Positions 1-64,000 of a stretch of 64,000 bases of DNA are shown one piece after another; the stretch's first letter is position 1; each line of letters opens with the position of its first letter. Source of the DNA: Conexivisphaerales archaeon (lineage in GTDB: Archaea > Thermoproteota > Nitrososphaeria > Conexivisphaerales > DTJL01). Where the stretch lies: contig JAVYTR010000005.1 of NCBI GenBank assembly GCA_038728585.1, positions 30,898 to 94,897 on the forward strand, in the 5' to 3' direction. The notes beneath the pieces were generated by a model that saw only the letters and a list, made by a program, of their open reading frames with translations, had not been told where the DNA came from and did not search any database. The position numbers and the translations under genes were made by a program.

Positions 1-528
1 GTTACTCAGCAGTGTTATGTGGAGCGGGTCTCCCTTTCTGTGTCCGCTTCTTATCGGGGCGTCTGGGCCAGGTGTATCGAGACCTATCGCATGAAGCTTT
101 TTTTCCACAAAATATTCTCCCAGCTCGGGAGCCAGGTAAGGATACATAGTTTCATATTCCTTCGTCTTCCAGTGCTCCTCCCAGCTAGTTCTCAGAAAGA
201 CCATTTTTTTGCCCTTTATCAGGTCGCTGAACTGTTCTACCTCCTCAAGCTTCACCAGCCCCAGTGCATCTTTCTTCACATCGATCACAGCAGCCTCCCC
301 AACCAAATAGTCGAACGGCATCTGGTCAATCGACCTTCCAGCTCTGTCATAGTGGGATGGAGCATCGACATGCGTGCCGCAGTGAAGGTTCATGTGAAGG
401 TTGTTCTGAGTACCACTATTCACTGAAACGTTGTAAGTTACTAATTCAAATTCTTGTCTGTGTTCGCCAGGCCAGTCGGGCACAGGCATCCCGTTTTCAA
501 ACGGATGAGTAAGGTCATACCAAGTCAT
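1..528 (-). CDS. cyclase-family metal-dependent hydrolase (kynurenine formamidase-like), partial
   Basis: The gene starts at ATG 528 on the minus strand and runs off the left edge, giving 176 residues without a stop. Seen: an N-terminal YDLTHPFENGMP segment, then the cyclase-family metal site HCGTHVDAPSHY at residues 49-60, and LDTPGPDAP near the truncation. Known: this family (kynurenine formamidase, isatin hydrolase and relatives) hydrolyses amide or cyclic amide substrates with a metal held by the HxGTHxDxPxH motif. The substrate cannot be told from the sequence. Its neighbours, a YciI-like protein and a ketopantoate-reductase-like enzyme, suit a small catabolic cluster. Other apparent frames here are shadows of it. 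Confidence 0.88.
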   Translation of the reverse strand, partial: MTWYDLTHPFENGMPVPDWPGEHRQEFELVTYNVSVNSGTQNNLHMNLHCGTHVDAPSHYDRAGRSIDQMPFDYLVGEAAVIDVKKDALGLVKLEEVEQFSDLIKGKKMVFLRTSWEEHWKTKEYETMYPYLAPELGEYFVEKKLHAIGLDTPGPDAPIRSGHRKGDPLHITLLSN

Positions 529-622
529 TTGACCATAGGGCAGACTTTCACGATTATATATCCGTTACAAGAGTTTCCGGTCAGAAAGGAATTTAATAAC
601 CCGGGCAATCCAACCCATACAT

Positions 623-913
623 ATGATAGTTTGCCAATTCGTAAGTTTTATGGAGCAACCTACGGAAGAACTGATGAAGAAGCATAGAGCCTTCCTTAGA
701 GAGAAAGGGAAAAAGGGAGAGCTGATGCTTGCAGGCAGGTTTTACGACAAGACTGGTTCGCTTATGGTCTGGAGGGCAAATTCCGTTGAAGAAGCCAGGA
801 GGATTGCAAGCGAGGACCCCTATTATGTAAACGGCATTACTACCTTTATTCTGAAGAGATGGAATTTGACCTGGGATTTTACCGAAAACCCACCTGTTCA
901 ACCAGATGAATAA
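623..913 (+). CDS. YciI-like (YCII domain) small protein
   Basis: This 96-residue protein has the YCII pattern: an N-terminal beta strand (MIVCQFVSF), a helix holding a conserved His (KKHRAFLREKG), an LMLAGRF turn, the VEEARRIASEDPY helix with the typical Asp-Pro, and a closing strand. Known: these are ferredoxin-like-fold proteins with a proposed His-Asp site, usually of unknown substrate. The start at 623 is preferred over 650 because it keeps the first strand. A TATA-like AATTTAATA lies near 590-598, about 25 bases upstream, so the mRNA is probably leaderless. It faces the ketopantoate-reductase-like gene convergently. Confidence 0.85.
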   Translation: MIVCQFVSFMEQPTEELMKKHRAFLREKGKKGELMLAGRFYDKTGSLMVWRANSVEEARRIASEDPYYVNGITTFILKRWNLTWDFTENPPVQPDE

Positions 914-935
914 TGTTGATATCTCTCTTTCTCTT

Positions 936-1865
936 TCATGGAGAAGCGTTCATAGCTTCTCTGATCTTCAGTATTGAATAGCAAACATGCGATGCCCTTG
1001 CGTCGTATCCAACTTCTCTGGCTTTTCTGACGAGGTATCCCCAGAGCGCCTCGACTTCAGTCTTCCTTCGCGCATGCAAGTCTTCGTATAGCAGAGAGGT
1101 CCATTGTCTGTTCTGTCTTTTAACCTCTTGGAAGGCATCTTCAATGTCAGCTTCTGACAGGCTGACACCCGACTTTAGGCCAACTTCCTGGAACTCCCGT
1201 AGCAACAACCTCAAAGTATCAGCTCCGTAGTCCTGCTCCAGTATTTCACCAATGTGACAGCCAGCGACAGCTGTGAAGCTACCAGCCAGTACGAACATGT
1301 ATTTCTTCCAAAGAAATTTTTCCAAGTCTTCCACAACGTCAGTGTTTATGCCGGCACCAACAAAGACATCCCTAATCTTTTCAACGTTGCTGTCAGCCAG
1401 CCCTGTTAGTCTTCCGAGGACAATGCGCGGAACCTGGCTCCTGTGTATAATTTCTCCATTATCGCCCAGTCTTGAATCTATGTACGCAGAACCTCCCACT
1501 ATCTTATGCCTTGCAACAGCGTTGCTTATCTTTTCAATATGTTCTACTCCGTTGAGCAGAGATATGATGCTCGCTCCGCCAGAAGCCAGTGACTTTATCT
1601 GGTCTATGACTTCATCGAGGCTATAGTTTCTTACTGTTACTATGCATACATCACATCGTTTTATATCGCTAGCTGAAACCCTGGCATCGACCCTCAAAGA
1701 CACGGTTTCCGCGGGGGTAATTAGCTTCAGCCCAGACTTTTCCAGTTGCTCCCTCCTCTTCTCCCTGACGACGAATGTAACTTCGTTCCCTGCCATCTGG
1801 AGCCTTGCACCAAGGTACCCACCTACGGACCCTGCACCAATTATCGCAAAACGCAATAACATCAA
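936..1865 (-). CDS. ketopantoate reductase family protein (ApbA/PanE)
   Basis: This 309-residue protein starts with a Rossmann dinucleotide-binding motif GAGSVGG at residues 11-17 and has the family's two-domain length. The N-terminal ~170 residues bind NAD(P); the C-terminal helical half carries the FLWKKYMFV and EVEALWGYLVRKA segments that hold the family Lys and Glu. Known: classic members reduce 2-dehydropantoate to pantoate for CoA synthesis, but many archaeal and catabolic paralogues act on other 2-keto acids. It lies 13 bases downstream of the LeuA-family gene on the same strand, so the two probably form an operon and may act on related keto acids. The exact substrate is open, so no symbol is given. 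Confidence 0.85.
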   Translation of the reverse strand: MMLLRFAIIGAGSVGGYLGARLQMAGNEVTFVVREKRREQLEKSGLKLITPAETVSLRVDARVSASDIKRCDVCIVTVRNYSLDEVIDQIKSLASGGASIISLLNGVEHIEKISNAVARHKIVGGSAYIDSRLGDNGEIIHRSQVPRIVLGRLTGLADSNVEKIRDVFVGAGINTDVVEDLEKFLWKKYMFVLAGSFTAVAGCHIGEILEQDYGADTLRLLLREFQEVGLKSGVSLSEADIEDAFQEVKRQNRQWTSLLYEDLHARRKTEVEALWGYLVRKAREVGYDARASHVCYSILKIREAMNASP

Positions 1866-1878
1866 CTCGAACAGTTCG

Positions 1879-3111
1879 TTAACCTACGTACCTTGTAATA
1901 ATACCTTTGAATTCGCTTTCGGTCAATTCTCTCTTCTTCCTGATTGCAGTTTCCTTGACCTCGTTTAGGATAGCATCGACTTCCTGCTCGTTCTTCAGCT
2001 CTATCCCCATCTTCTCTGCATAATAATATATTGAGTCCTTCCCACTCTTTTTGCCAAGTATCACTTTAACCTTGTCATGACCTACCAGCTCTGGCTTGAA
2101 GGGATACATCTCTAGCGGCATGTTCAGCTTTTCAAGCCTTCTCCACCATCCTGCTATGATGCCTGATTCTATGGTGAAGATATCGTCTCCAACAATAGGT
2201 TTTTGAGGAGGAACATCCACACCAGAAAGTCTCCTGACCAGCAAGGAAAGTTCCCTTAGTTTTGCAAACTTGATCGAAGTCTTCACTCCGTAAAGAAGAG
2301 AAAGTGCCATCACCAGTTCCTCGAGCGAAGTATTACCTGTTCTTTCGCCTATTCCGTTCACCGTTACATGTGCAACCTCTGCTCCCGCCATGAGTGCTGC
2401 TATTGTATTAGCAACCCCGAGACCAAAATCGTTGTGGGCATGTATCTCCACCTGCTTCTTTAGCATCTGCTTCATCTTCTTCACGAAGTACCTCGTTGCT
2501 TCGGGGTTTAGCACTCCAAACGTGTCCGCAAGAGCAAGAGCATCCATGTGACCTTCCCTGGCAACTTTTCCGACAAGCCTTGCTATTACGCCAAATGGAG
2601 CTCTAGTCGAATCTATAGTGAAGAATGTAACCTTCAACCCGTGGGAGTGTGCATACCTTGTGGCATCTACCGATAACTCGATCGCCTTATCTTCTGTCCA
2701 GCCGTAGCCATATTTTATCAGATGGTCGCTTGAAGGTATCTCCATTATAAGCCCATCAACGTCTAGGTCCAAAGCGTTGTCCACATCAGACTTCATGCAT
2801 CTTGAAAAGGCATAGATCTTTGGTCCTAGTTTCAGTCTTGTTATTTCCTTTATTGCCTCTTTATCGTATTTCGAAACTGAGGGAAGTCCAGCTTCAATTC
2901 TGTCCACGCCAGCCTCTGCTAGGGCTCTGGCGATGTCAATTTTCTCGTCTTTCTTGAATACTATCCTTGCCTGTTGCTCACCGTCTCTGAGTGTTACGTC
3001 ATGCAAAATAACCTTATTAGGCAAGCTAATTTTCTTCCTTACTTCAGGAAGGAAATTATAGAAACTGATGTTGTAAAGGTCTGTAGAATGTCTCTTCTGC
3101 ACATTAATCAC
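1879..3111 (-). CDS. isopropylmalate/homocitrate synthase-family enzyme (DRE-TIM metallolyase)
   Basis: This 410-residue protein belongs to the HMGL-like DRE-TIM family, which condenses acetyl-CoA or a related acyl-CoA with a 2-keto acid. Seen: LRDGEQQ (residues 41-47) with the catalytic Arg-Asp, HAHNDFG metal-binding histidines in mid-protein, and GIGERTGN after them. It lacks the ~120-residue LeuA allosteric domain, so it is closer to homocitrate/citramalate-type or uncharacterised archaeal members than to a regulated leucine-pathway enzyme. An AGGTGAT Shine-Dalgarno sits just before ATG 3111. It leads the operon with the ketopantoate-reductase-like gene. The substrate is not decidable here. 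Confidence 0.85.
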   Translation of the reverse strand: MINVQKRHSTDLYNISFYNFLPEVRKKISLPNKVILHDVTLRDGEQQARIVFKKDEKIDIARALAEAGVDRIEAGLPSVSKYDKEAIKEITRLKLGPKIYAFSRCMKSDVDNALDLDVDGLIMEIPSSDHLIKYGYGWTEDKAIELSVDATRYAHSHGLKVTFFTIDSTRAPFGVIARLVGKVAREGHMDALALADTFGVLNPEATRYFVKKMKQMLKKQVEIHAHNDFGLGVANTIAALMAGAEVAHVTVNGIGERTGNTSLEELVMALSLLYGVKTSIKFAKLRELSLLVRRLSGVDVPPQKPIVGDDIFTIESGIIAGWWRRLEKLNMPLEMYPFKPELVGHDKVKVILGKKSGKDSIYYYAEKMGIELKNEQEVDAILNEVKETAIRKKRELTESEFKGIITRYVG

Positions 3112-3646
3112 CTAAAGCATAAGCTAGGTGAAAGACTAAACGCTTTTTCCTCTGATTCTGCCTCCACCCTCATGCGTAGGAGGACAAAAATCCGTCTCTA
3201 TATATTTACCGAAACAGGCAAGAAGAAAGGTGTCTGCAATAGAACATTAAGCAGAGGTTTCTTTAAGCGCTCTATGTTTAAAAATGGTAGACGATTTTGC
3301 ATGGGGCACCAGAATCAGCCTAAAAGAAATCGGAATTTCCTGTGCCAAAAATTCTACCTTATACCAAATGGATCAGGAACGATCTTTTAAAGAAGGAGCT
3401 TATATAACTTGAAGGGCTGCTTAAGCATTTGTGCTTTAACGAGCAGCACTGACTTGATGTGTTGACAGATGAGAAGAAAGAATCGATTCGACTCAGCACA
3501 ACTTTCCCCAAAGATTTACTATATGAATGAAGAAATATTCCAAAATTAGAAATGTGTTAAACCCTTATTCTTCGAATTAATTAAGTATCGTCAACATCTA
3601 TACTTAGTAGTTCTTGATGGTTCTATTCACCAACAGTCAAACAGGT
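3112..3646. other. gene-poor intergenic region
   Basis: No reading frame here looks protein-like. The 138-residue plus-strand frame across 2974-3390 is antisense to the LeuA-family start and then runs through low-complexity A+T-rich sequence, and I reject it. Any promoter for the minus-strand LeuA-family gene must lie at the left edge of this stretch. Confidence 0.6.
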
Positions 3647-4196
3647 CTACACACCATCCCATAAAATCATGGCCGAGCCGATAAATCCGGAACCATATTT
3701 GATTCTTCCTTCAAGGCCCAGAAAGCACATTCCAGCTAATGCTCCGTTGATAGCCAATACCATATTTGCGTCAGCGCACAATGTTATCTGACTGCGTCAA
3801 TGCCGTCTTGCTTGCCTGTTATACTCTGAGAGAAAGATGGAGTAAACCCTAGGGTAGTAATGATGGCGAGGAGTCAGAGACTGCCTTGCTTATGTGTTGA
3901 GACTTTGTGCATCCACGATCTGTATATCTGATGGAACTAAAGCTAATAAGCGCTTATGTACTTATCATTTTTGTGGAGAGTCTAAAAATTATCATCAGTG
4001 ATGATATGGAAAAGAGGTTCAGAAGTGCGGCTATGAGAAAATATGGATACGGGAAAGGCGCCCTGAGCGAACCTGCCATGACAAATATGCCAGCGCCGAC
4101 TATGTTCCCGAGACCAACCGCTGTTGCTTCCCAGAAACTCAACTTGGAAGACTTCATATGCAAGAATGCCTCGAAATTCGGCGTTATATAAAGCAA
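3647..4196 (-). pseudogene. remnant of an APC-superfamily amino-acid permease
   Basis: On the minus strand, 4196-3954 encodes KLSFWEATAVGLGNIVGAGI followed by FVMAGSL, which matches the first transmembrane segment of APC amino-acid permeases (the GIGNIIGAGIFV signature). The match fades after about 30 residues and the frame stops at 80; intact permeases have 430-500 residues. A second minus-strand piece at 3776-3647 reads LAINGALAGMCFLGLEGRIK and may be another decayed transmembrane part, but that link is weak. Stops in all frames separate the two pieces. The first piece is fairly sure as a permease start; the limits of the remnant are guesses. Confidence 0.5.
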
Positions 4197-4476
4197 AACA
4201 GAAGACTGTTCGTCTCATCTTTGCGTTTGACTCATTCCTCCTCTTGTGGGCCGCGGAGAAGAGGCATTTCCAACGACACGAAAGTCCCTTAGAAGCAATC
4301 ACATCACGTGGATTTCGATGCAAGACTTCCTGCTTGACGTAATCTAGTGTAGAATTGTATGGCCTGTATGAAGCTATATGCTTATCTCAATTCATCTGCC
4401 TCCTGAAATTCCGAGCTTCTTTATCTTTCATCTGTAGGAAACCATTCTGCAACGTCTATTGCTACTGTATATGCTG

Positions 4477-4518
4477 TACTACGGGATGGAATGTAGTAAC
4501 CGTTATATTGTACTACAT
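4477..4518 (+). promoter_or_regulatory. vapBC promoter with repeated inverted operator half-sites
   Basis: Three half-sites alternate in direction: TACTAC at 4477-4482, GTAGTA at 4493-4498 and TACTAC at 4511-4516. The last two form a perfect 8-bp inverted repeat, ATGTAGTA (4491-4498) and TACTACAT (4511-4518), around a 12-base spacer that holds the likely TATA element TTATATT at 4503-4509. The antitoxin ATG is at 4533, about 25 bases past the TATA. Antitoxins of the AbrB type usually bind palindromes over their own promoter, so this is a good autoregulation site. Confidence 0.7.
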
Positions 4519-4532
4519 AGTATATTAGCATC

Positions 4533-4763
4533 ATGGAATATGAAGTGGTAATCACCAGGAAAGGACAGACAACAATTCCTGCCCCCCTGAGGAAAAAATA
4601 CAGAATGGTGGAGGGCACAAGGTTGGTTGTAATAGATTCAGGCGAAGGAATATTGCTCAAACCTGCTGCAAGCATTTTGGACTTGGCTGGTTCTGGAGCA
4701 ATTTTTGCTACTGCTGAGGAAATGAAGAAGGAGCTGCGAAGGATGAGAGAGGAAGATGCATGA
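4533..4763 (+). CDS. vapB: AbrB/MazE-type antitoxin (VapB)
   Basis: This 76-residue protein begins with a SpoVT-AbrB swapped-hairpin DNA-binding domain: VVITRKGQTTIPAPLRKKY then GTRLVVIDSGEGILLKP (about residues 5-45). The acidic/basic C-terminal tail (EEMKKELRRMREED) would wrap and inhibit the toxin. Its stop overlaps the toxin start by 4 bases (ATGA), which implies coupled translation and the usual antitoxin-first order. The promoter upstream carries a repeated operator that the protein probably binds. Identification is firm from domain and partner; the cognate pairing is inferred from adjacency. Confidence 0.9.
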   Translation: MEYEVVITRKGQTTIPAPLRKKYRMVEGTRLVVIDSGEGILLKPAASILDLAGSGAIFATAEEMKKELRRMREEDA

Positions 4764-5140
4764 GTGTTTACGATACAATGTTCTTTATGCAATATTTTTA
4801 CTCAAACGATGCCAGGATGCTTAATAGAATGAGAGATATGCTAAGACTGGATAGAAAAAGGCACATCTCTGCTGTTGTGCTGCATGAGCTTTACAAGCTG
4901 ACGATTGAGAAAGAAGGGAAAGAAGTTGCTGATTTGAGAAGTTCGATGCTGGCAAAGGAATTTAGCCTTATTCCTCTGAATTATGACTTAGCAATAGCTT
5001 CAGCAGAGATCAGGCATAAATATTCTATTCCTATGGCCGATAGCATTATAGCTGCAACGGCAAAATCCCTCAAAATGACCTGTGTAACTGATGACCCACA
5101 TATAAAAGCAGTAAAAGAAGTGACAACAAAATGGCTATAG
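4760..5140 (+). CDS. vapC: PIN-domain ribonuclease toxin (VapC)
   Basis: This 126-residue protein has the PIN-domain acidic set: Asp5 (YDTMFF), Glu43 (HELYK), Asp94 (PMADSIIAATA) and Asp111/112 (TDDPH). Known: VapC toxins are Mg-dependent RNases that cut tRNA or rRNA and are held inactive by VapB. Length and spacing are normal for the family and no key residue is missing, so the toxin should be functional. It is the second gene of a two-gene operon with the AbrB-type antitoxin. The RNA target cannot be predicted from sequence. Confidence 0.9.
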   Translation: MSVYDTMFFMQYFYSNDARMLNRMRDMLRLDRKRHISAVVLHELYKLTIEKEGKEVADLRSSMLAKEFSLIPLNYDLAIASAEIRHKYSIPMADSIIAATAKSLKMTCVTDDPHIKAVKEVTTKWL

Positions 5141-5416
5141 CAGAAGCAGGCATCTATCTGATATTTACTTAGATGCTTAGCCAGGTCGTTTTTTAACTGC
5201 AGGATAGATTGTTGGTGAGCTTACATAAAGTAATAGATGGTCAGATGTCGCCGCTACACCTCTACTCAAGCTAGTATGTCAAAGGGAATCATGTGATGGT
5301 AGATGAAGACTTTACATGCCAATTTTAAACCATCAGAGCCAACCTTTTTGTCAGCGACGCATTTGGTGTGCCGTATTCGGTTCTACAGAAAGAAAATGCT
5401 ATTGTTTTGTTCTGAA

Positions 5417-5459
5417 AGAAAACAAATAAGTTAAATATTTGTTCTCTTAGAAAACAAAT
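5417..5459 (+). promoter_or_regulatory. promoter with 11-bp direct repeats before the DUF4143 ATPase
   Basis: AGAAAACAAAT occurs twice, at 5417-5427 and 5449-5459, the second copy ending exactly at the GTG start (5460). Between them, TTAAATATTT (5431-5440) is the likely TATA element, and ATTTGTTCT (5437-5445) is close to the inverse of the repeat. A further related copy in reverse, TTGTTTTGTTCT, lies at 5402-5413. A protein bound here would cover both TATA box and start codon. Confidence 0.5.
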
Positions 5460-6716
5460 GTGGAGCTGCAGGATATTAACACTTGGTGGCTCGATGGCCA
5501 TGTTAAAAAAGAGTTTATTCCTCCCTTTAAGAGGGACCTATTCTCTGAACTGATACGGGATTTTGAAAGAAGACAGATACAAACCATTGTAGGGCTGAGG
5601 AGAACAGGCAAGTCAACTCTGGCCTTCCAGCTTATAGATACGCTGATACGTAATGGGCTAAATCCAAGAACCATCCTATACTGTAGCTTTGACGAACCAG
5701 AATTGCAGCATAGGAAGATAGAGGATATACTGAAAGAATACTCAAGGCTTACTAGGCTAGATTACAAAAGTGAGAAGATCTACCTCTTTCTGGATGAAGT
5801 CCAGAAAGCAAACAATTGGGCGAGTAGCGTAAAGCTGGTTTATGACAACTTTAAAAACATAAAAAAGATATTCCTCACAGGTTCAGCTTCTCTTAACCTG
5901 ATGACAGAGGCAAAGAGGGAACTAGCAGGAAGAGCGCTCTTTTACGAATTAAAGCCTATGAGTTTCAGCGAATTCCTGAGGTTCAAAGGAATCAGCATAT
6001 CAAAGGAGGATGCTGATTTGTATCATGAGGTGCTGGAGAGAGAATTTGACTTGTACATGTTCAGACAGTTTCCCGAAATAGTCAGAGAAGAAGACATCGG
6101 CTTCATAAAGAATTATATCCGAAATTCAGTCATCGAGCCAATAATACTCAAGGATATTCCAAAAGGATTCTCTGACGTAGATGTAATGCTTCTTGAGCGA
6201 CTTGTTGATTTGCTGCTGTCGGAGCCCGGACAGTTTCTCAGCGTGGATGAAATTGCAAAGGAGCTGAGAAGGGCCAAAGTCACAATATACAATGCAATAT
6301 TCTATCTGGAATCTTCATATATTATAAGGCGGGTGATGAACTTCAGGCCGTCTCTTCGCGCAGCATCCAGAAAACTTGCAAAGGTGTATGCGTATCATCC
6401 TATTTTGACAATTCCCTTCGGCATATCAGAAGAAAGATACGCAGAGAATCTGGTTTGTTCTGAGCTTAATTGCAAGTATTACTGGCGTGAGAGAGGAAAA
6501 GAGATAGATTTCATTGCGGGTTCAACACCTGTTGAGGTAAAATACAGTTCAAAAATAGACAAATCTGATTTAAGGTGGCTAAGGTATTTTGAAAACAGGT
6601 ATGGCAAAGCGATGGGTATCACAAAGATGTACATAGTTACAAAGAATCTTGAAGACACTTCTGGCAATATATCGCTAATTCCGCTCTGGAAATTCTGCTT
6701 CTCAGGTCTGGTATAG
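5460..6716 (+). CDS. AAA-family ATPase with DUF4143 domain
   Basis: The 418-residue protein has an N-terminal AAA_14 ATPase: Walker A GLRRTGKST at residues 45-53, Walker B IYLFLDEVQK near 106-115, and sensor FLTGSAS near 140. A winged-helix segment (SVDEIAKELRRAKVTIYNAI) follows, then a C-terminal DUF4143 nuclease-like domain with EIDFIAGSTPVEVKY, a PD-(D/E)xK-like pattern. Known: this family is abundant in archaea, often on mobile or variable DNA, and its function is unknown. The start is GTG 5460, placed by the TATA about 20-29 bases upstream; the overlapping ATG at 5458 is out of frame. A related, disrupted ATPase follows at 7008-10154. Confidence 0.85.
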   Translation: MELQDINTWWLDGHVKKEFIPPFKRDLFSELIRDFERRQIQTIVGLRRTGKSTLAFQLIDTLIRNGLNPRTILYCSFDEPELQHRKIEDILKEYSRLTRLDYKSEKIYLFLDEVQKANNWASSVKLVYDNFKNIKKIFLTGSASLNLMTEAKRELAGRALFYELKPMSFSEFLRFKGISISKEDADLYHEVLEREFDLYMFRQFPEIVREEDIGFIKNYIRNSVIEPIILKDIPKGFSDVDVMLLERLVDLLLSEPGQFLSVDEIAKELRRAKVTIYNAIFYLESSYIIRRVMNFRPSLRAASRKLAKVYAYHPILTIPFGISEERYAENLVCSELNCKYYWRERGKEIDFIAGSTPVEVKYSSKIDKSDLRWLRYFENRYGKAMGITKMYIVTKNLEDTSGNISLIPLWKFCFSGLV

Positions 6717-7007
6717 GCCAGTTGTGTAGTTTCTGCTCTTAGGAGGCAAAGTGAAAGACTGTTTACTAGCAGGGATAAAGGGCAGTGCTAGACCAAATGT
6801 GATATGCAGCGTGGCATAACGCGAGAACTGGGACGCCAAGAATAGAGCTCTAAACAGACAATTACAACCTTTATTTTGAAAAAAAGAGTTCTGTCATAAT
6901 TCAATAGGCAAGGGCCAGTGCGCAAGGCAAAATTTTCTTTTGACAGGAAGCATAGGTCTAAGGTTGATACTTTGCTGTCAAAACCCATTTAAGCCTTTGA
7001 CACTGCA
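6717..7007. other. intergenic region between two ATPase genes
   Basis: No gene is visible. The only distinct signal is an ATTTAAG TATA-like element at 6987-6993, suitably placed for the disrupted ATPase that follows. A minus-strand 66-codon frame at 6788-6988 has no recognisable content. Confidence 0.5.
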
Positions 7008-7786
7008 CTGTCAACAACAGAATTCATAGAAAGAACAAACCCATGGTGGTACAAGAAAGAATGGCACGAAGATGACAGGAATCTAAAAGAATGGTCTTCA
7101 GAAAAAATAAGATGGTTACCTGAGTGGCGAAATATGATATCGCTGGAGCCTTATAGTCTTAATTTTGTTTATGGGCCGAGACAGGTCGGAAAGACAACTG
7201 GCGTAAAGTTGCTAATAAAAAGGCTGATACAAGAAAAGGTCTTCGACCCTCTATCCATCTTTTATCTTGACCTTGATGCAGTTGTTTCTTTAAAGGTATT
7301 CAGGAGGCTGATTGAACATATCATCAACCAGAAGAAAGAGAGAGGATTGACCAAAGTTCTGGTATTTCTAGATGGAGTCACTTCGGTGCAAGAATGGTGG
7401 AAGATATTGAAGTTCTTTATAGACTCAGGAGAGCTTGATGATTCGTCTATAACTGTTCTTGGCTCATCGACTATAGGACTGATAAAAGCTCCAGAGAGAT
7501 TCCCAGGAAGGACAGGAAAAGGGAAAGTTGTCAACGTAATGCCTCTAAACTTTGCTCAATTTGCGACTGTGATGGGGCATGAAAAGAGAGAGGTTCTTTA
7601 TAGACCAAATTTAGCTACAGAACTCTGGGAAAGATATAAGTGGTCCGGGGGCTTTCCTAAATCAATAAACCAGCATTCTGATGCAAAAGATTCTTTGATT
7701 TCTGGCGTCCTGTCAGAAGTTTATAGGCACGGAAGAGACGCAAGAATAGCCCAGGAGATTTTAGCTTCCGTTCTTCAGAAGATACC
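7008..7786 (+). pseudogene. 5' part of an AAA/DUF4143 ATPase interrupted by IS607-type element
   Basis: The longest ATG frame starts at 7134 (MISLEPYSLNF), but the same frame is open upstream and reads ERTNPWWYKKEW and KIRWLPEWRN, a typical N-terminus for this archaeal ATPase family, back to a TAA before 7000. No ATG, GTG or TTG is available in the extension; CTG at 7008 sits where a start would be expected from the upstream TATA, so the original start is lost or is CTG. Walker A YGPRQVGKTT and Walker B VLVFLDGV are present (Asp-Gly in place of the usual Asp-Glu). The coding text ends at LQKIP at 7786, where the insertion begins; the rest lies at 9734-10154. Confidence 0.85.
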
Positions 7787-7930
7787 GTTTCTCTAAACGT
7801 GTATTTTAGTGTACACGCCCAGATTCGGCGCGCTGGCAGCATTGGTCCAGCCTGCTCTCCCTGCATCAGGCCTGCTGGGAGTGTGCAGGTATTCACTCCT
7901 CATCTGCTGCCAGGAGGCGTCCGCACTCAC
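7787..7930 (-). ncRNA. predicted omega RNA (TnpB guide) scaffold at the element end
   Basis: In IS200/605 and IS607 elements the guide RNA scaffold is made from the 3' end of tnpB up to the element's right end, with the guide read from flanking DNA. Here the tnpB stop (7793) is only about 6 bases from the element end, so the scaffold must overlap the coding tail after the zinc finger, which is not family-like (about the last 55 residues). The guide would start at 7786 and read GGTATCTTCTGAAGAAC into the ATPase gene. Extent is a guess. Confidence 0.35.
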
Positions 7931-9070
7931 GGCAAACGGTTGGCCGCAAAGGCGAAGGCCACGACAGAGTATAGCCAACGAGGCCAGCCTGTCTCTGTCA
8001 TAGTCCACGCCACATTTCACGCACCTGCTCACAGCCCACGCCGGGTGCTTCAGCTTTCCACCGCAGACGGGACACTTCGATGAGGTCCCACGTGGGCTCA
8101 CGTAGATGGTGCGATTTCTAGATTTGTACTCCACCATCGACTGGTAGAGCCGGTAAGGCCACCTGTTAAGATATGTCCTCAGCTTCCTGCTCTTCTTCGC
8201 TCCCCTGCTCGTCATCCTTATCCCCTTCAGGTCCTCGAAGATGAAGGATGCGCCGGGGTTCTCCCTCACCATCTTCGTAGAGAGTTTGTGGAGTGCATCT
8301 CTGACCCTGTCCCTCTGCCTCCCTCTAGTCTCCTTCAGCTTCCTCGCCCTCTTCTGAGGATTCTTCAAGTGGAGCTGTAACGCCCTCCTTCTCCTTGAGA
8401 AGTCATTCTGTATCCGGATGATATGACTGAGAGGCTCTGTCTTCACCGCTTCGAGGGCAGAAGGCCTTCCATCCCTGGGAGCGGACATGGTAGAAACAAC
8501 GCTCTTGAAGTTAAGGTCCTGTGCCACGAATTTCTTCCCGAGAGGTTTCCTCCCTTCCCCGACCACGAACGTCAGGCAGACCTTCCTGTCTGTGATGAGC
8601 AGCTCTGCTACTCTCCCCTTCGAGTACTCCCCATAATGCTTATTGGTGGCGTTGACAGGGAGCCAGACATACCTGTTTGGCTGGAGTGTTATCCTGACCT
8701 GCCCGTCGATGATCCTGAACAGCTCTGAATCTATCCTCATCGCCAATCTCTTCACTTGGGGTATCCTCAACTCACCTTGGTTGTTCTTCCTGTAGGACCT
8801 CAGCATAGCTACTGCAGCCCTGCAAACAGGGTTGACGTGGTGCCTGGCATAGTCATATCTAGAGTAGAACCAGTCACGAACCTCCCTCCTCAGCTGGATG
8901 GGAGACGGGATCCTGCGTTTCTCGTTTGCGATGGCATCTCTGTAAGCCACCTGGAGCGAATACCTGACCGCTTCCTGCATGTCTGTTAGGTACCGTAGTA
9001 TCTCGCATGGCTGCTCCTGTTGCCAGACAATAGTCCTCTTATCCCCAGTAGACTTCCAGGGGTGGCTCAC
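7793..9070 (-). CDS. tnpB: RNA-guided endonuclease TnpB
   Basis: This 425-residue protein has an OrfB N-terminal part and a split RuvC nuclease with Asp185 (AQDLNFKS), Glu279 (FIFEDLKG) and Asp360 (YDRDRLAS), plus a zinc ribbon between the last two (CPVC at 333-336, CVKC at 350-353). All catalytic residues are kept, so it may still cut DNA. Known: TnpB uses an omega RNA from the element's end to cleave and preserve the element at its locus. The start is GTG 9070, which overlaps the recombinase stop in GTGA. The C-terminal ~55 residues look like translated RNA-scaffold sequence rather than a domain. Confidence 0.92.
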   Translation of the reverse strand: MSHPWKSTGDKRTIVWQQEQPCEILRYLTDMQEAVRYSLQVAYRDAIANEKRRIPSPIQLRREVRDWFYSRYDYARHHVNPVCRAAVAMLRSYRKNNQGELRIPQVKRLAMRIDSELFRIIDGQVRITLQPNRYVWLPVNATNKHYGEYSKGRVAELLITDRKVCLTFVVGEGRKPLGKKFVAQDLNFKSVVSTMSAPRDGRPSALEAVKTEPLSHIIRIQNDFSRRRRALQLHLKNPQKRARKLKETRGRQRDRVRDALHKLSTKMVRENPGASFIFEDLKGIRMTSRGAKKSRKLRTYLNRWPYRLYQSMVEYKSRNRTIYVSPRGTSSKCPVCGGKLKHPAWAVSRCVKCGVDYDRDRLASLAILCRGLRLCGQPFAVSADASWQQMRSEYLHTPSRPDAGRAGWTNAASAPNLGVYTKIHV

Positions 9071-9673
9071 TGAGATAGCATCACCTCCTTGATCCTCTGC
9101 AATAGCCTCTTTGTCTTGTGGCTTCTCATCCCATAGAGCTTGGCAGAGAAGGATGTAATGATGATTGCGATCATATCTCGCACCAGCTCCTCCTGTAGAG
9201 ATACTGCCTCTTTGCTATTAAAGACCACTATCTCTGTACCATACTTGGCGCACAGCTAGGAAAGGAGGTCGAACCCGAACATAGCTAGCCTATCCTCATA
9301 GGTCACTTAAATCTTGGAGACCCTCCTGTCGAGCATCTCTTCGAGCAGCCTGAGCAAGCCTTTCCTCCTGAAGTTCAACCCAGACTTGACATCTGAGTAG
9401 ACCTATTCTCCTGCAGTCTTGCTCTTCAACACCTCTATCTGTTTGTCCAAATCTGACTTCTGGTTATACGAAGAAACTCTTGCATAGATGGCCTCCTTCC
9501 GTCTCTCTGCGATGTTCATGACACGTCTGATCTCCGATTCAGACACCTTCCTCCTTCCAGTCGGAAGCCTGATGCATCTGGTCTTTCCTTCTCTCTCTGT
9601 CCCAGACCTGTATCGTGTGAGTCGTCACTCCAAGTATCTTTCCTGCATCTCTTGGGCTGTAAACTGGTACCAA
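9067..9673 (-). pseudogene. tnpA: IS607-family serine recombinase TnpA, inactivated
   Basis: Minus-strand translation gives a MerR-like helix-turn-helix (VYSPRDAGKILGVTTHTIQV), then after a frameshift RCIRLPTGRRKVSESEI and the serine-recombinase start IYARVSSYNQKSDLDKQIEV with its catalytic Ser. Later text (GLLRLLEEMLDRRVSKI, TYEDRLAMFGFDLL, YGTEIVVFNSKEAVS) matches the resolvase fold but is broken by in-frame stops after KTAGE, after RRVSKI and after DLLS. So there is one frameshift and three stops. It would be about 200 residues if repaired. The likely start is TTG 9673; it ends in an overlap with tnpB. The element can no longer move on its own. Confidence 0.88.
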
Positions 9674-9733
9674 TACAACATTCTGTAAGGGATATACATG
9701 TTAGTATACATCATTCAATAGCAGTCAGATACC

Positions 9734-10154
9734 CTCTCCTTTTTCAAACAATTCTGTTGCTCAAGATGTAGGCTATTCTCATGTTACTGTCAGAGAGTAT
9801 ATTGCTTTTTTCTGCGACCTTCTCCTCACAGGTATTGCGTATCTAAAGAGAAACTCTCAGGTATTGCCTAGAAAGGAAAAAAAGGTTTTCTTCAGAGACC
9901 CTTTCATTCTTAGAACTATATCAGCATGGACATCAACGCCATTTTTGGAAAGCGCTTTACCTGAAAACGTTGTTCAGGAGTATTTTTACAGGAAGATGGG
10001 TCAAGTGTATTGCTACAGAAACCACTATGAAGTTGATGTGGTCGCAGGAGATTCAAGAATTGAAGTAAAAGCGGGCAGGCCTCACAGAACCTATCCAAAA
10101 GGTGTTATAATCCTCAAAGAAAACGACATACCAAAATTTCTGGCAAACGAGTAG
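9734..10154 (+). pseudogene. 3' part of the interrupted AAA/DUF4143 ATPase
   Basis: In frame from the element edge this reads SPFSNNSVAQDVGYSHVTV, a winged-helix segment, then EYIAFFCDLLLTGIAYLK, LPRKEKKVFFRDPFI and the nuclease-like end YEVDVVAGDSRIEVKAG. That is the ordinary C-terminal half of the ATPase whose first half ends at 7786. The local 96-codon frame from TTG 9864 is only part of it. No promoter is seen at the junction, so this half is probably not expressed. The lack of internal stops in either half suggests the insertion is recent. Confidence 0.87.
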
Positions 10155-10263
10155 GAGCTATTATCCAAAGATACTGAATAATATCAAATCATCTAGACTG
10201 AAAATGCAGAGGAGCAACTTGATAGGGTCTTAAAAGGGACCAGAGTTTTAAGCAGAAGCAAAC

Positions 10264-11166
10264 TCATGTTATCTCCTTCAGCAACTTTTCATCCACCTTC
10301 AGCATACCATAATTTGGTAATTTTGGTGTAATTCTTTTCATTTCTGGATTTGTATCGTAGACAGCCTTTAACTCTCTTAATCCTTCATTAATTTTTCCAC
10401 TGTTCAGAAGTCCGATAGCATACCAGTATCTCAATTCTTCATTAGCAGGGGCAAACTCAAACGCTCTTTTGTACTCCTTCATGGCTTCTTCCAGTTTCCC
10501 TTCCGAAAGGAAGGCATCACCCTTATCTGCATGGACATATGCCTTATGCACCGTAAGGATTCTGGTCAGTTCCTCTAGTGGTTTACTGCTATCTTCAACT
10601 CTGAGGTCGACTATTTTATCAAGCCAAGGTTCGCTTGACCTCTTCAGCTTTACCACCAGTATCGCTGCCGATTGCATTCCTCTTATATCTCCTCCAGCCT
10701 TTTGACCAGCATAAAGCGATGCAAGTATCCTGTCAGCTAGCTCTCCTTCGCTTCTCTCAAACGCATCTGCCATCTGGATCCATACTTGCCTGTTCTTCAT
10801 GATGTTCCCCTGAGCACTGTAACCCTCTCCTGCAACATGTCCCGCTTCAGGCAGACAGTTCTTTCCAGTATGGGAAGCTACCTCTCCCTTGAAGTCTACC
10901 ATAGCGACCTGTCTGCTGTCAGCTTTCTCGTCAGTTGAAAGTAGCATCTTTAACACTTTTTTAGCACTTATTCCTTCAGACATCAGCTCTATTCCAAGAT
11001 ATCCATATCTTGGGTCTGCAAAGGCCTGGGTTGCAACAGCTCCAGCAGAGGGCTTTGCCCAGGTGACAATCGATCCAACTGAAAACCAGTGAGACTGAAC
11101 ACCAACACCTATCTGCTCTTTCGTTTTATCAATTGCAACGATTGAGTATGTTCCTGTCCTTATCAT
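10264..11166 (-). CDS. DUF1028 Ntn-hydrolase-like protein with TPR tail
   Basis: The first ~205 residues are a DUF1028 domain: YSIVAIDKTKEQIGVGVQSH, VGSIVTWAKPSAGAVATQ and GEGYSAQGNIM are family hallmarks. The fold is that of Ntn hydrolases but the enzyme activity is unknown. Residues ~205-285 carry two TPR-like repeats (GDAFLSEGKLEEAMKEYKRA; YAIGLLNSGKINEGLRELKA). Known: DUF1028 genes often lie near peptidases and transporters. Here it borders the dipeptidase, racemase and Dpp island, so a role in peptide or amide breakdown is a reasonable inference. No signal peptide is seen. Confidence 0.88.
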   Translation of the reverse strand: MIRTGTYSIVAIDKTKEQIGVGVQSHWFSVGSIVTWAKPSAGAVATQAFADPRYGYLGIELMSEGISAKKVLKMLLSTDEKADSRQVAMVDFKGEVASHTGKNCLPEAGHVAGEGYSAQGNIMKNRQVWIQMADAFERSEGELADRILASLYAGQKAGGDIRGMQSAAILVVKLKRSSEPWLDKIVDLRVEDSSKPLEELTRILTVHKAYVHADKGDAFLSEGKLEEAMKEYKRAFEFAPANEELRYWYAIGLLNSGKINEGLRELKAVYDTNPEMKRITPKLPNYGMLKVDEKLLKEIT

Positions 11167-11221
11167 ACCCGCCTTTTACCTAATTATCATGCAGATTAAA
11201 ACCTGTATCATAAGCTGACGC

Positions 11222-11497
11222 TTATTCTGATTCTGAATCAATGACCACCTTCGTCTTTCGAGCGCCGAGGGAGAGGAGCGCCCTGTATCTTCTGTGCTCT
11301 GCCAGTAGCAAAAACTTGGAGCCTGTCGGATTTCTTCGGACAACAAGCGGCTCAAGCAGTCCCAGCAGCTTTATCGACTCCCTGAGCTCTGATACATCAC
11401 CCTGCTCGCCTCTAAGGACAAACGAATCAGGGTCTATCCTGTCAAGAGGAATATCAGCCAGTTTTCTTCTCCTTACTCTTTCCGTAACCAATTGCAC
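11222..11497 (-). CDS. small ParB-like N-terminal domain protein
   Basis: A 91-residue protein made only of a ParB/Srx nuclease-type domain: DIPLDRIDPD, then LRESIKLLGLLEPLVVRR and the LAEHRRYRAL motif (family: GxRRxxA), with no helix-turn-helix after it. GTG 11497 is the likely start; a TATA-like GTTATAAGC (minus strand) at 11520-11528 sits about 25 bases upstream, giving a leaderless mRNA. Known: stand-alone ParB-like domains occur in archaea as putative regulators or CTP/ATP-dependent switches. It adjoins a TrmB-type regulator gene. The function is unknown. Confidence 0.8.
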   Translation of the reverse strand: MQLVTERVRRRKLADIPLDRIDPDSFVLRGEQGDVSELRESIKLLGLLEPLVVRRNPTGSKFLLLAEHRRYRALLSLGARKTKVVIDSESE

Positions 11498-11550
11498 ATC
11501 TTCTTGTTAGTCCAACCAGTGCTTATAACCCGATGGAGTGGAGTGCTATT

Positions 11551-12371
11551 CTACCCTTGTCGAGAAAGCAGAGGGCCAGCATCTCCTAGGCCTAAATAGA
11601 TTGTGTCAAAGAGCCTTATGAAACTCTTGGCAAGATTTCTATCTGATATCAGCATATAGCTGTCGTCACGCCTGTCCAGGCCGAGGTCATCGTCGTGCTG
11701 AATGGCTCCAAGAAGGACCCTTTCTTGGTCGAAGATGTTCAACCTGAGCTGCAGGCCGGACTGATGCTTGAAGGGTATCAGCTGGTACAGCATTGCAGCT
11801 TCAGCCTGGTTAGACTGGTTTACTTCTCCTATTATCATAACTCTGACACCTCTTCTGAGCATCTCCAGATAATCTTCGACCAGTCCATGCCTGACGCTTC
11901 TCAGGATGCCGTTTGCAGATGTTATCAGCCTGTACTCGGAATAGGTAGCCATGAATTCTTTCCTGAGCTCCTGATAAAGTCTCTTCCTTCCGAAGATCAT
12001 CCTGTACTGACTTTCATAGCTGACTTTCGATCTGCGTGAGTTGTTCTCAAGGGATCTGAATACCGATTCAAGCGAGAGCTTCTCTCTTCTGTGCTCCTCT
12101 TCAAGTGTGTCTATCAGAACTTCCCTGAGTTTTTCGACCGGCCTAGAAATGTAGAGGTTGGTTCCTCCCATGCCTCGGTCGATCAATCCCAGCTTGAGAA
12201 GCTTTTCAAGGTGTTTGTATGCAGCCGCCAGATCCTTGTTCATCTCTCTGCAGATCTCGCTGCAGTCTTCGGTCCGTTCATTACAAGATAGCCATACATT
12301 TTGACTTGCTCCTTGGTCAGACCTAGTCTCTTGAAGGCTGACAATGCTTCTTCGGGAGGCTCAAACTCCAA
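11551..12371 (-). pseudogene. TrmB-family transcription regulator with a frameshift
   Basis: The open frame 12243-11551 (230 residues) holds the end of a winged helix (AAYKHLEKLLKLGLIDRG), a coiled-coil link and a PLD-like sensor half ending SDRNLAKSFIRLF. The missing start of the HTH lies upstream in another frame: EALSAFKRLGLTKEQVKMYG then YLVMNGPKTA. Joining at about 12258-12262 needs one extra base to give EICREMNKDLAAAY. The best start is TTG 12371, about 26 bases after a TATA-like GATATAAAG at 12397-12405. A paralogue at 27577-28518 is intact. Either a true inactivation or a sequencing error; the location suggests a regulator for the peptide island. Confidence 0.75.
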
Positions 12372-12547
12372 CTTTATGACTGAACGGCATGACATGCTTT
12401 ATATCGTTTGCTTTGCTGAACGGCGCATAGTATTCCTTGTCGCATGAGAAGAGGGAATAAATTCACCATTCAAAGAAAAATTATCTATTTTTGAAATGTG
12501 CGGCTGAGGGAGAATAATTTATATCTTCGTCCAAAACCGGTGCAAAC

Positions 12548-13741
12548 ATGGGACTCAACAAGAAATATGATGGATACAAGTCCTTTCAGTACCTGAGGGG
12601 CGATATAAGGGAATTCAAGCTTGTCAAGGAGATCGACAGGGTAAATTCTAAGAAGGTAGAGCTAACCAAGAACGAGGAGGATAGAGTCAACCAGATCCTG
12701 TCCAAAAACATAGTCATCTCGATACACGACCATCCTTCCGTCTTCCCCGAAGACCTGGAGCTGATACATGAATACATAAGATACGGCAGAGAGTGGATGG
12801 GTTACGAGGGTCTGAGCGTCTCGGGGCTAGATGCTGTCTTCGATGGTCTGGGCGATGGTACAAACACAATCTTTTCAAGGTATCCCTGGAAGTGGGAATC
12901 CGTTGTTTACGAAATAGGTATGAGGCTCTCAGATATAGCGCATCAGAACTTTGTAATAAGGGGAGAAAGGGTCGAAGACATAGAAAGAGCCCACAGAGAA
13001 GGTAAGGTCGCACTGGTTCTGCACATTGAAGGCGCCATGCCGATTGAGAACGAGCTGGACAGGGTTGATGTCCTGTATGGCCTCGGTGTCAGATGCATGG
13101 GTCTGGTATATAGCGAATCGAACGCTCTGGGTGCTGGTTTAAGAGAGAAGAACGACGGTGGCCTGACGAACTTCGGGTACCAGGTTGTTGAGAGAATGAA
13201 CAAAATAGGAATGGCCGTAGACCTAGCACATGTCGGCGACAAGACTTCTCTCGACGCAATAGAGGCTAGCAAGGTGCCCGTATTCATCACACACGCAGGT
13301 GCAAGGGCACTGTGGAATACTTCGAGAATGAAGCCAGACAAGGTTCTGGAAGCTCTGGCAGACAAAAAGGGTGTTATAGGGATCGAAGCTGCTCCTCACA
13401 CAACCATTACGGAGAAGCACAGGAAACACAGTCTCGAAAGCGTCATGGAACATTTTCAGTACATAGAGAAACTGATCGGGATAGATTACGTCAGCTTCGG
13501 CCCTGACACTCTATTCGGAGACCATGTTGGGTTGCACCATCTCTTCGCAAGGGAGCTGAGCATAAGGGAAACCCACGCAGGAGCAAAATTCGACGAAGTG
13601 CCTTTCGTCGACGGTCTCGAGAACCCCTCTGAATACAGCAACATAGTCAGGTGGTTAGTGAAGAACGGATACTCTGATGTGGAGATAGCCAAGGTAATCG
13701 GAGGAAACACGTTAAGAGTGCTCAGGCAGGTCTGGAAGTGA
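12548..13741 (+). CDS. M19 family (renal dipeptidase-like) dipeptidase
   Basis: This 397-residue protein follows the M19 plan: an N-terminal metal motif IHDHPS (His60, His62), the bridging Glu in LHIEGA, DLAHVGD and FITHAGARAL metal histidines, and a late Asp in SFGPDTLFGDH. Known: M19 enzymes hydrolyse dipeptides, often L-D or D-residue containing, with a two-zinc centre. The usual HxD start motif is HxH here, a change that may alter the metal site. The first ~50 residues are an extra N-terminal region. The TATA-like AATTTATATC near 12521-12530 puts ATG 12548 as leaderless. It leads an operon with the racemase, whose ATG follows the stop directly. Confidence 0.87.
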   Translation: MGLNKKYDGYKSFQYLRGDIREFKLVKEIDRVNSKKVELTKNEEDRVNQILSKNIVISIHDHPSVFPEDLELIHEYIRYGREWMGYEGLSVSGLDAVFDGLGDGTNTIFSRYPWKWESVVYEIGMRLSDIAHQNFVIRGERVEDIERAHREGKVALVLHIEGAMPIENELDRVDVLYGLGVRCMGLVYSESNALGAGLREKNDGGLTNFGYQVVERMNKIGMAVDLAHVGDKTSLDAIEASKVPVFITHAGARALWNTSRMKPDKVLEALADKKGVIGIEAAPHTTITEKHRKHSLESVMEHFQYIEKLIGIDYVSFGPDTLFGDHVGLHHLFARELSIRETHAGAKFDEVPFVDGLENPSEYSNIVRWLVKNGYSDVEIAKVIGGNTLRVLRQVWK

Positions 13742-14446
13742 ATGGCGATAAGGGTTCTGTATGCAGTACCGGGAGTTGGCCTTAAAGGCAAAGAACTGGA
13801 AAGAAGAAAGAAGATACTGAATTCCCTGGCCTCCGGCGATGTGAAAGTCGAAGTTAAAGCGGTGGATGAAGGACCGGAGTCTATAGAGTCGCCCTATGAC
13901 GAATACCTTTGCGTACCTCCCACGATAAAACTCGTAAGGTCATTTGAGAAGGACTTTGATGCAGCGATCATAGGTTGTTTCGGAGACCCGGGTATCGAAG
14001 CACTAAAAGACGCTGTGAAGATTCCTGTTGCAGGACCAGGAGAGAGCAGCATGCTCTTCGCCAGCACTCTAGGCCACAAGTTCAGCGTCATCACAATCAA
14101 CAGAGGGGTCTTCAGCATTATAGAAGGAATAGCCGAAAGGCTAGGTGTAGTTAAGAGAATGGCCTCAATAAGAGGTACAGGACTTACTGTTACTGAAACT
14201 AACGAGAAACCGGAGATGGCAAAGACAAAGCTTCTCGAAGCAAGCAGAGAGGCTGTCGAAAGAGATGGTGCAGACACAATCGTTCTCGGATGCATGTCCG
14301 AAGCCTTTCTGGGTTTTGATAAGGGGATAAGCGAAAAGATAGGGGTTCCCGTTGTGAACCCTGTTGTAGCATCTCTTAGAATGGCAGAAAGCTACGTAAG
14401 GTCAAACCTTGTTCGTAGTCCCTTGGCCTACGGGCGGTCTAAGTGA
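13742..14446 (+). CDS. Asp/Glu/hydantoin racemase family protein
   Basis: This 234-residue protein has both catalytic cysteines of the hydantoin/Asp-Glu racemase family: Cys79 in IIGCFGDPG and Cys184 in IVLGCMSEAF. The spacing agrees with hydantoin racemases, and PVAGPGESS is another family motif. Known: the two Cys remove and return the alpha proton without cofactor. The gene starts at the base after the dipeptidase stop, so translation is probably coupled. With the dipeptidase, importer and dipeptide epimerase nearby, it may interconvert D- and L-amino acids or hydantoin-like products released from imported peptides. Substrate is inferred only from context. Confidence 0.87.
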   Translation: MAIRVLYAVPGVGLKGKELERRKKILNSLASGDVKVEVKAVDEGPESIESPYDEYLCVPPTIKLVRSFEKDFDAAIIGCFGDPGIEALKDAVKIPVAGPGESSMLFASTLGHKFSVITINRGVFSIIEGIAERLGVVKRMASIRGTGLTVTETNEKPEMAKTKLLEASREAVERDGADTIVLGCMSEAFLGFDKGISEKIGVPVVNPVVASLRMAESYVRSNLVRSPLAYGRSK

Positions 14447-14533
14447 AAGACTTACAAGTACATGATTTACCTTACCTTTGTCACTACGTCTATCCTTTGC
14501 TCACTAACTTTGCCTTCTGATGGTGTTCGCAAC

Positions 14534-15163
14534 ATGGATGTTTTCGAATATTTGGACACTCTGATCAGTATTAGAAGGTTCAAAGAAAATATAGGAACCA
14601 TAGATGAAAAGATCATCGACAGAATAATCGAGTCTGGGACTAGAGCTCCATCGCCAGCCAACACCCAGCCCTGGGACTTTATAATCGTCAGAGATGGCAG
14701 GGTCAAGGCCGAGCTAGCAAAACTGAACAGGGAATGTGCTCTCATATACATAGGGAACAGAAAGTTACCGATGCAAGAAGACAGGAAGAGATACCTTCTG
14801 AAGAGCCTGGATAAAATGTCAGCTGTCCCTGTAATGATAGTGCTATGCGTTGACTGGAGGAAGGCCGACTTTATGAAGAAGGAAGGGACAACCAGAACTG
14901 AGAACCAAGAGCTTGAAAGGCTCTCAGTCTACGGTTCGATCTTCCCTGCGATGCAGAATATGCTCATCGCTGCGAGAGCCTTGAATATAGGGTGCTGGAT
15001 AACCATGTATCATCTGTACAAGCTTGAAGAATTCAGAAAGGTGCTTCATATTCCGCAGGAAGTGGACCCGGTCGTGATGCTTTCCCTAGGTCACCCAAAG
15101 GGAAGATTCAAGACAAGCAGCAGAAAGAATTTCAGAGAGATGGTTCATTACGACGGCTGGTAA
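14534..15163 (+). CDS. nitroreductase family flavoprotein
   Basis: From ATG 14534 the protein is 209 residues: VFEYLDTLISIRRFKENIG with the family SxRxF FMN-phosphate site, then ESGTRAPSPANTQPWDFIIV, and a late GCWITMYHL and MLSLGHPKG segment. Known: FMN-dependent NAD(P)H oxidoreductases acting on nitro groups, quinones or other acceptors. An upstream in-frame TTG-type start at 14462 would add 24 hydrophobic, non-family residues, so I place the start at 14534. It lies in line between the racemase and dppB, and so may share their transcript. A direct role in peptide use is not evident. Confidence 0.85.
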   Translation: MDVFEYLDTLISIRRFKENIGTIDEKIIDRIIESGTRAPSPANTQPWDFIIVRDGRVKAELAKLNRECALIYIGNRKLPMQEDRKRYLLKSLDKMSAVPVMIVLCVDWRKADFMKKEGTTRTENQELERLSVYGSIFPAMQNMLIAARALNIGCWITMYHLYKLEEFRKVLHIPQEVDPVVMLSLGHPKGRFKTSSRKNFREMVHYDGW

Positions 15164-15200
15164 AGACACTGGTATTGAAGATATATAGAGGAGTGATTAC

Positions 15201-16172
15201 TTGGGTTTCTATGTCTATTTAGCAAAGAGAGTCGCCTTTTCCGTCTCAATAGTCCTCATGGTGGCTCTTATCTCCTTCGTACTTATCAAGTCCGCACCAG
15301 GCGACCCCGCAGTCCTCTTGGGTGGGGAAGGTGCAACACCTCAGTACCTAGAAACAATCAGACAGGAGTATGGACTTAACCTGCCACTGCAGGAGCAACT
15401 TGTAATCTATTTTGGTCATCTCCTGACAGGAAACCTTGGGTTTTCCATAACTTACAACCAGCCAGTAATAGACGTAATAATACAGAGGCTTCCAAACACT
15501 CTTCTCCTTGTCGGAAGCGCCTTTGTCTTTTCTCTGTTTCTCGGTATAGTGCTTGGGGTACTTTCAGCTACCAAACCCTATTCTTTGAGGGACAGAATCA
15601 TCGGAGGGAATTCTATACTTCTGTACTCAACACCTGTATTTGTTACAGGACTGCTGCTGATCTACCTGTTTGTAATAAAGTTGAAACTTTTTCCGGCTGG
15701 AGGAATGTTCAGCATAGGCTCCCAGTACAGTTTGCTCACTTTCATCCCCAGCGTGGCTTATCATATGGTGCTACCAATGCTGACACTTTCCACCTTCTTC
15801 CTTGCCACCTACATTCTTCTTACCCGGGCAGGCCTGATCGAAGCAATGAGTACAAACTATGTAACAATGGCCAGAGCGAAGGGAGCTTCAGAAACCACCG
15901 TTCTTGTTCGCCATGCCCTCAGGAACGCCTTGCTTCCTGTTGTTACTGTGGCAGGAGTGCAGCTGGGACTGATAGTTACAGGAGCTGTTCTGACTGAGAA
16001 TATATTTTCTTGGCCAGGCATAGGCAGTCTGCTAATTCAAGCAGTCAACTACAGGGATTTCGCCCTTGTTACAGGGATATTTGTCATAACCGCAATCTCA
16101 GTCGCTCTGGCAAACCTCTCAGCAGACATAATCTACGGTCTGATTGACCCAAGAATAAAGACAGGGGAATGA
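15201..16172 (+). CDS. dppB: peptide ABC transporter permease DppB
   Basis: This 323-residue membrane protein is a type I ABC permease of the DppB/OppB family: an N-terminal transmembrane helix, SAPGDPAVLLGG, EYGLNLPL and GNLGFSITYNQPV, about six helices in all, and the coupling EAA loop YVTMARAKGASETTVLVRHA. It forms the membrane channel with DppC. The start is TTG 15201 with a GAGGAGTG Shine-Dalgarno six bases upstream, one of the few clear ones in the window. It is followed 7 bases later by dppC. The ATPases and binding protein sit on the opposite strand just beyond. Confidence 0.93.
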   Translation: MGFYVYLAKRVAFSVSIVLMVALISFVLIKSAPGDPAVLLGGEGATPQYLETIRQEYGLNLPLQEQLVIYFGHLLTGNLGFSITYNQPVIDVIIQRLPNTLLLVGSAFVFSLFLGIVLGVLSATKPYSLRDRIIGGNSILLYSTPVFVTGLLLIYLFVIKLKLFPAGGMFSIGSQYSLLTFIPSVAYHMVLPMLTLSTFFLATYILLTRAGLIEAMSTNYVTMARAKGASETTVLVRHALRNALLPVVTVAGVQLGLIVTGAVLTENIFSWPGIGSLLIQAVNYRDFALVTGIFVITAISVALANLSADIIYGLIDPRIKTGE

Positions 16173-16179
16173 AAGTATA

Positions 16180-17019
16180 TTGCAACTAACCTTCCTCAGG
16201 GCAATACTCAGGGAAAAGGAAGCACTCGCCGGTCTGTTGTTGCTGTCTCCAATAATACTTGCCGCGCTCTTTGCAAATTTCATTGCACCATACAACCCCC
16301 TGCTCTACTCTTCTGCCGCACCCCTGCAGCCTCCTTCACCTTCGCACCTTATGGGTACTGACCAGACTGGTGGAGACATCTTTAGCCAAGTGGTTTACGG
16401 AGCCAGGGTCGCTCTATATGTTGCTACAGGTTCTGTAGCCCTTTCGGTCATAATCGCCGTGATAGCTGGGCTCTCTTCAGGTTACATAGGCGGTCTAGCT
16501 GGAGATGCCATAATGAGAATAGCAGACCTCATACTATCGATACCATCATTTGTCCTGATAATACTTGTGGTCGTCCTGTTCGGGAGCAAACTGACGACAA
16601 TACTTCTGATAATAGCTCTTGTCTCGTGGCCCACTCTGGCAAGAATAATAAGGGCAGAGGTACTTTCACTTAAAGAAAGGGAATTTGTCCTAGCCGCAAA
16701 GGCTACTGGAGCGGGTTCGCTGAACCTTATGTTCGACGAGATCCTGCCCAACATATGGTTCAAGCTTATGCCAGCAGTAACGCTGCAGGCGGGGCTTGCA
16801 GTAGTAGTGGAGGCAGGGATAAGTTTTCTTGGCCTGGGGGACCCGAACGCCAGCAGCTGGGGAAGGACTCTTATGTTCGCTTACCAGTCGGTCTATTCTG
16901 GGGCTTGGTGGGGAATACTCTTTCCAACTGTATCGATAGTGATGACGGTTATCGGCTTCAACCTGCTGGGGGAGGGTATATCGAAGGCGCTATCACCCAA
17001 AATTGCAAGCAATGAGTAG
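16180..17019 (+). CDS. dppC: peptide ABC transporter permease DppC
   Basis: A 279-residue permease of the DppC/OppC family: FIAPYNPLLYSSAAPLQPPS then HLMGTDQTGGDIFSQVVYGA is the diagnostic periplasm-side motif, and the EAA loop reads EREFVLAAKATGAG. About six transmembrane helices follow the family plan. The start appears to be TTG 16180; the nearby ATG at 16169 opens only a short out-of-frame peptide. It is translated from the same mRNA as dppB and ends 42 bases before the convergent dppF stop. Confidence 0.92.
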   Translation: MQLTFLRAILREKEALAGLLLLSPIILAALFANFIAPYNPLLYSSAAPLQPPSPSHLMGTDQTGGDIFSQVVYGARVALYVATGSVALSVIIAVIAGLSSGYIGGLAGDAIMRIADLILSIPSFVLIILVVVLFGSKLTTILLIIALVSWPTLARIIRAEVLSLKEREFVLAAKATGAGSLNLMFDEILPNIWFKLMPAVTLQAGLAVVVEAGISFLGLGDPNASSWGRTLMFAYQSVYSGAWWGILFPTVSIVMTVIGFNLLGEGISKALSPKIASNE

Positions 17020-17061
17020 GCGTGAGACGAGAGATAAGCAGCAAACCGAGCTTGTTCTCTG

Positions 17062-18063
17062 CTATTCACCACGCCTTCCAGAGATGCCTGAGTTTATCAC
17101 AGGACAGGCCACAAAATGGCCACCATCATACTCATCAAGTGAAGGTTCAACCTTCCTGCATGATTCTATTGCAAACGGACATCTCGGATGAAACCTGCAA
17201 CCCGAAGGTATGCTGATTATAGAGGGAACGTCGCCAGATGCAGGAGGGCTCTCGACCCATTCCCTTGAAGCTGGGTCACCTGAAGGATAAGACTTCAGCA
17301 GGCTGATCGTATAAGGATGCCTAGGATTAAGGAGAACCGTGTCCACAGGCCCGTATTCCACCACTTTTCCAAGATAGATAACGATCACCTCTGCACATAT
17401 CTCCCTGACCACGTACATGTCGTGAGTTATGAAGATGTAGGTGAGGCCGTACCTGCTCTGCAGGTCTTTCATCAACCTTATCGTCTGAGCTTGTATTGTG
17501 GCGTCAAGACCAGAAAAGGGCTCATCGGCTATCACCAGCTTCGGCCTTAGAGCAAGGGCCCTTGCTATGAGGACCCTCTGTCTCTGGCCGCCACTCAGCT
17601 CGTGAGGAAATCTGTGCATGTATTTTGACGCAGGACTCAAACCTACATCCTCAAGTAGTCTCTCAATTTCCCTCTGGTCATGAGGTATATTGTGTATTTT
17701 GAACGGCTTTTCCAGTATCTGCTGGATAGTCTTCATCGGGTTCAGTGCAGAATAGGGGTCCTGAAATATGGGCTGAACCAGTCTTGCCAGCTCCCTTCTT
17801 TTGAGCGAAGTTAGCTCCTTTCCTTCTATCAGCACCTTTCCCTGCGAAACTTCTGCTATGCCACAGAGCATTCTTCCTATCGTCGTCTTTCCGCAACCAC
17901 TCTCACCGACTATAGCCAGATTTCTACCTCTTCTCAGTTTCAGGTTTACACCGTCAACAGCCTTAGCTCTCAGTTTGACCCCAAACCTGCTCTGCCTTAC
18001 GGAATAGAATTTGCAAAGTCCATCCGCCTGCAATAGAAAGTCTCCTTCAGCCATCTGCATCAC
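17062..18063 (-). CDS. dppF: peptide ABC transporter ATP-binding protein DppF
   Basis: This 333-residue ATPase has Walker A GESGCGKTT, the Q-loop QDPYSALNP, signature LSGGQRQR, Walker B LVIADEPFS, and the oligopeptide-transporter C-terminal domain with CRFHPRCPFA and later cysteines. Known: DppD/DppF form a heterodimer that drives DppBC; the C-terminal cysteine cluster in this subfamily can hold an Fe-S centre. The frame opens at GTG 18063, overlapping the dppD stop; ATG 18054 (MAEGDF) is an equally good start. It faces dppC convergently. Confidence 0.92.
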   Translation of the reverse strand: MMQMAEGDFLLQADGLCKFYSVRQSRFGVKLRAKAVDGVNLKLRRGRNLAIVGESGCGKTTIGRMLCGIAEVSQGKVLIEGKELTSLKRRELARLVQPIFQDPYSALNPMKTIQQILEKPFKIHNIPHDQREIERLLEDVGLSPASKYMHRFPHELSGGQRQRVLIARALALRPKLVIADEPFSGLDATIQAQTIRLMKDLQSRYGLTYIFITHDMYVVREICAEVIVIYLGKVVEYGPVDTVLLNPRHPYTISLLKSYPSGDPASREWVESPPASGDVPSIISIPSGCRFHPRCPFAIESCRKVEPSLDEYDGGHFVACPVINSGISGRRGE

Positions 18064-19052
18064 TATTTCACACTCTCTTCATAAAGCCAGCAGTAGACTC
18101 TGGAATTTTCTCCGAACCTTACTTCTTTCGGGTCAAGTCTGCATCGCTCGAAAGCATGAAGGCATCTGGACATGAACCTGCACCCCATTGGAGGATTATG
18201 CAGGTCCGGGAGGCCACCTGCGGTCTGATACCCCTCATCGGTCTGGTTGTTTATTCCGCTGGACTTCATCAACAACCTGGTGTACGGATGCATCGGTTGC
18301 GAGAAGATATCTGCAACGTTTCTCTCCTCAGCAATCTTCCCGGCATAAAGCGTTATCACTCTGTCAGCCATGCCGCTTACGACCCGTAAATCATGGGATA
18401 TCAGCAGCATAGCCATATTCAGCTCACCGCATAGGTTCTTTAGCAGATGAAGGATCTGGGCCTGTATTGTCAGGTCAAGGCTTGTAGTAGGTTCATCAGC
18501 TATGAGAAGAGCCGGATTATTTGATATTGCTATTGCAATGCAGACCCGTTGGGCCATGCCACCGCTCAGCTGGTGAGGGTAGTAATTGTAGACCCTTGCC
18601 GGGTCAGGTATCCTTACCCTCCTGAGCATCTCTAAGGCTCTTGATTTAGCTTCGTCCTTTGTAACATCGTTGTGCAAGAGTATGCTTTCCGCAACTTGGT
18701 CACCTATCTTCAGGACAGGGTTAAGATAAGAAACGGGCTCCTGAAAAACCATTGCAATCTTTGACCCCATCAGTCTCCTTAGCATGTCGCGGGGCTTACC
18801 TGCCAGCTCCTTTCCTTCAAACCTAATCGAGCCACCCAGCATCTTTGCTGAAGGAGGGAGCAACCCCATAATCGAGAGGCCTATGGTGCTCTTGCCGGAA
18901 CCAGATTCTCCTACCAGCGCGACCACCTCTCCCCTGTCAATCTCAAAAGAGACATCTTCTACAGCTCTGAGCTCTCCTTTCTTTGACCTGTAGACTACAG
19001 TAAGCCCTGTTATGGAGAGGAGAGGATTTTCCTTCATTTCTATCGATGACAC
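18063..19052 (-). CDS. dppD: peptide ABC transporter ATP-binding protein DppD
   Basis: A 329-residue ATPase paired with DppF: Walker A GESGSGKST, Q-loop FQEPVSYLNP, signature LSGGMAQR, Walker B LLIADEPTT, H-loop ISHDLRV, then the oligopeptide C-terminal domain with CRFMSRCLHA. The most upstream start is GTG 19052. Gene order on the minus strand is dppA, dppD, dppF with a 63-base gap after dppA and an overlap with dppF, so the three are probably one operon opposite to dppBC. Confidence 0.92.
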   Translation of the reverse strand: MSSIEMKENPLLSITGLTVVYRSKKGELRAVEDVSFEIDRGEVVALVGESGSGKSTIGLSIMGLLPPSAKMLGGSIRFEGKELAGKPRDMLRRLMGSKIAMVFQEPVSYLNPVLKIGDQVAESILLHNDVTKDEAKSRALEMLRRVRIPDPARVYNYYPHQLSGGMAQRVCIAIAISNNPALLIADEPTTSLDLTIQAQILHLLKNLCGELNMAMLLISHDLRVVSGMADRVITLYAGKIAEERNVADIFSQPMHPYTRLLMKSSGINNQTDEGYQTAGGLPDLHNPPMGCRFMSRCLHAFERCRLDPKEVRFGENSRVYCWLYEESVK

Positions 19053-19115
19053 CCAGTCTCCGAGGAGGCAAAATAAAAAATTGTGAAGTTTATTACTTTT
19101 TCCCTGTTCGGTTTC

Positions 19116-20846
19116 TCACTGACTTGGCGCTGTCTGCTGCTGCAAAGGTTGCCTTGTTCTCCTTCTCAATAAAGCAACTGCTGCTATGAGGACCACTATA
19201 ACCACTACAACAGCGGCTACAACAACGTATGTGATGTTCGATGAAGCCTGCTGAGAAGGTTGTGCAGATAGAGAATATACGTTAGCAAGACTGTCCCAGA
19301 ATACGTACTTTCCGACCGGGATCGACGAGCCAGCAAAGTTTGTATTTACAGCATTTATCCAGATATCAGCATAGAGGGGTATCTCAGGCAGGTCCTTGCT
19401 CAGCTGTACTTCTATCTGCTGAAGCAGGCTAACCTGCTGAGAAGGCTGGCTGGTGACGAGCCATTGGTTGAATAGAGAATCGGTCGTGCTGCTGTTATAA
19501 AAGAAGTTGTTCGTAAACGGCCCCTTTCCTATCCAAGCGCTGTCGAAGAGCTGGTACGTCCAGATAGGGGAAAGCCAGTATGAGGTTACTGCCATCTGGT
19601 ACTGTCCTTTCGCTTCAAGCTGAAGATAGGTTGCGAAGTCAACCGTCTGTATGTTTACGTTTATTCCCACCTGGGCCAAGTAGCTCTTTATCAGCTGGCC
19701 AGCAGTGGCTTCATCAGGAGCACCGGTTCTCTCGAGAAGCTGCAGAGTGAACCTGGTTCCGTTTGATTGGACCGGGTACCCAGCCTGGTCGAGAAGAGAT
19801 TCTGCCCTCTGCACGTTGTACGGATAGCTTACTATATTCGGACTGGGAGTTACAACGCCAGGATCTATTGTATAATCTATTGCCTTGCTTATTCCGTTCG
19901 TCGCTTTGTAAGCTATATCGGTCTTATTCAACGCATAGGCTATGGCCTGTCTTACCAATGGATTCGAGATGTAGGGTGAGTTGAGGTTGAACCATATTGC
20001 AGTCTCGTACGGTGGTCTTGCACTGGGAATGACCTTCACTACTCCTGACTGGTTGAAAGACTGAGCAGCGCTGTAAGGAATACCTCTGAATACATAGTCA
20101 ACCTGCCCGCTCGTTACAGCTGCCTGAAGTGCTGAGGGGTCGTTGATGAACCTTATCGTTATGTTGTCAAGGTATGGCTGGGGGCTTCCCCAGTAGTTTG
20201 GATTCCTGTTCAGCACCATGAAGTTTCCCCTGCTCCACTGAGCCAGCACGAAAGGTCCCGTCCCCACGGGGTTGTTGATGAAGGTGCTCTGCAGGAAGTT
20301 CTGCCCTGCCAGCAGGTGAGCTGGCACGATGGCTGTGTCCAGACCTGCAAACAGCAGCAACTGAACCCCTGGCAAGAACCTGCCTGGCTTTATTATCACG
20401 GTCTGGTCGTTGTTTGTAATGCTGACCGTTGTGTTAGCGAAGTAGAACGCGCCGAATATATCATACTTGCTTATTATCTGTTCGAAAGAGAACTTAACGT
20501 CCTGTGCAGTGAACGGCTGCCCGTCGGACCACTTGACATTTGGTCTCAGGTTGAATATGTAGCTTCCATCCTGCACATTTACAGAGTAACTTTCGGCAAG
20601 GTTGGGGACTATGCTGAGGTTGTCTGAATACGTAAGCAATGACTGAAGTATCTGGGCATCTACGAACCCATTATTCCACGCACCTGTGTATGGATTCAGG
20701 GTTGTGGGTTCAGAGACCAGGTTAACTACGAAATTACCTCCTTGATTTACTGCATCTGCCTGATTTGTGCCAAAGATCGTAAGGCTTGAAACTGAAAGTA
20801 AAGTAAGAACAAGGAAAAGAAACGATTTCTTGTAGCGATTCGGCAT
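19116..20846 (-). CDS. dppA: peptide ABC transporter substrate-binding protein DppA, membrane-anchored
   Basis: From ATG 20846 this is 576 residues of the SBP_bac_5 family. Seen: a signal segment SFLFLVLTLLSVSSLTIFG near the start, GGNFVVNLVSEPTTLNPYTG, WSDGQPFTAQDVKFSFE, the VRQAIAYALNKTDI helix, and a C-terminal transmembrane anchor VVVAAVVVVIVVLIA followed by LLRRRTRQ. So it is exported and held to the outer face of the membrane by its C-terminus, an archaeal arrangement. TATATAAT (minus strand) at 20861-20868 is the likely TATA. The longer frame to 20975 adds a non-family leader and is rejected. Next to a dipeptidase and epimerase, it most likely binds di- or oligopeptides. Confidence 0.9.
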   Translation of the reverse strand: MPNRYKKSFLFLVLTLLSVSSLTIFGTNQADAVNQGGNFVVNLVSEPTTLNPYTGAWNNGFVDAQILQSLLTYSDNLSIVPNLAESYSVNVQDGSYIFNLRPNVKWSDGQPFTAQDVKFSFEQIISKYDIFGAFYFANTTVSITNNDQTVIIKPGRFLPGVQLLLFAGLDTAIVPAHLLAGQNFLQSTFINNPVGTGPFVLAQWSRGNFMVLNRNPNYWGSPQPYLDNITIRFINDPSALQAAVTSGQVDYVFRGIPYSAAQSFNQSGVVKVIPSARPPYETAIWFNLNSPYISNPLVRQAIAYALNKTDIAYKATNGISKAIDYTIDPGVVTPSPNIVSYPYNVQRAESLLDQAGYPVQSNGTRFTLQLLERTGAPDEATAGQLIKSYLAQVGINVNIQTVDFATYLQLEAKGQYQMAVTSYWLSPIWTYQLFDSAWIGKGPFTNNFFYNSSTTDSLFNQWLVTSQPSQQVSLLQQIEVQLSKDLPEIPLYADIWINAVNTNFAGSSIPVGKYVFWDSLANVYSLSAQPSQQASSNITYVVVAAVVVVIVVLIAAVALLRRRTRQPLQQQTAPSQ

Positions 20847-20940
20847 TGGAGGCAAACCATTATATATGAAGTAGTTAAACTTTATCTGGCAGGTATGTAC
20901 TGAAGCGAAGAGGTTAGCACTGGCAGGGTGAAAATTCGTT

Positions 20941-22017
20941 ATGGCGATACAGTCTGTTGAATGGAAGAGGTACACAACACCTCTCTATGAGCCGTTCAGG
21001 GTAAATTACGGAGTTCATCTTGAATCTGAGCACATTCTGCTCAAGCTTACTGACACAAACGGTCTAACAGGTTTCGGAGATTGCACTCCGCTTTGGTTCT
21101 TCACAGGTGAGACTTGCGACAGCGCAGAGTCGCTGCTAAAGATGCTGGCAAAGAATCTGAAGGGCATCGATGTCTTTGATAGCAGAGCTTTAAGTCGACT
21201 GCTGAACAGCATCCACGGCAACCCTAGCTTTAAGAGCTGCCTGGAGATGGCGTTCTTGGACCTCAGGGCAAAGACTTTGAATACGCAGCTCTGCACACTC
21301 CTTGGAGGAAAGTTCAGAGAAAGTGTAAGGGTCTCATCGGGGATAGGTATGATGCAAGAGAAGCAAGCGGTGAGTGCTGCTATGAAGCTTGTGGAAAGCG
21401 GAATCAGAACCTTCAAGATAAAGGTTGGCGAAAGTACAGACAGGGAGGCTGAAAAGGTCAAGAGTGTCAGAAGAGCAGTCGGTGATGATGTGACAATAAG
21501 AATAGACGCCAATGCTGCCTACAATCCGCGACAGGCGATAAGACTTGGCAGGGCTGTTTCATCTTTCGCTATAGAATACTTTGAGCAGCCAGTGAAAGGG
21601 CACGACCTGGAAGGGCTGAAAGAAGTCAAGAAAGGAATAGACTTTGACGTAATGGCAGACGAAAGCGTACACTCTTCACAGGATGCAATGAGGGTGATAA
21701 ACTTCGATGCTGCAGATCTGATAGGCATCAAACTCGCCAAATGCGGCGGTATAAGGGAGGCCAAGCGGATCATCGAAATAACATCTGCGGTTGACATGCC
21801 TTGTGTGATTATAAGTGCCTTCGAAACGTGGGTGGGGATTTCTGCAAATTTGCACCTAGCTGCAAGTTCGGAGAATTGTACCTACGCAAACGACTTGGCT
21901 CTTTGGACTATTCAGAAGGATGATCTGACAGTAGGTCCAAAGCATGATGGTGACAAACTGTTCCTTGATAGCAGCGCTGGATTGGGAGCTTCTGCAGATA
22001 TACTTTTCAGCAGATGA
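20941..22017 (+). CDS. enolase-superfamily dipeptide epimerase (MLE subgroup)
   Basis: This 358-residue protein keeps all MLE-subgroup residues: the KIK catalytic pair (Lys159, Lys161), metal ligands Asp189 (RIDANAAY), Glu215 (YFEQP) and Asp240 (MADES), and the second catalytic lysine in IKLAK. N-terminal capping domain reads PFRVNYGVH and GDCTPLWFFTGET. Known: relatives are L-Ala-D/L-Glu and other dipeptide epimerases, muconate cycloisomerases and OSBS; the ADES and context favour dipeptide epimerase. It is divergent from dppA with 94 bases between, so one regulator could control both. With dipeptidase and racemase it points to use of peptides with D-residues. Confidence 0.85.
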   Translation: MAIQSVEWKRYTTPLYEPFRVNYGVHLESEHILLKLTDTNGLTGFGDCTPLWFFTGETCDSAESLLKMLAKNLKGIDVFDSRALSRLLNSIHGNPSFKSCLEMAFLDLRAKTLNTQLCTLLGGKFRESVRVSSGIGMMQEKQAVSAAMKLVESGIRTFKIKVGESTDREAEKVKSVRRAVGDDVTIRIDANAAYNPRQAIRLGRAVSSFAIEYFEQPVKGHDLEGLKEVKKGIDFDVMADESVHSSQDAMRVINFDAADLIGIKLAKCGGIREAKRIIEITSAVDMPCVIISAFETWVGISANLHLAASSENCTYANDLALWTIQKDDLTVGPKHDGDKLFLDSSAGLGASADILFSR

Positions 22018-22421
22018 ACTTTCTTCGCACACTTCCCTACGTGTTTGTGTATTTGGCAACCATATATTTTCTGTGATACCGCTTTTTACCTTAGCTTTCA
22101 TTCCATATTTCTTATTACACGATGGAAGTTTACAAAGTATGATGGAAAGTAAGGTACACAAGATTATCTTGCTGTTGCTGCGGTTTCTGAAGTAGCTTTG
22201 ACAGTCAACTTCAAGGTCCTTATCTCTGTCATGGTGCGAAGCATAGTTTGAAGGTATAAAATCTGACCTCCTGCTGAGGATTACAGAAATAGCCTCGAGG
22301 CAACTGTTTTTCTTACGATGATATTATAACTGGCTTGAGTTGTAATACAGATGAACGTTCTAACACTGGTCAGCCTTTTGTCCAAATGGCAGAAGGTCGC
22401 CCTGAACCAAAGGAGAGATAT
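22018..22421. other. intergenic region
   Basis: No convincing gene. Short frames in both directions have no family-like content and use skewed codons. A TATA-like GTATAAAATC near 22254-22263 is present but no start with a protein-like frame follows it. Confidence 0.5.
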
Positions 22422-23062
22422 TCACAGAAGTACCATTGATGCAAGATAATTGTTCCCAGCTGCAATGATGAGAGTAACCTGTATGGTCTGACAGCTGCTG
22501 AAAGAGTGACCACCGCCTAAAGCAACCCCCGAGCTATCGAGCGTAATACTCAGTTGGAAGGTCTGACCAGAGGGGACAACTATCCCTTTGAAGAGGTTAG
22601 CGCCAGCTGGCTGGAGCACTGTTACGTAATCATTTTGCACAGCGACACCGTTGACGTGTATTTGTATAATAGTTACACCTGCACTTCCTGTGTTCTGACC
22701 ACCTAAATTGACAGACCAGCATGGTGCAACAAGCGGGCTGGTACAGCTGTTCACGTTAGTCGCATACTGCGTATTCACGCCCAGTTTTTCGTACGGTTGA
22801 AAAGACGTACCTGAACCAGAATTACTCTGCGTTAGTTGATTCACTTTCTGATTCAGAGATGAGATTTGGCTAGACATGGAGCTGATCTGCTGCTCGGCGA
22901 CGATACATGTCCGGCAAGGGAATTTACTTCGTTCTGTAGTGCGCTAATGTTCGCAGAAGAACTATTGGTTCTTGTGTAGTAGGTCGAAAAACCTGCAACT
23001 ACAAAAAGAAGTAAAACGATCAAAACGCCCAATATCGCTTTGAGATAGGCACCTTCAGTCAT
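22422..23062 (-). pseudogene. membrane-anchored extracellular coiled-coil/beta protein, frameshifted
   Basis: Two frames read as one protein. The first (23062 down) gives a short start, one transmembrane helix (ILGVLIVLLLFVVAGFSTYY) and a coiled coil (ISALQNEVNSLAGHVS). The second (to 22422) continues AEQQISSMSSQISSLNQKVN, a Ser/Gly linker, and a ~110-residue beta-rich domain with IIQIHVNGVAVQNDYVTVL and a paired-cysteine pattern. The shift is at about 22895-22905 and needs one base. Repaired length is about 210 residues. It resembles archaeal surface proteins anchored by an N-terminal helix, but I recognise no family. Either a real inactivation or an assembly error. Confidence 0.6.
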
Positions 23063-23274
23063 TCCAGGAATTTGTATTTATTTTTAAGTAAATTAAATGC
23101 TTGGGCATACTCTGCAATAATGACTGAAGCAGGCTTATCATTCCATCCTTTTCGCGGAGCATGTGTACCCTGTGTGTTCCTTAAGATACTTATATCGTCT
23201 AAAGCTAACTCACCTTCAGGCAGTGCAACTAAAGTAGCATCTCCGACCATCACATACGTCAGAGTGAATATCAT
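23059..23274 (-). CDS. possible small hypothetical protein
   Basis: A 71-codon frame beginning MIFTLTYVMVGDATLVALPE. I recognise no family. Its stop overlaps the start of the next minus-strand gene as ATGA, the usual sign of coupled translation, and that is the main support. No clear promoter is seen and a similar-length frame exists on the other strand, so it could be chance. Confidence 0.25.
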   Translation of the reverse strand: MIFTLTYVMVGDATLVALPEGELALDDISILRNTQGTHAPRKGWNDKPASVIIAEYAQAFNLLKNKYKFLE

Positions 23275-23448
23275 GCCTGGTTAGTTGGTACAGTGATTCT
23301 GGCTCTAGTTATTAGGAGATTATCAAAAGATGCACTCTGCCTCTAACCTACAATATTCGCTCGGTTCAAGATATTATAGTTAATATTCCGATTCCTAAAT
23401 GGACAAAAAATGATGAAGATATAAGTGCCGTCTTGCTACTCTTCTGGT

Positions 23449-24477
23449 GTGGATTTTCAGGAATTTCGGTTGTTGGACTGGTTGTTACGATATTCTGCCA
23501 AGGCAAAGTACAATCTTTCTGCAAGTGGTATGCCAGAGCCAAACTTAAGAAAGATGGGTATAAACACTTCGTTCGAAGATTTTGCCAAAGAGCCCGACAT
23601 ACATGAGAGCCTTCTGCGCGAAGTTATAGCGAAGCTTTACGAAATGGAAAAAGAAGATGTAATAATAACTACGGGGGCATCTGAATCTATATTCATCGCA
23701 TATTCAGCATTCTGCAAGGATGTAGCGATCGTTCCTCTGCCTAACTATGAACCGATGTTCGCAATACCGAAGTCGCTGGGATGCGACATCAAGGGAGAAT
23801 TGTCAGAGAAGCACTTTTCCAATAAGGTAATGGTTGGGATAACAAATCCGAACAATCCGGTGGGAAACTTTGTCGATGACTACCATATATCAAACCTGGC
23901 CAATTCATTGAAGAAACACAAAGGGATCCTTTTCTCGAACGAAACATACAGGGAGTTCAAGTTTGACAAACCTTACCATAGCTTCAAGGACGACAATCTG
24001 ATCGTCTGCAGTTCTCTGACAAAGTTTTATGGTCTGGGACGACTCAGAATTGGCTGGCTGGTTGCAAAGGGAGAAAATAGAAAGAGGCTTCTCCGTGCGA
24101 AGAGGCTTGTAAGCGGGCACAGTTCCGAGTACTCCATGTGGATAGCCAGACAGGTTCTGATGAACAGGACGAAATTCATCGAACTTGCGAAAATTCTTAT
24201 TTCAAGAAACATGAGACTCCTGAAGAGATTCATACAGCGTACCGATGGGATAGATGTCCTAATTCCAGATGCTGCTCCCTTCTGTCTTGTCAAGTATAAA
24301 CAGAAGATCGATTCTTTGCGGTTTAGTAAGAAATTGTTGGAAAAAACGGGGGTGCTAGTGTCGCCAGGAGACTTCTTCGGTTCCCCTAGGTCTTTCAGGC
24401 TATGCATCACTTCTGACGAAGCAAAACTCAGAGAGGGTCTTGATCTACTTTCTGAATACATTCACAAAGCAGAATAG
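23449..24477 (+). CDS. PLP-dependent aminotransferase class I/II
   Basis: From GTG 23449 the protein is 342 residues. Seen: YNLSASGMPEP, TTGASESIFIAYSAF (cofactor phosphate region), GITNPNNPVGNF, and SSLTKFYGLGRLRIGWLVA with the Schiff-base lysine, then a late RLCITSDE substrate-carboxylate Arg. It is a little short for the family but complete. Known: fold type I aminotransferases; substrate is unknown. The frame opens at GTG 23425, but a TATA-like GATATAAG at 23418-23425 overlaps that codon and sits about 24 bases before GTG 23449, so the second GTG is the better, leaderless start. It stands alone and is followed by a terminator-like hairpin. Confidence 0.83.
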   Translation: MDFQEFRLLDWLLRYSAKAKYNLSASGMPEPNLRKMGINTSFEDFAKEPDIHESLLREVIAKLYEMEKEDVIITTGASESIFIAYSAFCKDVAIVPLPNYEPMFAIPKSLGCDIKGELSEKHFSNKVMVGITNPNNPVGNFVDDYHISNLANSLKKHKGILFSNETYREFKFDKPYHSFKDDNLIVCSSLTKFYGLGRLRIGWLVAKGENRKRLLRAKRLVSGHSSEYSMWIARQVLMNRTKFIELAKILISRNMRLLKRFIQRTDGIDVLIPDAAPFCLVKYKQKIDSLRFSKKLLEKTGVLVSPGDFFGSPRSFRLCITSDEAKLREGLDLLSEYIHKAE

Positions 24478-24514
24478 TTGCAGAAGACTATTGGCTGAAA
24501 GCCTCTTCTCTGTC

Positions 24515-24539
24515 TACCCGCCTATGGGTAACCTTTTTT
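24515..24539 (+). terminator. hairpin with T-run after the aminotransferase gene
   Basis: TACCC (24515-24519) and GGGTA (24526-24530) form a short stem with a 6-base loop, followed by ACC and six T residues at 24534-24539. It lies 38 bases after the aminotransferase stop. Archaeal termination needs mostly the T-run, so this is a likely 3' end. Confidence 0.5.
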
Positions 24540-24920
24540 GCTAGCATCCATACGTGTTACCGAACCTGGCCTGCATGTTGACCAAAGCCTAGTTCCACAA
24601 TGACTTTGTGGAGGATGGAATTCTCATTAGCGTCGAATTGCGAAGTATTCAGATGGCTTCTTCGCCTGACAAGATTTTCTGGAGACAGTCTGACTATCTC
24701 TGGTTGTAGTAAGAGTAAAAAAATTCGAATACATAGCAGGATTGTCAGACTTTAACAAGTCTTTGTAAAAATTTCTGGTGTATTAATGACGGATAATAAG
24801 CAGAGAATATACATAACATATCTTCCGTCAGGTGTTGTTACAGACTAGGAAAAGCGATGGAAACCGAATTCCTTGTATAATGAATACATTTCGCCATTCA
24901 AGACCCGTTTGCTTGTAATC
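24540..24920. other. intergenic region between convergent genes
   Basis: I see no gene, RNA or repeat here. It separates the ends of the aminotransferase and acetyl-CoA synthetase genes, so no promoter is expected. Confidence 0.5.
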
Positions 24921-26906
24921 CTACTTCAGGATCTCGCTCTTCAAATCCGAATAAGCCTTCTTGACCTCGTCGACCGAAGCCTGGTCTTCTAAAGTTGTTA
25001 CGTCACCAATCGGCTTGCCGACAGCAACAGCTTGTACTACTCTTCTCATTATCTTTGCACTTCTGGTCTTTGGCAACCTTGAAACGAAGAAGATGTTCTT
25101 CAGCGAGGCTATGGGGCCAACCTTCTCCCTTACCCAGAGGTTCAGTTCTTTTGCCAGGTTTTCGCTGGGAAGATTGCCCTGTCTAAGGATTACGAATGCA
25201 ACTGGCACTTCTCCCTTCACTTCATCTGGCACACCTACAACAGCCGCTTCGGCTACAGCATTATGCTGGATCAATGCGGATTCAAGTTCGTATGTTCCGA
25301 GCCTATGCCCGGCTACCTTTATCACCTCATCAGCCCTTCCAAGTATCCAGAAGTAACCATCTCTGTCCTTGACTGCATAATCACCTGTGTAGAAGTATGG
25401 GCTGAACCTGCTGAAGTAGACCTGCTTGAACCTTTCAGGATCCTTGTGTATTGTTAAAGGCATACCAGGCCAAGGATTCTTAATCACCAAGAAACCTCTT
25501 TCTTCAGGCTTCTGAGGGGAGCCGTTTTCATCAAGAACATCAGCTTCTATCCCCAAGATTGGAGGGCCATTTGTTCCCGGTTTCATCGGCACCAAGTGCA
25601 GGCCTGGAAGATGGCTGATGAGTATTCCACCTGTTTCAGTCATCCACCAAGTGCTGCCAAAAGGTATCTTTCCTCTGCCAACGTATCTGAAGAACCATCT
25701 GAAGGCCTCCGGGTTGATAGGCTCCCCCACAGAATGCATAAGCCTGACGGAAGAAGTATCATGTCTGTTTACCCATTCTGCACCAAATTTCATCCAGCCC
25801 CTTATGGCAGTAGGGGATGTGTACAGAACACTCACACCATGCCTCTCTATGATAGAAACCCATCTATCAGGCTCAGGATAGGTCAGTGAACCCTCAAACA
25901 TCAGCGTTGTTGCTCCCTCCATAAGAGGCCCGTAGACTATGTAGGAATGCCCGGTGACCCAGCCTATATCAGCTGTGCACCAGTAGACATCTTCATCCTT
26001 TATATCGAACACCCATTTCATCGTGGCATGAAGAAGAGTCAGATAACCTCCAACATCATGAACCTGTCCTTTTGGCTTCCCTGTTGTACCGGAGGTATAA
26101 AGAACATAAAGAGTATCCTCTGACTTGACTCTTTCCGGTTCCACCGTAGCACTAACCGGCACTTTGTCAAGTACATCATCAAAGTATTCATCCCTCCCCT
26201 TAACCGTGTTTACATTGATGCCCAGCCTCCTGACAACAAGAACGTTTTTCACCGTAGCCGTCTTCGTCAGAGCTTCATCTACTATTTCCTTGAGAGGCAC
26301 AACCTTGCCGTTTCTCCATCCACCATCTGCAGTTATGATCAGCTTCGCTTCTGCATCGTTCATTCTTTCTGCTAAAGCATCGGAACTGAAACCTGAGAAG
26401 ACAACGCTGAAAGTCACCCCAATCCTTGAAGCTGCAAGCATAACTACAGGTAGTTCAGGAATCATTGGCAGGTAGATACCTATCATGTCTCCTTTCTTCA
26501 ATCCATAAACATGCTTCAGCATGTATGCTACTCTGTTGACAGCTCTGTACAGCTCCCCGTAGGTTATCTTGCGTACCTCTTTTGGCGTACCTTTCTCCAT
26601 CGGCTCTCCTTCCCATAGTATAGCTACCTTGTTCTTCCTCCATGTCCTGGCATGTCTGTCTACACACAGATAGCATGCATTCAGCTCTCCTCCTTCAAAC
26701 CATTTGTAGAAAGGAGGGTTATAGTCATTCAGCACTCTATCCCATGGTTTGAACCATTCCAGATCCTTGGCAACACCTGCCCAAAAATCTCTGTAGCTGT
26801 TTATGCTCTTTCTGTGTATTTCATGGTATTTTTCTATGCTCACAGAATTTCTTTTGTCTTCTGGAAGGATCTTTTCGTCAAAAGGTAGTGCCCAGTTGAC
26901 TGACAT
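24921..26906 (-). CDS. acs: acetyl-CoA synthetase (AMP-forming)
   Basis: This 661-residue enzyme has the full AcsA architecture: N-terminal ACAS_N region (HRKSINSYRDFWAGVAKDL), the P-loop YTSGTTGKPKG, VHDVGGYL, DIGWVTGHSYIVYGPL, WWMTETGG with the tryptophan that limits the acyl pocket to acetate-sized groups, YFYTGDYAVKDRDGYFWILGR hinge, and the adenylation lysine in LPKTRSAKIMRR. Known: it makes acetyl-CoA from acetate, ATP and CoA; archaeal paralogues may use propionate or 3-hydroxypropionate. Key residues and length are normal. It stands alone; a tandem 22-bp repeat lies about 100 bases upstream of the start. Confidence 0.92.
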   Translation of the reverse strand: MSVNWALPFDEKILPEDKRNSVSIEKYHEIHRKSINSYRDFWAGVAKDLEWFKPWDRVLNDYNPPFYKWFEGGELNACYLCVDRHARTWRKNKVAILWEGEPMEKGTPKEVRKITYGELYRAVNRVAYMLKHVYGLKKGDMIGIYLPMIPELPVVMLAASRIGVTFSVVFSGFSSDALAERMNDAEAKLIITADGGWRNGKVVPLKEIVDEALTKTATVKNVLVVRRLGINVNTVKGRDEYFDDVLDKVPVSATVEPERVKSEDTLYVLYTSGTTGKPKGQVHDVGGYLTLLHATMKWVFDIKDEDVYWCTADIGWVTGHSYIVYGPLMEGATTLMFEGSLTYPEPDRWVSIIERHGVSVLYTSPTAIRGWMKFGAEWVNRHDTSSVRLMHSVGEPINPEAFRWFFRYVGRGKIPFGSTWWMTETGGILISHLPGLHLVPMKPGTNGPPILGIEADVLDENGSPQKPEERGFLVIKNPWPGMPLTIHKDPERFKQVYFSRFSPYFYTGDYAVKDRDGYFWILGRADEVIKVAGHRLGTYELESALIQHNAVAEAAVVGVPDEVKGEVPVAFVILRQGNLPSENLAKELNLWVREKVGPIASLKNIFFVSRLPKTRSAKIMRRVVQAVAVGKPIGDVTTLEDQASVDEVKKAYSDLKSEILK

Positions 26907-27576
26907 ATCTGGTCAGACAGTGGCAATCACACAGGGATTTAGCCTTTGCTCAGGGACGGCCTACTGAAACAGCCACGATGGCAATCTTCTCATGATTGAC
27001 CTGCATGTATAGAATAGTCATATTAGCCGTATAGAATAGTCATATTAGCCAAGGAAATATTCATCAGTGATGTCGACAGGTTGGCCTTTCTTGTCCCTTT
27101 AAGTAGACTGGCTAGTCCAGAAAATAAGCGATTGTTGAGTGTAAGGACGGTTGGGTACTGACTTGGGCAAGGTCCAGACCTGGCTTGAAAGGAAGCTTCC
27201 CAAATCTATCCTGGTTGTACAGAAAATGATCAAGTCTGCTGTTTGTTGCATGTACCACATGAGATTGTAGCTTCTTTAAAGCTGGGAAAAAGGAAGAAGA
27301 TTCGATATAGTCGTTCCCACTGTCGGAACCAATGGAGATCTGACCAACTGTGTAACAGGCATGAAGAATCATTTCCATTTATCCACAGATGTAGCTGGGA
27401 CAGAAAAGATGGTTCACAGATCAGATTCGAGCGAGTCAAAAAATGATATTCATGTCTGCAACCATAGACCCATATTTGAAGCAGACGTTCAGAACGAGAG
27501 GAGGAAGAAATAGAGTCGTACTCCATATCTCCAGAAGCAGATTTTTATAGAAGATGTAAATGTTATAGGAAATAAC
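26907..27576. other. long intergenic region between divergent genes
   Basis: This 670-base gap lies between divergent acs and a TrmB regulator. It contains the 22-bp tandem repeat at 27007-27050 and a TATA-like TTTTATAG at 27543-27550 for the TrmB gene. Minus-strand frames at 27112-27526 have no recognisable content and I do not call them. Confidence 0.55.
27007..27050. repeat. perfect tandem repeat, 2 x 22 bp, upstream of acs
   Basis: Positions 27007-27028 and 27029-27050 are identical; each copy begins GTATAGAATAG and ends CATATTAGCC. The pair lies 100-144 bases upstream of the acs start in the divergent acs/TrmB gap. Two adjacent, same-direction copies fit a regulator binding site (TrmB-type or Lrp-type) or recent slippage. 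Confidence 0.8.
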
Positions 27577-28518
27577 TTGACATGGGACAAGACATCGAAC
27601 GGACCTGAAGCCGCCAACACTCAGTACTCTATTGATGATTCCCTTATCCAGAAGCTGGTAACTGACTTGACTCTTTATGGCCTTACTGCGAACCAGGCGA
27701 AATTATATCTTCATCTGCTCAGGAACAAGCCGGCAGGAGCGAGAGAAATCTCAAGAGCATTGAACGTACACAGGGTCGACGTTTACAGAAGACTTCGCGA
27801 GTTGGAAGAGCTCGGTATCATCGAAGTGCATCTGGACTTTCCCAAAAAATTCACTGCAATAGACCCCAAGACTGCCATCGAATCATTAATCCAGAGGAAC
27901 AAATCAAAGGTGAACGAGTTGGAACAAGCAAAGACTGACCTCCAAAGAAGGTTGAACGAAGTTGGAAAACTTGTACGGCTGCAATCTCCTAACGATGTAT
28001 ACTCGAGCCAGGAGAGCTTCTATAAATTTACGAAGGGAACCACACAATATTTCGCTGAAATTGCCCGCCTGTTCAAGAGTGCGAGGCACGAAATTCTGAA
28101 GATATCCTCCGCGAACGGACTTAGGAGAGCTACAGCCATGGGCCTCTACAAGTATTATCTCAGGGCATATGAAAGAGGTGTGAAAATAAGGCTGATAACA
28201 GATGTGGTACCTGAGAACAGACATTATGCGCAAATGTTCGCGAAGGTAACAGAACTTCGTCACATAAGCGACGTCCACTTTAGATTCACCATAGCAGACC
28301 GTTCCGTCGTTCTCCTGAGCGCCAAGTACGATGACAAAAAAATCATCCCTTCGTCAGGCTACGACAATTATTTTCTCTTCCGCGATACTACTTTTGCCTC
28401 AGCCCTTTGCTTTATATTCGAACGCCTCTGGGAAGGAGCAGACACATTCGAACGACGCATGGAACAGCTCGACAAGTTTAGAAGAAATTCCAGACAACCA
28501 GAGTTATCCACCAGATAA
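27577..28518 (+). CDS. TrmB-family transcription regulator
   Basis: This 313-residue protein has an N-terminal winged helix (LTLYGLTANQAKLYLHLL, AREISRALNVHRVDVYRRLR, ELEELGIIEV; about residues 28-95), a coiled-coil link (about 105-135), and a C-terminal PLD-like sensor domain (EILKISSANGLRRATAMGLY; YERGVKIRLITDVV; SVVLLSAKYDD). Known: TrmB proteins regulate sugar or other catabolic genes on ligand binding. The start TTG 27577 is fixed by the TATA-like TTTTATAG about 27-34 bases upstream. Candidate targets are divergent acs and the M20 peptidase gene downstream, which has a palindrome before its TATA. A frameshifted paralogue is at 11551-12371. Confidence 0.88.
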   Translation: MTWDKTSNGPEAANTQYSIDDSLIQKLVTDLTLYGLTANQAKLYLHLLRNKPAGAREISRALNVHRVDVYRRLRELEELGIIEVHLDFPKKFTAIDPKTAIESLIQRNKSKVNELEQAKTDLQRRLNEVGKLVRLQSPNDVYSSQESFYKFTKGTTQYFAEIARLFKSARHEILKISSANGLRRATAMGLYKYYLRAYERGVKIRLITDVVPENRHYAQMFAKVTELRHISDVHFRFTIADRSVVLLSAKYDDKKIIPSSGYDNYFLFRDTTFASALCFIFERLWEGADTFERRMEQLDKFRRNSRQPELSTR

Positions 28519-28997
28519 ACAAATTTTCTTTGTTGACATGAGGAACTCTCCTTGGATCGGTTTTAACCGCTGGTCCCGGTCAGCTTTCCATTTCATGTGC
28601 ATACCACGGACCCCCTATCGTTATCACAGGAGAAAACTCCCTTTCCGACATGGATTGGTATACGAACTAACCAAATTTTTGTTACTTGCTGGAGTGCATA
28701 AGTCAATGTGTTAGCAGGGCAAAGTTCCTTACAAGTGTTTAGGAGAGAATAGCAAGGCTCTAGTAACACAACAACCGTTCAGATGTTACAATGAAATTGC
28801 TGGCTCGGCGGATTTCATTAGACAAGCCCTCCATCAGAATGGTAGGAAGGTAAAGGTAAGGCATCACATATCGTCGAATTTCATACTTGAGCCAGAAGTA
28901 TGAATTGGCCTTGGTGTCAATTGAAAGGCTATTCTATCAATCAAACATATCTAAATCTATCTTCGTTAGTCTTTCCCAGTCCTTTCACGTTCACATA
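28519..28997. other. intergenic region
   Basis: Nothing gene-like was found after the TrmB regulator. Frames are short and stop-rich. The regulatory palindrome for the next gene begins at 28998. Confidence 0.5.
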
Positions 28998-29047
28998 ATT
29001 GGTTTATAGACAATCGGGAAAATACTAAACCAATCAAATATTTTTAT
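28998..29047 (+). promoter_or_regulatory. palindromic operator and TATA box of the M20 peptidase gene
   Basis: A perfect 9-bp inverted repeat, ATTGGTTTA (28998-29006) and TAAACCAAT (29026-29034), lies directly before an A+T-rich TATA-like stretch AATATTTTTAT at 29037-29047. The TTG start follows at 29077. The dyad covers the usual BRE side of an archaeal promoter, where an activator such as a TrmB protein commonly binds. The nearest regulator gene is at 27577-28518. Confidence 0.6.
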
Positions 29048-29076
29048 GGTAGAGTAAAAGAGCGCATGAACGGTCG

Positions 29077-30285
29077 TTGAACGAAGCAAATTCGAGCAGG
29101 CTGATCTCGGAAATCCTCACAGAAATTGACCATTCACAACTTCTCGATTTAGCGAGGAACCTGGTAAAAATACCCAGCGAAAACCCTCCAGGCGAAGAAA
29201 AAGGAGTGGCTAATTTTATTTCTTCTTGGTTCGAAAAGAAGGGAAACTACAGTATTACCTTCCTGGAAGCAGCAAGAAACCGCCCGAACGTCATTGTAAC
29301 TACTGAGGAATTGCCCGGAAAGAAAATTCTGTTCAATGGCCACATGGATGTCGTCCCTGCAGGTGACAGCTGGTCCGTTGATCCCTTCGAAGCAGCTGTA
29401 ATCGGCGACAGGATGTATGGCAGGGGTGCCGCAGACATGAAGGGAGCACTTGCAGCTATGATGGTAGCTATGGATACTGTGAACAAGGTAGCAGGCGATT
29501 TCCTACAAGGCACGATAATTCTTACAGCTGTGGTTGACGAAGAAAAAGGAGGAAGTCTTGGCAGCAATCAGATTGTCAGAAAAGGAATAGCTGCTGATTT
29601 CGCAGTGGTCGGAGAACCGACTGAGTTAAGGGTCGCTTCAGCTCACAAAGGAAATCTGACGTTTGAAGTCACAACTTTCGGCAAATCGGCTCATGCAAGT
29701 ATGCCCAAGAACGGTATAAACGCGGTTTTGAAAATGTGTGCTGTAATTTCCAAGCTCAAAAAATATTCCGATGAGTTGGAAAGGAGCAAGCCGCATCCAC
29801 TTCTTGGTCTTCCAACATTTAACGTTGGAACGATAGGCGGAGGTGTAAAATCGAACGTTGTCCCTCCTTCTTGCAGGATCACAGCAGAACGAAGGCTGAT
29901 CATACCTGAAGATATAGAGAGGGTCAAGGATGAAATAGAAGGTATACTGAAGAATCTAGCTAACGAAGATCCTGAGCTCAAGTACGAATTGAAGTTTCTG
30001 GAAGAAGTCGGACCGTCGGAAATGAGAGATGGTAAAGCTTTGCTGGATATTGCTTTCAGGTCTCTGTCCAAATTAGGAAGAGATGTCAGTTCACAGGTTG
30101 GTTTCGGAGCAACCTGTGATGCATACTATTTCAATTCTATCGCAAAAATCCCCACCGTTATCATCGGGCCTGGCAGCATCAGCGACATTCACAGACCGGA
30201 CGAATCGATAAAGATAGAAGAAATCTACACAGCAGCGAAGTTCTACGCTCTTACCGCTCTTGAGCTTCTCACTAATCAGACTTGA
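29077..30285 (+). CDS. M20 family metallopeptidase (ArgE/DapE/carboxypeptidase G2-like)
   Basis: This 402-residue protein has the M20 two-zinc set: His89 and catalytic Asp91 (GHMDVVP), bridging Asp120 (GAADMKG), catalytic Glu155/Glu156 (VVDEEKGG), EPT with the next Glu, and a late His in ISDIHRPDE. The lid/dimer domain is in mid-protein (KGNLTFEVTTFGKSAHASMP). Known: it removes acyl or aminoacyl groups from amino acids or peptides; members include ArgE, DapE and carboxypeptidases. No arginine or lysine genes are near, so a catabolic peptidase is more likely. Start is TTG 29077; an ATG at 29066 opens only five codons. Confidence 0.88.
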   Translation: MNEANSSRLISEILTEIDHSQLLDLARNLVKIPSENPPGEEKGVANFISSWFEKKGNYSITFLEAARNRPNVIVTTEELPGKKILFNGHMDVVPAGDSWSVDPFEAAVIGDRMYGRGAADMKGALAAMMVAMDTVNKVAGDFLQGTIILTAVVDEEKGGSLGSNQIVRKGIAADFAVVGEPTELRVASAHKGNLTFEVTTFGKSAHASMPKNGINAVLKMCAVISKLKKYSDELERSKPHPLLGLPTFNVGTIGGGVKSNVVPPSCRITAERRLIIPEDIERVKDEIEGILKNLANEDPELKYELKFLEEVGPSEMRDGKALLDIAFRSLSKLGRDVSSQVGFGATCDAYYFNSIAKIPTVIIGPGSISDIHRPDESIKIEEIYTAAKFYALTALELLTNQT

Positions 30286-30298
30286 GATATCTTAATTC

Positions 30299-31549
30299 TC
30301 ACCATGCAGCTTCCAAGATTCTTAACACTTCTTCAGAGCTTTCTACCTTCCTCAGCCCCTGAAAAGCTACCCAGTCTTTCATAGTCTCCTCAGCCGCGAC
30401 TGGAAGCTTGCTTCTGGGCACACCTACGTCCCTTAGCCTCTTTGGAGTGCCAATCCTTGACCTGAACTGCTCAACCCACCTCACTGTTTCCAGTCCTGCA
30501 GTTGTATTGTCAACTTCCTTTTTAACGATGTTTAGTCTTCGCCCTATTCTGGCTATGGAGTCAGGCACATAATCCACCATGTCTCTCATTACATAGGGTA
30601 GCATGATTGAATTAGCTATGCCGTGATGAATGTTGAACATGGCTCCAAGGACGTGGCAGATCGCATGATGCAATGATACAACAGCGTTTGCGTATGCGAA
30701 ACCCGCCATAACAGAAGCGATCTGCATCATTCCGATTGCTTCATAATCATCCCTGCTTTCAACACATCTGGGCAGGAATTCCTTGATCAGCTCAAGGGAC
30801 CCAAATGCCAGAGCTTCAGAAATTGGCTGTAGCTCAGATGAGTAAATGGTTTCAATCCCGTGTGCAAAGGTATTCATGCCAGATGCAGCCATCAGCTCCG
30901 TTGGGAGAGTGGATAATAGCGTCGGGTCCAGGAAGACTGCCGAGGGAAGGGATGCATCGCTCCAAAGAATCAGCTTCCTTCTGGTGGCTGATTCAACGAC
31001 TGCAGCGCTACCGTTAGCCTCTGCTGATGAGAACGTAGTCGGAATGGCTACATGCAAGTAGCGTGAACCAGTAAACTGCTTAACCTTTCTGCCCTCCTTG
31101 GGATCGTATGTAACCAGATAATCTCTTAGGTCTGTGTTACCATCCTTCAGTAGTGTTGCTGCCTTTCCTGTGTCTATCGAACTTCCTCCTCCCACACTCA
31201 ATATGGTATCTGCATCGACCTCTCTGGCTAGCTTTCCGGCACTTTCGCAGATTTCTAAAGTTGGATGTGGTACGACAGAATCAAACGATGCCACTAGTAG
31301 GTCATTGAGGAGACGGGAAATTCTATCGAAATTCGGTGTCTTTCTGAAATTCTTTCCACAAATAATGAGAACCCTCTTGCTTCCTACGCTCCTTAGGTAG
31401 GAAGGTAGTCTGTCGATGCAACCACTACCGTATGTGATTCTAACGGGTGCTGAGAATTCAAAGTTTTGCGAATAATAATTGAGACCTGTGTTTCTCAAAG
31501 TAGACACTGTGGGTCCGTTCGGAATTTTCCAGCAATTAAACTTTAGCAT
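30299..31549 (-). CDS. iron-containing alcohol dehydrogenase family (maleylacetate reductase-like)
   Basis: The core begins FEFSAPVRITYGSGCIDRLP, with GGGSSIDTGKA (NAD site) and IPTTFSSAEANGSA. The metal region reads GMNTFAHGIETIYS and LHHAICHVLGAMFNIHHGIAN: three histidines are present but the first ligand, normally Asp in GMDxxxH, is Asn. Known: maleylacetate reductases of this family share the GMNxxxH form and work without iron. So an aromatic or keto-acid reductase role is more likely than an alcohol dehydrogenase. The frame is open to 31708; I place the start at ATG 31549, while TTG 31498 is closer to the family start. It is convergent with the M20 gene. Confidence 0.82.
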   Translation of the reverse strand: MLKFNCWKIPNGPTVSTLRNTGLNYYSQNFEFSAPVRITYGSGCIDRLPSYLRSVGSKRVLIICGKNFRKTPNFDRISRLLNDLLVASFDSVVPHPTLEICESAGKLAREVDADTILSVGGGSSIDTGKAATLLKDGNTDLRDYLVTYDPKEGRKVKQFTGSRYLHVAIPTTFSSAEANGSAAVVESATRRKLILWSDASLPSAVFLDPTLLSTLPTELMAASGMNTFAHGIETIYSSELQPISEALAFGSLELIKEFLPRCVESRDDYEAIGMMQIASVMAGFAYANAVVSLHHAICHVLGAMFNIHHGIANSIMLPYVMRDMVDYVPDSIARIGRRLNIVKKEVDNTTAGLETVRWVEQFRSRIGTPKRLRDVGVPRSKLPVAAEETMKDWVAFQGLRKVESSEEVLRILEAAW

Positions 31550-31708
31550 GGTAAAGGAACGGCTCAAGAGCTCAATTCCGATTCCAAAGACGAAGGCCTG
31601 TATATATTTCATCACAAGGCTGTCAACAGCCTTCTGCCTTTCACTCTGCTGTTCAAATTGGCACAAGGGCATGATTAGATTAGGATGAGGACATAACACA
31701 ACTTCCAT

Positions 31709-32239
31709 CGGGATAGCATCTAAACGTGTTTTTCATCCGAAGGAGGGCCTGAAACCCGGCCTGTATTTCATCGAAAACACCCTCAAAGGGGGTTTTGCCT
31801 TCCCTAAATTAGTGGTGTTTAAGAAGAAATAAGGCAACTTTCTGCTTCTGTAGTCCGGTAACCATTGTTTCTTGCATACTTCGTTTCTGGTTTAATACAA
31901 GACCGACCGATGTATTAGGTCCGAGATAGAAAGCACCCAGAAAAATCAGCGCAAAAAGGGCGATATACGGACTGTTGTATGTATCGGTGCGCTACTGACA
32001 CGCCTTACCTGTGTAGATATCCTCTTTCCACCTGGGTTGTCTTTTCTGTTCTTTCGTACTTCTCCGATTTGTTTTAACACATAGGGTCTATGGTTAGGAA
32101 GTATCAAAGACAATGGCTTGAATCTTATCTCAAGTAAAGGAAGGATGTGATGCGTTCAGCAGAGCAGGTTATCTCCGTTGTTTAATCACTTTAAATTTTT
32201 AAATAAAACAGCATCTCGTCACTTAAGACGATAACCGGT
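31709..32239. other. intergenic region between divergent ADH and MFS genes
   Basis: No gene is seen. It holds the hairpin at 31774-31796 and, near the right end, TTTAAATTTTTAAATAAAA (32189-32207), a TATA-rich stretch about 33-50 bases before the MFS start at 32240. Confidence 0.5.
31774..31796. repeat. strong hairpin between divergent promoters
   Basis: AAAACACCC (31774-31782) pairs with GGGGGTTTT (31788-31796) across a TCAAA loop, with a single A-G mismatch. It lies in a divergent promoter region, so it may be an operator dyad; as a transcript it would also form a stable stem. Confidence 0.45.
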
Positions 32240-33562
32240 TTGGATAATACAAAAGACGGTTCTCCGTCAGGTACAGCAGCGCAATACTCAAAGGCCTATG
32301 TTGCCTTTGTGGTTATACTTGCTTGGGCAGGGTGGAGCCTTGCTGCCATGGATTTCAACATCATGTCTTCAACTTTGCCGCTGACAGCCAAGGACCTCAA
32401 CTTTCCTGTAAGCGAAGTAACCGAATTACTCACTATCATATTTGTCGGAATGTTCATAGTGTTAATTTTGTTTGGCCCGTTATTTGACAAATACGGCAGA
32501 AGACGTGCTTTTCAATTAACCCTGATATTAGCAGCTATTACAACCGGTCTAACTGCACTTGCGACTAATTTCGCAGAGTTCGCCATTCTAAGAGCCATGG
32601 CAGATGCATTTGCATATGCAGAATCAGCTGCAGGGCTTGTTCTCGTAAATGAGGTGATAGGTTCACGGGCAAGGGGTTTCATATATTCGTTCGTCCAGGC
32701 CGGCTGGCCGACAGGAGTTGCCCTTGCCTCTTTTCTTTCGGTTGCAGTTGTACCTTCATTGGGTTGGAGGGGTGTCTATGCTCTGGGTGTGATCCCGCTA
32801 GTGATTGTTATCGTAGCTAGGTTATGGGTAAAAGAAACTGCAAGGTTTGAACACCTGAACGCCATAAAAAAGGCGGCTCGAAGCAATGATGTTGGGGCTG
32901 TGCAAGAGTTAGAATCCGTGTACCCTGTAAACGTCGAAGCCGCTCAGAAGTTCACATACAGGCAGTTGTTCAGCAGGGACCTTGTGCGGAAATCCGTTTT
33001 CATTTTCTTGGGCGATTTCTTTTGGTCCTGGGGGCAGGGACCTTTCCAGATCTATTTCACTTATCTTCTTGTCAATTACAAGGGGGTTCCGTTTGAAACT
33101 GCGGCTACAATACTTGGTCTTAGTGGCCTTGTTGCAGTCGCCTTTTACATTCTATTCGGATACATCGGGGATATCATCGGCAGGCGTGAAGCATGTGCCT
33201 TGACGATCGTTATATCCTCTGTATTGTATTTTGTCTACATGACAACATCAAACATCTCTATCATAGAAATAGTCTACCCACTTGCATTCGGAATTGCTCT
33301 AGGCTGGAACCCACCATACTACGTTTTCAGTGCAGAGTCATTCCCAACAAGGGCAAGGGGGACAGCTGCTGCATGGGTCAATGCAGCAGGTCCAGTTGGA
33401 CTAGCAATCGGCGTTTTGCAGTTCGGGGTCTACCTTACGATAGGTTATCCGCTCTTCTGGGGGCTGGTATTCTCTGCACTGATACCGACGCTCCTGTCTT
33501 TGACAATACTAGGGGCACCACGAGTAAGACCGAAGATGGAGTTGGAGCAGATAGCCGTATAG
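32240..33562 (+). CDS. MFS transporter
   Basis: A 440-residue major facilitator with 12 predicted transmembrane helices. Seen: MDFNIMSSTLPLTAKDLNF in helix 1, the loop 2-3 signature GPLFDKYGRRRAF, and the related GYIGDIIGRREA in the second half, plus ESFPTRARGTAAAWVNAAG. These match the aromatic acid/sugar-porter side of MFS rather than drug exporters. It starts at TTG 32240 and is followed by the SCP2-like and hydrolase genes in one operon, so it probably imports the compound they process. The substrate is unknown. Confidence 0.87.
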   Translation: MDNTKDGSPSGTAAQYSKAYVAFVVILAWAGWSLAAMDFNIMSSTLPLTAKDLNFPVSEVTELLTIIFVGMFIVLILFGPLFDKYGRRRAFQLTLILAAITTGLTALATNFAEFAILRAMADAFAYAESAAGLVLVNEVIGSRARGFIYSFVQAGWPTGVALASFLSVAVVPSLGWRGVYALGVIPLVIVIVARLWVKETARFEHLNAIKKAARSNDVGAVQELESVYPVNVEAAQKFTYRQLFSRDLVRKSVFIFLGDFFWSWGQGPFQIYFTYLLVNYKGVPFETAATILGLSGLVAVAFYILFGYIGDIIGRREACALTIVISSVLYFVYMTTSNISIIEIVYPLAFGIALGWNPPYYVFSAESFPTRARGTAAAWVNAAGPVGLAIGVLQFGVYLTIGYPLFWGLVFSALIPTLLSLTILGAPRVRPKMELEQIAV

Positions 33563-33581
33563 TAGGACGAGAGTGTGTATC

Positions 33582-34049
33582 ATGCCGCTCGAGAGGGTAA
33601 AGCTGAAGGAAAGATACAAACCTTCTTTCCCCTCTGCAGAATGGTTCCAAGCCTATGGAGATGAGCTGTCTAGGGACCCAGAGTGGAAGGTGATTGGTAA
33701 GTTCTTCACTTGCACTTATCTTATAGACGTTTCAGGAAATAGATTCATACTTACCTTCGTTGACGGTAAGCTGGTTAATGTCAAGTCAAACCCTCTGATT
33801 GGACCCCTTTACAGCAAGGATGCTTGGGAGTTTGCTGTACGAGCCCCTCTTGACACATGGAAGAAGTTTATGCAGCGTATTCCCCCTGCAAAGTATCATC
33901 ACTTCTTTGCTGTTACAGATGCGAAGACTCCTCAAGGGATGATTGTCGAAGGAAACATGAAAACAGTGTGGCAGAACATTAGGGCACTTACCCACGCAAT
34001 GGAATTCCTACGTACTTTTCACAATATTCATGAGAGGCGACCTTCATAG
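33582..34049 (+). CDS. SCP2-like (sterol carrier) small protein
   Basis: A 155-residue protein with the SCP-2 layout: ITYLIDVSGN/RFILTFVDGKLVNV-like strands (seen as CTYLIDVSGNRFILTF), SKDAWEFAVRAPLDTWKKFM, and a late helix after KTPQGMIVEGNMKTVWQ with the conserved GNxxxxxxN spacing. Known: SCP2 domains bind hydrophobic ligands and are often fused or adjacent to hydrolases or thiolases. ATG 33582 is chosen over GTG 33573. The next gene, an alpha/beta hydrolase, begins at the base after the stop (TAG ATG), so the two are coupled. A role as ligand carrier for the hydrolase is inferred. Confidence 0.7.
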   Translation: MPLERVKLKERYKPSFPSAEWFQAYGDELSRDPEWKVIGKFFTCTYLIDVSGNRFILTFVDGKLVNVKSNPLIGPLYSKDAWEFAVRAPLDTWKKFMQRIPPAKYHHFFAVTDAKTPQGMIVEGNMKTVWQNIRALTHAMEFLRTFHNIHERRPS

Positions 34050-34928
34050 ATGGCCGAAGTTGAACCGATAACAGGGCGCTATATTCATCTGAGAATAGAT
34101 AATTCAGATTACAGAGTATACTTTGAGGAGTCTGGCCAGGGAATTCCTGTAATCTGCGGCCATACCGCTGGGTCTGATAGCCGCCAATGGAGGCATGTGC
34201 TTTGTGACGAATATCTGCAGAAGAACTTCAGATTGATAGCCTTCGACCTTCCCGGACACGGGAAGAGCTTCCCGAAAGATGGTTGGTGGATGGAGGAGTA
34301 CAGACTCAGACGTGATTTCTACGTAAAAGTGATACTGGCCCTGGCAAAGGGGCTGAAATTGACCCGACCTGTTTTCATGGGTTGTTCTATGGGCGGAAAC
34401 ATCTGTCCTCACCTAGCCATACTCTATCCAGGTTTCTTCAGAGCCCTTATCGCTGTGGAGGCAAGTGATTACTCGGGGCAGGTCGAAGGGGCGAAGAAGG
34501 GTGAAGACTATTCTTACGACTGGTTCTACCACCCTCATGTACACGGAGGTGATGCATCAGCCACTTCGATCTACAGCTTAATGGCACCTCAGAGCCCAGA
34601 GAAGTTCAAGAGGGAAACATGGTGGTGTTACAGTCAGTCTGCGCCTGGAATCTTCCGAGGGGACCTGCTTTTCTGGGGTGAGGAGCACGATGTCAGAGAA
34701 TCAGCTTCGTCAATAGACACTGCGAAGACTTTGTTTTATGTCTTCAACGGTGAGTACGATTGGTCAACTCCTCCCGAGCATGGAAAACGGCTCGTCTCCA
34801 GGATCAAGGGTGCGAAGCATGTAGTAATGAAAAATGTCGGACATTTTCCCATGTCTGAGAATCCAGAAGAATTCAAGAAATATCTTCATCCAGTGATGGA
34901 TGAGATACTTGCAAAGAGTAAGCAATAG
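34050..34928 (+). CDS. alpha/beta hydrolase
   Basis: A 292-residue alpha/beta-hydrolase-fold enzyme. Seen: oxyanion-loop region CGHTAGSDSRQW, FDLPGHGKSF, nucleophile elbow GCSMGG with Ser113, acid Asp in GEYDWSTPPEHG and catalytic His in VGHFPMSENPEEF. All three catalytic residues are present. A longer than usual cap (KKGEDYSYDWFYHPHVHGGD) suggests a specific substrate. It is the last gene of the MFS/SCP2-like/hydrolase operon. Known relatives include carboxylesterases, C-C bond hydrolases of aromatic breakdown and lactonases; I cannot choose among them. Confidence 0.87.
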   Translation: MAEVEPITGRYIHLRIDNSDYRVYFEESGQGIPVICGHTAGSDSRQWRHVLCDEYLQKNFRLIAFDLPGHGKSFPKDGWWMEEYRLRRDFYVKVILALAKGLKLTRPVFMGCSMGGNICPHLAILYPGFFRALIAVEASDYSGQVEGAKKGEDYSYDWFYHPHVHGGDASATSIYSLMAPQSPEKFKRETWWCYSQSAPGIFRGDLLFWGEEHDVRESASSIDTAKTLFYVFNGEYDWSTPPEHGKRLVSRIKGAKHVVMKNVGHFPMSENPEEFKKYLHPVMDEILAKSKQ

Positions 34929-35556
34929 AAGATCGCCACTCCTGCGGCTAACAACTCTTCCCAATTTTCAACTTGTTTTCCTTCGTAACTGATGTTTCAG
35001 AACTATATTCAAGGTCCTAAGAAAGCCTGAGGCCAGAATCCGTTGCCTTTTTCTGGCAACTTGGTTATTATAGCATATCTGACCAAGCAAGGCTTCCTGG
35101 ACAAGAGAGGGTAACCCGAATCAATTACAAATGAGTTCATAGTTACCTCATCTCTAAATCTACAGTAAACTTGTTTGGACAGAAAGAAGATTTAGTAGGC
35201 GTCTACTGATCTCTAGCCTATATCTGTGCAGGGGTGGCCCTTCCTCCCCCGGAGTGGTCTTACTACGTCAGAATTGGACCAGATATATCGCAGTTCGTTA
35301 TCCTCTTTTGTCCTCAGTTCGTCAATCTTCCTGTATCACCCTTCAGTCATAGCTATCCCGCTGGGAACGATTGGCGAATAGATGTCGTAGAACGAATGGG
35401 CGAGTGTTAGGTCATTTGGTCATCGATTCAACTTGTCATATCTTCAGCAAAAGGTATGACTGGGTGGAAATCTTGATGGATTCAGGCACGGCAGACCTGT
35501 AGGTAAGATTTTGATACAGTCTCCTACTTTTATACTCATCTTGGCATCTTATTTTT
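34929..35556. other. gene-poor region, possibly holding a decayed minus-strand gene
   Basis: One minus-strand frame reads protein-like text broken by stops: FYDIYSPIVPSGIAMTEG, then DELRTKEDNELRYIWSNSD and further on RDEVTMNSFVIDSGYPLLS. I do not recognise a family, so this is only a possible remnant. Near the right end, TTTTATAC at 35527-35534 is the TATA element for the ParB-like gene. Confidence 0.35.
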
Positions 35557-36561
35557 GTGTATCAGACTGGTGTTCAAAGCCAGGAATTTATCCAACTGCG
35601 TCTCTCACAGATAGAACGCGCATCCTTTCTCGAGATCAGGTCTGAATATGAGGACGATCAGGAATTTGTTGAACTTCTCAGATCTATCATGGAGCAAGGA
35701 CTTCTAGAACCTCTAATTGTAAGGAAGAGTAATTCACAAGTTAAGGAGGATACTACGGAACAAAAATATGAGCTAATTTGTGGTTACAGACGGTACCTAG
35801 CTTGCAGGAGACTCGGGATAGACCCCGTGCCATGTGTAGTCATGAATCTCAACGATAGGCAGGCCTTGGAGGCATCGCTTGTGGAAAACACTCAAAGAAA
35901 AAGCCTCAACCCAATCGAAGAGGCGGAGGCATTCAAGTCCTATGTGTTCAACTTCGGGCGTGGAAGTATAAGCAGACTGGCTGAAAGGATAGGAAAGAGC
36001 GAAGAGTATGTATCACACAGATTACTTCTGCTTGGACTGCCCAAGCCGATTCAAGACAGAATCACCAAAAGAATGCTAGACCCTAGTCATGCAATGGAAT
36101 TAGTCTGGCTCAAAGACGTAAAGAAGCAACTAGAATTGTATGAGCTTATCTCAAAACATAACCTTTCGCTGAGGGAGCTACGAAGCGTTGTCAGGAAAGT
36201 TAAAGATGGAATTTCTCCCAAGGAAGCAGTGAAAGATGTTGTAAAAATTAAGCAAGTGGTAAGAATCAAAGACATCAATACCAATGCTGATGCACAATCT
36301 AATGACAGTTGGCCCTACTACACAATCAGTTCTCATGAATTAAGAAAGGATAAAAAACTGCAGCTACTTGACAAGGCGATCATTCTGATAAGAGGTTCGC
36401 TGACAGGTCTAGATTTCTTGATCCATGAATCCGAAATGATGCCAGATATTAAAAAGATACTCATGGAAAACAGGCAGCTTGTCCACGGGATTCTGGATGG
36501 TTTAATAACACAAAAGATCAGATACAAACGTAACAGGACAGAATCCCCGATACCGGCGTGA
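35557..36561 (+). CDS. ParB/Spo0J-like DNA-binding protein
   Basis: This 334-residue protein has a ParB N-terminal domain (SQIERASFLEIRSE; LLRSIMEQGLLEPLIVRK; GYRRYLACRRLGI; EASLVENTQRKSLNPIEEAE, the ENxQR motif of the CTPase fold), then a HTH (GSISRLAERIGKSEEYVSHR, about residues 130-155) and a C-terminal region of about 150 residues without a clear match. Known: ParB clamps segregate DNA with ParA, but archaeal relatives also act as regulators. No ParA is in the window. The start is GTG 35557 with TTTTATAC 23-30 bases upstream, so leaderless. It stands alone in a gene-poor part. Confidence 0.85.
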   Translation: MYQTGVQSQEFIQLRLSQIERASFLEIRSEYEDDQEFVELLRSIMEQGLLEPLIVRKSNSQVKEDTTEQKYELICGYRRYLACRRLGIDPVPCVVMNLNDRQALEASLVENTQRKSLNPIEEAEAFKSYVFNFGRGSISRLAERIGKSEEYVSHRLLLLGLPKPIQDRITKRMLDPSHAMELVWLKDVKKQLELYELISKHNLSLRELRSVVRKVKDGISPKEAVKDVVKIKQVVRIKDINTNADAQSNDSWPYYTISSHELRKDKKLQLLDKAIILIRGSLTGLDFLIHESEMMPDIKKILMENRQLVHGILDGLITQKIRYKRNRTESPIPA

Positions 36562-37019
36562 AATGCATGTCATAATCCATTATATCAGGCCATTCAGTTC
36601 AGTTCTTCAGGGCAAACCGAGTTGGTCGGTTTAAATGCCGAGCTATTATGGGCAATACCCGAGAGCGACGTAATAGGCATAAGTTTGAAGGGGCTGTAAC
36701 AAAGAGAGTCCGTCTGTAACTATGAGTTTCGCACGAATACCGTCTCGACGAAAGGGCGGTCTATTAACCAGTCAAAGCCGTTTAACAACATGAAGATTGT
36801 TGATTCCAATTTTCACATTAGCCTTTGGTCTTCATTATTGTATCTGTGAAACTTTGCTATCTTCTATTCCGTAAAAAGAAGCATTTTATTGTAGAAAATA
36901 GTTCAATACTTCGCACAAGCTAAATTAGTCTAGCCTGACTTACTAAGGAGATTGAGAATAAATGAAGCAGATGTTTTATGTTTTAAGCACATCATCGCAT
37001 TACCCGGGAGGTATGCCAT
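36562..37019. other. intergenic region
   Basis: No gene is recognised. It has the hairpin at 36614-36632 and, at the right end, a TTTTATGTTTTAAGC promoter-like stretch (36971-36985) and the GGGAGGT Shine-Dalgarno (37006-37012) of the next gene. Confidence 0.5.
36614..36632 (+). terminator. hairpin after the ParB-like gene
   Basis: AAACCGA (36614-36620) and TCGGTTT (36626-36632) form a perfect 7-bp stem with a 5-base loop, 53 bases after the ParB-like stop. The stem ends in T residues. A terminator is likely; an operator dyad is the alternative. Confidence 0.4.
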
Positions 37020-37982
37020 ATGCCTTTTAACCCGTTCAAATCAGCCTCGGAAAAGGGAGACGAAGACTTCCAGAAGGCATATGAAAAAGGAGTAAATCTA
37101 GGTCCACAGCATTGGGGCGATGCATATCACTATTTTGCTTCAGCAGCAAAGCATTACACAGAGGCTGGTGACCAGCAAAAGGCTGCAATCTCAACTGCTC
37201 TTAGCACCTTATTCATAACCCTAACATCCCCTTCTTCAGAAGGCTGGAAGAAGTGCAGCGAGCAGCTCTCCGCACTTGGCAGCACACAGCTGAACGTTGG
37301 TTTTGCAACTGATTCAGCGTCATTAGCAAATCAGGCAGCGATTATGGCTGCAGAAGCAGAGATAATGCCTTCGATAAATGCTTCTACGAGTGACCAGGCC
37401 AAGGCTACAAGGCTGAGAGAATTGGCTCAGAAATATGTGGAATTGACGGGCTCAGACCTTGCTCTCTGGAAGCTTCTGAGGCAGGAGATTGACCCGCAGA
37501 GCAAAGCCTATTACCTCATGGGCCTGGCAAGTCTGATAGATGCAAACAGCTTTGTCTATTCTGACCCGGAGAAGAGCGTCACTCTCTTCTCTAATGCTAT
37601 AACAAACTTCGAAGTTGCAGGCAGCGATCCACTCGGTGTGAAGACTAACACATCAGCTAAGGCTGAAGATATGGCGAAGATAGCAAAGTGCTGGTTCTGC
37701 GGCAGAGAGGTGCAGGGGAGAGATGCCAACTTCTTTAAGGTAAATGCGCAGATAACTGCCTACATGAGAAGCAAATACGGTAATGAGATGCCAGCATCGA
37801 TCGATGGACCATCGGTCGTAGCCTGCGCTGCCTGCTATTCAGCTATCCAGAACCTATCTGACATAGTGGCCCAAAAGTATTACAGGCTTGCTCTGGACGA
37901 AATAAATGCTCTCGCAGAAAGAGTAAGCAGACTAGAATCAGAAGTATCACATATGAGAATAACTTTCACTTCAGGCAGGTGA
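37020..37982 (+). CDS. uncharacterised helical-repeat protein with a split zinc-binding site
   Basis: This 320-residue protein is not recognised. Seen: an N-terminal ~210-residue helical region resembling TPR or 14-3-3-like repeats (DEDFQKAYEKGVNLGPQHWG, FASAAKHYTEAGDQQKAAI, YLMGLASLIDANSFVY), then CWFCGRE (near residue 223) and CAACYSA (near 269), two CxxC pairs that probably hold one zinc, and a C-terminal coiled coil (INALAERVSRLESEVSHM). No signal peptide or transmembrane helix, so it should be cytosolic. A clear GGGAGGT Shine-Dalgarno lies 7 bases before the ATG, unusual in this window and a sign of a leadered mRNA. Its partner gene starts 4 bases after the stop. Confidence 0.75.
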   Translation: MPFNPFKSASEKGDEDFQKAYEKGVNLGPQHWGDAYHYFASAAKHYTEAGDQQKAAISTALSTLFITLTSPSSEGWKKCSEQLSALGSTQLNVGFATDSASLANQAAIMAAEAEIMPSINASTSDQAKATRLRELAQKYVELTGSDLALWKLLRQEIDPQSKAYYLMGLASLIDANSFVYSDPEKSVTLFSNAITNFEVAGSDPLGVKTNTSAKAEDMAKIAKCWFCGREVQGRDANFFKVNAQITAYMRSKYGNEMPASIDGPSVVACAACYSAIQNLSDIVAQKYYRLALDEINALAERVSRLESEVSHMRITFTSGR

Positions 37983-37986
37983 AGAT

Positions 37987-39540
37987 ATGAACCAGCTTGA
38001 GTCGCTGAAATGTTCACAGTGCGGTGCACCTTTACCCCCTTTTCAGTCGGAGATGGTAACCTGTCCCTATTGCGGAGTGACACAGCAGAGAATAGATGCA
38101 GAAAAATATGTTCAGCAGCTGACTGCTGAAGTCTACAGCTGGATAAAATCGATGATCCCAGCAGGTACTCAAACTATAACTCAGGCAGACCCGATTGCTA
38201 GGTCACAGATATTTGAAAGTCTTGTGAGGCCTAGCCTTGAACAGAGGAGCCTTATTATAGATACTCAGTTCACAAAGGTAGGGGCAAACTGCCTTATTGT
38301 CCCACCGTTTGTGACCACAAGCCCTCAGATTGCTGAAATAGCAAGGATGAATTCAAAACAGTATCTTGAGGACGCATCGAAGTATGAAGGGCTGAGCCCT
38401 CTAGCTCAGTCAACCGAGCAGATCTCTCTCATATCGCTCGTTGCTTCCAAGTGTGAGGCGATGGGATTTCTGACCAACGTGGCAAGCATACATACGAACA
38501 ATCAGCTGAGGAGCTATGAACAGGTTTCGAAGAACTTCGATAGAGTTGCTGAAATTCTTTCTGAACACCAGAGTTACGCAGGAGTTGCTCTAAGGTCCAA
38601 ATCATTGGCAAGCATGGCCAGAGCAATAATGCTTTTGCAGAAGGGCCAAGTAAACGATGCAATAGACGAGCTTAACACTGCCAGAAGCTATCAGAACGAA
38701 GCAGCTAGTGCTCTGGCTTCATCTCCGTCAATGCTCAGCTGGTATGCTGGACTCAAATCAGAAATGGTCATGCTCGATTCGTTAAACTCTCTGGCTCAAG
38801 GCCTCTCCGCAGCAATATCTTTTGGTCTTAACTACGGGGAAGCTCTTGGTAAGCTGGAGATCTACACAAAGACATACCAGTCTGTTACTTTGCAAGTAAA
38901 CCAAGCCAACAACGGGCTGAAGCCAGATACCTATCAGTTTGTCGCTCATGCATTCAGGGATATCTACAGTGCTAAAGCAGGTCTTTCCTCTGCTCCAAGG
39001 ATACTGGGTAATGGTCCTTACTGGGCATACTGCTGGCTTGTCGAGCTGAACTACACCTTTGAAACAGGGATGCTCTTCATGAAAAAAGGTGTTCCCACGA
39101 CTGAAAGATTCCTCTTGCCAGCACAGTTTCCTCTCTATTACAAGCAGTTTCAATCTTCACCCCATGACTTTGTTCTTGATATATTTTCAGTTAAAGCTCC
39201 AAGCAAATTCTGGGACAGGGTTTCAGGAAAAGAAACAGCCTTGACAACAGGCCTTGGATACCAATACCTGTCTCAGCTCAGAACCGAAAGGGTTCCTCCC
39301 TCTGCACAGATAATTCCACCCTATTGCACGAAGGTTGATGCAGACAGGGCAGCAAACTATTATCTGGATTCTGTGAGGAATATGCTTAGAGGTAAACTGA
39401 AGCTGAGCATCCCAACAATATCCCAGCCTGTGCTTGCAGGTGGCTCTATTGTAAACGGCAGGCTGATAATTCAGGGCATTCCCGATTATATCTGTCCCTA
39501 CATTGGAGATGAGTCAGCGATAAAGCAGATAAGCTTCTAA
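37987..39540 (+). CDS. uncharacterised zinc-ribbon protein, partner of the preceding gene
   Basis: This 517-residue protein begins with a zinc ribbon (CSQCGAPLPPFQ at ~10-20, CPYCGVTQQ at ~29-37) followed by about 480 residues of mostly helical sequence that I do not recognise. A mid-protein segment (LRSKSLASMARAIMLLQKGQ; NDAIDELNTARSYQNE) looks TPR-like, and the C-terminal third holds GNGPYWAYCWLVELNYTF and repeated Tyr/Phe-rich strands. It lies 4 bases after the previous gene, so the two proteins probably act together. Ribbon plus repeats suggests an adaptor or assembly factor, but that is a guess. No transmembrane segment is seen. Confidence 0.75.
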   Translation: MNQLESLKCSQCGAPLPPFQSEMVTCPYCGVTQQRIDAEKYVQQLTAEVYSWIKSMIPAGTQTITQADPIARSQIFESLVRPSLEQRSLIIDTQFTKVGANCLIVPPFVTTSPQIAEIARMNSKQYLEDASKYEGLSPLAQSTEQISLISLVASKCEAMGFLTNVASIHTNNQLRSYEQVSKNFDRVAEILSEHQSYAGVALRSKSLASMARAIMLLQKGQVNDAIDELNTARSYQNEAASALASSPSMLSWYAGLKSEMVMLDSLNSLAQGLSAAISFGLNYGEALGKLEIYTKTYQSVTLQVNQANNGLKPDTYQFVAHAFRDIYSAKAGLSSAPRILGNGPYWAYCWLVELNYTFETGMLFMKKGVPTTERFLLPAQFPLYYKQFQSSPHDFVLDIFSVKAPSKFWDRVSGKETALTTGLGYQYLSQLRTERVPPSAQIIPPYCTKVDADRAANYYLDSVRNMLRGKLKLSIPTISQPVLAGGSIVNGRLIIQGIPDYICPYIGDESAIKQISF

Positions 39541-39615
39541 CCTTTTCCGTAAGCCAGATTCTTTTCAGGAACAGAGTATCAGTATTTAATAACCCCAACC
39601 AAGGCTGAAGGAGAA

Positions 39616-40284
39616 GTGCAGCTCAGCGACCAAATACATATTATAGATGGGGTTAGAGGAGCCAATTCATACCTATACATAGAACCCGGAGCAGCAGCTT
39701 TGATTGATACAGGCATGCCAGGAAACGCTGAAAGAATCTTAGATTATATACGAGTAACCGGTTTAAAGCCAGAGGACCTCAGATACATTGTGCTCACTCA
39801 TGCAGATGTCGACCATTCTGGTAGCGCCAAGGAGCTTAGGGAGATAACAGGCGCAAAGGTAGCTATTCATTCTGCGGATGCTGTTAGGATAGAGGGAAAA
39901 ACGAAGCTAAAGGAGGTGAAAGGACCTTTTTCGTTCATTTTCAACATTGCAAACGCTTTGATATCGTTTCAGAATTTTGAGCCTGATATATTGATTAAAG
40001 ATTCTGATTCTCTGCTTGGCCTGAAAGTGGTCCATACCCCTGGCCATACTGAAGGCAGCGTCTGCCTTTACAGAGAAAAAGAAGCAATATTTGTAGGCGA
40101 TGCATTGAGAACGACGAAAAAAGGAAGTCCCAAACTGCCTCCTAGCTTCCTGAGCATCAATATGCAGCAGGCAAAGGAATCCGTCAGAAGAATTTCTGCA
40201 CTTGAATATCGTCTGCTTTTGCCCGGTCATGGGAGGCCTATAACCATAGCTGCTTCAGAAAAAGTAAGAAAGCTGGTGCGCTAG
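39616..40284 (+). CDS. MBL-fold metallo-hydrolase
   Basis: This 222-residue protein has the metallo-beta-lactamase motifs: ALIDTGMPG, THADVDHSG (HxHxDH-type with Ala-Asp replacing the middle His to give HxDxDH), HTPGHTEGSV, VGDAL and LLPGHGRPI. The first motif reads H-A-D-V-D-H, so one usual His is Asp, as in some glyoxalase-II-like or arylsulfatase relatives. Substrate unknown. The start is GTG 39616 with TATTTAATA at 39583-39591, so leaderless. It stands alone between the zinc-ribbon pair and the CMD gene. Confidence 0.87.
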   Translation: MQLSDQIHIIDGVRGANSYLYIEPGAAALIDTGMPGNAERILDYIRVTGLKPEDLRYIVLTHADVDHSGSAKELREITGAKVAIHSADAVRIEGKTKLKEVKGPFSFIFNIANALISFQNFEPDILIKDSDSLLGLKVVHTPGHTEGSVCLYREKEAIFVGDALRTTKKGSPKLPPSFLSINMQQAKESVRRISALEYRLLLPGHGRPITIAASEKVRKLVR

Positions 40285-40427
40285 AAAATATTCCATAGCA
40301 TGGTTCCTAAAGTCATGGCGGCTTTTTGTAGCAGCTGTTCCTTATGCATTTAACCATCTTTTAGTGTTATGTCTGGGCGCATAATGTTTATCCATCCAGC
40401 CTGCATACCTGGAAACGGTAATAATTT

Positions 40428-40820
40428 ATGGCTGAGAAACTCGTCAAACAAATGGAGAAGAAAAGAGGGTACATCCTCAGGGGCCATCGTGTACTTGCAG
40501 AATACGATTCAAACAAACTCGAATCGTATGATAATTTCTTTAGTAGCGTTATGGTCCGTAAATCTGCACTTAACAGGAAGACAAAGGAACTCATAGCACT
40601 TTCTGTGCTTGCGTCAAGAGGTCTCTTTGATCCTTTCCTGCTGCATGCAGAAAGAGCTTTTAAAGAAGGAGCGAGCATAAACGAAATCATTGATGCAGTA
40701 TGCATATCTGGGCTTTACGCTGGCGCTCCCTCCATGCTCTATGCACTACAGTATCTGGATAAAAAATTTGGAAAAGTAGCAAAAAAGGGAAATAAGCTCT
40801 GGCTAAACTATAAATACTGA
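40428..40820 (+). CDS. carboxymuconolactone decarboxylase (CMD) family protein without CxxC
   Basis: A 130-residue all-helical protein with the CMD core: YDNFFSSVMVRKSALNRKTK, ELIALSVLASRGLFDPFLLH, AERAFKEGASINEIIDAVCI. The AhpD-type CxxC is absent; the segment reads GLFDPFLLHAE, keeping the His and an Asp. So it is not a thiol peroxidase and is closer to true CMD or to uncharacterised members. The opposite-strand frame 40388-40705 is a shadow. It lies just before the BMP importer genes, without clear functional tie. Confidence 0.82.
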   Translation: MAEKLVKQMEKKRGYILRGHRVLAEYDSNKLESYDNFFSSVMVRKSALNRKTKELIALSVLASRGLFDPFLLHAERAFKEGASINEIIDAVCISGLYAGAPSMLYALQYLDKKFGKVAKKGNKLWLNYKY

Positions 40821-40839
40821 AACTATTTCACATGCCGTA

Positions 40840-41907
40840 ATGCGTTCACATCGCTCTGTATCAAGAGTGGCAATAGTTCTAGCTGTCATAGTAGTTGTCG
40901 TCGTGGCAGCAGTAGGTCTGTATTATGTATACGGGACTCAATCAAAGGCACCTACAAGCAAATTCAAAGTAGCGGAAATTATTCCAGGTTATGTAAACGA
41001 CCAGAGCTACGCTGAAGCTGGTTACTTGGCACTTCAAGCCTTAAACAGCTCGGAGCATGTTCCTATAGCCTACACTGAAAATATACTCAGTCCAACAGCT
41101 GCTTTCCAAACCGCGGTGCAACAATACATTAGCGAAGGGTACAATATTATCTATCTGCATGGATCACAATTTGCATCCGCAGTAGGTATTGCTCCGAACT
41201 CCACAGGCTTGGCATCACAGTATCCCAATGTCGAGTTCATAGTGGAAGCTGATACCCCCGGCCCTGTTCCAGTTGCGAAGAACGTCTGGGTTATCGACAG
41301 AAACTTTGCTCCTGGCTTCTACGTATTCGGGGCTCTGGCTGCGCTAGTTACCAATTCGGATAAGGTTGGATTCATAAGCGGGCAGCAGCTGCCATTTAGT
41401 AATGCTGAAGTTAACGCCGCCATTGCTGCGATGAAAACCATCAACCCGAATATCCAGTTCTATAGACAATGGGTGGGCGATTTTACAGACCCAGTTAAAA
41501 CAGGAGCGGCTGCAAGAACAATGATCGGGCTCGGTGTCGACGTCATACTTTCAGACCAGAACCTTGGTAATCCAGGCCTCTTCCAAGCGGTTCAAGGCAC
41601 AAACGTTCTGGTTGCTGTCAAATATACTGACCAGTCCAGTCAGGCACCAAACAATTATCTAACTTCATATCTTTACAATTTCACACCTCCCTTGCTGTAT
41701 GTCTATAACCAGATAGCTTCGGGTCATCTTTCTGGTTATTACAGGATTCCGTTCTCCCCAACCGGAGGCGCTTACATCCAGTTGCCTATCCAGCATGTAA
41801 GTGCCAATGTTCAGACTAGGATACAATCAATAATCAGCGGAATAGTTAATGGCTCAATCCAAGTCCCATGGAACACTACCAATCCTGGTAATGGACCATC
41901 TCTTTGA
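40840..41907 (+). CDS. BMP-family ABC transporter substrate-binding protein
   Basis: A 355-residue lipoprotein-like binding protein with an N-terminal transmembrane anchor (VAIVLAVIVVVVVAAVGLYY, residues ~10-30), then the BMP (PnrA/BmpA) fold: FKVAEIIPGYVNDQSYAEAG, IIYLHGSQFASAV, GFYVFGALAAL, KVGFISGQQLP and VDVILSDQNLGNPG. Known: this family binds nucleosides, purines or related compounds for import. The partner permeases and ATPase are on the opposite strand just downstream (41930-45499) and converge on it. It is 20 bases after the CMD gene and may share its transcript. Ligand residues cannot be read with confidence. Confidence 0.88.
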   Translation: MRSHRSVSRVAIVLAVIVVVVVAAVGLYYVYGTQSKAPTSKFKVAEIIPGYVNDQSYAEAGYLALQALNSSEHVPIAYTENILSPTAAFQTAVQQYISEGYNIIYLHGSQFASAVGIAPNSTGLASQYPNVEFIVEADTPGPVPVAKNVWVIDRNFAPGFYVFGALAALVTNSDKVGFISGQQLPFSNAEVNAAIAAMKTINPNIQFYRQWVGDFTDPVKTGAAARTMIGLGVDVILSDQNLGNPGLFQAVQGTNVLVAVKYTDQSSQAPNNYLTSYLYNFTPPLLYVYNQIASGHLSGYYRIPFSPTGGAYIQLPIQHVSANVQTRIQSIISGIVNGSIQVPWNTTNPGNGPSL

Positions 41908-41929
41908 ATAATAACTTCCACAAGAATTT

Positions 41930-42865
41930 TTATTCCTCTTGCGATTCTCTATCGTAGTTCTTGCCAAGTGCCTGAGGGAGCTCTGCTGTCCTGTACACCT
42001 GTATCAATATTGCGAGAGTAGCTATGAAAGGTGCCATGAGTAAGAAGTCTGCTGGTATGGGCAGATTCAGTAGCTGCCCATATATGCTGAACACATCAAA
42101 CCCGGAGAAGATAAGAGCCGCGAAGAGAGTTTTGATTGGGGCCCAGCCGCCCAGCAATGCCACAGCTATCGATATCCATCCTCTGCCATTCACCAGCGAA
42201 TAAGTGTATGCTCCTGTGTAGAAGAAGGGCAGATAAGCTCCGGCCATGCCTATCAGTGCTGAACCAGCTATGGTAAGCAGATATCTGGTCCTGAATACAT
42301 TTATCCCAAGTGTATCTGCAACTCTCGGTCTCTCTCCGACCGACCTGACCTTCAATCCATAATCAGTTTTGTAAAGCAGGTACCAGATTGCTACTGCCAG
42401 AACGACGCTGAAATAAAATACACCGTTCTGAGAGAAGAGGATCGGTCCTATGTAAGGCAGCCGGGATAGGATAGGAATGTTTACTGGCTGCAGGGTAGGA
42501 ATCCTGGGCACAATGCTGCCCGTTGAGAACGCAAGCTTGTAGGCATAATTTGCAACCCCCTCCCCCATTATGAACAGAGAGAGGCCTACTATAAACTGGT
42601 TCTGCTTAAGCGTTATACAGAAGAATGCTAGAAGCAGTCCAAAAAGTGCTGCGGTCATCGCTCCGCCTAACAAACCTAGAAGAAGATTTCCGTTGGTAAA
42701 ATAGGCGATTAGAAACCCTAAAGACGCACTTGCCTGCATCACCCCTTCGTTAAAGACAAGAAAAACACCTGACCTGCCAGAAAGTACCATTCCAAGTCCT
42801 GACAGGATGTAAACCACACTTGTGCTGAGGACAAAAGAGAAGAAATCAGCTACTGGCTGAGCCAT
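41930..42865 (-). CDS. BMP-type (nucleoside-like) ABC transporter permease, second subunit
   Basis: A 311-residue permease of the BPD_transp_2 family (YufQ/NupQ-like): LSGRSGVFLVFNEGVMQASA, FCITLKQNQFIVGLSLFIMG, and VGERPRVADTLGINVFRTRY before SALIGMAGAYLPFFYTGAYT. About eight to nine transmembrane helices are visible. Last gene of the minus-strand operon ATPase-permease-permease; its start overlaps the previous permease by 16 bases. With that partner it forms the membrane channel for the BMP binding protein encoded convergently. Confidence 0.9.
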   Translation of the reverse strand: MAQPVADFFSFVLSTSVVYILSGLGMVLSGRSGVFLVFNEGVMQASASLGFLIAYFTNGNLLLGLLGGAMTAALFGLLLAFFCITLKQNQFIVGLSLFIMGEGVANYAYKLAFSTGSIVPRIPTLQPVNIPILSRLPYIGPILFSQNGVFYFSVVLAVAIWYLLYKTDYGLKVRSVGERPRVADTLGINVFRTRYLLTIAGSALIGMAGAYLPFFYTGAYTYSLVNGRGWISIAVALLGGWAPIKTLFAALIFSGFDVFSIYGQLLNLPIPADFLLMAPFIATLAILIQVYRTAELPQALGKNYDRESQEE

Positions 42866-43983
42866 CTCTTCACCCTCTCCCTATAAACATTCGCAATGAG
42901 GATAAGCAGAAGGAGTAGAGCCTCTACTATCAGTCCTAAATCTCCTGGTACCCCTAGGGCTCCCTGCATCGCACTTATCCCCACTTCTAGCGCTGATATG
43001 AAGACAGACGCAATCACCACCGCTACAAGATTCCCTTGTCCTATGAGCGCGACTATATAGCTCAGAGCTGCATAATTTGACTGCATTCCGTACTGCAGAC
43101 TGTGCAAAAGACCAGAGACCTGTATGCCTCCTGCCAAGCCTGCAATCCCTCCTCCCGCTATAAGCGATAATGACGATAGCAGGTCAGTCTTCACCCCGAA
43201 GATACGACCGGCCCTCGCGTTAGCCCCAGTAACCCTGAGTTCAAAACCAGAAGAAGTTTTGAACGTAAAAAAGTACACGAGCAACGGCAGGATTATTGCA
43301 AGCAAGATTCCAATATTTACATCTGTCAAGCCTGGTAGGCTTGGTAGGATAAAGGCAGATGATATCTGCCTCGTTTGTGGAAATCCAACTTCCGGGTCTC
43401 TCAAAGAACCGGTAGCTATGTAAAGAACCAAATAGATCGCTATAAAGTTCATCGATATAGTCGAAACTATTTCGTTCACCCTGAACCTGTAGAGCATGAA
43501 AGCTGGGATAGCAGCCCAGGCGGCTCCCGCTAGAATGGCTGCAAATACTTCAACAGTTAGTGCTGCAGCAGGTTGGAGAGATGGCAAGGCTAAAGCTATT
43601 ACCGCTGATGCCATAGCCCCTGCCAGGAATTGTCCTTCGTTGCCTACGTTGTATTTACCAGCTACAAGTGGCACGGTAAATGCCAAAGCCATTAGGAAAA
43701 GAGGTATGAACTCCAGCAACAACAATTGTAAGCTAACTCCTGAGCCAAAGGATGCCTGAAAGAGTATTGCATATCCGCTGAACGGGTCCTTTCCAGCCAA
43801 CGCCAAGAGGATACCGACTGCGGCTAACGCTATCATTCCAGAAAGAAGATATGGAAGAATACTACCGAGATAATCTCCCAGACGTGAATCTGATGTTCTC
43901 GCTTGAGAACCTGCATTCTGCCTGGGCAACTCTTTTTCTTCAACCAAGTTCGCTATTCTCCCGGTTTCTCGTAGAATGGTCAT
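42850..43983 (-). CDS. BMP-type (nucleoside-like) ABC transporter permease, first subunit
   Basis: A 377-residue permease (YufP/NupP-like, BPD_transp_2). Seen: the family motif VPLVAGKYNVGNEGQFLAGA, MLYRFRVNEIVSTISMNFIA, LRVTGANARAGRIFGVKTDL with the coupling region, and GGGIAGLAGGIQVSG. About ten helices. The first ~45 residues are hydrophilic; the frame opens inside the ATPase gene (44-base overlap), so the true start may be slightly further in. It pairs with the downstream permease and upstream ATPase as one importer. Confidence 0.9.
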   Translation of the reverse strand: MTILRETGRIANLVEEKELPRQNAGSQARTSDSRLGDYLGSILPYLLSGMIALAAVGILLALAGKDPFSGYAILFQASFGSGVSLQLLLLEFIPLFLMALAFTVPLVAGKYNVGNEGQFLAGAMASAVIALALPSLQPAAALTVEVFAAILAGAAWAAIPAFMLYRFRVNEIVSTISMNFIAIYLVLYIATGSLRDPEVGFPQTRQISSAFILPSLPGLTDVNIGILLAIILPLLVYFFTFKTSSGFELRVTGANARAGRIFGVKTDLLSSLSLIAGGGIAGLAGGIQVSGLLHSLQYGMQSNYAALSYIVALIGQGNLVAVVIASVFISALEVGISAMQGALGVPGDLGLIVEALLLLLILIANVYRERVKRWLSQ

Positions 43984-45499
43984 CTGCTACGTTTGCCAGC
44001 ATCTTCTTGCCAATTTCATACCTGTCAAAATTATTCCTATCAAAGTTCCCTGTTATTTCTCCCTTTGAGATAACCACTATTCTATCACTTACAGTCATCA
44101 GCTCATCCAAATCTTCTGAAACGAAGAGGATTCCACATCCTTCCCTTTTGAGGTCGATGAACTTGTTCAGTACAAAATTTGTACTTCTTATATCAAGTCC
44201 CCTGGTTGGATTGTGTGCGAGAACGACCCTGGGCTGGACAAGCATGGACCTTGCGAGAAGCAGTTTCTGGATATTGCCTCCAGATAGTTTCCAAGCTGGC
44301 GACGTTATGGTATCGGCTTTGATTTGAAATGTGTCCACTAGGACAGCTGCCTTTGCCCTCATCGTTTCATTATCAAGTAGACCAGCTTTTGCAAACGGTT
44401 CTCTCTTGTGATGCCCAAGAGTTATGTTTTCAGCTATGCTCATTGAAGGAAGAATGCCGTCATAGATTCGGTCCTCTGGGATGTATCTGACTCCAAGCTG
44501 AATAAGCTGTGAGGCATCGAGCGTTGACGCATCCTTTCCCATTATACTCATCTTCCCTGAAGAAGGTTTTCTGACCCCTGCAATTAACTCGATAAGCTCC
44601 TTCTGTCCATTACCAGAGATACCCGCGATGCCCACTATCTCGCCTTCACACAGTATGAGGCTAACTTTCCTCAAAAGATGAACGTTTTTTCTATCTGTAA
44701 CGCTAACATCTTCAAGTTTTACCAGAATGTTGGAAGGATCCTCCGATATCTTCCACGACTCAACCTTAAGAGGCTCTACGGTTTTGTCTCCTATCATCAT
44801 CCTTATGACTTCATCTTCATTGACCTCTTCCTTCTCAAAACTCCCGACAGCCTGTCCGCCCCTCAGTATTGCTATTCGGTCTGCAACTTGCATGACTTCC
44901 TTTATCTTGTGTGTGATGAACACGATTGCAAGTCCACCTTTTACAAGTCTTTTAACCGCTGTGAAGAGTAAGTCAATCTCTTGCGGAGTCAGATTTGTAG
45001 TCGGTTCATCAAGTATCAGAAGACTGGGTCGCCTAAAGATAGCTTTGATTATCTCTACCTTTTGCTGTTCTCCAACTTGCAGTTTTTTGACCTTAACGTC
45101 TAGTGGTACATCAAACCCATAATCAGCTATTATCTGCTGAATAATTTTTCTAGCAGATTCTTCCCTGGCTTTGGTCCCTAAAACTACGTTTTCGTAGACA
45201 CTAAAATTGTCAATGAGCTGGAAATGCTGGTGCACAGCAACAATGCCATGTCGCAAGGCGTCGCTTGGAGATCGAAATACGACTTCCTCATTTTCAATTT
45301 CTATTTTACCTGAATCTGGTTGATAAAGACCGGAGAGTATGTTCATGAGAGTTGTTTTGCCTGCACCGTTCTCGCCTAAAAGAGCAGTTACTTTTCCTTT
45401 CTCGATCTTGAGGCTTACATTGCTCAGTGCTATGTTTGCTCCGAACGATTTGCTTATGTTCTGCATCTTCACGAAACCGTTCTGCATGTATCTAGCCAA
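43940..45499 (-). CDS. BMP-type ABC transporter ATPase with two nucleotide-binding domains
   Basis: This 519-residue protein has two fused ABC domains, as in NupO/RbsA. Domain 1: Walker A GENGAGKTT (near residue 38), HQHFQLIDNFSVYENVV, Walker B LLILDEPTTNLTP. Domain 2: degenerate Walker A GISGNGQKELIELIAG, then signature-like KLSGGNIQK and VVLAHNPTRGLDI. That asymmetry is normal for the family. It leads the operon. The start may be TTG 45499, since AAATATTCATAAAC at 45519-45532 (minus strand) gives a TATA about 25 bases upstream; ATG 45487 is the alternative. Confidence 0.9.
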   Translation of the reverse strand: MARYMQNGFVKMQNISKSFGANIALSNVSLKIEKGKVTALLGENGAGKTTLMNILSGLYQPDSGKIEIENEEVVFRSPSDALRHGIVAVHQHFQLIDNFSVYENVVLGTKAREESARKIIQQIIADYGFDVPLDVKVKKLQVGEQQKVEIIKAIFRRPSLLILDEPTTNLTPQEIDLLFTAVKRLVKGGLAIVFITHKIKEVMQVADRIAILRGGQAVGSFEKEEVNEDEVIRMMIGDKTVEPLKVESWKISEDPSNILVKLEDVSVTDRKNVHLLRKVSLILCEGEIVGIAGISGNGQKELIELIAGVRKPSSGKMSIMGKDASTLDASQLIQLGVRYIPEDRIYDGILPSMSIAENITLGHHKREPFAKAGLLDNETMRAKAAVLVDTFQIKADTITSPAWKLSGGNIQKLLLARSMLVQPRVVLAHNPTRGLDIRSTNFVLNKFIDLKREGCGILFVSEDLDELMTVSDRIVVISKGEITGNFDRNNFDRYEIGKKMLANVADDHSTRNRENSELG

Positions 45500-45547
45500 G
45501 CCGGACCGACTCGTTTATGAATATTTCTAACTAGCAACCTATTCGTG

Positions 45548-46432
45548 CTAGATTCTCTTTCCTTCAATAAATTCTGAGGCTATTTGACTAAGGGTTGAAA
45601 ACCTCACTCTTTCATGTCTTTTTATGTAATTTATTAAGCGTTCAAGCAAAGGCAGGACATGAGGCCTAGCAGAAACGTCCGGATGTATAGTTAGACATAG
45701 GCATCCGTATCTTTCGACTTTAAAGAGATAGTCGAAGTGTGCCTTGTAGATACCATACATTACTTCAGGCGAAGTATAGCCATAGTTATAGGATGGATGC
45801 TTGATGAACATCATCGGAGGAAGGTCATCAAGATACCAACTGACAGGTATTTCTACTAGGTTCACCTCCTTTCCAAACTCAAAAGGCTTCATCCATGTTT
45901 CCGGGTCTTTTGTGTAGTCTATCTTGTACCATCTGTCACCACTCCTCAATCTATAAGGGTGAAATTCGTCGGCCATCATACTGCTGTCGTACATAAAATT
46001 ATGCTTGAGAAGCAGGTCAACAGTATTCTCGCTGAATTCCCACCACGGAGCTCTGTAACCAACAGGCTTGTTTCCAGATAATTCTTCGCAGAGTTTGGAT
46101 GTTTTGATAAGTATCTTCTCCTCCTGCTCCCTGTTCAGCCTGGTAGGATTTTCATGAGAATAACCATGGGGTTCAATCTCATGCCCCAAGTCCGCAACTT
46201 TCCTCAGGTTAACCTTGAACGTCTCTGCAGAATGACCGGGAACGAACCACGTCGTTTTTATCTTCTGCCTTTCAAAAAGGTCAAGTAGTCTTAGGGTCCC
46301 TATCTTTCCTGCGAATTCTCCTCTCGACAAGTCGCTCGGGGAATTTTCTCCTCCGTAAGAGCCAAGCCAACCTGCTATAGCATCAACATCTACCGTTATA
46401 GCCACTTTTATAACTTCAGCTTGTTTCGGCAT
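45548..46432 (-). CDS. polysaccharide deacetylase-family hydrolase (HP0310/PuuE-like)
   Basis: A 294-residue NodB-fold enzyme of the branch that includes H. pylori HP0310 and allantoinase PuuE: catalytic and metal Asp in TVDVDAIAGWLGSYGGE, metal histidines in EPHGYSHENPT, GYRAPWWEFS with the Arg, and a late His in LTIHPDVSARP. No signal peptide, so it is cytosolic. Known: this branch hydrolyses cyclic amides or imides and N-acyl groups rather than cell-wall glycans. Next to a nucleoside-like importer and a beta-keto-acid cleavage enzyme, a cyclic amide such as a pyrimidine, hydantoin or purine breakdown product is a plausible substrate (inference). Divergent from the BKACE gene. Confidence 0.83.
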   Translation of the reverse strand: MPKQAEVIKVAITVDVDAIAGWLGSYGGENSPSDLSRGEFAGKIGTLRLLDLFERQKIKTTWFVPGHSAETFKVNLRKVADLGHEIEPHGYSHENPTRLNREQEEKILIKTSKLCEELSGNKPVGYRAPWWEFSENTVDLLLKHNFMYDSSMMADEFHPYRLRSGDRWYKIDYTKDPETWMKPFEFGKEVNLVEIPVSWYLDDLPPMMFIKHPSYNYGYTSPEVMYGIYKAHFDYLFKVERYGCLCLTIHPDVSARPHVLPLLERLINYIKRHERVRFSTLSQIASEFIEGKRI

Positions 46433-46514
46433 TAAGCACCGTTGACCGAGCCCGCATTAAAATCTTTTTTATCCAAGTAAAATTAAATACCTAACACCAG
46501 ATGCAAGTTCTGCG

Positions 46515-47369
46515 ATGAATCTACCCTCGAGTAAGGTGATCATAACAGCAACGGTGGCTCCTACTTGGGTCTTTGTTCCTGAAATTCGTAATGTAGTTGA
46601 GGAAAAATGGAGACAGACAACAGAAAGCTTGGTCTCTGAGATAGTTGCGTGCAGAAACGCTGGAGCAGCAATAGTGCACGTTCATGGCAATGCACCTTGG
46701 AGTCGCGACAAATGGCAACAGGTCATCCAAGGTGTAAGGTCTGCGACGGACATACTGATTCAGGTCGGACTCTCAGGAAGGCCGATGGAGGAGAGAAGAG
46801 AACTGTTAGACTTGAAGCCTGATATGTGTTCTGTCAGATTGACACACTCGGACGAAAGATATACTGTCCACTCCGCAAACCTCCTCCATACTATGGACGA
46901 GATAAAGGAATATCTTTTGCTTTGCAGAGAAAAGAAGGTCAAGCCTGAACTTGAGTGTCATAACGAAGGTGCTCTGTGGAACCTTAATTACATACTGGGC
47001 AAAGGATGGCTCGAGCTTCCAGCCTTCTTGACCTTGTTCTTGGGATGGCCTGGTGGCACATGGACTCCACCCACTATGGAGGAGCTGATAAGTAGGGTAA
47101 AGCTTGTGCCAAAGGGCTGCATATACCAGACCAGCATTATGCCCGACAATCCTGAAGACGGCGCAAATTCACCGTTTAATTTGTCTTTGCTTACAGTAAT
47201 GCTTGGAGGGCATGTAAGAGTTGGTACTGAAGATTACCCATACATACATGACAAGACACCAGCCAAAGATGCATCCGAGCTCGTTCGCAGGATAGCTGAT
47301 GGTATAAGAGCGCTCGGCAAAGGTATAGCTACCCCTGAAGAAGCTAGAACTATACTTGGCTTAGGGTAG
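46515..47369 (+). CDS. BKACE family beta-keto acid cleavage enzyme (DUF849)
   Basis: This 284-residue TIM-barrel protein has the BKACE zinc site His55 and His57 (IVHVHGNAP) and the late Glu in VRVGTEDYPYI, plus PELECHNEG and LFLGWPGGTWTPP. Known: BKACE enzymes (e.g. Kce) condense a beta-keto acid with acetyl-CoA to give an acyl-CoA and acetoacetate. The HVHGN form differs slightly from the common HVHxR, so the substrate may be unusual. AATTAAATA at 46481-46489 gives a leaderless start at ATG 46515. It heads an operon with the MFS permease and AMDase-like gene. Confidence 0.88.
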   Translation: MNLPSSKVIITATVAPTWVFVPEIRNVVEEKWRQTTESLVSEIVACRNAGAAIVHVHGNAPWSRDKWQQVIQGVRSATDILIQVGLSGRPMEERRELLDLKPDMCSVRLTHSDERYTVHSANLLHTMDEIKEYLLLCREKKVKPELECHNEGALWNLNYILGKGWLELPAFLTLFLGWPGGTWTPPTMEELISRVKLVPKGCIYQTSIMPDNPEDGANSPFNLSLLTVMLGGHVRVGTEDYPYIHDKTPAKDASELVRRIADGIRALGKGIATPEEARTILGLG

Positions 47370-47407
47370 GCATATCTGCCTAACATCTCCTGCTCAGATG
47401 TTATAAG

Positions 47408-48598
47408 TTGAGAAATCAGACATCATCCAAGCTGGGTGAAGCACTTTCAGTCTTAGTACTAGCTCTAAGTATGTCAGAGGGGCTGATTGTAGCATATGAT
47501 TACTCACCTTTGGCGCTCAAAATAGCTTCGGACCTTCGCCTCTCCTACACGGACATAGGGCTTCTTCAGACTTGCCTCTTCGTTCCTTTCATGATCTTGC
47601 AGATACCTGCAGGATTACTCGCAGACAGGTACAGCTCGAAGAGACTAATTTTGCTCTCAATGCCGCTTATGCTGCTTTCAGCCGCACTGTTTGCACTCTC
47701 CAATTCAGAGTCGATTCTCCTCTTCAGCAGAGTGTTAAGCGGTATCTCTCTTGGGATGATGTTCGTCCCAGTGATAAGGTACCTGTTAATGTCGATAGGC
47801 GGGTTCGCCCCTGGACTTTCGCTGGGGATCCTGGCAAGTATGCAGGCAGCTGGCTCGGTAGTTGCATCTTTCGCTCCAGCGATACTGGCTGATATGACGG
47901 GTAGCTGGAGAACCGCATTGATGCTTTTGGCCTCCCCTTTGGCATTACTATTCTTTCTTCTCCTGCCGATAAAAGAGAGTCAAACCAATACCAACAGGCT
48001 TAGCGTAACAGAAAGTGTAAAAGGAATATTGTCAAATAAGACCAGTTGGGTTTTGGGCTTCGACAACTTCGTCAGATTTGGAATAGTTTTACTGTTAACA
48101 ACTTGGGTCCCCTCATATTTGATGGACAGGTTCTCATACCAGCTCTTACCAGCTTCTGAAACACTGGGAATCATGTGGATAATGGCAGCCATCTCTTCCC
48201 TGTTAGGGGGATACATAACTGATAAAGAGAGAGGAGCCTTCTATGTCATAGAAGCAGGCCTCCTCCTCACGTCACTGTTTCTTTTTCTTGTCCCAAGAGC
48301 CAACAGCTCTATTATAACGGAGATAATACTTCCGATTCTGGGAGGAGCAATGTACCTTGCCTTCTCACCAATGTTTTCTCTTCTGCCTTCCTTAATAGGC
48401 AGGCAGAACCCCGGTTTTGTATCTGGAGTCCAGAATACCTTTGCTACATTCGGTGCTGCTGTGTTTCCTTTCATGATGGGATATCTGAGAGACATAACAG
48501 GTGGCTTTGATTACGGCTGGTCAGTCTCTGCATTGCTGACACTGGTAGCAGCTCTGGTATCCATGCAGTTATCTAGTTCGTTAAGAAGGGGTGTTTAA
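47408..48598 (+). CDS. MFS transporter
   Basis: A 396-residue, 12-helix major facilitator. Seen: VLVLALSMSEGLIVAYDYSP in helix 1, the loop 2-3 signature GLLADRYSSKRLI, FSRVLSGISLGMMFVPVIR, and FVSGVQNTFATFGAAVFPFM in the second half. It resembles anion:cation symporters for organic acids more than drug pumps. It lies 38 bases after the BKACE gene and overlaps the longest version of the next frame, so all three are probably co-transcribed. It starts at TTG 47408 as the only early option. Substrate unknown; a keto or dicarboxylic acid is reasonable from its neighbours. Confidence 0.87.
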   Translation: MRNQTSSKLGEALSVLVLALSMSEGLIVAYDYSPLALKIASDLRLSYTDIGLLQTCLFVPFMILQIPAGLLADRYSSKRLILLSMPLMLLSAALFALSNSESILLFSRVLSGISLGMMFVPVIRYLLMSIGGFAPGLSLGILASMQAAGSVVASFAPAILADMTGSWRTALMLLASPLALLFFLLLPIKESQTNTNRLSVTESVKGILSNKTSWVLGFDNFVRFGIVLLLTTWVPSYLMDRFSYQLLPASETLGIMWIMAAISSLLGGYITDKERGAFYVIEAGLLLTSLFLFLVPRANSSIITEIILPILGGAMYLAFSPMFSLLPSLIGRQNPGFVSGVQNTFATFGAAVFPFMMGYLRDITGGFDYGWSVSALLTLVAALVSMQLSSSLRRGV

Positions 48599-48614
48599 GT
48601 GGAAGCTGGGAGAC

Positions 48615-49349
48615 ATGAGTAGAAAGTACAAAATAGGCGTAATAACACCGTCCTCGAACACCACACTGGAGCCTATACTTTATGAGATACTGAAACATAC
48701 AAGATTCACTGCTCATTTTTCCCGGTTCAAGGTAAGAAATCTCAGCCTTGAAAGGGAAGACCTAGAGCAATTCAGCATCGAGAATATGTTGGTCCCAGCT
48801 TCTTTACTTGCTGATGCGCATGTTGATGTAATAGCTTGGTTCGGAACATCGGGAGGCTGGCTGGGCTTCGATAACGACATTAATCTATGCAGGCGAATCG
48901 AAGATAGGCTAGGAATCCCCGCTGTAACTGCAACACTAGCTACAGTCGACGCAATGGCTATGCTGAAGATTAGGAATTACTCACTGGTAGTTCCATACGA
49001 AGAAGACTTGACGAAGAAGATAATTGACAACTTTGGAAAGGCGGGTTATAGTGTGAGCAATGTAAAACACCTCAACCTAAGAGATAATGTAGTTGTGGGG
49101 AGTGTTCCTACCACGCGTATAGCTAAAATAGTTACTGATACATCAGCAAATTCTGACTGTATTCTGGTATACTGTACGAACTTCTCCGTTGCAACAATGG
49201 TCGAAGAACTTGAGAAGAAGACAAGAATACCTATACTTGATAGCATAAATGTGACGCTTTGGGGGTGCATGAAGAAGCTAGGGATTAGAAGTGGCATCAA
49301 GGGATATGGAATGCTTCTTGCAGGGCGCAGACCTCGGTTCTGGTCTTAA
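48615..49349 (+). CDS. arylmalonate decarboxylase/maleate isomerase family protein, single-Cys type
   Basis: From ATG 48615, after a GGGAG Shine-Dalgarno, this is 244 residues of the Asp/Glu racemase superfamily: IGVITPSSNTTLEP is the maleate isomerase/AMDase start. The first catalytic position reads WFGTSGGW with Gly77-Thr78-Ser79, and the second is Cys187 in LVYCTNFS. Known: maleate isomerases and racemases have Cys at both sites, while AMDase has Gly74 (GTS) and Cys188. So this protein has the decarboxylase layout. An alternative start at 48591 would add eight residues. It ends the BKACE/MFS operon; decarboxylation of a malonate-type acid is inferred. Confidence 0.8.
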   Translation: MSRKYKIGVITPSSNTTLEPILYEILKHTRFTAHFSRFKVRNLSLEREDLEQFSIENMLVPASLLADAHVDVIAWFGTSGGWLGFDNDINLCRRIEDRLGIPAVTATLATVDAMAMLKIRNYSLVVPYEEDLTKKIIDNFGKAGYSVSNVKHLNLRDNVVVGSVPTTRIAKIVTDTSANSDCILVYCTNFSVATMVEELEKKTRIPILDSINVTLWGCMKKLGIRSGIKGYGMLLAGRRPRFWS

Positions 49350-49548
49350 ATGCAGATTTGCAAGCCATTGTTGTCTGTCCCTCATCGCTAGATCATTTTG
49401 CGATTGTGAATTGTACACCGGCTCCGAAACCAAAACTGAAGACCTTGTATGAGCCAGATTCTGTAATTAAATACAATTGCTTTAAACAGCCTTTTGAAAC
49501 TGGTTAAGCACCATCAGTCGAACAACAGGCCTAACGCTTAAAAGCTCT

Positions 49549-49563
49549 CAGTCCAGAGGACTG
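49549..49563 (+). promoter_or_regulatory. hairpin in the presumed 5' leader of ribosomal protein S8e
   Basis: CAGTCC (49549-49554) and GGACTG (49558-49563) form a perfect 6-bp stem with a 3-base AGA loop, 20 bases before the S8e TTG. A TATA-like CGCTTAAAAG lies at 49535-49544, so transcription starting about 25 bases on would leave the hairpin partly outside the mRNA. It may therefore be a DNA dyad at the promoter or, if transcription starts earlier, a leader stem. Confidence 0.4.
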
Positions 49564-49583
49564 GAAACGAAGCTGATTGGTGT

Positions 49584-49973
49584 TTGACTAGGCCACTGGA
49601 GAATCTGGCAAAGAGAAAGGCAAGCGGTGGAACAATAATTCCATACAGAGGGAGAAGAAAGTTTGAATACGATGGATTTGCACTGGAAACCATTCAGGGG
49701 ACACAGACAGTTCTGACAAGAAGGGTAAGGGGGGGTAACTTAAAAGTAGGTCTTGTCAAGGCTGAATTTGCAAACGTTGTAAACCCTCAGGACAAGACAA
49801 CCAAGAAGGTAAGGATTCTTAGAGTCATATCGAACAGGGCAAACAGGGACTACGAAAGAAGAGGCGTGATAACAAAGGGGGCAATGATCGAAACAGAGCT
49901 CGGTATTGCCAGGGTGACTTCAAGACCTTCTCAGCATGGGGTTGTAAACGCAATCCTGCAGCCCAAGAAATGA
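49584..49973 (+). CDS. rps8e: 30S ribosomal protein S8e
   Basis: A 129-residue ribosomal protein with the S8e pattern: TRPLENLAKRKASGGTIIPY and RGRRKFEYDG, then TKKVRILRVISNRANRDYER, RGVITKGAMIETELGIARVT and SRPSQHGVVNAIL. Length is normal for archaeal S8e. The start is TTG 49584; no ATG or GTG keeps the conserved beginning. It opens the dense housekeeping block and is followed 49 bases later by SRP19. Confidence 0.95.
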   Translation: MTRPLENLAKRKASGGTIIPYRGRRKFEYDGFALETIQGTQTVLTRRVRGGNLKVGLVKAEFANVVNPQDKTTKKVRILRVISNRANRDYERRGVITKGAMIETELGIARVTSRPSQHGVVNAILQPKK

Positions 49974-50022
49974 AATAGTTCAACTTAACTCCTTATAATC
50001 AGGCATTATCCTAGTCAAAACC

Positions 50023-50343
50023 ATGAAGGATTACGATAAGCTCATCCTCTGGCTTGACTATTTTGACAGCAATATTCCCAGAGCCAGAGGCAGAAGAATA
50101 CCCAATCATGCAGCAGTGAAGGGTCCATCTCTTGAAGAACTTGCTCTGGCTGCCAGGAGACTTGGCCTGGAGCCGGAGGTGCAGCAGGCAAGAAGACCCT
50201 CCTCCAGAAGGATCACAGGGTTCATACAGGTGAAGAAGACGATGAAGAAGGGTGAACTGATCAAGAGGCTTACTGCAGAGCTTGCAAAGGTGAGGTCTGA
50301 AACTAGGAAGGCTGATGATAAAGGCAAGCAATCCCAGCAATGA
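50023..50343 (+). CDS. srp19: signal recognition particle 19 kDa protein
   Basis: A 106-residue SRP19: LILWLDYFDSNIPRARGRRI with the conserved Arg-rich loop that binds SRP RNA, SLEELALAARRLGLEPEVQ, and KTMKKGELIKRLTAELAKVR. Known: it binds helices 6 and 8 of 7S RNA and prepares them for SRP54. Length is slightly long because of a basic/Gln tail. TTATAATC at 49993-50000 lies about 26 bases before ATG 50023, so leaderless. The next gene is Gar1, another RNP protein. Confidence 0.93.
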   Translation: MKDYDKLILWLDYFDSNIPRARGRRIPNHAAVKGPSLEELALAARRLGLEPEVQQARRPSSRRITGFIQVKKTMKKGELIKRLTAELAKVRSETRKADDKGKQSQQ

Positions 50344-50389
50344 AGTGCTATGAGAAACAAGTTTAATTACCATATCATCCATTGCGGAT

Positions 50390-50635
50390 ATGCTTAAAAT
50401 GCAAGAGACTGGGCAGATATTCAGGTTAGCTAGAAGTGGTATGCTGATAGTTAAGCTGAAGAAAGAGCCAAAGCCCGGGCAGGTGTTATATGATGCAAAG
50501 GGAAGGATGGTTGGAAAAGTAGTCGAAGTCTTTGGTCCTGTGAAATCCCCTTACGCCTCACTCAAGCCATTATCGGACTGGGCAAAGAGCTTAACAAGCG
50601 AGAAGGTGTATTCAAAGGATGGAAGAGACCAATAG
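50390..50635 (+). CDS. gar1: H/ACA RNP protein Gar1
   Basis: An 81-residue Gar1-type beta barrel: GQIFRLARSGMLIVKL, KPGQVLYDAKGRMVGKVVEV, and FGPVKSPYASLKPL, the conserved GPVxxPY surface. Known: Gar1 binds the catalytic domain of Cbf5 in pseudouridylation guide RNPs. It lacks the Gly/Arg tails of eukaryotic forms, as usual in archaea. TTTAATTA at 50362-50369 is its likely TATA. Its last 17 bases overlap the TFB gene, an arrangement commonly kept in archaea. Confidence 0.92.
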   Translation: MLKMQETGQIFRLARSGMLIVKLKKEPKPGQVLYDAKGRMVGKVVEVFGPVKSPYASLKPLSDWAKSLTSEKVYSKDGRDQ

Positions 50636-51578
50636 CTCTATACCAACCAGATGCCCCAGGTGCCATTCTCGCCTGATAGGAGATAGGGAAACTGGCGAAG
50701 TTGTATGCGGTAATTGCGGCTATGTGCTTGAGGAGGCGATGGAGTTCGAGGGGCCGGAATGGAAGGCCATAGACCCAGAAGATAAGCTGAAGAGGAGCAG
50801 GATAGGCGCTCCTTTAACCTTAACTCAGCATGACCTGGGGCTAACTACAGCAATAGGTGATAGCGATACAGACTATCAGGGGAACAGACTAGCTGGAGAA
50901 GAAAGGGCAAGTGCAGCAAGGATGAAGGTGTGGCAGTCAAGGATAAGGATTGTAGACAGCAAGGAAAGGTCGATGGCAAATGTTCTCGAGAAGATAACGT
51001 CTATGGCTGAGGCTCTAAGTTTACCTCCCAACGTTGCAGAAACTGCTGCCTACAACTTCAGGAGGTATTCAAAGAAGGGTTTCGCAAGAGGGAGAAGCGT
51101 AGTTGGCATGGCTGCAGCTTCCCTCTATCTTGCGTGCAGGCAGTGTGATGTCAACCGTTCTCTAGCGGAGATAGCTCAGAAGGTTGGAGTTGAGAAGAAG
51201 TACGTTGCAAAGTACTACAGGAGCCTGATAACTGAGATGGACATCCAGAGGGTTCCTATGGCCTCTCTGACAAACTACATATCAAAACTTTCGAACAACC
51301 TGAACGTAGCTCCAAGGGTGCAGAGGCTGGCTACAGAGCTTGGTAGAAAGGTATCTGCAGCCTCCATCAGCGGTGGTAGAGCCCCTTCAGGCCTCGCAGC
51401 AGCCTTCGTCTACATAGCAGCAACACTTCTCAACGAACATATACCACAGAGGGAGATAGCAGAGAAGGCTAACATAACAGAGGTTACTATAAGGAAGAGG
51501 TGCAGGGAGCTCTTCGAAAACTTTGAGGTATCAGTTATTCTGAAGGAAAGGACCAGGATTGAAGAGAAAGAGTTTTAG
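50619..51578 (+). CDS. tfb: transcription initiation factor IIB (TFB)
   Basis: A 319-residue TFB: zinc ribbon CPRCHSRLIGD and VVCGNCGYVL near residues 12-38, the B-reader region around GPEWKAIDPEDKLKRSRIGA, then two cyclin repeats (EKITSMAEALSLPPNVAETA; VQRLATELGRKVSAASISGG) and a C-terminal NITEVTIRKRCRELF helix. Known: it bridges TBP-bound promoter and RNA polymerase and reads the BRE. All parts are present. It overlaps Gar1 and is followed 2 bases later by the TFE-beta-like gene, joining two initiation factors in one operon. Confidence 0.96.
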   Translation: MEETNSSIPTRCPRCHSRLIGDRETGEVVCGNCGYVLEEAMEFEGPEWKAIDPEDKLKRSRIGAPLTLTQHDLGLTTAIGDSDTDYQGNRLAGEERASAARMKVWQSRIRIVDSKERSMANVLEKITSMAEALSLPPNVAETAAYNFRRYSKKGFARGRSVVGMAAASLYLACRQCDVNRSLAEIAQKVGVEKKYVAKYYRSLITEMDIQRVPMASLTNYISKLSNNLNVAPRVQRLATELGRKVSAASISGGRAPSGLAAAFVYIAATLLNEHIPQREIAEKANITEVTIRKRCRELFENFEVSVILKERTRIEEKEF

Positions 51579-51580
51579 GT

Positions 51581-52003
51581 GTGAAGTTTAATTTATATAA
51601 TAGTCATAAAGGTGATTTGGAGTTCTTGCAAGAAGCAGAAGAAGACCTGATAAGCAAGGTTTACAGTCTGGTAATCGGAAGCGGTGGTAAGGGTATACTC
51701 CAGAGTGAACTCTGGAAGGTTCTCGGGCTGACAAGCAGAGACGGCTCAAGAATAGCATCAAGGCTGGAAAAAAGAAAGCTGATCAAGAGAGAGAGGGTTC
51801 TAGAGAACGGCAGATGGACCTACAACCTTCTTCCTCTTGTCATCCCTATAGACACCAGCAGCATAGAGGATGCGCCATGCATAAGGTGCAGCGATGAAGA
51901 GAGATGCTCTCTTGACTCCTCCGTATCGCCTGTCACCTGCAGGCTGCTTGAGGAATGGGTCGTAAGGGAGTACAGGCAGGCAAAGGAAAGTGCGTCTCAG
52001 TGA
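51581..52003 (+). CDS. TFE-beta (RPC34/hRPC39-like) transcription factor
   Basis: This 140-residue protein has a winged helix (SKVYSLVIGSGGKGILQSEL; SRDGSRIASRLEKRKLIKRE; about residues 24-85) and a C-terminal cluster Cys100, Cys103, Cys109, Cys120 in CIRC-x5-C-SLDSSVSPVTC, followed by EEWV. That is the arrangement of archaeal TFE-beta and human RPC39, whose cysteines hold a 4Fe-4S cluster (family knowledge). It directly follows TFB. The frame opens at GTG 51581, but TTTAATTTATAA at 51587-51598 would suit a leaderless TTG start at 51617 (MEFLQEAEED). It may aid promoter opening together with TFE-alpha. Confidence 0.82.
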   Translation: MKFNLYNSHKGDLEFLQEAEEDLISKVYSLVIGSGGKGILQSELWKVLGLTSRDGSRIASRLEKRKLIKRERVLENGRWTYNLLPLVIPIDTSSIEDAPCIRCSDEERCSLDSSVSPVTCRLLEEWVVREYRQAKESASQ

Positions 52004-52625
52004 GGCAAGAAGGGAATACTACAGAAGGTTAGCAAAGAAGAAGGGCTATCTGAGCAGGGCAGCCTTCAAGCTGCTCCAGATCGATTCCAGGTTTAGAATA
52101 CTCAGAAAAGGGTATTCTGTTCTGGACCTTGGCTGCTCACCTGGAGGCTGGTCGCAAATAGCAAGCAGAAAGGTAGGTAGCCAGGGAAGAGTTGTAGGTG
52201 TTGATGTTGAACCAGCATCTTACAAGGCTTCCAATTTCATCTTTCTGAACGCAGATATAAACTCGCCAGAATTTGAAGAAAGGCTTTCAGCGCTTAACCT
52301 CAAATTCGACATAATCCTTTCTGACCTATCTCCAAAACTCATAGGAATATGGGATGCGGATTCATCAAGGCAGCTTCTTCTGACATCAGATGCCCTTAGC
52401 ATAGCCGAGAAGTACCTTAAGGCTGGAGGAAATGCGGTTGTTAAGCTGTTTCAGGGAGAGATGCTTGAAGAAACTATCATTGAGCTGAAGAAAAGGTTCT
52501 TGCAAGTGATAGTTGCCAAGCCTCCTGCCAGCAGAAAGCAGGCGAGTGAAATCTATGCTGTGTGCATGAACTTCAGGCCTGAGAAAGAGCGTCTTCAACT
52601 GCCCATACGGGAGCATCAGTCCTGA
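51990..52625 (+). CDS. rlmE: FtsJ/RrmJ-type rRNA 2'-O-methyltransferase
   Basis: A 211-residue Rossmann methyltransferase: KKGYLSRAAFKLLQID with catalytic Lys27, SAM motif VLDLGCSPGGWSQ at ~44-56, LSDLSPKLIG with the catalytic Asp, and VVKLFQGE with the second Lys; KPPASRKQASEIYAVC closes the fold. Known: it methylates a U in the A-loop of 23S rRNA (archaeal counterparts of RrmJ). The start is GTG 51990, overlapping the TFE-beta gene by 14 bases. Its 3' end overlaps the convergent trm1 gene by 53 bases. Confidence 0.93.
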   Translation: MRLSEARREYYRRLAKKKGYLSRAAFKLLQIDSRFRILRKGYSVLDLGCSPGGWSQIASRKVGSQGRVVGVDVEPASYKASNFIFLNADINSPEFEERLSALNLKFDIILSDLSPKLIGIWDADSSRQLLLTSDALSIAEKYLKAGGNAVVKLFQGEMLEETIIELKKRFLQVIVAKPPASRKQASEIYAVCMNFRPEKERLQLPIREHQS

Positions 52626-53742
52626 CCGCTTGGCTGTCTATTGCGGTTAAAGTTGCTTTGTAGCCAAAAGCGATCAGCTTCTGAACAATTTCGCTTGGGC
52701 TGATGGCCTTCTTCCCCAACCTGTCGGCTATGTCTGGGATGCTGTAGTAATAAGGAGGAGAGGGTAGCTCTTCGTAGGCTCTATTCAGCATCTTCAGATA
52801 CCTCTTGCTCCATTTCTCTTCTGCTGCCTGCATCATATTGCTCACCAGGTTTCTGTCGAATATCTCGCCAACCCATACAGGTCCAGCGATGGTAGTGCTC
52901 ATTCCGCATCTCGGGCATAACTTTGCTTCATCCCATGAATCAAGTGTTAACTCCTTTCTGAAATAGCATAATCTGCAGTACCTGACATAGCCTATACCAT
53001 TCATCATCGTGTTGGCATTTTCGATCCCCTTCTCGATTACAAAGTACACACGCATGTAATGCTGGTCTGAGTGCGCAAATACCACTTTTGCAGCCAAGTC
53101 TAGCTGCATGCCCTTTCTTATCACCATCGATGCCAGCAACCTCAACCCTAGCTCTGTGCTGAAGTCGCATCTGGCAGATGTACCAAAATACCTTCTGAAT
53201 GCAACATCGTTGTAAAGTCCTTTCAGCGCTGCGGTATCTGTTGCTGTCACAGATAACATTCCGCCAAACTTCACAGCCTTCAGCGCATCTTCAACGAACC
53301 TGACAGGAGAGCCAAAAGGGTCAACATCTATTATGTCAAACCTTTCATCCTTCTCGGTCAGGAAGAGGTCTGCGTTCTTGTTCGACAGCTCCACAAGCGC
53401 CTCTCTGCCATTAAGTCTTGCTGATAACCGGGCAATCCTCAGTCCCTCAACATTCAGGTCATTTCCATAGGCTCTTTCGATTCCCTTGACTTCGTTCGCA
53501 ACCCTTACAAGTCTAGCTCCAGCGCCAGTCAATGCTTCCCCGTAAATCGCATTAGGTTTCTTCATCGCTCTGTAGGCAAGGATGGAGATATCCCTTACCA
53601 GTTTACCTCTAGGGTTGAAGAAGACAGGTTTCTTTGAAGGTGATGCAGAACTCAGGCTGGCCCTTGGAACCAACAGGCTGGTCTCACCTTCTGTTATCAC
53701 TGTGTATTCGTGGTCATCATCAGCAGGAAGCTCCGGCTGCAA
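52573..53742 (-). CDS. trm1: tRNA (guanine26-N2)-dimethyltransferase Trm1
   Basis: A 389-residue Trm1: VFFNPRGKLVRDISILAYRA, AGARLVRVANEVKGIE, IDVDPFGSPVRFVEDAL with the catalytic Asp-Pro-Phe-Gly, and a C-terminal domain with a zinc site (CRLCYFR and CPRCGMS). Known: it dimethylates G26 in tRNAs. Length is normal. The start is TTG 53742, with a TATA-like GTTTATTTAAACG at 53762-53774 on the minus strand; a GGGAGGA purine stretch also precedes it. Divergent from THEP1 and convergent, overlapping, with the FtsJ gene. Confidence 0.95.
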   Translation of the reverse strand: MQPELPADDDHEYTVITEGETSLLVPRASLSSASPSKKPVFFNPRGKLVRDISILAYRAMKKPNAIYGEALTGAGARLVRVANEVKGIERAYGNDLNVEGLRIARLSARLNGREALVELSNKNADLFLTEKDERFDIIDVDPFGSPVRFVEDALKAVKFGGMLSVTATDTAALKGLYNDVAFRRYFGTSARCDFSTELGLRLLASMVIRKGMQLDLAAKVVFAHSDQHYMRVYFVIEKGIENANTMMNGIGYVRYCRLCYFRKELTLDSWDEAKLCPRCGMSTTIAGPVWVGEIFDRNLVSNMMQAAEEKWSKRYLKMLNRAYEELPSPPYYYSIPDIADRLGKKAISPSEIVQKLIAFGYKATLTAIDSQAVRTDAPVWAVEDALSQA

Positions 53743-53838
53743 CGCCTGCTATTCCTCCCGCGTTTAAATAAACAGAAGGAAGTTCTTAAAACAGCATCTC
53801 TGAGCAGCCTATGCCGAGTGATTTGACTGAAAGATGGG

Positions 53839-54399
53839 ATGATGATGGTGACTGTCATGGCTGAAGCAAGGCTAATTCTCATAACAGGCATTCCTGGAGT
53901 GGGTAAGACGACGCTTCTGAGCAAGGTTATACTTGAGCTCAGAAAGCGAGGCCTCTCCGTAGGAGGAGTATACTCCAAGGAAATGAGAGAGGATAAGGTC
54001 AGGACAGGGTTTGTGATGACAGACCTACTGACAGGCTTCCAGAAGGAGCTTGCATCTGTCCATGGGCAGGGGCCAAGGATGGGCAGGTATAGAGTCAACC
54101 TGAAGAATCTGGCCGATTTTGGGGCACCAGCTTTGGAATCAGCAATCCAAAACGCTGACATAATAGTCATAGACGAGGTTGGCCCGATGGAGCTCGTAAG
54201 TCCAGAGTTCAGAAGGGCTGTGAAACAGGTGATGGAATGCAGCAAACCTGCTTTGATAGTTATTCACCTGAGGATGAGGGACCCGCTTATAGAAGAGATA
54301 AAGGGGAGAGGTGATTCGCTGATATTCGAAGTGACGCCAGAGAACAGAAATGAGCTGGCATCAGCAATTCTCAGGTCTTTAAAGGTAGTTGCTGGATGA
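53839..54399 (+). CDS. THEP1-type nucleoside triphosphatase
   Basis: A 186-residue P-loop NTPase of the THEP1/NTPase_1 family: Walker A GIPGVGKTT, GGVYSKEMREDKVRTGFVMT, IVIDEVGPMELVSPEFRRAV (Walker B and family signature), and a late ALIVIHLRMRDPLIEE. Known: archaeal THEP1 and human NTPCR hydrolyse many NTPs; the cell role is unclear. Several nearby ATGs (53839, 53842, 53857) make the exact start uncertain; ATG 53857 (MAEARLILITGIPG) begins nearest the fold. Its stop overlaps the RNase HII start by 4 bases. Confidence 0.9.
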   Translation: MMMVTVMAEARLILITGIPGVGKTTLLSKVILELRKRGLSVGGVYSKEMREDKVRTGFVMTDLLTGFQKELASVHGQGPRMGRYRVNLKNLADFGAPALESAIQNADIIVIDEVGPMELVSPEFRRAVKQVMECSKPALIVIHLRMRDPLIEEIKGRGDSLIFEVTPENRNELASAILRSLKVVAG

Positions 54400-55073
54400 G
54401 CTCAAGGCTGATATGCGGTGTAGATGACGCAGGCAGGGGCTGCATCTTCGGACCCCTCTTCATAGCTGGAGCAGCGATGACTGAGCAGATAGCGATTGAG
54501 CTTCAGGCAGAAGGGGTAAAGGATTCAAAGCTTCTAACACCCCAGCAGAGGGAAAGACTTTTTGACATAATCAAGGAGAAGGCTACTCGGTACACAGTAT
54601 TGCCAATAAACCCAGCCGAGGTGGATGAGTACGTCAGGAGAAGGCAGAAGCATACCAAGCTGAACTATTTAGAAGCCATATACATGGCAAGAGCTGTCAA
54701 CCAGCTTCCAGGTGAAGTTGCATACATAGACGCCTCGGATACAGACGTGAAGTTCTTTGCTTCTCAGGTACAGGAGAACATCAGAAGGGATGTAAGCATA
54801 GTTGCAGTTCATCATGCAGACAGGCTATTCCCTGTGGTCTCAGCAGCCAGCATACTTGCAAAGGTATCCAGGGACAGGGAGATTGAGAGGATAAAGCATG
54901 AGCTTGGCGATTTTGGCTCAGGCTACCCATCTGATCCAAAGACCATATCTTTCCTGAAGGAATGGATGAAGTCAAAGGGGGAGCCTCCCCCATACACCAG
55001 GCTGAGCTGGAAGACATGGAAGAAGCTTGTCCAGACAACTCTTAAGATGGATAGAAAAGATACTTCTGGCTGA
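54396..55073 (+). CDS. rnhB: ribonuclease HII
   Basis: A 225-residue RNase HII: GVDDAGRGCIFGPLFIAG holds the conserved DxAGRG motif with the first catalytic acid (family form DEAGRG, here DDAGRG), VKDSKLLTPQQRERLF, YIDASDTDVKFF, and VHHADRLFPVVSAASILAKV with later acids. Known: it cuts the RNA strand at RNA/DNA hybrids and single ribonucleotides. The Glu of DEAGRG is Asp here, a conservative change. Coupled to THEP1 by an ATGA overlap. It ends 5 bases before the convergent inositol-phosphate synthase stop. Confidence 0.93.
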   Translation: MSSRLICGVDDAGRGCIFGPLFIAGAAMTEQIAIELQAEGVKDSKLLTPQQRERLFDIIKEKATRYTVLPINPAEVDEYVRRRQKHTKLNYLEAIYMARAVNQLPGEVAYIDASDTDVKFFASQVQENIRRDVSIVAVHHADRLFPVVSAASILAKVSRDREIERIKHELGDFGSGYPSDPKTISFLKEWMKSKGEPPPYTRLSWKTWKKLVQTTLKMDRKDTSG

Positions 55074-55078
55074 AAATT

Positions 55079-56146
55079 CTACCTTTCTCTCTTGCCTTCG
55101 ATGAATTGCATGAACCTTTCTTTTGCTTCATCGTAAGGAAGCTGAAGAGGTGGATGCTTGAAGCAGTAAGAAGAAAGGCTGAGGAGCTGTCCGGCTACAC
55201 CTCTCTGCAGTGCAATTTTTGTGCCTCTTATAGCATCTATCATAACCCCTCCGCTGTCTGGAGCATCGACGACGTGAAGCTTTGCTTCTATAGTCACAGG
55301 AGTATTGCCAAAGTACCTTCCCTTCACCCATATGTAGCAGACCTTATCGTTCTTCAGAAAGGGCACATAATCGCTCGGGCCTATCCTCGTCGGAACTGGA
55401 TAAGGTGTCATCGCCCTGACAGCACTTGTCTTGCTTTCTCTTTTATCCGCAAGCCTGCTCTCTTCGAGCATGTTCAGAAAATCTGTGTCGCCTCCTATGT
55501 TCAGCTGATATGTTTCATCTACCTTCACCCCTCTGTCGTGAAGCAGCTTCACTATAGTCTTGTGAAGCACCGTTGCGCCTATCTGGCTCATCACATCATC
55601 CCCAGCAACCGGCAGACCAGCTTTCTCAAACCTGCCGGCCCACTCTTCGTTACTAGCTATAAAGACGGGCATCGCGTTTATGAAAGCAACACCAGCCTTC
55701 AGAGCCTCCTCAGCATACTTCTGCACAGCCAGCTTGCTCCCGACTGGTAAGTAGTTCACAAGTATCTCTGCTCCTGAATCCTTCAGCTCCTTCCAGACCT
55801 CAACCTCCTTTCTGTCCGAAACCTTCACTACCTGTGAAAGGTATTTACCTAGTCCATCGAGCAATGGACCCCTCTTAACCTCAACCCCCATCGTTTCTAC
55901 ATCACAGAACTTCGGTGTGTTGTTCAGGCCTGAGAAGATGGCTTCTGAAAGGTCCTTTCCGACCTTCTTTTCATCAACATCGAACGCAGCCACAAATTCT
56001 ATGTCTGATGGTTTTATACCTGCAAGAGAATATGATATTAATCCGGTTGCATCATCCTCCTTCTTTCTTGAATAATACCTGGTTCCCTGAATGAGGGCTG
56101 AAGCACAGTTACCTACGCCAGCTATTGCAACTTTGACCTTTGGCAT
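55079..56146 (-). CDS. ino1: inositol-1-phosphate synthase (archaeal type)
   Basis: About 355 residues: VAIAGVGNCASALIQG is the NAD-binding start, with VAAFDVDEKKVGKDLSEAIF, EILVNYLPVGSKLAVQ, GDDVMSQIGATVLHKTI and LNIGGDTDFLNMLEESRLADK, the active-site lysine region. Known: it turns glucose-6-phosphate into inositol-1-phosphate for archaeal inositol lipids and solutes. The frame opens at ATG 56161, but TTTTAAAGC at 56172-56180 and the family start favour ATG 56146 (MPKVKVAIAG). Next to cis-prenyltransferase and DUF373 genes, it fits a lipid-related neighbourhood. Confidence 0.92.
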   Translation of the reverse strand: MPKVKVAIAGVGNCASALIQGTRYYSRKKEDDATGLISYSLAGIKPSDIEFVAAFDVDEKKVGKDLSEAIFSGLNNTPKFCDVETMGVEVKRGPLLDGLGKYLSQVVKVSDRKEVEVWKELKDSGAEILVNYLPVGSKLAVQKYAEEALKAGVAFINAMPVFIASNEEWAGRFEKAGLPVAGDDVMSQIGATVLHKTIVKLLHDRGVKVDETYQLNIGGDTDFLNMLEESRLADKRESKTSAVRAMTPYPVPTRIGPSDYVPFLKNDKVCYIWVKGRYFGNTPVTIEAKLHVVDAPDSGGVMIDAIRGTKIALQRGVAGQLLSLSSYCFKHPPLQLPYDEAKERFMQFIEGKRER

Positions 56147-56204
56147 GAGTTTTATAGCCATAAAACAGGTGCTTTAAAACGTTGCTTTTACCAGTAATCA
56201 AAAA

Positions 56205-56891
56205 TCAGGACGACTGAGTCTTGTCTTGCATTATCCTCACTATCTTTGCATAATATGTCCCATGGTCTCCAGCCCTGTTTGTGAATCCCCAGTCTGATGG
56301 CTTCTGAGGATTGTACTTCACAAAGTTCTTTCCGGGGTCAGAATCCAGCAGAGTGTAGAAGTACAAATCACTGCCGTCTGAATCTCCTATATGAACAAAC
56401 GCTCCAAGGTGATATTTGTCATCGCTCTTCGATAAATACAGAGGTGCAGGTGCTTCGTCTGCAAGCAGCCTGTAGCTGCTGAGCTTGAGCAGGCTCACCA
56501 CATCCCCAAGCTGAAACCTCTGCGTCAGTTCAGAGAGACCTAACACTCTTCCTATCGCCTTCTTGAAAACCTCTGGTACTTCCTTTATCAGCAGAATCGG
56601 AGAATAAAGATATCGGGGGTCGAACGCTTCTGGCGAAAAAGTGACCTCTTCGGCCTCTTCATCCACTTTGTATCTGAGAAACTGGTCTATCTTATCTGAT
56701 AATGCATAAAAGAAGACTGGTGCATCGCCTATCTGCTCAGAGTGGACTGCAAGGGCATATTTTGGCTGCGATTTATCTATACTTATCCCGAATACAGGCC
56801 TTGGAACCCTTTCGAACGCGCATGCTAACCTTCCAAGCTCGACTATAGATGACAGCTCTGCAAAGATCGGCTCTCCCTTGGCTTTTGGCAT
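56205..56891 (-). CDS. conserved-looking archaeal hypothetical protein
   Basis: A 228-residue soluble protein that I do not recognise. Seen: a beta-rich first half (RPVFGISIDKSQPKYALAVH; APVFFYALSDKIDQFLRYKV), a middle helical stretch (PEVFKKAIGRVLGLSELTQR), and a C-terminal part with DLYFYTLLDSDPGKNFVKYN and a final AGDHGTYYAKIVRIM. No signal peptide, transmembrane helix or metal motif. The TATA-like TTTATATA at about 56915-56923 (minus strand) suits ATG 56891 as a leaderless start. Its place between inositol-phosphate synthase and the prenyltransferase gives no firm clue. Confidence 0.75.
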   Translation of the reverse strand: MPKAKGEPIFAELSSIVELGRLACAFERVPRPVFGISIDKSQPKYALAVHSEQIGDAPVFFYALSDKIDQFLRYKVDEEAEEVTFSPEAFDPRYLYSPILLIKEVPEVFKKAIGRVLGLSELTQRFQLGDVVSLLKLSSYRLLADEAPAPLYLSKSDDKYHLGAFVHIGDSDGSDLYFYTLLDSDPGKNFVKYNPQKPSDWGFTNRAGDHGTYYAKIVRIMQDKTQSS

Positions 56892-56991
56892 GCTTCGATG
56901 TTTAACGATTGCATATATAAACCGTTTTTAACTTCAGCTGAATGAATCTGATTACCTGATTGTCTGGCTAACTAATTACCTGATTATTCAA

Positions 56992-57792
56992 TTATCTTCC
57001 AAAACGCCTCTGCCTGTTCTGGTAAGTCCTTATTGCCCTGAGAAAATCCAGCTTCCTGAATCCAGGCCAGTAAACATCCAGAAAGACCAGCTCGCTATAG
57101 GCTGATTGCCACAGCAGGAAGCCACTCAGCCTGACTTCGCCTGATGTCCTTATTATCAGGTCAGGGTCAGGTTCAGGCAGAAACGATGTGAAGAGGTAGC
57201 TTGAAAATTTCTTTTCATCTATATCGAGCGGGTCAAGCTCTCCCCTTGATACTTCCTCAGCTATTCTTCTCACTGCATGCAGTATCTCCATCCTTCCTCC
57301 ATAGGCTATCGCAAAATTTAGGTAAAGGTCGCTGTAATTAGCTGACTCTTCTTCGAGCTTCAGCAGCCTGCTCCTAACTCCTTCTGGGAGTATCTGTATA
57401 TTTCCCATAGCTTTTACATGAACCTTATGCTTGTGAACATACCGTCCCTGTATCAGCTTCTCCAGCTTATTCTCTATTATCTCAAATATCTTCCTCAGCT
57501 CGTCAGGGTCTCTGCTCAGGTTTTCTGTTGACAGCACATATAGCGTCAGTGACTGGATCTTGTATTCAAGGCACCATTCGAGCAAATTCTCTACCCTGTC
57601 GGCCCCTAAAGCATGACCCATCCATTCAGGGTAGTCTCGCTCCTGAGCCCACCTTCTGTTCCCGTCTAGAATAACTCCAATATGCTTTGGCATGTTCCCC
57701 TTCTTTATCTGGCTCTCTAGGAGCTTTGTGTATACTCTGTATACTCCAAGGTAATGCAGAGTTGTGCGGAGTATGCCATCATTCCTTTTCAT
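56992..57792 (-). CDS. uppS: cis-prenyltransferase (undecaprenyl/dolichyl diphosphate synthase family)
   Basis: A 266-residue UppS family enzyme: GVILDGNRRWAQERDYPEWM with the catalytic Asp, GHALGADRVENLLEWC, LTLYVLSTENLSRDPDEL, and the C-terminal signature DLIIRTSGEVRLSGFLLWQS with SELVFLDVYWPGF. Known: it chains isopentenyl diphosphate in cis to make the lipid carrier for glycosylation. Length is normal. Its first 14 bases overlap the DUF373 gene upstream, so the two are co-translated; pairing of these genes is common in archaea. No substrate-length determinant can be read safely. Confidence 0.94.
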   Translation of the reverse strand: MKRNDGILRTTLHYLGVYRVYTKLLESQIKKGNMPKHIGVILDGNRRWAQERDYPEWMGHALGADRVENLLEWCLEYKIQSLTLYVLSTENLSRDPDELRKIFEIIENKLEKLIQGRYVHKHKVHVKAMGNIQILPEGVRSRLLKLEEESANYSDLYLNFAIAYGGRMEILHAVRRIAEEVSRGELDPLDIDEKKFSSYLFTSFLPEPDPDLIIRTSGEVRLSGFLLWQSAYSELVFLDVYWPGFRKLDFLRAIRTYQNRQRRFGR

Positions 57793-58894
57793 GAGCTGAC
57801 ACTCGTCTGCTCTGGATTACCTGGTAAAAGAGGTATACAAGGACAAGCACAACAGCCAAACCTGCAAGCAGCAAGGAGACTATAGGCACAGCCGAGCCTT
57901 TCGGGTTTTCGAAGAGAGCTGCCAGTGCCAGGACAGGTGTGTACATGAGAACCAGGGCTGCCATTGCTATCAGGTCCCTTGCCACCTTGGTGCTTCTCTG
58001 CATACCATGGTAAACAGCATCAACAACAATATTGACTCCTATCGCAACCCAGAAGAGTATGAGAGAGCTCTGAATAAAGGTACCCACAAAAAGACCAAGA
58101 TACTGATACACCAAGGAAGGATTAACACTCAGCAGCCTCCACTGTGTAAGAGAGGTCATTGCGTTGTAGCCCTGCACCACTGCAACTATCCCTATTATGA
58201 CTGAAGCCAGAAAGGCGAAGAACCTTGCCATAAAGAAGGTTCTCCTTCTTGCCTGGCCAAGCATAGTGTCGAATCCAAAACCTCTTATCAAGAAGATCCC
58301 TCCGACCACAAACGCAAAGATGTACAGAAAGTCCTGGTAAAGTTGCAAAGAAGCAAATATTCCGTACAGAAGAAGCAGAAGGCCTGGTATTCCCAGTACA
58401 TACCTTGAATATTTTGGCTCGTATATCAGCATCTTGAGGTATCTGCCAAGAACCTCATAGCTCTCTTCAACGCTCGCACTATGCTTGATAACTATCCTTC
58501 TTGTGCTGAGTATAGGGGCAACACCATGAAGTATCGGCACAATCTTTTCATCCTCTATACCGTCTGATACAAGAACTATCCCCTCAGGGTTTATTGCACC
58601 AACGATCTGCTTTGCCTGCCTGAGCATCTTCTGGTCTGCTTCAAACCCTCCCTCCTTTGTCCCAGAAAGCAAAGCTACTTCGCATTCATACCCCTTTTCT
58701 CTGAGCTTGTCACATTCGCCTACAGCAGCGTATATTGCGTTTGCATCTGCTTCTTCCGGGTCAGCAAGCATCAGCTTCATACCAGCCTCTAGGCACTTCT
58801 CTCTTCCCACTACAGGTGTCTCGACACCTGCCTTTGTGCCCAAATCGTCATCCCTGTCCACGTTCAGGACCAGGATCCTTCTGCCTGCTGACAA
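57779..58894 (-). CDS. DUF373 membrane protein
   Basis: A 371-residue protein: a cytosolic N-terminal half beginning ILVLNVDRDDDLGTKAGVET with AGMKLMLADPEEADANAIYA and QIVGAINPEGIVLVSDGIED, then several transmembrane helices from about residue 165 (YVLGIPGLLLLLYGIFASLQ; FLYIFAFVVGGIFLI; and four to five more) ending in a basic tail. That is the DUF373 layout found widely in archaea. Its function is unknown; proximity to the cis-prenyltransferase, with overlap, suggests a membrane lipid or glycan carrier role. Confidence 0.9.
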   Translation of the reverse strand: MSAGRRILVLNVDRDDDLGTKAGVETPVVGREKCLEAGMKLMLADPEEADANAIYAAVGECDKLREKGYECEVALLSGTKEGGFEADQKMLRQAKQIVGAINPEGIVLVSDGIEDEKIVPILHGVAPILSTRRIVIKHSASVEESYEVLGRYLKMLIYEPKYSRYVLGIPGLLLLLYGIFASLQLYQDFLYIFAFVVGGIFLIRGFGFDTMLGQARRRTFFMARFFAFLASVIIGIVAVVQGYNAMTSLTQWRLLSVNPSLVYQYLGLFVGTFIQSSLILFWVAIGVNIVVDAVYHGMQRSTKVARDLIAMAALVLMYTPVLALAALFENPKGSAVPIVSLLLAGLAVVLVLVYLFYQVIQSRRVSAHEKE

Positions 58895-58938
58895 ATCAGT
58901 ATGAGATTCAAAAGCCGGTAATATAAGTAATTCTGGTA

Positions 58939-59790
58939 CTACTTCACGTTATCTTCATCGTAAAGCAGTTTCAGGTCGTTCAGGCTCAGTGCCTCTCCCC
59001 TCTGGAACTTCTCCATCGCTTCCCTCTTTGCCTTTTCCAAAGCTTCCCTGTTCATAGTTAGTCTTGTCTCGAGTCTGTGTGCCTGCTCTTCTTTCCTACT
59101 CTTCTCTATCTCATTTCTCATTTCATTCAGCTTGGAATCTATCTCGCTATACCTCTTCTCGAGCTCAGCTATGTCCTGTTCCAGTCCTTCTACCTCCCCG
59201 TATACCTGTCTCCCTGCCTTTGTGTACTCCTCTATCTTCTGTCTCTTCTCCTGCATCATCTTGATCGTTTCCTGCCTGTCAGCCTTTATGTCGAAGAGTG
59301 CTGCCGATTTCTCATCCAGCTCTCTGTCAAGCTTATTTGCCTGGTCCTTCAATTCGTATGCTTTCTTCCAGACAGAAAGCATCTCAGCCATCTCCTTCAT
59401 CTTCTCAAGCATTCTCTTTTCTTCTTCTTTCCCCAAAGGCTCTGTCTGAACCTTCCATTCGATCCTCTTCAGCTCCTTCTTCAGTTCTTCACCGTTCCCC
59501 TTCAGCACAGGCCTCATCTGTTCCAGCTGATTGTAGGCTTCTTTGTACCTCTGCTTTGCCCTCTTTATCTCTTCAACCAAGCTCTTCTTGTCGTCGTTCA
59601 GGCTGTTCAGCTTTTCTCTGAGCATCTTGTACTGCTGCCTTTCATCCTCGAGTTTGGAAGCAAGCTGGTCAAGCTCTTCAAGCAGCTCTGCCTTCCTTGT
59701 CCTTATCTTCTTCAGCTGCTCAACTATCCCTCTTCTCTGCTCGAAGAGTTGAGATATGGCTTTCTTCTTATCTGCTTCTGCCTCTACCAT
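58939..59790 (-). CDS. archaeal coiled-coil protein (COG1340-like)
   Basis: About 283 residues, nearly all coiled coil (residues ~5-265), rich in Glu, Lys and Gln: LFEQRRGIVEQLKKIRTRKA, YKEAYNQLEQMRPVLKG, KRIEWKVQTEPLGKEEEKRM. The central IEWKxQTxPLxxxEE pattern is typical of the uncharacterised archaeal COG1340 coiled-coil family. Function unknown. The frame opens at TTG 59808, but a TATA-like TTATATCA at 59816-59823 fits ATG 59790 (MVEAEADKKK) better. Long open frames on the opposite strand are shadows of its biased codon use. Confidence 0.83.
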   Translation of the reverse strand: MVEAEADKKKAISQLFEQRRGIVEQLKKIRTRKAELLEELDQLASKLEDERQQYKMLREKLNSLNDDKKSLVEEIKRAKQRYKEAYNQLEQMRPVLKGNGEELKKELKRIEWKVQTEPLGKEEEKRMLEKMKEMAEMLSVWKKAYELKDQANKLDRELDEKSAALFDIKADRQETIKMMQEKRQKIEEYTKAGRQVYGEVEGLEQDIAELEKRYSEIDSKLNEMRNEIEKSRKEEQAHRLETRLTMNREALEKAKREAMEKFQRGEALSLNDLKLLYDEDNVK

Positions 59791-59850
59791 TATCGGCACC
59801 CGGTCCAAAAAGGTATGATATAAGGTGATTAATTAAATCTTGAAGAACGC

Positions 59851-60546
59851 TCAGGGAGAACAGTTAGGCTGATAGGTAGCTGGGTTGTAGGTGCAGAAGG
59901 TCCAGGCATAGCTCGAACCGCTCGAGACGATTATATCGTCAGCTCCAACATTTGCCATCTGCCATGAGCCGTTGTATGTCCACAGGAACCAGCTTGCAGT
60001 CTGGTTGTTCTCAACCCCGGCAATCCCTGTCACGAAATGCTCGCCGAACGAAGGATAGTAGATTGCATCGATTTTGCCGTTTAGAGCCACAAGAGTTGCT
60101 ATGTAAAGGTTCCAGCCCGGCTGGTATGTTACGTTGTACCATATCCTTGTACCGTTCCCAAACTCAACCAGTATATCAGCCTTCGGCAGCTCAGCTACTG
60201 AGGCGTAAAGCCTCTGGTACTCTTTCCACAGAAGAGGCAGCTCTTGGCTTATGTTTGCATATGCCTGGCTGCTGGTATTCAGCTGTGAAGCAGAATTGGC
60301 AAGAAGCAGCAGAGTCTTGTTATAATAGCCAAGCAGGGCTGTATAGTTCGAGTTCAGATTCTGCAGGCTCTTCTGAAGGCTCTGGCTCTGCTGTACCAAA
60401 CTGGCATAGTTACCTTCTTCTGAACTGTACTTCGTATAGTAAAGGGCAGCAACGCTTCCAGCTATAACAAGCATAGCAAGAAGTATCGCTGCAACACCGT
60501 AGAAAAGTGATGCTGAGAATTTCCTGCCTTCGCTCATCTTCATCAC
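59851..60546 (-). CDS. membrane-anchored extracellular protein with DUF4430/transcobalamin-like domain
   Basis: A 231-residue protein with an N-terminal transmembrane anchor (ASLFYGVAAILLAMLVIAGS, ~residues 12-35), an Asn/Gln/Ser-rich coiled coil (~45-125), and a C-terminal ~95-residue domain: WYNVTYQPGWNLYIATLVAL, FGEHFVTGIAGVENNQTASW, FLWTYNGSWQMANVGADDII and YAWTF. That order matches DUF4430, the small domain of transcobalamin and intrinsic factor. Its start overlaps the stop of the ECF S-component gene (ATGA), so a ligand-capture role for that transporter is likely. Cobalamin is only one candidate ligand. Confidence 0.75.
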   Translation of the reverse strand: MMKMSEGRKFSASLFYGVAAILLAMLVIAGSVAALYYTKYSSEEGNYASLVQQSQSLQKSLQNLNSNYTALLGYYNKTLLLLANSASQLNTSSQAYANISQELPLLWKEYQRLYASVAELPKADILVEFGNGTRIWYNVTYQPGWNLYIATLVALNGKIDAIYYPSFGEHFVTGIAGVENNQTASWFLWTYNGSWQMANVGADDIIVSSGSSYAWTFCTYNPATYQPNCSP

Positions 60547-61112
60547 CTCGCAACATTTTCGACGTTCAATTTCATCCCGTTCATTCTATCCAGCCTTGCC
60601 ACTCCCTTTATGACCGCAGGGGATATCATGCCAAAGACAAAATTGCTCAATTCATGCGGAACCATGAAAGGTACTCCTATGAGTTCAGTTGCCATGAGTT
60701 CCTTAACGTTCAGTGAAGTACCGAATCCTATCAACGCAGTTCCGAAGTTGGTCCAGACATCCCAGGCAAATGTGCATAAAGCCAGAACAGCTCCAAAGAC
60801 CGGGTTGAAAAAGTCATCCCCCTTCCATATCTTTGCAGCCCGACTTCCTGCAAAGGCGTAAATGACTTCTCCGGATATGAGAAATGGGATGATTGCTCCT
60901 CCAAAACCTAGCGGATTGAACGAGCTCCATATCAGCTCTGAAAGAATCCCTACTGCTGCGCCGAACCTGAATCCGTAAAGAAATGCAGCTACGAAGACCA
61001 TAAAGTCTACAAGCTTGACGTTGTAAATCCAAGAAAGAAGATAATCCGAGCCTACCGTCAGCGCAACGAACGCTGACAGCCTTGCAACATAAGTTGCTCT
61101 GCTTGCTTGCAT
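60543..61112 (-). CDS. ECF transporter S component-like membrane protein
   Basis: About 190 residues with five to six transmembrane helices: VARLSAFVALTVGSDYLLSW, KLVDFMVFVAAFLYGFRFGA, AVGILSELIWSSFNPLGFGG, and PFMVPHELSNFVFGMISPA. The GxxxGxLSxxxW-like pattern after helix 3 and overall size match S components of energy-coupling-factor importers. Partner ATPases and T component are not in the window, so it would share a common module. ATG 61112 is preferred over ATG 61130 because the TATA (TTATATAAT at 61131-61139) lies about 20-27 bases before it. Paired by overlap with the DUF4430-like gene. Confidence 0.78.
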   Translation of the reverse strand: MQASRATYVARLSAFVALTVGSDYLLSWIYNVKLVDFMVFVAAFLYGFRFGAAVGILSELIWSSFNPLGFGGAIIPFLISGEVIYAFAGSRAAKIWKGDDFFNPVFGAVLALCTFAWDVWTNFGTALIGFGTSLNVKELMATELIGVPFMVPHELSNFVFGMISPAVIKGVARLDRMNGMKLNVENVAR

Positions 61113-61178
61113 GCAGGCTGGATAATCCATCCATTATATAAACTTAAAACCCCAAACTTTCTTCGCCTAACGTTTATA

Positions 61179-61844
61179 TTGTCTCAGTCAATTCTGCTTC
61201 AGCGTAAGAGCGAAGGTCTCAAGTTGTGGTTCGAAGTATTGAAACAGATAGCATATGCCGAGGCAAAGGGCCCATCTCCATCGTTCGACATAGCTGACAT
61301 AATCTTAGCTATGATCACAATAGATAACACATTCATCGGTAGAAAGAGACTGGCTCTGGCTCTAGGGTTGGGGGAAGGTGCGATAAGAACACTCATCTCC
61401 AGGCTTAAGGAATCAGGCCTTCTGGAAACACTCGCATCAGGCTGCAGGTTGACTTCAAGAGGCCTTCAGCTGAATAAGGAAATATCGTCTGATATCTCGT
61501 TCTTTGACCCTCCATCAATAATCCCCACTTCCCTTCATCTCTCAGGGCTTGTTGCAAAGAAACTGGGTAGACAGGTTGGAAAAGGTCTGGAAGAAAGAGA
61601 TGCTGCTGTGAGGGCAGGAGCTGATGGTGCAATGATACTTGTAGTGAACGAAGGAAGGATAATCATGCCTGGCGTTTCAGACCTCTCCGTAGAGCATCCA
61701 GACCACTATAGAGCGCTTATGCAGACGGCAAAGCCCGAAGAAGAAGATCTGCTTGTGATAGCCTGGGCAAAGGAACAGAAGATTGCGAAGAAAGCTGCCT
61801 TGGCTGTGGTAACCTGGCTTCTGGAAAGAAGCTCCAGACTTTGA
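61179..61844 (+). CDS. DUF4443-type transcription regulator
   Basis: From TTG 61179, 221 residues. Seen: an N-terminal winged helix (DIADIILAMITIDNTFIGRK; RLALALGLGEGAIRTLISRL; KESGLLETLASGCRLTSRG, about residues 33-92) and a C-terminal alpha/beta domain (AAVRAGADGAMILVVNEGRI, PEEEDLLVIAWA). That is the layout of the archaeal DUF4443 family, thought to be ligand-sensing regulators. The upstream part from 61107 is unlike the family and crosses the divergent promoter, so I exclude it. Shared divergent promoter with the ECF S component: that is a likely target. Confidence 0.75.
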   Translation: MSQSILLQRKSEGLKLWFEVLKQIAYAEAKGPSPSFDIADIILAMITIDNTFIGRKRLALALGLGEGAIRTLISRLKESGLLETLASGCRLTSRGLQLNKEISSDISFFDPPSIIPTSLHLSGLVAKKLGRQVGKGLEERDAAVRAGADGAMILVVNEGRIIMPGVSDLSVEHPDHYRALMQTAKPEEEDLLVIAWAKEQKIAKKAALAVVTWLLERSSRL

Positions 61845-61925
61845 TTCTCAAAAATTGCAACTTCAGGTATTACTGGTAGCAATATTTGATTCTTGTTAAT
61901 ATAACACCTTGCAGAATCCCAGACC

Positions 61926-64000
61926 ATGAGCTCAGAGCAGAGGCTGGTCGGCGAGGTTGTGCTGAAGGATGGGTCAACTGTTCATGTCAGAGAGGTTGTG
62001 CAGGAAGACAAGGAGCTGCTGAGAGAATTCCTGAATTCTCTCTCGTCTGAAACAATTGCCAACAGGTTCTTTGGAATAGGCATAGACAGAGAAGCGGCTC
62101 TGTCAGTCCTGATTCCCAAGTCCAACGACTATGCTCTTGTTGCTCTCAGGGAAGGAAGGATAATAGCCCATGCTTGCTACCATATTACATCCGACAAGAG
62201 GGCTGAGGCTGCCGTAGTTGTAGCGGATAGCTATCAGGGGAAGGGTCTTGGCACCATACTCCTGGGACAGCTTGTCCAGCATGCTGAAAGAAAGGGGATA
62301 CTGGTCTTCGATGCTTATGTGCAGCCTGAGAACTACAGGATGATAAGCGTACTGAGGAAGCTTGGCTACCAGGTTTCTCTGAAGGCTGAGCCTGGAGCAA
62401 TAAAGGCAAGCTTCACAATCTCCTCAATTCATGAGCTCGAATCTGTCTTCGACCAGCTTGAAGCAAAAGCTGCCTCTGCAGCTGTCAGGTCATTCCTGTT
62501 TCCCAGAGGTGTTGCGGTAATCGGAGCATCAAGAGATAGAACCTCTATAGGCGGGGAACTCTTCTGGAATATAATCGAGTCAGGGTACAAAGGTGCAGTC
62601 TATCCTGTGAATGCTAATGCAGATGTCGTTCAATCGATAGTTGCCTATAAGAGCGTACTCGACTGTCCAGGGCCGGTGGATGTAGCTCTCATCTGCGTAC
62701 CCGCAAGGTTCGTACTTGACGTTGCAAAGGAATGCTACAGAAAAGGAGTGAAGGGACTTGTCGTCATATCATCAGGTTTTGCAGAGGTAGGGGGAGATGG
62801 GATCAAGCTTCAGAGGGAGCTTGTTTCACTCTGCAACAATACAGGCATGAGGCTGATAGGGCCGAACTGCATGGGGATAATCAATACAAACCCTGAAGTA
62901 AGCCTCAATGCACAGTTTGCTCCTTACAAACCTCTGGCTGGAAAGATAGGCTTCCTGTCCCAGTCTGGAGCATTGGGCATAGCTGTCATTGAACATGCTA
63001 CCAGGCTTGGGCTGGGCCTCTCCAGCTTCATCTCGGTTGGTAACAAAGCCGACATATCAGGAAACGATTTGATACAGTACTGGGAGAACGACGAGGATAC
63101 CGAAGTTATCCTTCTTTACCTGGAATCCTTCGGTAATCCAAGGAAGTTTGCCAGGATTGCAAGAAGAGTCACAAAGAAGAAGCCAATAATAGCCGTAAAG
63201 GGAGGAAGGTCAGCCGCAGGCTTCAGGGCTACCCAGTCTCATACTGGTGCTATGCTTGCAGCATCGGATGTAACAGTCGATGCACTCTTCAAGCAGACCG
63301 GTGTGATAAGGGTTGATGTACTTTCCGAGATGTTTGACGTTGCCGCGCTGCTCAGCACGCAGCCTCTTCCCAAAGGAAAGAGGGTTGGTATCATAACCAA
63401 TGCAGGAGGAGCAGGTATACTTGCATCTGATGCGTGCGAAAACTATGGCCTTGAGGTCCCGGAATACAGCCAGGAAACGCAACAGATGCTCAGGAGCTTC
63501 CTCAGAGCGGAGGCGGGGGTAAGGAACCCTGTTGATATGATAGCATCTGCAACTCCGGAGGATTATGGGAGAGCGATAAGAGCTGTAGCTGAAGACAAGC
63601 TGATAGATTCGCTCATAGTCATCTTCATCCCACCGATATCTGTATCTGCTTCAGATGTTGCAAAGGTGATTCTGCAGGAAGCAAAGAGGATCAACAAGGA
63701 GTTAGGGAAGCCTGTCCTGAGCGTCTTCATGGCCACACATGGTATCTCAGAGCTGCTGAGTGATGGAGAGACAAAGATACCATCTTATCCCTTCCCTGAG
63801 GCAGCAGCAGGAGCTCTGGCAAGGGCTGCGCAGTATTCAGAATGGGTCAGCAGAGAAGAGGGAAGGAGAGTTGTATTCAGCGACATCAACAGGGAGAGGG
63901 CCGCATCCATAGTTGCTGCTGCGCTCGGAAAAGAAAGACATGGGCCTTTTGCTCAGTCTGCCAGCAAAATCGGTAAGGACCCAGAATCAAGTCAGAGGTG
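61926..64000 (+). CDS. GNAT acetyltransferase/acyl-CoA synthetase (ADP-forming) fusion, partial
   Basis: The gene starts at ATG 61926 (TTAATATAAC at 61895-61904, leaderless) and runs off the right edge after 691 codons. Order: an N-terminal GNAT domain (~1-150; VVVADSYQGKGLGTILL holds the acetyl-CoA loop), a CoA-binding domain (~185-310; VAVIGASRDRTSIGGELFWN), ligase-CoA domains (GFLSQSGALGIAVIEHATRL) with the phosphorylated His439 in ATQSHTGAML. The ATP-grasp part would lie beyond the edge. Known: Pat/PatZ proteins with a dead synthetase part are protein acetyltransferases, whereas ACD enzymes make acyl-CoA or ATP. The catalytic His is kept here, so either activity is possible. Confidence 0.88.
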   Translation, partial: MSSEQRLVGEVVLKDGSTVHVREVVQEDKELLREFLNSLSSETIANRFFGIGIDREAALSVLIPKSNDYALVALREGRIIAHACYHITSDKRAEAAVVVADSYQGKGLGTILLGQLVQHAERKGILVFDAYVQPENYRMISVLRKLGYQVSLKAEPGAIKASFTISSIHELESVFDQLEAKAASAAVRSFLFPRGVAVIGASRDRTSIGGELFWNIIESGYKGAVYPVNANADVVQSIVAYKSVLDCPGPVDVALICVPARFVLDVAKECYRKGVKGLVVISSGFAEVGGDGIKLQRELVSLCNNTGMRLIGPNCMGIINTNPEVSLNAQFAPYKPLAGKIGFLSQSGALGIAVIEHATRLGLGLSSFISVGNKADISGNDLIQYWENDEDTEVILLYLESFGNPRKFARIARRVTKKKPIIAVKGGRSAAGFRATQSHTGAMLAASDVTVDALFKQTGVIRVDVLSEMFDVAALLSTQPLPKGKRVGIITNAGGAGILASDACENYGLEVPEYSQETQQMLRSFLRAEAGVRNPVDMIASATPEDYGRAIRAVAEDKLIDSLIVIFIPPISVSASDVAKVILQEAKRINKELGKPVLSVFMATHGISELLSDGETKIPSYPFPEAAAGALARAAQYSEWVSREEGRRVVFSDINRERAASIVAAALGKERHGPFAQSASKIGKDPESSQR

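Follow-up and report, generated by a model that had tools for sequence, protein, structure and literature searches.

The stretch of DNA analysed here, referred to as the window, is 64,000 nucleotides long (G000:C5:30898-94897) and comes from an archaeal genome of 1.93 Mb that is 99.6% complete, possibly that of a relative of the Nitrososphaeria that does not oxidise ammonia. It contains a group of genes (Table 1) in which the initial annotation saw a possible route for the uptake and degradation of a cyclic amide. All of the open reading frames named there are present and intact, and the family assignments were confirmed, since each Pfam score is far above the curated cut-off. The divergent and convergent operons described also agree with the coordinates and strands. 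A CMD-family gene and the gene of a BMP-type solute-binding protein lie on the forward strand and converge on four reverse-strand genes, in the order imidase-ATPase-permease 2-permease 1, which are followed by the divergent forward-strand genes DUF849-MFS-AMD. We use imidase and AMD as short names for the HP0310/HxnM-type hydrolase and the AMDase-like protein.

Table 1. Features of the locus, numbered from the first nucleotide of the window.
Feature	Position	Strand	Evidence or remark
CMD-family (carboxymuconolactone decarboxylase/AhpD-like) gene	40428..40820	+	PF02627, 43.9 bits
BMP/PnrA-type solute-binding protein, N-terminal membrane anchor	40840..41907	+	PF02608, 107.6 bits (cut-off 24.1)
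ABC permease 1	41930..42865	-	BPD_transp_2 (~100 bits); 63% to G001 orthologue
ABC permease 2	42850..43983	-	BPD_transp_2 (~100 bits); 52% to G001 orthologue
Double ABC ATPase of BMP importer	43940..45499	-	ABC_tran, 180.8 bits; 48% to G001 orthologue
HP0310/HxnM-type cyclic-imide-hydrolase homologue	45548..46432	-	Polysacc_deac_1, 57.1 bits (cut-off 23.1); phmmer 3qbu
82-bp AT-rich intergenic region, imidase and BKACE starts	46433..46514		between divergent operons
DUF849/BKACE-family protein	46515..47369	+	PF05853 (BKACE), 153.6 bits (cut-off 24.8)
MFS permease, organic-acid (galactonate/phosphoglycerate)-like	47408..48598	+	MFS_1, 130 bits (cut-off 33.4)
AMDase-like protein, single-Cys GTSxxWLG...CTN subfamily	48591..49349	+	PF17645 (Amdase), 76.6 bits (cut-off 25.9)
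S8e + SRP19 core genes, right boundary, outside module	49584..50343	+	synteny in G001, G002

The imidase gene is the first gene of the ABC-transporter operon on the reverse strand (41930-46432); it is separated from the ATPase gene by 48 nt, and the ATPase and permease 2 genes overlap, as do the two permease genes. On the forward strand (46515-49349), 38 nt lie between the DUF849 and MFS genes, and the MFS and AMD genes overlap by 8 nt. Because the gaps are short and genes overlap, we infer that the two sets are likely to be transcribed as two operons, and the spacer between them could hold putative back-to-back promoters. The CMD-family gene ends only 19 nt ahead of the BMP gene and is possibly its operon partner. 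With the MFS permease, all subfamily models scored below their cut-offs.

Directly after the AMD gene come the core genes S8e-SRP19-TFB. In G001, a genome of the sister genus, and in G002 the S8e core genes are preceded by SMC-, ScpA- and ScpB-like genes in place of the AMD gene, while in G003 the order downstream of S8e is kept; no genes of the catabolic block were found near S8e in any of these three genomes. On these grounds the site is judged to be rearranged in the window genome. The GC content across the region (0.40-0.49) does not mark the cluster off and gives no sign of recent insertion.

Three further regions of the window were noted. Positions 12548-22017 carry dipeptidase-like, Asp/Glu-racemase-like, nitroreductase-like, Dpp-type ABC importer and enolase-superfamily-like genes and appear to be a separate D-amino-acid or dipeptide island; the dipeptidase-like and racemase-like pair is also found together in G001, with 86 and 59% identity (L064). 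A 158-aa reading frame with no Pfam match (33573-34049) is flanked by genes for an MFS protein and an alpha/beta hydrolase, with which it probably forms one operon. Positions 7793-9070 are a mobile element, judged by eye to encode a TnpB-like transposon protein whose zinc-finger motif is close to the C-terminal end.

The hydrolase had been placed on an HP0310/PuuE branch, and of this the HP0310 half stands. Its best relative of solved structure is HP0310 (3qbu), with homology over the full length (phmmer E=1.7e-104), while the PuuE entries gave about 1e-13 to 1e-14. With the residue numbers taken from PMC3084791, the metal and catalytic residues Asp12, Asp14, His86, His90 and His247 are all kept in the alignment to 3qbu, and the Trp127-Trp128 lid, the mark of a closed small-molecule pocket, is kept as APWWEFS. 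HP0310 was described as an atypical member of its family, with a small molecule as its probable ligand; its structure has no solvent-accessible polysaccharide groove, the Trp lid closes the pocket, and the protein was inactive on typical substrates (PMC3084791). Esterase and deacetylase activities on crude peptidoglycan and acetylated xylan have, however, been published for HP0310 elsewhere (PMC3688963), so more than one class of substrate has been put forward for the family. HP0310 is also the closest structural homologue of HxnM, an enzyme of the Aspergillus nicotinate pathway that shares 64% identity with a cyclic imide hydrolase homologue of P. putida and whose proposed role, deduced from the metabolites of mutants, is to open the ring of 3-hydroxypiperidine-2,6-dione (PMC9304392). 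The window protein can thus be kept as a predicted cyclic-amide hydrolase-like enzyme, in the sense of a homologue of small-molecule cyclic-amide hydrolases.

It is very improbable that the hydrolase is a PuuE-type allantoinase working in allantoin breakdown in a purine route. The two share a Pfam family and are structurally near enzyme classes, and genes for an XDH-like enzyme and for AllG (an oxamate carbamoyltransferase subunit) are present in the genome, but the allantoinase model TIGR03212 scored 62.5 where its cut-off is 424.6, the match to HP0310 is far closer, and a remote second family member (C2:184553) is already accompanied by XDH-like and adenine-deaminase-like genes. That second member lies in a dense locus (G000:C2:179000-191500, L040) which by sequence appearance is devoted to purines and pyrimidines and also contains dihydroorotase-like and aspartate-carbamoyltransferase-like genes and several amidohydrolases. 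Although HP0310 was originally named as one, a deacetylase of cell walls or polysaccharides is hardly to be expected despite the activities on peptidoglycan and xylan, and was rejected: HP0310 has no accessible groove and was inactive on typical substrates in the structure paper, the window sequence has no visible signal peptide, and relatives in other genomes are neighboured by amidases and base permeases. To our knowledge, Archaea have no peptidoglycan, which counts against it as well.

These neighbourhoods were then compared. A strong imidase homologue is present in 8 of 398 genomes of the phylum, the window genome included, and in the tree three archaeal imidases with 59-63% identity group with the window protein with modest support (88/90). 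Five imidase loci (L032-L036, 49-63% identity), from genomes of four Thermoproteota families, all contain a dihydropyrimidinase, a CN hydrolase and an M20 hydrolase and are pyrimidine/ureide clusters; PreA and an NCS1 permease occur in three of them and an asparaginase in two. We found no description of an HP0310-type imidase within such archaeal clusters in the literature searched. Twelve more loci were read in ten plasmids and two named genomes. In 16 of the resulting 17 the fetched flanks hold a gene for a linear amidase, an asparaginase, a carbamoylase or a CN hydrolase, and none of 10 control windows taken from five of the plasmids does; the loci are best hits, partly picked for existing annotation, and the bacterial ones are hand-picked plasmid records and a non-random sample, which makes the fractions purely descriptive, with no p-value attached. 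A single-protein scan of the named genomes gave two relatives only. The window cluster itself has no amidase, unlike nearly all of these loci. Overall, the genome context points to the HP0310 'peptidoglycan deacetylase' family being cyclic-imide/ureide hydrolases partnered with amidases in both bacteria and archaea.

In the AMD protein the first catalytic residue is Gly, within a Gly-Thr-Ser run, and the second is Cys (CTN). Gly with a single Cys is the arrangement of AMDase, whereas in racemases and maleate isomerases both positions are Cys (PMC4996985). When compared with AMDase position by position, the protein has the single Cys188, Gly74 replacing the second Cys, and Thr75-Ser76; at Pro14-Pro15 it has PS instead of PP, Gly189 is replaced by Thr, and the NCBIfam AMDase model gave 65 against a cut-off of 225. 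Because Pro15 and Gly189 are missing, we do not file it as an AMDase sensu stricto, and the former label 'malonate-type decarboxylase-like' holds for the single-Cys G-T-S arrangement and not for the remaining AMDase features. The Gly-Thr and Cys-Thr-Asn motifs are common to all 13 aligned members of the AMD subfamily, and two Cys were seen in all 12 AMD homologues that were aligned from the phylum's other genomes; the single-Cys subfamily and the two-Cys archaeal set each form one group in the tree with 100/100 support. Since AMD-family matches at E<=1e-20 occur in 25 of 349 genomes of the phylum, the window genome included, and twelve other archaeal homologues were aligned out of these 25 matching genomes, we do not claim that the single-Cys form is unique in archaea.

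The best match of solved structure is a maleate isomerase (E=2e-16), which would suggest a nicotinate/maleamate-type route, but Cys occupies both catalytic positions in that enzyme, Gly is at the first one here and the tree sets the subfamily apart, and we rejected this very improbable assignment. The neighbours of the family lead in another direction. A hydantoinase/amidohydrolase or HP0310-type gene is present in 11 of 12 bacterial single-Cys AMD loci, B. glumae being the exception; five of these loci additionally have a hydantoin-racemase-like gene, and two (L031 and L067) have the HP0310-type gene itself. Through these repeated cyclic-amide hydrolase neighbours the proposed link between the AMDase-like family and cyclic amides is borne out. 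The single-Cys AMDase-like subfamily can therefore be defined and tied to hydantoinase clusters, and its reaction is open to assay.

In the alignment of the DUF849 protein to Kce, with residue numbers that we take to be those of Kce, the metal ligands His46, His48 and Glu230 are kept, together with Glu143, Arg226 and Asp231. The Ser82 STGG substrate loop, by alignment to Kce and relatives, carries a short deletion, which is common to a Sinorhizobium homologue and not to two archaeal homologues. Within DUF849, several groups have been reported not to act as BKACEs, one of them showing decarboxylation activity (PMC4922564); the family also takes in cis-epoxysuccinate hydrolases. As the loop is deleted and the family includes such groups, C-C cleavage of beta-keto acids is doubtful for this protein, and of the BKACE assignment the family fold and metal ligands stand.

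Of the homologues of the BMP protein with a solved structure, AtzT is the nearest; it binds guanine or 2-hydroxyatrazine (PMC6834077). The aromatic residues that sandwich the ring in AtzT (Tyr45, Trp194) are also aromatic here (Tyr57, Phe215), and the residues that hydrogen-bond the base are not kept (Phe186 at the position of Glu165, and the Asn220 position not aligned to Asn). This weakly suggests a planar ligand. A putative B6 ABC transporter of NCBIfam was also considered and rejected, as the scores of 55/400, 178/465, 157/400 and 457/670 are all below the equivalog cut-offs. In G001 an orthologous importer set was found in the same arrangement (58, 63, 52 and 48% identity). The imidase, DUF849, MFS and AMD genes are absent beside it and no CMD match lies near; it is flanked on one side by a gene of the isochorismatase family and on the other by genes that by eye are CitE-, acyl-CoA-dehydrogenase- and CoA-transferase-like. 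We also noticed a second BMP importer that adjoins an amidohydrolase both in the window genome (C1:266520-272622, L066) and in G001 (L065), the two amidohydrolases being 72% identical. BMP importers thus recur next to C-N hydrolases, without one fixed enzyme.

For the missing linear amide step, candidates are present in the genome, although unlinked to the cluster. A dihydropyrimidinase (43% identical to that of L032) adjoins a CN hydrolase that is split between the ends of contigs C8 and C11, and because the two halves lie at the contig ends these contigs are probably adjacent. An NCS1 permease, a cyclase, an XDH-like enzyme and AllG are close by, and one amidase and one asparaginase-family gene occur elsewhere. 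The ureide/pyrimidine island around this junction (G000:C8:74400-83405 and G000:C11:1-3300; L127, L128) has AllG beside a CoA-ligase-domain FdrA-like gene, with XDH-like subunits besides the dihydropyrimidinase and NCS1.

We see about an even chance that the locus is a lineage-specific peripheral module for the uptake and catabolism of a small cyclic amide (an imide or ureide), with a substrate that is plausibly related to pyrimidines or hydantoins. The BMP-type ABC importer would take in a planar N-heterocycle, and the HP0310-type metal hydrolase would open the ring by C-N hydrolysis, with a carbamoyl acid or half-amide as the product. The remaining nitrogen would be stripped by a linear amidase or carbamoylase, for which the CN hydrolase at the C8/C11 junction is a candidate; the DUF849-MFS-AMD operon would move and break down the resulting acid, and the single-Cys AMD enzyme may decarboxylate it or otherwise act at the alpha carbon. 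The cyclic-amide reading is well supported for the imidase and the AMD protein, because of the HP0310 residues and amidase neighbours of the former and the hydantoinase neighbours of the subfamily of the latter; it is plausible for the importer and unsupported for the DUF849 protein. That all of them serve a single pathway is a weaker claim, drawn from the gene layout in one genome.

The strongest rival, a less probable one that still deserves serious consideration, is that two unrelated modules stand side by side and share only the divergent promoter region: a base/nucleoside-type salvage importer operon with an acquired imidase, and an independent carboxylic-acid operon of DUF849, MFS and AMD. 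It is favoured by the importer of G001, conserved alone next to isochorismatase-family and acyl-CoA-type genes, and by the rearranged site, where the juxtaposition may be accidental; with the importer of G001 standing apart from the enzymes, joint inheritance of the whole set is not supported. At no other locus examined did a DUF849 or BMP gene lie near an imidase or AMD gene, and for DUF849 and the imidase this too favours two modules. An unlinked distribution in relatives, which the initial annotation had named beforehand as evidence against its pathway, is therefore seen in part. Against two separate modules, the imidase and AMD families are linked in the bacterial loci L031 and L067 and share amide-hydrolase genes as a neighbour theme. 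In the titles and abstracts of the literature on archaeal cyclic-imide catabolism and pyrimidine degradation we found no direct description of such a gene set, and the locus is plausibly a lineage-specific new combination of known parts. If the cyclic-amide module is real, the breakdown of small cyclic amides by ring opening would be a new capacity for a little-known archaeal lineage.

Among known systems, AtzT/PnrA-like BMP proteins resemble the importer component in family and in the aromatic ring-sandwich positions, but the guanine hydrogen-bonding residues are not kept here. Arylmalonate decarboxylase (B. bronchiseptica type, PF17645) shares with the AMD protein Gly74-Thr75-Ser76 and the single catalytic Cys188 position; the AMD protein differs from it in lacking Pro15 and Gly189, in the PSSN motif of the isomerase side and in the NCBIfam score (65/225). 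The bacterial hydantoinase clusters of Arthrobacter ZXY-2, Azospirillum, Paracoccus, Diaphorobacter and Cupriavidus have a gene of the same AMD subfamily (36-43% identity), an importer near several of them and, in all except B. glumae, a cyclic-amide hydrolase close by; they differ in having no DUF849 or BMP gene, and the place of the HP0310-type imidase is mostly taken by HydA-type enzymes, which hydantoin-racemase-like proteins often accompany. The group of HP0310 (HpPgdA, 3qbu), HxnM and the P. putida YZ-26 imidase is alike in full-length homology to HP0310, in the catalytic residues and Trp-Trp lid, and in the amidases near relatives, whereas the window imidase leads a BMP-type ABC importer operon in a cluster without an amidase. 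The Thermoproteota pyrimidine/ureide clusters share an imidase 49-63% identical to that of the window, but there it is clustered with dihydropyrimidinase, CN hydrolase and M20 genes (and PreA and NCS1 in three), which in the window genome are on other contigs, whereas the neighbours of the window imidase are the BMP importer, DUF849, MFS and AMD genes.
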